IMG/VR virus record: IMGVR_UViG_3300036770_002232
Span: 1 to 21,881 of that record
Length of the DNA: 21,881 bases
Origin: a virus
Direction: 5' to 3' (one strand)
Shown here: positions 1 to 21,881 of the stretch, in pieces
Layout: every line of letters starts with the position of its first letter
Position numbering within the stretch: the stretch's first letter is position 1
Program-made: the position numbers and the translations under genes
Notes under the pieces: model-generated
Database searches by the model: none
Seen by the model: only the letters and a program-made list of their open reading frames with translations
What the model was told of the DNA's origin: nothing

Positions 1-315
1 TGGGAAATGTTTATCGAGGAATTGAAACCCGGTCGCCGCGACAAGGTGGCTCGTGCGCGTGCCATCCAAGGCCGCTTGCAGCAGGGCAAAGTGTTCTTCC
101 CGGCGGATGGGCATTTCACGGCTACTTTGATTGCGGAGATGCTGCGCTTTCCAAGCGGCGAGCACGACGACCAAGTGGACGCCTTGGCTTGGGTTGGGCA
201 CATGCTAGCTGTTTTTCATGGTTTAAAAGATCCAAAAGAACCACACAAAACGTCTTGGAAGGATAAGCTATTGGGCACGAAGAAGGACGGTAAAAGAAAC
301 CCGATGGCGTCATGA
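1..315 (+). CDS. terL: Terminase large subunit, C-terminal part (5' end outside window)
   Basis: Open reading frame from the first base, so the gene starts upstream; 104 residues are visible. The end of the large terminase carries the RNase-H-like nuclease that cuts concatemeric DNA during packaging. The stretch GEHDDQVDALAW (about residues 52-63 of the visible part) matches the conserved acidic motif near the end of TerL nucleases (HDDxxDA), where an Asp helps bind the catalytic metal. The last 40 residues are basic and lysine-rich, as is common for terminase tails. The stop overlaps the portal start by 4 bp (ATGA at 312-315), consistent with translational coupling and with the usual terL-portal order. 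The ATPase half cannot be judged because it lies outside the window. Confidence 0.88.
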   Translation, partial: WEMFIEELKPGRRDKVARARAIQGRLQQGKVFFPADGHFTATLIAEMLRFPSGEHDDQVDALAWVGHMLAVFHGLKDPKEPHKTSWKDKLLGTKKDGKRNPMAS

Positions 316-2489
316 AAACGGTTGAACGTGAAGCGCGCAAAGCCAAGATAGCCCCGACAACCGCGTCGGAGAACGCCATCGCGCGTGAGAATTTCAACCG
401 GTATGTCTCGTACCGGGACCGTGGTCATAAAGCCTTTATGGCGCGCGCAGATCTCTGCGACAAGTTCTTTCGCGGCGAGCAGTGGGACCCTGTTGTCAAG
501 CAGGACATCGAGGACGAAGGCCGCCCCGCCCTGACGCTTAACCTTGTCCTGCCAACGATCAACGCCATTCATTCCGAGAGTATGAAGCGCCGTGTTGACA
601 TCCGTTTCAAACCTACTCGCTTGCAAGGTGAAGACGCCTCGCTCGCGCTAACCAAGCTGTTTAAGATTGAATACAGTCGAAATAAATACAATTGGGTCGA
701 AAGCATGGTCATTTTGGACGGCCTCGTCCAATCTCGCGGTTTTTTTGACGTACGCATGGACTTTGATGAAAACGTCAACGGCGAGCTGTCCATTAAGTCC
801 CTAGATCCTATGGAAGTGCTCATTGATCCTGATGCTAAGGAGTACGACCCGAAGTCATGGAAGGATGTCATTGTTACCCGGTGGCTGTCCATTGACGACA
901 TCGAAGGCACTTATGGCAAGAAAAAGGCACAACAGCTTGAGTACTTAGCGTTCTCTGGCGCTGCGAACCTCATGGATTCGCTCGACTTTGACGACCCGAT
1001 GCAGAATACGTTTGGCGGCGAGTTCGACAGCCTGCGTATGACCCGCGAGATGCAGGAAGGCGACGAGCGCACCCTGCGCGCGGCTCGTATCATCGAGCGC
1101 CAGCACCGCAAACTGAAGCGCGTTGTTCACTTTGTAGACCCTAACACTGGCGACGCCAAGCCCGCCCCCGATGGTTGGAGCGACAAGAAGATTGAAGCAT
1201 TTGCGGCGAAGTTTGGCCTCGAAGTCATGGCCCGTGTGCGCCAGCAGATCAGGTGGACCGTTACTTGCGACCATATAGTCTTGCACGACGACTGGTCTCC
1301 TTACGATCACTTCACCGTAGTGCCGTATTTCCCGATTTTTCGCCGGGGCAAGCCTATCGGCGTGGTCGAGCACCTGCTTGGCCCGCAGGAGCAGCTTAAT
1401 AAAACCGAGAGCCAGCAGCTGCACATCGTTAACTCCACCGCCAACGGTGGCTGGCTTGTTGAAGCCGAGTCGCTGGCTAACATGTCGGCGGACGATCTTG
1501 AAGAAAAAGGCGCGCAGACCGGCATCGTTATCGAGTATCGTCGCGGTACTACGGCGCCGCAGAAGATCCAAGCTAACAGCATCCCGACGGGCCTCGACCG
1601 CCTCTCTTCGCGCTCTGCGCAGTACATGCAGATGATCAGCGGCGTCAACAGCGCTATGCTGGGGTCCGAGCGCCAAGACGTCTCCGGTATTGCGCTGGAA
1701 AAGAAGATCGGCGGCGCCGAGCGGCTCATTGATGTGCCCATGGACACGCTGGAGTACACACGTTTCATCCTCGCGGAGGTCGCGCTGGCCATGATCCAGC
1801 GGTTCTACACCGACGAGCGCGTCTACTACATTACTGACGAAGATGACCCGGCTTCCATGCCGGAAGAGTTTGCGATTAACCAAGCGCAGCGCGGCACTAT
1901 CGTCAACGACATTACGCTTGGCAAGTACGGCGCGACGATTACGACTTCGCCGAGCCGCGACACGATGGATGACATTACTTTTGCCGAGCTGGCGAACCTG
2001 CGTAAGATCGGTGTCATGGTGCCCGACGACGAGATCGTCATGGTCTCCTCGCACCCACGCCGCCGCGAGCTGGCCAAGCGCATGCGTATGGATATGGGTA
2101 TCGACCAGACGCCGGAGCAACAGGAAGCCGCTGCTATCCAGAACGAGATCGCCATGCTGGAAGCCCAGAAACAGCTTCAGCTGCTCGACGCTCAGATCGC
2201 CAAGCTTACCGCCGACGCTCAGCTCTCCGCTGCCAAGGCCGGTGCAGCCGCAGCAGCTCCAGACATGCAGCTTCAGACCCTTATGTCCGACCGCGAAATG
2301 CGCGAGAAAGAGATCGCACTTCGTGAGCGCCTTGCGCAAATGTCCAAGGATGCTAAGGACAAGGCGCTGGAAACCTCGTCAGCTACCAAGCTGTCGATCA
2401 CTATGCTTCAGAGCGCCGACAAACAGCGTGCTGATGACCTGAAAGACCGCCAAGCGGCGGCAAAAGAGCGAACTAAGGAGAAATCATGA
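312..2489 (+). CDS. Portal protein (P22-type)
   Basis: 725 residues, the size expected of P22-type portals and much longer than the 500-540 residues of T7-type connectors. Portals form the dodecameric ring at one capsid vertex through which DNA enters and leaves. Visible support: the N-terminal part has the aromatic RGEQWDP motif and a PALTLNLVLPTINAIHS-like segment typical of this family; the middle has the YPIFRRGKPIGVVEHLLGPQ region seen in P22-like portals; residues from about 600 to 725 form a long alanine/glutamine/lysine-rich helix, comparable to the C-terminal helical barrel of P22 portal. It lies directly after terL and before the scaffold, as expected. It is coupled at both ends (ATGA overlaps at 312 and 2486). 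Family assignment is by motif and size recognition, not by search. Confidence 0.87.
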   Translation: MKTVEREARKAKIAPTTASENAIARENFNRYVSYRDRGHKAFMARADLCDKFFRGEQWDPVVKQDIEDEGRPALTLNLVLPTINAIHSESMKRRVDIRFKPTRLQGEDASLALTKLFKIEYSRNKYNWVESMVILDGLVQSRGFFDVRMDFDENVNGELSIKSLDPMEVLIDPDAKEYDPKSWKDVIVTRWLSIDDIEGTYGKKKAQQLEYLAFSGAANLMDSLDFDDPMQNTFGGEFDSLRMTREMQEGDERTLRAARIIERQHRKLKRVVHFVDPNTGDAKPAPDGWSDKKIEAFAAKFGLEVMARVRQQIRWTVTCDHIVLHDDWSPYDHFTVVPYFPIFRRGKPIGVVEHLLGPQEQLNKTESQQLHIVNSTANGGWLVEAESLANMSADDLEEKGAQTGIVIEYRRGTTAPQKIQANSIPTGLDRLSSRSAQYMQMISGVNSAMLGSERQDVSGIALEKKIGGAERLIDVPMDTLEYTRFILAEVALAMIQRFYTDERVYYITDEDDPASMPEEFAINQAQRGTIVNDITLGKYGATITTSPSRDTMDDITFAELANLRKIGVMVPDDEIVMVSSHPRRRELAKRMRMDMGIDQTPEQQEAAAIQNEIAMLEAQKQLQLLDAQIAKLTADAQLSAAKAGAAAAAPDMQLQTLMSDREMREKEIALRERLAQMSKDAKDKALETSSATKLSITMLQSADKQRADDLKDRQAAAKERTKEKS

Positions 2490-3496
2490 GCGCTAAAGAT
2501 CCTAACGAAAAGAAGGTCGCTGACCTTACAGACTACATGCCCGACCCCGACGTTGAAGACGTCGAAGCCGTAGACCTGAATTTTGGTTTTGAGGAAGGCG
2601 AAGATGAAGAGGCCGTCCCTGCTCGCCGCCCAGATAAAAAAGCAAAGAACAAAGGAGCGAGCAAGGAAGATGAGGGCGATGAGAACGAAGGCGACGTTGA
2701 AGGCGACGAAGCTGGAGATGATAAAGACGGCGAGGGCGATGAGAAGGACGACGCCGAAGCTGGAAAGAAAGAAGCAAAAGAACCCAAAAAACCCCAAAAA
2801 CACATGGTCCCAAAGGAGCGACTAGACAAAGTTCTGGCGCGTAACCGGGAGCTTGAAGCTGAGCTTGCGCGAAAGAACATTGCCTCCAGCACCACTGAGA
2901 CTAAAGCCGGGAAAGAAGAAAAAGCGTTTGACTTTGACGCTGCCGAAGAAGCGTACCAAGACGCGATCCTCGAGGGCGACAAGGCCAAAGCAAAGCAGCT
3001 TAAGGCACAGATGCGTGACGCAGAACGCGCCGTGCTGAGGGCCGAGCTTGCCAAGGAGACCGGTAACGATTCCAAGCGAGACCGGGTTAACGACGCGATC
3101 TTGCAGGCTACGTCCGAAATCGAACGTAATTTCCCTGTGCTGGACTCCAACTCCAAAGAGTATAACAAGGAGATTGCCGACGAGATGGTCGAGACTTACA
3201 CGGGGCTTGTAGCCTCTGGTAAGGACCCGCTCGCCGCGCTTGAGAAAGCGCTTAAGATCACGGTCAAGATGCATGACCTCGTGGACGAGGACGCTGAAGA
3301 AGATCCCGCGCCAAAGAGGGATGTCAAGGACAAACTGGCTGCTGCTAAAAAGCAGCCACCTAAAATGCCTGCGTCCGAGCGCAGCAAGAAAAAAGACCTC
3401 GACCCAGAAGACGTTGATATTTTTTCGTTGACTGAAGAAGAGTTTGACGCGCTGCCCGAGGCGGTGCTCAGGAAGATTCGCGGCGACACTTTTTAG
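2486..3496 (+). CDS. Putative scaffolding protein
   Basis: 336 residues, very rich in Glu, Asp, Lys and Ala. The first ~105 residues are highly acidic and low in complexity. Residues about 112-130 (RLDKVLARNRELEAELARK) look like a coiled coil. The C-terminus ends in an acidic-then-basic element, SLTEEEFDALPEAVLRKIRG, like the short capsid-binding helix at the end of many scaffolds. Scaffolding proteins template procapsid assembly and then leave. Position between portal and major capsid gene supports the role. The start is supported by AAGGAG at 2475-2480, 5 bases upstream of the ATG, and by the 4-bp overlap with the portal gene. No serine-protease or Mu-I-type prohead protease signature is seen in it. 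The function rests on composition and context. Confidence 0.72.
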   Translation: MSAKDPNEKKVADLTDYMPDPDVEDVEAVDLNFGFEEGEDEEAVPARRPDKKAKNKGASKEDEGDENEGDVEGDEAGDDKDGEGDEKDDAEAGKKEAKEPKKPQKHMVPKERLDKVLARNRELEAELARKNIASSTTETKAGKEEKAFDFDAAEEAYQDAILEGDKAKAKQLKAQMRDAERAVLRAELAKETGNDSKRDRVNDAILQATSEIERNFPVLDSNSKEYNKEIADEMVETYTGLVASGKDPLAALEKALKITVKMHDLVDEDAEEDPAPKRDVKDKLAAAKKQPPKMPASERSKKKDLDPEDVDIFSLTEEEFDALPEAVLRKIRGDTF

Positions 3497-3518
3497 CCGC
3501 TCCTAACTATTTTTGACC

Positions 3519-3555
3519 AGCCCTCCAACTTTTTTGGTTGGGGGGCTTTTCTTTT
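3519..3555 (+). terminator. Rho-independent terminator after the scaffold gene
   Basis: An 11-bp stem pairs 3519-3529 (AGCCCTCCAAC) with 3537-3547 (GTTGGGGGGCT), with one G-U pair and a 7-base T-rich loop. It is followed by TTTTCTTTT. It lies 23 bases after the scaffold stop codon and would end or attenuate the terminase-portal-scaffold transcript. Confidence 0.85.
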
Positions 3556-3773
3556 ATTGTTAATCGTGTAATACATAAGGCTCGAATTTACCGATGCGAT
3601 AGTTCGGTACGTGTCTTGGCCCGTAAGCCATGTTTTCGCCCGGGGGGCGTTAAACCCCAGAGGTTCGCGGGCCTTACCGCGCAGTGCTTCGTCGTCCCAC
3701 GATACGGGCAAAACGGGCTTTAGTCGTCCCGAGCGAACACGACTGTCAACCACACTGCAAAAGGATGCCTACC
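3556..3773 (+). promoter_or_regulatory. Non-coding leader region upstream of the major capsid gene
   Basis: About 218 bases after the terminator without a convincing gene. It begins AT-rich (3549-3590) and becomes GC-rich. Possible RNA pairing: GGCCCG at 3618-3623 with CGGGCC at 3668-3673, enclosing a small hairpin CGCCC/GGGCG at 3637-3649. The octamer GTCGTCCC occurs twice, near 3690 and 3723. Because a terminator lies just upstream and the capsid gene needs strong expression, a promoter is expected here, but no clear sigma-70 -35/-10 pair was found. A promoter read by a phage polymerase cannot be excluded. The leader ends in AAAAGG just before the capsid start. Confidence 0.4.
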
Positions 3774-4934
3774 ATGGCTCAAACTAACTTTGCGGCGCTG
3801 ACGACAGAGCAACTGACGGCTTGGAGCCGTGACTTCTGGCGCCACGCACGAAACATGTCTTTTGTCTACCGGTTTGCCGGTTCGGGCTCTAACTCGTTGA
3901 TCCAGCGCGTTACGGACCTGACGAAAACTAAAAAAGGTACCCGCGCGATCATGACTCTGCTTGCTGATATGCAGACAGACGGTGTCACGGGCGACTACGA
4001 CCTCGAAGGCAACGAAGAGGCCCTGCGCTCCTACGACATCTCGATCACGATGGACCAGTTGCGTTTTGCGAACGTCAACAAAGGCCGTCTCGCTGAACAA
4101 AAATCCGTCGTTAACTTCCGTCAGGCTTCCAAAGAAGCAATCGGTTATGCTCTCGCAGACCGCATTGACCAGATGGGCTTCCTGACCCTGTCCGGCGTTT
4201 CCTACACCCTGAAAAACAACGGTGCGCTGCGTCCTGTCCTCGCGACCGGCCAGAACCTCAGCAACCTTGAGTTCGCTGCGGACGTCACCGCCCCAACGGG
4301 TGATCGTTTCCTCCGCTGGGATGCTACGGACGGCCTTGTTGCCGGTGATACGACTGCAGTTGTCGCTGCAGATAAGATCACCTACAAGACCATCGTGCAG
4401 CTCAAGTCGTACGCCAAAGACAACTACATCCGTGGTGTCCGTGGCAAAGGCGGCGACGAAATGTACCACATGTTTGTTACCCCGACCCAGATGTCGGACC
4501 TCAAGCTTGATTCCGACTTCCTCGCAAACGTCCGCAACGCGGGTGTTCGTGGCGAAAGCAACTCCCTGTTCGCTGGTTCGTCCAGCCTCATGGTGGATGG
4601 TGTCATGATCCACGAGTTCCGGCATGTCTTCAACACCTCCCGCGCGCTCACAGGCACGTCGGCTAACGCTGGTGCTGCTGGTTACAAGTGGGGTGCTAAC
4701 GCCAACATCGACGGTGCCCGCGCACTGTTCTGCGGCGCTCAGGCTCTTGCTCTGGCCGATATCGGTAACCCCGAGATGGTCGAAGACGAGTTTGACTACG
4801 GTAACCGCCCGGGTATCTCAATCGGTAAGATCTTTGGCCTCCGTAAGCCAAGGTTCATGTCCGATGTCAGTGGCTCTGTTCAAGACTTTGGTGTTATCGT
4901 CTGCGATACCGCCCAAGCGCTTGTGAACCCGTAA
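3774..4934 (+). CDS. Major capsid protein (phage_capsid_3 / DUF4043, N4-gp56-like)
   Basis: 386 residues from the chosen ATG at 3774 (MAQTNFAALT). AAGG at 3761-3764 is well spaced for this start; the upstream in-frame ATG at 3765 is too close to it, and the longer extension to 3684 is Cys/Arg-rich leader translation. The protein forms the icosahedral shell. Support: an N-terminal segment with RDFWRHARNMSFVYRF, then the family-typical run LEGNEEALRSYDI (around residue 78) and the following ITMDQLRFANVNKGRLAEQ, as in the N4-gp56-like/DUF4043 group with an HK97-like fold. It follows the scaffold gene. Strong isolation between two terminators fits a highly expressed gene. It has no obvious N-terminal pro-domain, so maturation cleavage is not indicated. 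Confidence 0.87.
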   Translation: MAQTNFAALTTEQLTAWSRDFWRHARNMSFVYRFAGSGSNSLIQRVTDLTKTKKGTRAIMTLLADMQTDGVTGDYDLEGNEEALRSYDISITMDQLRFANVNKGRLAEQKSVVNFRQASKEAIGYALADRIDQMGFLTLSGVSYTLKNNGALRPVLATGQNLSNLEFAADVTAPTGDRFLRWDATDGLVAGDTTAVVAADKITYKTIVQLKSYAKDNYIRGVRGKGGDEMYHMFVTPTQMSDLKLDSDFLANVRNAGVRGESNSLFAGSSSLMVDGVMIHEFRHVFNTSRALTGTSANAGAAGYKWGANANIDGARALFCGAQALALADIGNPEMVEDEFDYGNRPGISIGKIFGLRKPRFMSDVSGSVQDFGVIVCDTAQALVNP

Positions 4935-4939
4935 GGAGG
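4933..4939 (+). promoter_or_regulatory. Near-perfect Shine-Dalgarno for the 149-aa gene
   Basis: AAGGAGG overlaps the capsid stop codon (TAA 4932-4934) and lies 9 bases before the ATG at 4949. It is the strongest ribosome binding site in the window together with the one at 6666-6672, suggesting that the small downstream protein is made in large amounts. Confidence 0.75.
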
Positions 4940-4948
4940 TAACACACT

Positions 4949-5398
4949 ATGGCTACTTATACTTCTGATGTGGCCGCAATCGGCCAGTTCTTCGAAGGCC
5001 ACGGCGGCTACGTTCAGGTCCGTAAGGTCCGGTTCGTTGCCACCACCCCGCTCGCAGCCACTGACGTAATTCAGATGGTGCCGGTTCGCGCAGGCGAGCA
5101 GGTTGTTGGCGGGTATGTGATCTTTGGCGATCTCGACGCTAACGCATCTCCGACCGTGACCGTTGATGTCGGCGACGACCTCGACGTGGATCGGTACATC
5201 GATGGTTCGACCGTGCCGCAAACCGGCGGTGTCGTGCAGTTCGGAGCCGGTATTGCTACTACGGCAGCTGCTGGTCTCGCGTACAACCACGTTTACACCG
5301 CTGACAACACCATCGACATCACTATCGTTGGTGCGGTGGCCACGGCTGCAGCTGCAGGCGCGGTCATCACCATGGTCGCGCTCATCGTCGGATCGTAG
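4949..5398 (+). CDS. Small structural protein, possible capsid decoration protein
   Basis: 149 residues, compact, rich in Ala, Val, Thr and Gly, with alternating hydrophobic patterns suggesting a beta-sandwich (for example VQVRKVRFVATTPL near residues 23-36 and a hydrophobic Ala-rich C-terminus). No signal peptide. I do not recognise a named family with certainty. Its place immediately after the major capsid gene, inside the same terminator-bounded unit, with a near-perfect ribosome binding site, suggests a virion protein needed at high copy, such as a cement/decoration or head-fibre protein. Alternative: another abundant small head component. Confidence 0.6.
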   Translation: MATYTSDVAAIGQFFEGHGGYVQVRKVRFVATTPLAATDVIQMVPVRAGEQVVGGYVIFGDLDANASPTVTVDVGDDLDVDRYIDGSTVPQTGGVVQFGAGIATTAAAGLAYNHVYTADNTIDITIVGAVATAAAAGAVITMVALIVGS

Positions 5399-5430
5399 TG
5401 TCGTTTCGCTCTCGACACACTGATACGATC
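5391..5430 (+). other. Inverted repeat at the end of the decoration-like gene
   Basis: GATCGTA (5391-5397) pairs with TACGATC (5424-5430), and inside it GTGTCG (5398-5403) can pair with CGACAC (5413-5418), giving an interrupted stem-loop that spans the stop codon. It sits just before the terminator at 5439-5470. It could protect the 3' end of the capsid mRNA or assist termination. No T-run follows it directly. Confidence 0.45.
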
Positions 5431-5438
5431 TGCTAAGG

Positions 5439-5470
5439 TGTGGGCCGGTGTAACAACCGGCCCACATTTA
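5439..5470 (+). terminator. Rho-independent terminator after the capsid cassette
   Basis: A perfect 11-bp GC-rich stem pairs TGTGGGCCGGT (5439-5449) with ACCGGCCCACA (5456-5466), with a 6-base loop, followed by a short T-rich tail (TTTATAT). The tail is weaker than at 3547-3555, so partial read-through into the downstream connector and ejection genes is likely; no separate promoter is evident before 5484. Confidence 0.75.
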
Positions 5471-5483
5471 TATGGAGTGACGA

Positions 5484-5990
5484 ATGCCTCGTCTTTTTGC
5501 CCCCACAAGGATCACAGTAACTACTACTCACGGCGCTGGCATGACCATGCAGGCTGGCGAGTACCGCACCGTTGGCTCTGAGCTTTTTGCCGCCGCGTTG
5601 CAGCAAGGCGCCTACCCTGCTCCCGAAGAATTTACTCCTTCCGCAGCGCTGCAAGCTTCTGCAGTGCTTGAACCTTTGGCAGACGGCCCTACGCCTCCGG
5701 AACAGTTTGCAAAACCCGGTATTGAAAACGCCATGATTCTTGGCGACGAGCCCGAGGAAGAAGACCGTTACCCCCAAGGCGCAACTGTTGCTCCCGACAC
5801 AACTCCTCTTGAAGAACGCGTTACGGCGGCCATGATCCGTATTATTACCCGTAACGACCCAAAAGACTTTAACAACGACGGTGTTCCTAAAGCACGCGCG
5901 TTGACAGCTGAAATGGGCGGGGTCGCCGTCGTGGCAGAGCTTCGCGAGCGTCTTTGGGAACAGCTAATTAAGAAAGAGGTCGCTCTCTGA
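5484..5990 (+). CDS. Hypothetical phage head/neck protein, 168 aa
   Basis: 168 residues preceded by GGAG at 5474-5477 (6 bases before the ATG). The N-terminal ~45 residues are Thr/Ala-rich, the middle (about 50-110) is Pro/Glu-rich and probably flexible, and the C-terminal ~60 residues contain IITRNDPKDFNNDGVPKARA, an element that recurs in small phage head or neck proteins whose role I cannot name securely. The stop overlaps the next start by one base (TGATG at 5988-5992). By position between the capsid genes and the DUF6682-like adaptor it may be a head-completion or neck factor. That role is inference from context only. Confidence 0.6.
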   Translation: MPRLFAPTRITVTTTHGAGMTMQAGEYRTVGSELFAAALQQGAYPAPEEFTPSAALQASAVLEPLADGPTPPEQFAKPGIENAMILGDEPEEEDRYPQGATVAPDTTPLEERVTAAMIRIITRNDPKDFNNDGVPKARALTAEMGGVAVVAELRERLWEQLIKKEVAL

Positions 5991-6682
5991 TGGCCATCGC
6001 GGTTAACAGCATTGTGTCCGCCGTGCGCAAGATCCTGATGGATGAGGCTGGGATCCGCTGGACCACGGCTGAACTTACCGACTGGATCTCGCACGCGCAG
6101 CGCAATATTGTTAACCACAAACCCGACGCCACCGCTACAGCAGCATGCGTCCTCCTTGTGCCCGGCACGCGCCAGACGATTCCATCCGCTGCGCAGCGCC
6201 TTATCGAGGTGACACGCAACACGAACTCCGCAGGTACTGCACCGGGCCGCGCGATCAAGCTCGTAGACCGTATGGAGATCGATGCGTCTCACCCGCAGTG
6301 GCATTCGGTGAACGCACCGGGCGGAGCGCGGCATGCGAACGTCGTTAAGAACTACGCGTTCAGCGAGAACGATCCGCGAACATTTTACGTGTTCCCCGGC
6401 GTGCTGACCCCCAATACTGCGTACGTAGACATGGTGTACTCTGTTACTCCCGCAGACGCCGTAGCAGGTGCGAACCTCTCTGTGGCCGACTACTACGCCG
6501 AGGCCGTGACAGACTATGTATTGTACCGCGCCTACATGAAAGAGAGTGAGTACGGCGGTTCCGGCGAGCGCGTGCAGCTCCAGCTCCAGCTGTTCCTTGC
6601 TGCTATGGGGCTCGACATTAAGGTCGCAAAAACCAGCTCGCCTAATGCCAACCGGCTGGGCACTGAAGGAGGCCGTAAGTGA
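5990..6682 (+). CDS. DUF6682-like phage protein, probable head-tail adaptor
   Basis: 230 residues. Recognisable run of family features: an N-terminal helix pair with GIRWTTAELTDWISHAQRNI (residues ~21-40), then VLLVPGTRQTIPSAAQRLIE, the RAIKLVDR segment, and DPRTFYVFPGV followed by VDMVYSVTP. This series matches the DUF6682-type phage proteins found in head-tail connector regions of podovirus-like genomes. Such proteins are thought to sit under the portal ring. The gene overlaps the previous one by 1 bp and the next by 4 bp, so the three connector genes are likely translated as a coupled set. The biochemical role is inferred from location. Confidence 0.75.
   Translation: MAIAVNSIVSAVRKILMDEAGIRWTTAELTDWISHAQRNIVNHKPDATATAACVLLVPGTRQTIPSAAQRLIEVTRNTNSAGTAPGRAIKLVDRMEIDASHPQWHSVNAPGGARHANVVKNYAFSENDPRTFYVFPGVLTPNTAYVDMVYSVTPADAVAGANLSVADYYAEAVTDYVLYRAYMKESEYGGSGERVQLQLQLFLAAMGLDIKVAKTSSPNANRLGTEGGRK
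6666..6672 (+). promoter_or_regulatory. Shine-Dalgarno that fixes a GTG start at 6679
   Basis: AAGGAGG lies 6 bases before GTG at 6679, inside the 3' end of the preceding gene. The GTG overlaps the previous TGA stop (GTGA). Together these support the non-ATG start of the next gene. Confidence 0.7.
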
Positions 6683-7365
6683 GCCTGTCCCTTATCCTGC
6701 TTGAAGAATTCTACACCGACATCTACCCGACCGTACCGGGCTGCCCTGAGATGACAATCGAGAACGCGGTGCGGGCCGCAGCGCTGGGTTTCTGTGAAAA
6801 AACCGGAATTGTACAATACGACATGGACCCGATTACTGTTGTAAACGGGCAGCACGAGTACGACTTTGAGTCGCCCGACGAGATGATAGTGCACTCGATC
6901 CTCAATGCCAACTATGATGGCCACCCGCTTACTGTCCTGTCTTCGAAGCTTATCGAGCAAAGGTATCCGCGCCACCGCGAGTACAATGGCGCGCCCGAGG
7001 GTATCTTCCGTAAGGACGCCAGCACGTTCAAACTGTACCCAATTCCTGACACAACCAAAGTGAACTCGTTGTATATGACGGTCGTGGTCAAGCCCGCGCC
7101 GAACTCAGAGTATGTGCCCGAACTGCTGCTCAACGACCACAAGCAGGCTATCGTGGACGGCGCCCTTGCGCGCTTGCTCATGCTGCCCACGAAAGACTGG
7201 ACCAATGGCGCACTGGCCGGAGCCCACACGGCTGCGTTCTTAGGGGCCATTACTGAAGCCTCTCGCCGCGCTCGCCGGGGTGATGAAGGCGCTGCACCTA
7301 AAACTAAGTACGGCGGCATCAGTGGTAACAGCACTCGGCGCGGCTGGCGGAAAGGCTGGAGATGA
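6679..7365 (+). CDS. Second head-tail adaptor / tail-connector-like protein, 228 aa
   Basis: 228 residues starting with GTG, selected because of the strong AAGGAGG and the 4-bp overlap with the upstream stop. The order of helices and strands (LEEFYTDIYPTVPGCP at residues ~8-23, a predicted beta strand around HEYDFESPDEM, and FKLYPIPD near residue 117) resembles phage adaptor/gatekeeper proteins with a connector-like fold, such as the tail-tube-A class. The C-terminus (from ~190) is basic and glycine-rich and ends in RRGWRKGWR. It follows the DUF6682-like gene, so it probably attaches to the same interface. I cannot assign it to a specific named family with certainty. Confidence 0.62.
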   Translation: MSLSLILLEEFYTDIYPTVPGCPEMTIENAVRAAALGFCEKTGIVQYDMDPITVVNGQHEYDFESPDEMIVHSILNANYDGHPLTVLSSKLIEQRYPRHREYNGAPEGIFRKDASTFKLYPIPDTTKVNSLYMTVVVKPAPNSEYVPELLLNDHKQAIVDGALARLLMLPTKDWTNGALAGAHTAAFLGAITEASRRARRGDEGAAPKTKYGGISGNSTRRGWRKGWR

Positions 7366-7763
7366 CGCCAACCATAGTCCGTATCCGCGACCACTGGCCG
7401 TGGGTGTACCCTGTGCTGCAGGAGCTGATCGACAGCACTGGCGCTGGGATTATGCCGGAAGATGTGTTCCATTGGTGCGAAAGTGGCAAAGCTGTTTTTG
7501 TCCTTGCCGCTGAAGGTTTTGTGGTAGCTGCGCAGGATGAAGATCCTGTGACCGGTGCCAAGGAGCTGCTTATCTGGTTTGCTTACGCTAACCGAATAGG
7601 CGGTGATTGCGTAGCGCAGTATATGCCATACTTTATGGACCTTGCTAAAGAGCTGGGATGCCGGTATATTACGACGAAGACTGTGTTTGATCCCGTTGGG
7701 CATCACCTTGAAGAGCATGGGTGGGAACGCGGCCAAACAGAGTATAAGCTGGCGGTGCGCTGA
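7362..7763 (+). CDS. GNAT-fold-like protein, T7 gp13 / internal virion protein A position
   Basis: 133 residues. The C-terminal half has the order expected of a GNAT acetyltransferase fold: ELLIWFAYANR strand region, helix YMPYFMDLAKELGCRYIT, then VGHHLEEHGWERGQTEYKL, which resembles the terminal 'gwe...y' end of GNAT domains. A clear acetyl-CoA pyrophosphate loop (Q/RxxGxG/A) is not visible, so catalytic activity is doubtful. T7 gp13 is of nearly the same length and precedes the core proteins in the same order, which suggests an assembly role in the internal core. ATGA overlap with the upstream gene, and TGATG with the downstream one. Confidence 0.68.
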   Translation: MTPTIVRIRDHWPWVYPVLQELIDSTGAGIMPEDVFHWCESGKAVFVLAAEGFVVAAQDEDPVTGAKELLIWFAYANRIGGDCVAQYMPYFMDLAKELGCRYITTKTVFDPVGHHLEEHGWERGQTEYKLAVR

Positions 7764-8389
7764 TGGGTAAGGGTCCTAAAAAGTCGGATTACCAACCGTC
7801 TGAGGCGGACAAAACAGCTGCGTCTATCGCGCTGCAGCGGTATAACACATACAAGACCAAGTACCAGCCGTTGCTTGTAAAGATGCGCGACAAGGCTGAA
7901 AGCGACGGCCTGATCAAGGTCGCGCGTGGCCGCGCCAACGCTGACACTATGCAGGCGCTGCAGGCTCAAACGCCGGGCATGCGCGCAGCAACTACTGTGG
8001 ACGAAACAACCGCCGATACGGGCGGCGCGCTCCTTAGCCAGCTTCAGAAAGCCACTGCAGCTGGTACCGCAGCTAAGAACGACATGGCGGCAGGCGTTGT
8101 GTCCGCAGCTAACGAGCAGGGCGCGACCGCGCAAAGCGGTCTGCAGGCCATTGCGCGCCAGAACACTTCTGACGCGCTTAACCGCGCCGCTAACAAGCAG
8201 GCGCGCAGAGAAGCTACGATGCAGGCTATAGGCCAGCTGGGGTCGGCCTTCGTTGGTACCGGCCTGCGCAACATTGGTAGCGGCGGTACATTCTTTACGC
8301 CTAACGCTAGCGACGTGGCGGGCGGAGATTTTGTACCGCCTGAAGGGCTGCGCGGTCGCCTGAAGATCGGCATGGGGAGGCTTGGTTAA
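7763..8389 (+). CDS. Internal virion (ejection) protein, T7 gp14-like position, first paralog
   Basis: 208 residues, rich in Ala, Gln, Thr and Asn, largely helical. The N-terminus has a Tyr-spaced motif, RYNTYKTKYQPLLVKMRDKA (residues ~29-48), seen in internal virion proteins of podoviruses. Ala-rich helices follow and a hydrophobic/glycine stretch near 155-180 (IGQLGSAFVGTGLRNIGSGG) could insert into membrane. T7 gp14 (about 196 aa) forms the outer-membrane pore of the ejection channel and is the likely functional analogue. The next gene shares the same arrangement. No signal peptide, as expected for a protein packaged inside the head. Confidence 0.66.
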   Translation: MGKGPKKSDYQPSEADKTAASIALQRYNTYKTKYQPLLVKMRDKAESDGLIKVARGRANADTMQALQAQTPGMRAATTVDETTADTGGALLSQLQKATAAGTAAKNDMAAGVVSAANEQGATAQSGLQAIARQNTSDALNRAANKQARREATMQAIGQLGSAFVGTGLRNIGSGGTFFTPNASDVAGGDFVPPEGLRGRLKIGMGRLG

Positions 8390-8976
8390 TGGGTATCGCG
8401 CAAGACCTTATCCTTCGTGTGGCGAGCCCGACTGGTAATCCTGTTGCCCGTAACAACCTCCCGCCGGTGACTGATCCCGGCGCGACGCTGGCTGATATCA
8501 GCCGCTCGCAGTACGATGATTATGTCTCGAACTTCGGTCAGTTTGAGTCGGATCTGATTAATAGATCGCAGACAGACACGTCGATTATCGATCAAGCGCG
8601 CGCTGACGCGCCGAAAGCCGGTATGCTTTCCAAGCAGATTAACCGCCGTAATGTTAGTCGTTATGGCGCTTCGCTTGATCCTGCGACTGCGCGTGAACTG
8701 GAGCGCACCGAAAACCGCAAGACCGCGCTTGGCACTGCGCAGGCGATTAATGACGCGCAGATTGATCAAGACACGGCCAACACGTCGCTGGCGTCCCGCC
8801 TGATCGATATTGGGCAAGGCGTGCAGTCCGGCGCGAGCCAAGGCCTTGCCACTGCGGCGGCGAACCGTTCTGCGCTTGATCAAGCGTACCGCAACGCACG
8901 CACTGCGTCGCGTAACAGCACACTTGGCACGCTTGCTGGTCTCGGTTCCGCCGCGATGCTGGCAACGGCCTTCTAG
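8389..8976 (+). CDS. Internal virion protein, second paralog of the gp14-like pair
   Basis: 195 residues, started at ATG 8389 with GGGGAGG at 8374-8380 and a 1-bp overlap with the preceding stop (TAATG). It matches the preceding protein in layout: QYDDYVSNFGQFESDLI aligns with the Tyr-spaced N-terminal motif, IIDQARADAPKAGML with LIKVARGRANADTMQ, and the final 45 residues (GLATAAANRSALDQAYRN..., ending LAGLGSAAMLATAF) with the Ala/Gln-rich and hydrophobic end of its neighbour. Likely role: ejection-channel component. The similarity is my visual alignment and is modest in identity. Confidence 0.64.
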   Translation: MGIAQDLILRVASPTGNPVARNNLPPVTDPGATLADISRSQYDDYVSNFGQFESDLINRSQTDTSIIDQARADAPKAGMLSKQINRRNVSRYGASLDPATARELERTENRKTALGTAQAINDAQIDQDTANTSLASRLIDIGQGVQSGASQGLATAAANRSALDQAYRNARTASRNSTLGTLAGLGSAAMLATAF

Positions 8977-8984
8977 GAGAACAC

Positions 8985-11324
8985 ATGGCTGATCTTGGCG
9001 AAACGATCCTGAACACGCTCAAATTCGCCGCTGGCGGCGAGGGCGAAGTGCAGCAGCGTGTGCTGAATAAGCAAACGATTGACGCTAACCAGCGTAAGCT
9101 GGACAAAGATACGAACACAAAATTTGTCGGTAAGCTCGCAAACAGCGATATATACAAACACGTATGGTGGAACCGTGAAAAGGACCCCAACAGAGCACTT
9201 CTTGAGTTTGATGTCATAAAAGCGTACGAAGATAATCCAGACCTAACTGTCGAGTTTATGAACACCGGCAACCCACAGGCGCTAAAGTTTACTGATGAAA
9301 AAGGACGCCTTCAGCAAGGCAAAATCGCGGGCATTGCGTTGTCCAATCGTAAAAACGAAGCCGGGGAAGAGCTATATGCCGTTGAGGTAAGACGCCCAGA
9401 CGGTAAAAAAACCAGAGGGGGCCGTAATCCTCCTATGACGACGGGCGCGTCAGCGCGTGACGACGACAGCGTTATGTATTTTACGGCTGCTGAGCTTAGA
9501 GACATGGCGTCTACGCGGTTGTGGGAGATGCGCGCAGACGGTTCGTTTGATAACGGAGGCGTGTTTGACCGCGAGACAGCGTTGCTTGGTGACGCAATGG
9601 CGGTTCAAGCTGCCGATCAAAAAGCTGAAGTAGTTAAAGCAATAGACGCAAATCTTGCAGCAGGGGGCACTGACCCTGAAATTATGCGCGAGATTATGAT
9701 GACGGCGCGAGGCCTTCCCGACACCGAGGAAGGCATGGACGCACTTATCCAGATAGCCAAAGACGCTGGTGTTAACCTTGACGCGGTCTTTGCGGGGCTT
9801 GCTGCTACCAACGCCGCAGAAGGCGAAGCTCCTACAGAAGTAAGTGATCCCGCGCGCGATACGACCGGTCTGGGCAACTCCGAGACTATGCTCGGGGGTC
9901 TTAGTAAGGCTGTTAGCGGCCTTGGCGCCTTCGCAAAAAACCCTGTCGGCACTGTCAATGATATTTTTGGCCTTAGAGCCATCACGGGTACCCCAAGCGC
10001 AGCGCCAGCGTCGCCTAGCGCTGAAACCCAAGCCGCAGAGGCTGAGTTTCAACAACTTGCTTTGGAGCTTAAAAAAGAGAAAGCCGAAACGGGCTACGCC
10101 ACCAGCCCACGGATTACACAGCTTACAAAAGCGCGTGATGAAGCAGCTAAAAAATTCTTTGCCGCCCAGAGTGCCGATGCAGCTGCTGCCGCTGCCCCAC
10201 CCGCAGCTACCCCCGCCAAACCTATTGGCGCCTTCGACCCCGGCGCGAACAACTCGTTCAAAAAAGCCGTAGATGCCGGGATCGCGGCCATCAACCCACA
10301 AATCGAAGCCCTGCGCCAGCGCGCGACCGGCGCCGCCCCCGTGGACTCCTCGCAGTCAACGATCTCGCCCGAGATCATGTCTGCACCAGCGGAAGTTCAG
10401 GAAGCCATTCTTGGCGAAGGCCTGTCGCCCGAAGAGCGCCGGGCGGCGATCCTTGGCGCGCTGGAAACCACCCTCGCCAAGCCTACCGGCAAGGCGACCG
10501 AGTACGTCCGCGACTACATGATCAAGAACGGTTACACCAGCCCCGAGTCCCTAAGCAACGCTCCGTCAGCCGAGGTCATGAACATTGCGTTCACGATTGC
10601 GGCAAACGCAGACGTGGCCACTACCGCTGATCGGCTGAACATCGCCCAATCGCTCCTGAATTTCGCCCAGTTCGGTAACACCGAAACCTCTGCTCTGGAG
10701 GTGGCTAAGCTCCAGCAGGCTCGCACAGGTGATAGCATCGCGGCCCAGCGCCTCAAGTTCGATATGTGGAAAGAGGACAACAATCTCGACGCCGCAGAAA
10801 CGAAGTTCGCTGACGAAGTGTACCAAGAAGCAGCGGCTCGCGCCGAAAAAATCCGCAAGGCCATCACCACCAAGCCCCGTATGTTCTGGCAGAGGAACCC
10901 CTTGCCCGCAGAAGCCGTCGATGAGTTTCGTGAAGTCATGAACCGCGCGCAGACGGAACCAAACGCTACCCGCAGGGCAGCGTATCAGACTGTTGCTGGC
11001 GAAATTATGCCTGAAGTGCTGGCGGCGTTTATTATAAGCGAGCCGCCCCCAGGTATTAAAGAAGCTATCACAGGTCCCTTCGAAAACTTTTGGCTCCGCG
11101 CGCCATATCGCCAGCTTAATACTGACTTCGGTGATTTCCGCCTCTCATACAAAGATGACGGCGTAACGCCAGAGTTCATGTTCCTCGTCACCCCCAAAGG
11201 CGACGACGCTGAAGGTGGTCAGATCAATATGCTACAGCTCACAGGCATGTTTGGCAGAGAGACCCGCGATTTTATCTTGTCAGCGATTGAGAAAACTGCA
11301 GAGTTGAAGAACGCTCCGAACTAA
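8985..11324 (+). CDS. Internal virion protein, T7 gp15-like position (779 aa)
   Basis: 779 residues, close to T7 gp15 (747). TAGGAGA overlaps the upstream stop and gives the Shine-Dalgarno (AGGAGA, 4 bases before the ATG). The N-terminal ~330 residues are mixed alpha/beta; around residue 340-440 there is a Pro/Ala-rich linker (AAPASPSAE, AAAAAPPAATPAKP); the C-terminal ~340 residues are mostly helical with no catalytic motif that I can recognise. No membrane segment stands out. By position between the gp14-like pair and the giant gp16-like gene, it probably forms the periplasmic part of the ejection tunnel. Base composition changes inside the gene: roughly 42-52% GC near 9121-9360, 55-72% after about 10.3 kb, suggesting a mosaic origin. 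Confidence 0.68.
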   Translation: MADLGETILNTLKFAAGGEGEVQQRVLNKQTIDANQRKLDKDTNTKFVGKLANSDIYKHVWWNREKDPNRALLEFDVIKAYEDNPDLTVEFMNTGNPQALKFTDEKGRLQQGKIAGIALSNRKNEAGEELYAVEVRRPDGKKTRGGRNPPMTTGASARDDDSVMYFTAAELRDMASTRLWEMRADGSFDNGGVFDRETALLGDAMAVQAADQKAEVVKAIDANLAAGGTDPEIMREIMMTARGLPDTEEGMDALIQIAKDAGVNLDAVFAGLAATNAAEGEAPTEVSDPARDTTGLGNSETMLGGLSKAVSGLGAFAKNPVGTVNDIFGLRAITGTPSAAPASPSAETQAAEAEFQQLALELKKEKAETGYATSPRITQLTKARDEAAKKFFAAQSADAAAAAAPPAATPAKPIGAFDPGANNSFKKAVDAGIAAINPQIEALRQRATGAAPVDSSQSTISPEIMSAPAEVQEAILGEGLSPEERRAAILGALETTLAKPTGKATEYVRDYMIKNGYTSPESLSNAPSAEVMNIAFTIAANADVATTADRLNIAQSLLNFAQFGNTETSALEVAKLQQARTGDSIAAQRLKFDMWKEDNNLDAAETKFADEVYQEAAARAEKIRKAITTKPRMFWQRNPLPAEAVDEFREVMNRAQTEPNATRRAAYQTVAGEIMPEVLAAFIISEPPPGIKEAITGPFENFWLRAPYRQLNTDFGDFRLSYKDDGVTPEFMFLVTPKGDDAEGGQINMLQLTGMFGRETRDFILSAIEKTAELKNAPN

Positions 11325-11353
11325 GCTAGTGTGCTTACTGGCCCGCTAGGGAT

Positions 11354-11358
11354 AGGAG
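11354..11358 (+). promoter_or_regulatory. Ribosome binding site deciding the TTG start of the giant gene
   Basis: AGGAG lies 6 bases upstream of TTG at 11365. No in-frame ATG occurs until well beyond the muralytic domain (first near residue 222), so the TTG is the only start that keeps the N-terminal enzyme domain. Confidence 0.75.
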
Positions 11359-11364
11359 CACCGC

Positions 11365-11980
11365 TTGTCCAAAATCGTAAACGCCATCAATAACGCTGTT
11401 GACAAGCAAGGCGGCTCAGAAGTGCTGCGCGTCCGCGCGGAGCTGAACCGCGTAGGCATCACCGATCCTACCGAGCAGGCCAACGTGCTTGCCCAGATCG
11501 AGGCGGAATCTGCTCTTAAGCCGCGTTCCGAGAACCTGAATTACTCGGCTAAGCGCCTGTTCGAAATCTGGGGTCCGAACCAGAAGAAAAACACTGTCCG
11601 CTTCAAGACGCTCGACGACGCCAAAGCTGCTTCTGCCAAGGGCGAAGAGCACATTGCGTCCCTGATCTACGACGGTCGTAAAGACCTTGGTAACACAGAG
11701 GCTGGCGACGGCTACAAGTTCCGTGGTCGCGGTTTTATCCAGCTCACCGGCAAGGACAACTACAAGCGCTACGGCAAACGCATCGGCGTGGACCTTGTTG
11801 CTAACCCCGATCTGGCCAACGACCCCGAAGTCGCGGCCAAGCTTGCGGCTGAGTACTTCGCCGACAAGAAGAAAAAAGGCGTGGACTTCAAGGACATCGC
11901 TGCGGTTACCAAGGCTGTCGGTCCTGCTGACCCGAACGCTGTCAAGACGCGCACGCAGCTTGCGCAAAAATACCTGACCC
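11365..11980 (+). other. GH19-type (chitinase-like lysozyme) domain at the N-terminus of the giant protein
   Basis: Residues 1 to about 205. The series VLAQIEAESALKPRSENLNY, then EAGDGYKFRGRGFIQLTG and KDNYKRYGK, followed by NPDLANDPEVAAKLAAEYF, is the familiar order of phage GH19 endolysins. E48 is the probable catalytic acid (equivalent to the Glu of HESGG in relatives) and E112 a candidate second carboxylate. Cleavage of peptidoglycan glycan strands during genome entry is the expected job. Confidence 0.82.
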
Positions 11981-14900
11981 CGGGAGCACCCCCCGGAAAA
12001 AAGCCTGAACCGCCATCGCAGGTAGCGATGGCGGGTGTCCTTGGCAAACCACCACCGATCCCTGACTTCAAACCCGCAGCAGACGCAATTACAGGTTTTC
12101 TGGGTAACGCCAAAGAGGCTGTATCTAGCGCTTTTTCTGATTTGCCCCAGATCAGTGCCCCGCAGATGCCCCAGATCAGTGCCCCTGATCTCAAGCCTGC
12201 AGCAGACGCAATTACAGGCTTTCTGGGGAACGCTGGCGCAGCCGCGTCCAGCGCAACCGCCAGCTTCTTTGATAACGCTGGCGCAGCCGTGTCCAGCGTG
12301 TCCGATAACCTTCGCACGTCCATGTTTGACCAAGAGCCGCTGAGCATGCCCCAGATCAGCGCCCCTGATCTCAAACCCGCAGCAGATGCTGTATCCAGCT
12401 TCCTTAGCGGGCTGCAAGCGCCGAGCGCTGAACGCCCAGAGGCGATCAAACCGCCCATTGTTGACGCACCACAGTCGATCACGCCGCAGCCCACTCGCCC
12501 GCCGGAGCCGGGCGACGAGCCGATGATCGACCGCGCACCGAAGATCAAACTCGCGCGTAAGCCGAAGGAGCGCCCCCCAACACGTTTCGACGCAGCCAAG
12601 CTCTCCGCAGTCGAGGCGATGGCCGACCGCTCGTGGTTGGTTAACATCCGCGATGCAGGCGTTGCTCAGTCGGATCTCGTGGCCCGCGAGCAGAACGCGC
12701 CCACGGACTCGCTGGAATCCTTAAACCGTGGCTTCAAGTCCGGCATCGTCCAGATGGGTGTTGACTTCGACTACGCCCGCGCTGGCCTTGAGAGCGCCAT
12801 GGGCAACACTGACCAGATGAACATCTTCCTCGACCGCGCCAAAAGAAACGAGCGCCGCATAGAGGATATTGTCGGCCCGACAGAGTCGCTCAAGGAATTC
12901 TTTGAAGAACCGACCGTAGACGGGTTTTTTGACAAAGTTGGCCTGACCCTTGGTCAAGTTGCTCCGTCTATCACGGTCACGGTCGCCACCGCGTTTGCCA
13001 CAGGCGGCACGAGCGCTGTCTTGTTCGCAGCCCCGCAGTTCGCCGGTAAGACTGTCGCTGTCGGCACGATGAAAAAAATGATTAAAGAGGCAGCGGTCAA
13101 GAAAGCCAAGGGCCTCGCGCTCGACCCCGCCGAAGAGAAGCTGCTGGCTGGTTCCTACCAAGCCATTCGCGCGGCACGCGGCCAAGCATTCAAAAGCGGT
13201 GCTACAGCAGGCGCGTTTGCCACTGAATACCCGCAGATGACTGGCGCTAGCTTCCGCGAGTTTAGCGAAGCAGGCGTAGACCTTAACGATCCTAATTATG
13301 GCCGTGCCTCGCTGGCCATCGGCGGCGGTCTGGCTGCTATCGGCGTGTTCGGCGAAAGACTGATCGTCGAGGGTGCCTTTGAACTGGCGACCAAGAAAGC
13401 ATCGCGCCTTTCGTCTAACCAGAACGTGTTTGCACTCGCCGCCAAAGACATTGCTGCGCTGGGTCTCAGGGGCGCTGCCACAGAAGGCGCGACGGAAGCG
13501 TTGCAGGAAGGCGCGCTGGTCGGCCAGCGTTTTGCCGTTGACGACGATTACTCTGCTGAGGACGCCAAGTGGCGTGTCGCCGAGGCTGGTTTTGCAGGCG
13601 CTCTTGCTGGCGGAGCAATAGGCGGCGGCAGCGGTGTATTTACAGGTACGGCGCGCGCGTTGAGCGTTGAGCCCCCCGTTTCGACCGACCGCTTGCGGAA
13701 GGAACGCGATGTAATCCGTACACGGACACTGGGGGGCGCATTCGGCCCGCAGCGCCGTCCGAAGTACGCTGGCGAATACGAAGCAGCCAAAGGCGCAACT
13801 CCTCAGTATGCCGAAGACTACAAAGGCTTGCTGCACCCTAGCGTCGAAGCCGAGATGAGGGCTTCGGATTACACGCAGGATGACAAGACACGCTTCGAAG
13901 ATGTGCTTAACGTGCTGGATAGTGCGTACAAGGACATCGACGACGGCAACATCGACGTTGCTCGCGAAAAGCTGACAGGCGCGCGCGCCTTGCTGGATAA
14001 AACCGGCGCTAAGAAAACCGCGCAGTACGAACAAGTCCAGCGTCTGTTGCGCGAATCGTTTGCGTCGTTGAACCAAGCGTCGAAGGCGCAGGATCCGCGC
14101 ACAACCGCGCAGAAAATTATGGACAAGGCGAAGGCTACTACGCAAGCTGTCCGCGACAAGATTAACGAAGGCCGCATGGACGCCGAGGAGACTGGTATGT
14201 CGCTCGACGGCCCTACGCAGGAGTCGGAGGCTGACTATAACGCTCAGATCGCGCACCTAGGTAAGACCCTCTCGCCTAAGTCCGGCGTGTGGATCCCCGA
14301 GAACTCGCAGTTCCAGTTCCCCGACACGCTCAAGGACTACGAGCCGGCAAAAGCAGACAACGTCTGGGTTGTAAAAATCCCCGGGCAAGGCGTTCTGCTG
14401 ACCCGCTACAAGTCCGACGCAGTGAAGCTGGCGATGTCCGCACAGGAGAACTCAGGCGGTTTTGAGCGTATGCTCGCCCGTGTGTTGGGCTACTCCGCTG
14501 TTAAGCCTGACGACGCCGACCGCGCTGTGGCAGTGCAGGACGCTGGTGGTAATATCATCAGCGAAGAAGCCACCAACGAAGCAGGCGAAAGGGCAGCTGT
14601 CCTCAACGCCGACAAGATCGCTAAGGCAGCTGGCCCCGGCGCCAGCGTGTTTGTGCGCGACCTCAAGGACGCCCTGCGTTTCCGCCGCGACCGCGCCGAG
14701 GCTGACCAAAATGATGCCTTGAAACCGGCTCAAACTGCGCCAGAGCAAAAAGAAGCACCCGACCAAGAAGTCGTAGACGAAGGCGGGATGGGCGATGGTC
14801 CTGTTGTCCGTAATATGTCTACAAATACCGGATCTGATACGGGAGACCTTGCTGCCCAAGAGCAAGCGCTTGATTTGCTGAGCCAGCTAGAGCCCGGCGA

Positions 14901-17900
14901 AACAATTGTTTCGGGGCGGCTGGGACCGCTCGCAAAAGCTGCTTTTGATTTGGCGCAGAAAACGGCTCCCCTTCAAAAACCGCTTCTGGTTCTCAGCACC
15001 GCAGATGCAAACGTGTCTGCGCTTATCCGGGCACTAGTCTCAATTGGGTCTATGCCTGAGGCGATGCTTACAGTCGCTGCCGCGCTAGACTATGATCCTT
15101 TTTTTCCGACATCAGAAGCATTCGGGGGTGCGTTTTTCCCCGGAACGCCAGACTATAATCTTATTATCCTCAACACAACCTTTTACGATGATGCTTCAAT
15201 TGCTGCAATTGGCGTGCATGAATATGGGCATGCGCTGTTTTCGCAGGCGTACGCTGGCAACAAAACACGCATCGCTACAGAGTTCCGCGCTAGCAAGACC
15301 GGCCAAGAGTTTCTTGCTAAGTTCAAGGAAACTTATGAGGCTGAGTACGGGGTAGCTTATAACAATAACCCCGACAGAATTATCGAGGAGTGGTTTGCGG
15401 ATCAGTTGGCGCTATATGTGCTCAGCCCCGAAAAAGCGCCTAAAGGGCTAACTGACATTTTGAAAGAGTTGTTTACGCAACTCAAAGCAGTGTTTGATGG
15501 CTGGCGAAAGACTGGCCACCCGTTGCTGGTAGCCCGCACAAATCTAACAGACGCATTTGTTGAATTTATCGAGCGGGCTATCCCCGCAGGCATGTTTACT
15601 GCGCCTATTAATCCTGATGAGGTTCGCAAGCACTTTCAAAAACAAGTCGTTGACTTTAATCCTGATGGACCGACTGCCGAAAGCATGTCCACGGGTGTTA
15701 TGCCCACAACTGCTCAGCCCGCCACCCGCAATATGTCCTCAGACGCTCGTTCCGACGCGCTCACCACGGTTGACGCTGAAGAGGCCACCGGCGGCGCAGT
15801 GGTCAAGGACTACGCGTCGGCTGCTGGCCAGAACCGCGAGCTGACCCCCGAACAGGTCAAGCAGATGCTGGACGAGGCTGTTCCCGACGAGGAGCGCCGC
15901 GCTGAGCTGACGCGCTTCGAGGACGCACTGTCCGACAGCGCCGTGAAATACATCGTTAAAGCTTACGCCGACGACCCAGACGGCTACTACTTCGTTGATG
16001 TTATCATCAACGAGTCCGATGAAGCGCGGATCCAGATCAAGCGCGCCTCGACAGGCAAGACCGCGTCGCAAATCTCCGTAGACGAACAGATCGCGGACCG
16101 CGTCGATGCGCTCGTGAAAGCTGTTGCGAAAGACGCCCGCGACAGGAAAGACGAGAAGAAAGCAGCTGTTCCCGGCGACAGCTTCGCGACCAGCATCGTG
16201 GTGACGTCCAGCAAAGGCAAGCGCACCCGCCCAAGCATCGCGCAGCTTATCGCCATCGGTATGAAGATCAACCGCATCGAGGGCGCCGACGCCTTGTTCC
16301 TAGGCGAAGGCATGAGCCCCCAGCAAGCTGTCAAGGCAGGCTTGACACGTGCTGTTAAAGAGCTGGCCTTGCTGGGCTACACATTTGAAATTGACCCGAT
16401 GCCGCAGCAAAAGGCTGCAGCTGATCCGGGTTCTATCTCCGCCCGTGCCGCTCCGCAACGCGCAGCAGGCCGTAGCTTGCAGCTTAACCGCGCTGACCTG
16501 CGCCTATTGCAGCAGCCGAGCAGCATCCCGCAGCTCAAGGACCAAGTCGTTTACTACGACAAGAACCGCCGTATCACGTACACCTATGCCGACGTGATCG
16601 CGACAGCGGACGCACAGGTGCGCCAGAAGGACCGCAACGCAGGTTACCTTAAAGCGTACACGGAGGGTCGCCGCAAGCGTACCGAGGAACGCCTCATCCG
16701 CCAGTGGATGAATGCACGCCGCGCCAACACCAAGCGGTTTACCGCTGGTAACCTGACCGGTGACCAGCTTGCTCTGGCGCAAATGACTTACGGCGATCTT
16801 AGCGCCCCAGACGACGTTTCACCGGGTACGCCGCTGCACGACAAGCTGCGCGACTTCGTAGACGCAAAACTTAAAGCGGCTGATAAAGAATTCGCCCAGA
16901 ACCTACGCGACCGCGAGATCGCCTTCGACCCACAAGACCTCGAAGGTGTCAGCGATCCTGACGCCGAGGCTGAGATGCTGCGCTCTGCCATGCAGGCGTA
17001 CATGAAGGAGAATCCCGGCGAAGAAGTTGTGTTTGAAAACCAAGGCCTCGCCCAGCAGCGCGAAGAAGACGCCGCCAAGGACAATTCGCAGCTGCCTGAA
17101 GAAACGCCTGTGCAGTCTGAACTGGTGTATGAAGGCGCCGAGAAGGACCTCGCCGACCGCGCAGAGCTGCTCGCTCAGATGCGCCCTGCCGCAGCAGCTG
17201 CCTTGCGCGACAACGTAGACCTCGTGCGCGAGAGCCACATTGCAATCCTTGACGCAGCAGCACGTGCTGGCGCCCTGCCGTACATGCAGGCCTTTGCTGC
17301 GCGCCGCAACAATGGCAACAACACCCTGACGCTTCGCATGGCTCCAATCCCGGTCAAGGACCGCCCGGCGGACTACGCAGACAAGCTCCGCGCGTTGTAC
17401 GGTGCGCTCACGCCGGAGGCAGCCTCCCGCCTGCGCAACAAGATCAACTTCGTCACTAACAAGCAGCTCAACAGTTTCTACGCCATCGCAGCGAACGATC
17501 CGTCTCGCCTTGAGATTAACACGGGCGAAGGCGGCATTATAAACATCTCGCGCGCCAAGTGGTTCCCCGGCCTGACCACGCCGATTATGGACCTGCAGCG
17601 TATTATCTTCGAACTTGCCAAGGACCCGACCGCCAAGATCCTTGACGGCCTGTCAGTGCGCGAGAACCCAACCCCGAACGACACGCTTCAGCTAATCAAG
17701 GAAGTTGACAGGCTCAAGGCGTTCCTGCGTGAGGCACGGGCCGGTCTCAGCTTCGACATGCGCGCCGAGCAAGAGATGGAGCTTAACGCTGCCATCGAGC
17801 GCGGCGAAAAAGACCTTCGTAAGAAGCAGGATGAGCTGCGGGCCGCGCGTAAACTCGACAAAAAGGGCGAGTCCAAGACGCGCACCACGCCAAAGGTCCA

Positions 17901-20709
17901 GATACCGACCCGCAACGCCTCGTTCAAGATCCACAGCGCTGTCCCGGCGCTTGTAAGCCGCGTGCTTGGCGTCGCGCACGGCATCGTTTCGCCCAACAAG
18001 CCCGTGGACGTGTTCACCGCTTCTGACTTCGAGGCAGGTTTCCAAGAGTTGGTAGACTCCGGCTTTATCCCCGCAGACTTCGTGCCTGTGTTCCAGCAGC
18101 AGCTTGCCTCCATGCGCGGCGCCGACGGCGACAATGTGTACGGCGCGCTGGTGTTTCGGGGGCGGTACATCATCCTGCTCAACGACCTGCGCGCAGACGG
18201 CGCGGTCAGCGACGCAGTCATGGCAATCGCAGCAGCGCACGAGATGGGCCACATCCTCTTCATCGAAGAGTTCGGCAACATCGAGATGGGCGCTATCCCA
18301 GAGAACGTCGAGAAGGGCCTGCTGGACGGCTACACGCAGTTCGTTAACGAGCAGCGCGCGGCTGGCGCGGAAGTTATTCCGTTCGAAGAGTGGTTCTCTG
18401 ACCAAGTCGGTATCTACGCTTACCGCGAGGCTTCGAACGAAGACCAAAAACGTAGTGATAAAGAGTCTGCTGTTCGGCGCGAACCGCAAAAACCAGACGC
18501 GATTTCTGCCTACTTCAAAAGCATCGCCGAGAAGCTCAAGAAGCTGTTCAACGCAGTCAATAAGCTGTTCGGCGGGCGCCTGCGCCAGAGTCAGCAGTTC
18601 GTGGACTACTTCGAATCAGTCGTCTTCCGCCGGAAGAAGTACGCTGCACCGCCTACTACGCTGATCGGCGTGGCGTACCGCAACATGGCTCAGCAACGGA
18701 TGGTCAACGGGCAGCCGCAGCAGCAACTGGCGTCGAAGCTCTACGACGACGCCAGCAACCTGCTTAAAGACTTTATGAATGATCCAATCGATACGCTCAA
18801 ACGTACTGTGTACGCGACGGATGACTACCTGCGCCAGATGGGACCGGCGGGCGTGGAGCTTGCTCAGTTCTTCCGTGGCCGCTCGCAGTCCAAGGAAGAC
18901 ACGGGCTTCCATTCCGCCAAGATCTTTGAGCAGCACCGCTGGTTCTCCAAGCTGGCCGACGCCATTGGCATCGAGACGGACAAGCTGACAACCGACGAGA
19001 TTGATACGATCCTCTTTGAGGCCGAGGACAACACCATCCCCACCGCACAGCTCTCGCCCAAGGCACAGGCCGTGCGCAAAGTGTTCGACGACATGTACGA
19101 ACAGTACATCACGTACACGGACGCAAACGGCGCAAAAAAGAAGTGGTTCGCCGTTAAAAAGGCGGAGAACTACAACCCGCGCCAGATCAATACGTCAAAT
19201 GTCGCAATTGAACCGACAGGTTTCGCGAACTGGCTCGCGGCTAACGGCTTCGAGTCCCAGAGCGACGCTAACGCTATCGCAGCGTACCTCGCGCAGCAGG
19301 CTGGCAGCATCATGCCCGCAGGTGCTGGCCCGCTTGACGCGCCCATGATGCCGCATGGTAAGGCCCGTAGCCTGAACCAAATCCCGACCAAGGCCCTGCG
19401 CGACGCGCTTATGCCTGATGGCACTCTGGCACCGGGCGCTGACCCTAAATACGGCTGGCTCGTCCCGCCGCAGATGGCCCTGACCCAGTACATCCACTTC
19501 ACCGCGCGTAAGGTCGAGTTCGAACGGCGTGGTGGCAAGGCCAAACTGGAAGGGCTGGTTGCTCAGCTGCCTAAAAAGAAGCAAGCGGATGCTGTCAGGG
19601 CGCTTGAAGCCAACCTCGGCAAGCTTGGCGACGACATCCGCCACCGCCCGGCTGCCCGGCAGTTCAACAGCATCACGCAGGTGACCACCGCTATTACTAC
19701 GCTGACGTTCGCCGTGTTCGCCTCGCTGCCGGACCTTGCCGGGGTTGCGATGCGTTCGAAGGACTTCTCAAATTTCATGGACGTCATGCGCCAGTTCAAG
19801 CGCACGCTGACAGACAAGCAAAACGCAGAGCTGACCCGGTCGGTCGGCGTCGTCACGAGCCAAGCGCTCGACAGCATCTTCATGTCACCCGGCGAGATGG
19901 ACTACACCGCTCCGTGGGCCAAGAAGATCATGGAGAAGTTCTTCGTGTTCAACGGCACGGACGCCTACACCCGGTTTGCCCGTACGTTTGCCACCGGCAT
20001 GGGCCGCGAGTTCCTTGTCAACACCGCGTTCGCCCCGGCGTTTGGCCCGCAGCAGGAACGCTGGCTGTCGGAGCTGGGTGTAACCCGCGACGACATCACC
20101 AGCTGGCACGCTTCTGGGCAGCCGCTGAGCGACCTGACCCCCGGTACCCGCGACCACCGCATCGCTAACGCCATCGCGCGCTTTGCAGAAGAAGCCGTGA
20201 TCCGCCCCGACAGCTCGATCAAACCCGGCTGGGCGTCAAACCCCTACTACAACGTGATCTGGCAGCTCAAAACGTATTTCTACGCCTACGGCAAGATCAT
20301 TATTGCTGGCATGGCGCGCGAGTTCAAGAACCGTATTGATATCGACGGCGACATTAAAGGCGCAGTAGCGCAGCTTTCGCTGGCTATCGGGGGTATCCTG
20401 ATCCTGACCATGATTGGCCTCGAAGCCCGCGAGTGGACCAAGTACCTGCTGCGCCTTTTTATCCCGTGGAAGGACTCGGAGGACGCACTGCAAACCGATA
20501 CAATGGACCTTGGCCAGTATTCAGCCGAAATTGTTGAGCGCTCCGGCCTGCTAGGCCCCTTTGCTCTTGCCACATCGGCCATGGAAGGGTTACAACGTGA
20601 AGGTTGGCTCGGGCCTGTTATTGCCACGGTGCCAGCTGTTGACTTCGTAGACGATTCGGTCTTCGACGGCGATTGGGACCGCGTATTGCCTGTAATAAAT
20701 AATCTCTAG
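11365..20709 (+). CDS. Giant multidomain internal virion protein, T7 gp16-like (3114 aa), with GH19 and two zinc-metallopeptidase-like modules
   Basis: 3114 residues, far longer than T7 gp16 (1318). Order of parts: residues 1-~205, GH19-type muralytic domain (E48 in AQIEAESAL, then ENLNYSAKRLF and GDGYKFRGRGFIQLTGKDNY); ~233-352, three near-repeats containing DLKPAADAITGFLGNA; ~526-565, ~646-673 and ~739-767, hydrophobic Gly/Ala-rich segments of the kind used to cross membranes; ~1149-1455, first HExxH module (H1285-E-Y-G-H1289, E1341-E1342-W); ~1740-1850, a basic helical part; ~2183-2438, second HExxH module (H2292-E-M-G-H2296, E2341-E2342-W); ~2600-3114, conserved C-terminal region with the motif WQLKTYFYAYGKIIIAGM and a hydrophobic stretch AIGGILILTMIGLEA (~3010). 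TTG start with AGGAG. Inferred role: ejected with the DNA, opens peptidoglycan, spans the inner membrane, and possibly acts as a peptidase in the envelope or cell. It resembles the large polyvalent proteins of phages. Much of residues 800-1140 and 1500-2150 is of unknown function. Confidence 0.8.
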   Translation: MSKIVNAINNAVDKQGGSEVLRVRAELNRVGITDPTEQANVLAQIEAESALKPRSENLNYSAKRLFEIWGPNQKKNTVRFKTLDDAKAASAKGEEHIASLIYDGRKDLGNTEAGDGYKFRGRGFIQLTGKDNYKRYGKRIGVDLVANPDLANDPEVAAKLAAEYFADKKKKGVDFKDIAAVTKAVGPADPNAVKTRTQLAQKYLTPGAPPGKKPEPPSQVAMAGVLGKPPPIPDFKPAADAITGFLGNAKEAVSSAFSDLPQISAPQMPQISAPDLKPAADAITGFLGNAGAAASSATASFFDNAGAAVSSVSDNLRTSMFDQEPLSMPQISAPDLKPAADAVSSFLSGLQAPSAERPEAIKPPIVDAPQSITPQPTRPPEPGDEPMIDRAPKIKLARKPKERPPTRFDAAKLSAVEAMADRSWLVNIRDAGVAQSDLVAREQNAPTDSLESLNRGFKSGIVQMGVDFDYARAGLESAMGNTDQMNIFLDRAKRNERRIEDIVGPTESLKEFFEEPTVDGFFDKVGLTLGQVAPSITVTVATAFATGGTSAVLFAAPQFAGKTVAVGTMKKMIKEAAVKKAKGLALDPAEEKLLAGSYQAIRAARGQAFKSGATAGAFATEYPQMTGASFREFSEAGVDLNDPNYGRASLAIGGGLAAIGVFGERLIVEGAFELATKKASRLSSNQNVFALAAKDIAALGLRGAATEGATEALQEGALVGQRFAVDDDYSAEDAKWRVAEAGFAGALAGGAIGGGSGVFTGTARALSVEPPVSTDRLRKERDVIRTRTLGGAFGPQRRPKYAGEYEAAKGATPQYAEDYKGLLHPSVEAEMRASDYTQDDKTRFEDVLNVLDSAYKDIDDGNIDVAREKLTGARALLDKTGAKKTAQYEQVQRLLRESFASLNQASKAQDPRTTAQKIMDKAKATTQAVRDKINEGRMDAEETGMSLDGPTQESEADYNAQIAHLGKTLSPKSGVWIPENSQFQFPDTLKDYEPAKADNVWVVKIPGQGVLLTRYKSDAVKLAMSAQENSGGFERMLARVLGYSAVKPDDADRAVAVQDAGGNIISEEATNEAGERAAVLNADKIAKAAGPGASVFVRDLKDALRFRRDRAEADQNDALKPAQTAPEQKEAPDQEVVDEGGMGDGPVVRNMSTNTGSDTGDLAAQEQALDLLSQLEPGETIVSGRLGPLAKAAFDLAQKTAPLQKPLLVLSTADANVSALIRALVSIGSMPEAMLTVAAALDYDPFFPTSEAFGGAFFPGTPDYNLIILNTTFYDDASIAAIGVHEYGHALFSQAYAGNKTRIATEFRASKTGQEFLAKFKETYEAEYGVAYNNNPDRIIEEWFADQLALYVLSPEKAPKGLTDILKELFTQLKAVFDGWRKTGHPLLVARTNLTDAFVEFIERAIPAGMFTAPINPDEVRKHFQKQVVDFNPDGPTAESMSTGVMPTTAQPATRNMSSDARSDALTTVDAEEATGGAVVKDYASAAGQNRELTPEQVKQMLDEAVPDEERRAELTRFEDALSDSAVKYIVKAYADDPDGYYFVDVIINESDEARIQIKRASTGKTASQISVDEQIADRVDALVKAVAKDARDRKDEKKAAVPGDSFATSIVVTSSKGKRTRPSIAQLIAIGMKINRIEGADALFLGEGMSPQQAVKAGLTRAVKELALLGYTFEIDPMPQQKAAADPGSISARAAPQRAAGRSLQLNRADLRLLQQPSSIPQLKDQVVYYDKNRRITYTYADVIATADAQVRQKDRNAGYLKAYTEGRRKRTEERLIRQWMNARRANTKRFTAGNLTGDQLALAQMTYGDLSAPDDVSPGTPLHDKLRDFVDAKLKAADKEFAQNLRDREIAFDPQDLEGVSDPDAEAEMLRSAMQAYMKENPGEEVVFENQGLAQQREEDAAKDNSQLPEETPVQSELVYEGAEKDLADRAELLAQMRPAAAAALRDNVDLVRESHIAILDAAARAGALPYMQAFAARRNNGNNTLTLRMAPIPVKDRPADYADKLRALYGALTPEAASRLRNKINFVTNKQLNSFYAIAANDPSRLEINTGEGGIINISRAKWFPGLTTPIMDLQRIIFELAKDPTAKILDGLSVRENPTPNDTLQLIKEVDRLKAFLREARAGLSFDMRAEQEMELNAAIERGEKDLRKKQDELRAARKLDKKGESKTRTTPKVQIPTRNASFKIHSAVPALVSRVLGVAHGIVSPNKPVDVFTASDFEAGFQELVDSGFIPADFVPVFQQQLASMRGADGDNVYGALVFRGRYIILLNDLRADGAVSDAVMAIAAAHEMGHILFIEEFGNIEMGAIPENVEKGLLDGYTQFVNEQRAAGAEVIPFEEWFSDQVGIYAYREASNEDQKRSDKESAVRREPQKPDAISAYFKSIAEKLKKLFNAVNKLFGGRLRQSQQFVDYFESVVFRRKKYAAPPTTLIGVAYRNMAQQRMVNGQPQQQLASKLYDDASNLLKDFMNDPIDTLKRTVYATDDYLRQMGPAGVELAQFFRGRSQSKEDTGFHSAKIFEQHRWFSKLADAIGIETDKLTTDEIDTILFEAEDNTIPTAQLSPKAQAVRKVFDDMYEQYITYTDANGAKKKWFAVKKAENYNPRQINTSNVAIEPTGFANWLAANGFESQSDANAIAAYLAQQAGSIMPAGAGPLDAPMMPHGKARSLNQIPTKALRDALMPDGTLAPGADPKYGWLVPPQMALTQYIHFTARKVEFERRGGKAKLEGLVAQLPKKKQADAVRALEANLGKLGDDIRHRPAARQFNSITQVTTAITTLTFAVFASLPDLAGVAMRSKDFSNFMDVMRQFKRTLTDKQNAELTRSVGVVTSQALDSIFMSPGEMDYTAPWAKKIMEKFFVFNGTDAYTRFARTFATGMGREFLVNTAFAPAFGPQQERWLSELGVTRDDITSWHASGQPLSDLTPGTRDHRIANAIARFAEEAVIRPDSSIKPGWASNPYYNVIWQLKTYFYAYGKIIIAGMAREFKNRIDIDGDIKGAVAQLSLAIGGILILTMIGLEAREWTKYLLRLFIPWKDSEDALQTDTMDLGQYSAEIVERSGLLGPFALATSAMEGLQREGWLGPVIATVPAVDFVDDSVFDGDWDRVLPVINNL
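12061..12420 (+). repeat. Three imperfect in-frame repeats in the linker after the GH19 domain
   Basis: Related copies at 12061-12111, 12182-12234 and 12345-12420. The first two share AAACCCGCAGC/AAGCCTGCAGC followed by an almost identical AGACGCAATTACAGG..TTTCTGGG segment, coding KPAADAITGFLGNA; the third codes KPAADAVSSFLSG. Short PQISAP units precede copies two and three. They encode amphipathic helices joined by Pro-rich spacers. Confidence 0.75.
14809..15738 (+). other. First zinc-metallopeptidase-like module, in a low-GC island bracketed by RNMS
   Basis: Codes residues 1149-1458 of the giant protein. The zinc motif is HEYGH (1285-1289), preceded by NLIILNTTFYDDASIAAIG and followed by EEWFADQ (1341-1347), whose Glu would be the third ligand; a helical tail (LKELFTQLKAVFDGW) follows. 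RNMS occurs at both ends (1149-1152 and 1455-1458). Hand-counted GC for 14821-15720 is about 51%, against about 67-72% in the adjacent lines on each side. Confidence 0.7.
17911..18690 (+). other. Second zinc-metallopeptidase-like module
   Basis: Codes residues about 2183-2442. HEMGH (2292-2296) is preceded by RGRYIILLNDL and followed by EEWFSDQ (2341-2347), then a helical tail (AEKLKKLFNAVNKLF) and FVDYFESVV. The layout parallels the first module element by element. It begins with RNAS (2183-2186) and is followed by RNMA (2439-2442). Base composition is similar to the gene backbone. Confidence 0.7.
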
Positions 20710-20718
20710 GGAGCTAAC

Positions 20719-21096
20719 ATGGCTTACAGTGACACCATTAACTGCGTAGTCGGCGACACCCTCCCGTCGCTGGTGTGTACCGTACGCGACCGCAATACCG
20801 CCGCGCCGGGACAAACGCTCCGCCCCAATGACCCATTGACGTGGGCGCCAATGAATCTTACCGGCGCAACAGTGCGTATGTATATCCGCGCCGCAGGCAT
20901 TACAACAGCCCCTGTAGCCACGCTGATAGGCGCGCTTGTAGATCCCGCAAATGGCGTAGTTGCCTTTACGTTTGGCAGCAACACGCTGTCAGCGGCGGGT
21001 ACGTTTGACGCCGAAGTTGAGATTACGTTTTCGGGCGGCGGCATCCAGACTATTATCGATTTCATAAAGATTAAAGTGCGCGATCAAATTGCGTAA
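20719..21096 (+). CDS. BppU N-terminal-like / immunoglobulin-like tail appendage protein
   Basis: 125 residues with AGGGAG at 20708-20713, 5 bases before the ATG and overlapping the preceding stop. The pattern GDTLPSLVCTVRD, then WAPMNLTGATVRMYIR, then ANGVVAFTFGSNTLSAAGTF and AEVEITFSGG, is the beta-sandwich layout of BppU-N-terminal (DUF2479-like) domains that many phages place at the base of receptor-binding structures. Here the domain is a stand-alone protein with no receptor-binding part, so it probably serves as an adaptor between tail and appendage. Its stop overlaps the next start by one base (TAATG), indicating coupling with the repeat protein. Confidence 0.72.
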   Translation: MAYSDTINCVVGDTLPSLVCTVRDRNTAAPGQTLRPNDPLTWAPMNLTGATVRMYIRAAGITTAPVATLIGALVDPANGVVAFTFGSNTLSAAGTFDAEVEITFSGGGIQTIIDFIKIKVRDQIA

Positions 21097-21881
21097 TGAG
21101 CAACAGTACGGATAGTTCTGTTTCAGGTGCGGTCACAGTAACAACTGTAGATCTTACACAGAACGCGTCGTACACTCACCCCGAAGCCGATGTTTTATTT
21201 GTAGATTTACAAACCACTGTACTGTACGTAGACGCAGCAGTTGGGTTGTTCTTTACCGATCCTGCCGTATTATTGAAAGCAGCAGAACTTACACTAGGGG
21301 TCGCGTATACGCTGCCCGCTGCGACAAATGTACGATTCGATCCTTCTTATATAATAAATACTGTCGGCGACAATGTCTCTGTCACTGATACGTTAGCACT
21401 TTTTACGACTTCTGCGCAGATCGAAACCGTCTCCATCGCAGATACGCCTGTTCTCTTCACGTCGCTCGCGAAAACCGAGACGGTTTCCGTCGCAGATACG
21501 CCTGTTCTCTCCACGTCGCTCGCAAAGACCGAGACGGTTTCCGTCGCAGATACGCCTGTTCTTTCCACGTCGCTCGCGAAAACCGAAACGGTTTCCATCG
21601 CAGATACGCCTGTTCTCTCCACGTCGCTCGCAAAGACCGAGACGGTTTCCGTCGCAGATACGCCTGTTCTCTCCACGTCGCTCGCAAAGACCGAGACGGT
21701 TTCCGTCGCAGATACGCCTGTTCTTTCTACGTCTGCGCCGAAGACCGAGACGGTTTCCATCGCAGATACGCCTGTTCTTTCCACGTCGCTCGCGAAAACC
21801 GAAACGGTTTCCATCGCAGATACGCCTGTTCTTTCTACGTCGCTCGCGAAAACCGAAACGGTTTCCATCGCAGATACGCCT
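21096..21881 (+). CDS. Tandem-repeat tail appendage protein, 5' part (3' end outside window)
   Basis: ATG at 21096 overlaps the previous TAA; the frame stays open for all 262 codons to the window end. Residues 1-89 form a unique Thr/Val-rich beta-type domain (for example AVTVTTVDLTQNASYTH), then an 18-residue unit, KTETVSVADTPVLSTSLA with small variants, repeats about nine times and continues past the end. Extended beta repeats of this kind are common in fibrous phage or surface proteins. GC is lower than the backbone (about 42% in the non-repeat lines checked), suggesting separate acquisition. Likely a fibre or spike component; no receptor-binding or chaperone domain is seen in the visible part. 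Confidence 0.72.
   Translation, partial: MSNSTDSSVSGAVTVTTVDLTQNASYTHPEADVLFVDLQTTVLYVDAAVGLFFTDPAVLLKAAELTLGVAYTLPAATNVRFDPSYIINTVGDNVSVTDTLALFTTSAQIETVSIADTPVLFTSLAKTETVSVADTPVLSTSLAKTETVSVADTPVLSTSLAKTETVSIADTPVLSTSLAKTETVSVADTPVLSTSLAKTETVSVADTPVLSTSAPKTETVSIADTPVLSTSLAKTETVSIADTPVLSTSLAKTETVSIADTP
21363..21881 (+). repeat. 54-bp in-frame tandem repeat array
   Basis: Units begin at 21363 (degenerate), 21417, 21471, 21525, 21579, 21633, 21687, 21741, 21795 and 21849 (cut by the window end). Units from 21471 on differ at only a few bases, mostly in third codon positions and one Val/Ile alternation; the unit at 21687 ends in Ala-Pro in place of Leu-Ala. The period keeps the frame, so copy number can change without frameshift. 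Confidence 0.93.

Follow-up and report, generated by a model that had tools for sequence, protein, structure and literature searches.

The polyvalent proteins of phages, as described by Iyer et al. (2017, PMC5512222), carry a zincin-like peptidase as their commonest domain, in one to five copies per protein. About 8% of the class have more than one zincin copy, the MPTases of these proteins fall into 12 clades, and a HEXXXH variant is known for the peptidases of the class (PMC5512222). Two differing cases bear on what zincin-like domains do in the giant proteins that phages inject: DdrB of phage P1 is reported to be processed before packaging, whereas the virion RNA polymerase of N4, which has an HExxH domain, nevertheless enters the particle uncut, and encapsidation requires its peptidase region (PMC5512222). 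Because the N4 protein is packaged uncut, self-processing is not general.

The window analyzed in this study, a stretch of 21,881 nucleotides that is a fragment of a viral genome (IMG/VR record IMGVR_UViG_3300036770_002232), encodes on the plus strand a giant, multi-domain, virion-type protein of 3114 amino acids (positions 11365–20709), which has a TTG start codon preceded by AGGAG at 11354–11358. The giant gene is placed among virion structural genes. Upstream of it, and also on the plus strand, are genes encoding a P22-type portal protein (312–2489; PF16510, E 2.6e-87), a probable scaffold protein (2486–3496), assigned by a weak match (PHROG 8865, E 0.009) and by its position between the portal and capsid genes, and the major capsid protein (3684–4934; PF13252, E 1.2e-41); adaptor genes are found upstream as well. 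The product of the gene immediately downstream (20719–21096) matched PF10651 with an E of 5.5e-5, barely above cutoff, which indicates a BppU N-terminal-like domain and suggests a tail or receptor-binding part. The capsid and portal proteins were nearest to those of KPP25-like podoviruses (52% identity for the capsid and 38% for the portal), with the Bcep22-like podoviruses more distant, and the KPP25-like phages are the closest cultured relatives of the window phage.

Several unrelated domains are combined in the one giant polypeptide, namely an N-terminal GH19 domain, two zincin-like modules, and a C-terminal virion region. The GH19 domain, of the lysozyme/endolysin type (residues 23–222, positions 11431–12030), matched PHROG 181 (endolysin, E 6.6e-48) and PF00182 (E 8.5e-8, above cutoff). 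Two further conserved blocks have no family match: residues 443–741 (12691–13587) are common to most relatives (blastp E 1e-14 to 1e-33) and gave no match in named phages, and residues 913–1143 (14101–14793) are common to many relatives (blastp E 1e-8 to 1e-14). The conserved C-terminal region (residues 2660–3114, positions 19342–20706) matched PHROG 35479/6958 and was found by tblastn and blastp to be common to virion-type proteins of KPP25, phiA008, PaP3 and CRP-810; the KPP25 homologue is annotated as structural, and PaP3 orf19 consists of this region only. As a large protein with a cell-wall lytic N-terminus the giant protein resembles T7 gp16, a large internal virion ejection protein, which is not known to contain a zincin; the giant protein had no match to the gp16 family in Pfam or PHROGs.

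The domain mix and the placement beside virion genes fit the class of phage polyvalent proteins, which are likewise giant and multi-domain and include lysozyme-type fusions. No LPD family was detected in the giant protein in Pfam at E ≤ 1, LPDs being common in the class and not required of it. The C-terminal region was considered as a candidate LPD38 domain and rejected (hhalign, 0.3%). That the giant protein would be virion-borne and injected is well supported by the context of its gene.

The initial annotation had reported HEYGH at residues 1285–1289 and HEMGH at residues 2292–2296, and both motifs are present in the translation of 11365–20709 (at 15217–15231 and 18238–18252, respectively). 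The EEWF(A/S)DQ motif, said to follow 50–57 residues later, was found in both modules, as EEWFADQ at residue 1341 (15385–15405) and as EEWFSDQ at residue 2341 (18385–18405), with a spacing from the first His of 56 residues in module 1 and 49 residues in module 2; in each case the Glu, which lies in an invariant column, is the predicted third metal ligand. Amphipathic helices come next, and the similar helical tail noted earlier falls inside the alignments of both modules. The two modules are real, and the limits first given for them were too short: module 1 comprises about residues 1165–1430 (14857–15654) and module 2 about residues 2181–2445 (17905–18699), both on the plus strand.

Direct blastp comparison aligned the two modules with E 3e-6 and 23% over 251 columns. 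A profile constructed from the copies of other phages alone recovered both module 1 (i-E 3.3e-11) and module 2 (i-E 6.8e-29), and hhalign matched module 1 to the module family at 97% (E 5e-11). In 20 aligned copies, the columns H, E, G, H and E-E-W-F/D are invariant. An origin of the HExxH motifs as chance matches without common ancestry can be weighed against these results: the giant protein contains only 20 His, and 0.008 HExxH motifs per protein are expected from its composition, whereas two were observed. This expectation, the direct alignment, the profile and hhalign matches and the conservation in dozens of phages rule out chance, the probability of which is considered next to nil. The earlier argument from the agreement of separate elements is thus confirmed, and the proposal of two paralogous zincin-type modules is borne out by sequence homology, near-universal motif conservation and the order of elements in the predicted structures. 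The tree gave no support for a recent tandem duplication as the origin of the two modules, which did not pair in it, although long branches make this tree weak.

In the AlphaFold models of both module 1 (pLDDT 79.9, pTM 0.83) and module 2 (pLDDT 80.2, pTM 0.76), the N-terminal helix is followed by three main strands, then by a helix that bears HExxH and, later, by one that bears the invariant EE of EEWF, the Glu of which may bind metal. The order of elements in both models is zincin-like and corresponds to the core described for polyvalent proteins (PMC5512222). In a Foldseek search of PDB with module 2, mostly metallopeptidases were at the top, including lethal factor, the reference fold used by Iyer et al. 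(2017, PMC5512222), with a best E of at least 0.07 and none at E ≤ 1e-3; with module 1, lethal factor came first in an otherwise mixed list, none of it significant (E at least 0.07). Among viral structure models, the best match to module 2 was a protein annotated as 'large polyvalent protein associated domain' (E 2.5e-6). The structure predictions that had been suggested earlier gave a zincin-like order of elements, and the fold comparison gave no significant match to any solved structure. A PDB sequence search with the module alignment gave nothing significant, and the EEWF(S/A)DQ family matched no zincin model above cutoff in the copies of Pfam, PHROGs and NCBIfam that were searched, from which it is absent as a zincin. 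Taken on its own, the zincin-like identity of both modules is very likely.

The MPTases of polyvalent proteins resemble the window modules in that the conserved helix after that of HExxH carries a Glu and in that several copies may be present in one protein, with a sequence link from the EEWF(S/A)DQ family to the N4 and DC1 examples that is below detection. In hhalign comparisons the module family and the N4 peptidase region gave 3–6% probability, and the comparison with the DC1 giant protein was negative as well; the control pair of two accepted members, N4 versus DC1, likewise failed at 10%, which leaves the negative outcome uninformative. In the C1 region of the N4 virion RNA polymerase (gp50, about 2124–2375), HELVH is followed about 75 residues on by NEFMAW and by an amphipathic helix, and the region lies ahead of a large C-terminal domain; the N4 protein, which is packaged and injected, differs in having a polymerase domain, none of which was found in the giant protein of the window. 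The DarB-like proteins of Bcep22-like phages (DC1 gp67, JC1 gp69) accompany related portal and capsid proteins, have a cell-wall lytic N-terminus, and contain HEAFH followed by EEFGAY near the C-terminal end. Mass spectrometry detected the giant JC1 protein, whose gene is at a matching position, among the proteins of the virion (PMC9144972). The DC1 protein comprises SLT, methylase, helicase, LPD3, the HEAFH region and LPD38, of which methylase, helicase, LPD3 and LPD38 set the DC1 and JC1 proteins apart from the window protein, and no match between the DC1-type giant protein and the window protein was found by blastp. The exceptional status first attributed to the arrangement did not hold, given the frequency and copy number of zincin-like domains in the class (PMC5512222) and the presence of one in the N4 virion RNA polymerase. 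The system extends a described class and is most likely ordinary within that class, not a new kind of system.

Relatives of module 2 were found in about 85 large phage proteins (partly redundant), mostly with HE(I/L/M)GH and some with HEXXXH. When viral contigs were scanned with module 2, 35 loci emerged, each with HE(I/L/M)GH followed 44–52 residues on by EEWFSD, in ORFs of 1.3–3.2 kaa, part of which are clipped at contig ends. Another 34 viral contigs were retrieved with a DNA pattern for EEWFADQ, most of them with HExxH 36–83 residues upstream, and in seven loci (L097, L100, L106, L107, L109, L118 and L120) HEXXXH, as HEALGH or HEAIGH, replaces HEXXH while EEWFADQ is kept. Module 1 as query found no relatives in viral contigs and none in named phages. 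In a scan of 88 proteins, some of them redundant, with the family profile, two strong intact copies occurred in the window protein alone; the second intact copy is thus unusual within its own family, with precedent in the class. In the relatives, module 2 accompanies the C-terminal region, and the position of module 1 has no counterpart there. Module 1 is an accessory second copy and module 2 the copy kept by essentially all relatives found, the apparent universality of module 2 being partly a matter of selection because the loci were retrieved via module 2.

Cultured relatives show different arrangements of the same parts. Gene0066 of Aeromonas phage phiA008 has a homologous module and the C-terminal region but only one module copy and an SNase N-terminus. 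Roseobacter phage CRP-810 has two divergent module copies in gp35, and its homologous C-terminal region is split off into gp34; because gp35 and gp34 are encoded separately, separation of the peptidase part from the C-terminal domain is evidently tolerated. By hhalign, no match to the module family was detectable for the KPP25 protein related to the C-terminal region. In a 3237-aa ORF (L002), a degenerate second copy (residues about 1415–1490, with HQLGY and PQEYFANQ) lies beside an intact copy, and in the tree it falls together with the first of the two CRP-810 gp35 copies (99/97 support).

We propose that the giant protein is a polyvalent virion protein, which would be packaged in the particle of a short-tailed phage and injected with the DNA. 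The N-terminal GH19 domain would open peptidoglycan, and residues 2660–3114 would be the conserved virion part. Each module would act as a zincin-like peptidase, in which the His pair of HExxH and the Glu of EEWF would serve as zinc ligands, and water would be activated by the Glu of HExxH. Module 2 would most likely cut the giant protein in cis, or neighboring copies in trans, between the cargo and the C-terminal part, at packaging or at entry, and module 1, as an accessory copy, would either make another cut or target a host protein. The separate genes of CRP-810 and the reported processing of P1 DdrB favor such a cut, and the uncut packaging of the N4 enzyme speaks against it. This proposal, with self-processing by module 2 and either an additional cut or a host-directed activity for module 1, is considered reasonably probable. 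Self-processing is its weaker part as compared with the domain identity; virion location, zinc binding, proteolysis, cut sites and timing are what we infer. A strict division of labor, in which module 2 would cut the protein itself and module 1 would be injected to cleave a host target, seems doubtful.

The cargo of the relatives varies (GH19, SNase, SLOG, weak NADAR), module 2 and the C-terminus are retained, and this pattern bears on an alternative in which one or both modules are injected effectors that cleave host proteins after entry, without self-processing. Such a function is named as an alternative by Iyer et al. (PMC5512222), would agree with the SNase, SLOG and weak NADAR domains as other possible effector-type cargo, and would suit module 1 as an accessory copy. 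However, the position of module 2 beside the C-terminal part in nearly all relatives despite varying cargo, in part a product of selection, is a better fit to a housekeeping function, and no host target is known; this alternative is regarded as unlikely. Exchangeable cargo was located as a cpYpsA SLOG domain in L003 (1291–1435), a weak NADAR match in L031 (about 1084–1189), and SNase domains in L036 (98–175) and in phiA008 (L073, 28–112).

A second alternative is that the zincin fold has become mainly structural, with a part in packaging or assembly and little if any peptidase activity, which may also apply to the C-terminal domain of the N4 virion RNA polymerase. The uncut N4 virion RNA polymerase, with its peptidase region needed for encapsidation (PMC5512222), would be in line with this, and the degenerate HQLGY copy of L002 indicates that a module copy can persist without the motif. 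Conversely, both copies in the window are intact, and the retention of HExxH or HEXXXH together with EEWF at very large divergence is unexpected of a merely structural domain, so a purely structural function is judged quite improbable. Self-processing by module 2 remains the preferred reading, and the EEWF(S/A)DQ family makes it directly testable: its module is strongly conserved, relatives (phiA008, CRP-810) are in culture, and a split gene, a degenerate copy and HEXXXH variants serve as natural experiments.

Maturation of other capsid proteins by the modules, in place of a prohead protease, had also been suggested, from the absence of such a protease in the window. The protein that contains the modules is probably a virion protein, and its gene is a neighbor of capsid genes. 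The portal, probable scaffold and capsid genes are, however, in a P22-like order, and P22-type assembly uses a scaffold and is not known to need a prohead protease. Since the window is a fragment, the absence of a prohead protease proves nothing, and the suggestion was not sustained; a maturation function is considered very improbable.

Podovirus ctwe8250 (L090), which has related capsid and portal proteins, encodes at 19794–26294 a 2166-aa protein with HELGH at residue 1056, and hhalign of its HExxH region versus the module family gave no detectable match. Bacterial genomes scanned with the module alignment gave no match, and the EEWF pattern gave one good match in bacterial genomes, in a contig of Motiliproteus coralliicola (L142). 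There, an ORF on the minus strand (2612–7999) encodes an open-ended homologue of 1796 aa with HELGH and EEWFADQ, which probably belongs to a prophage.
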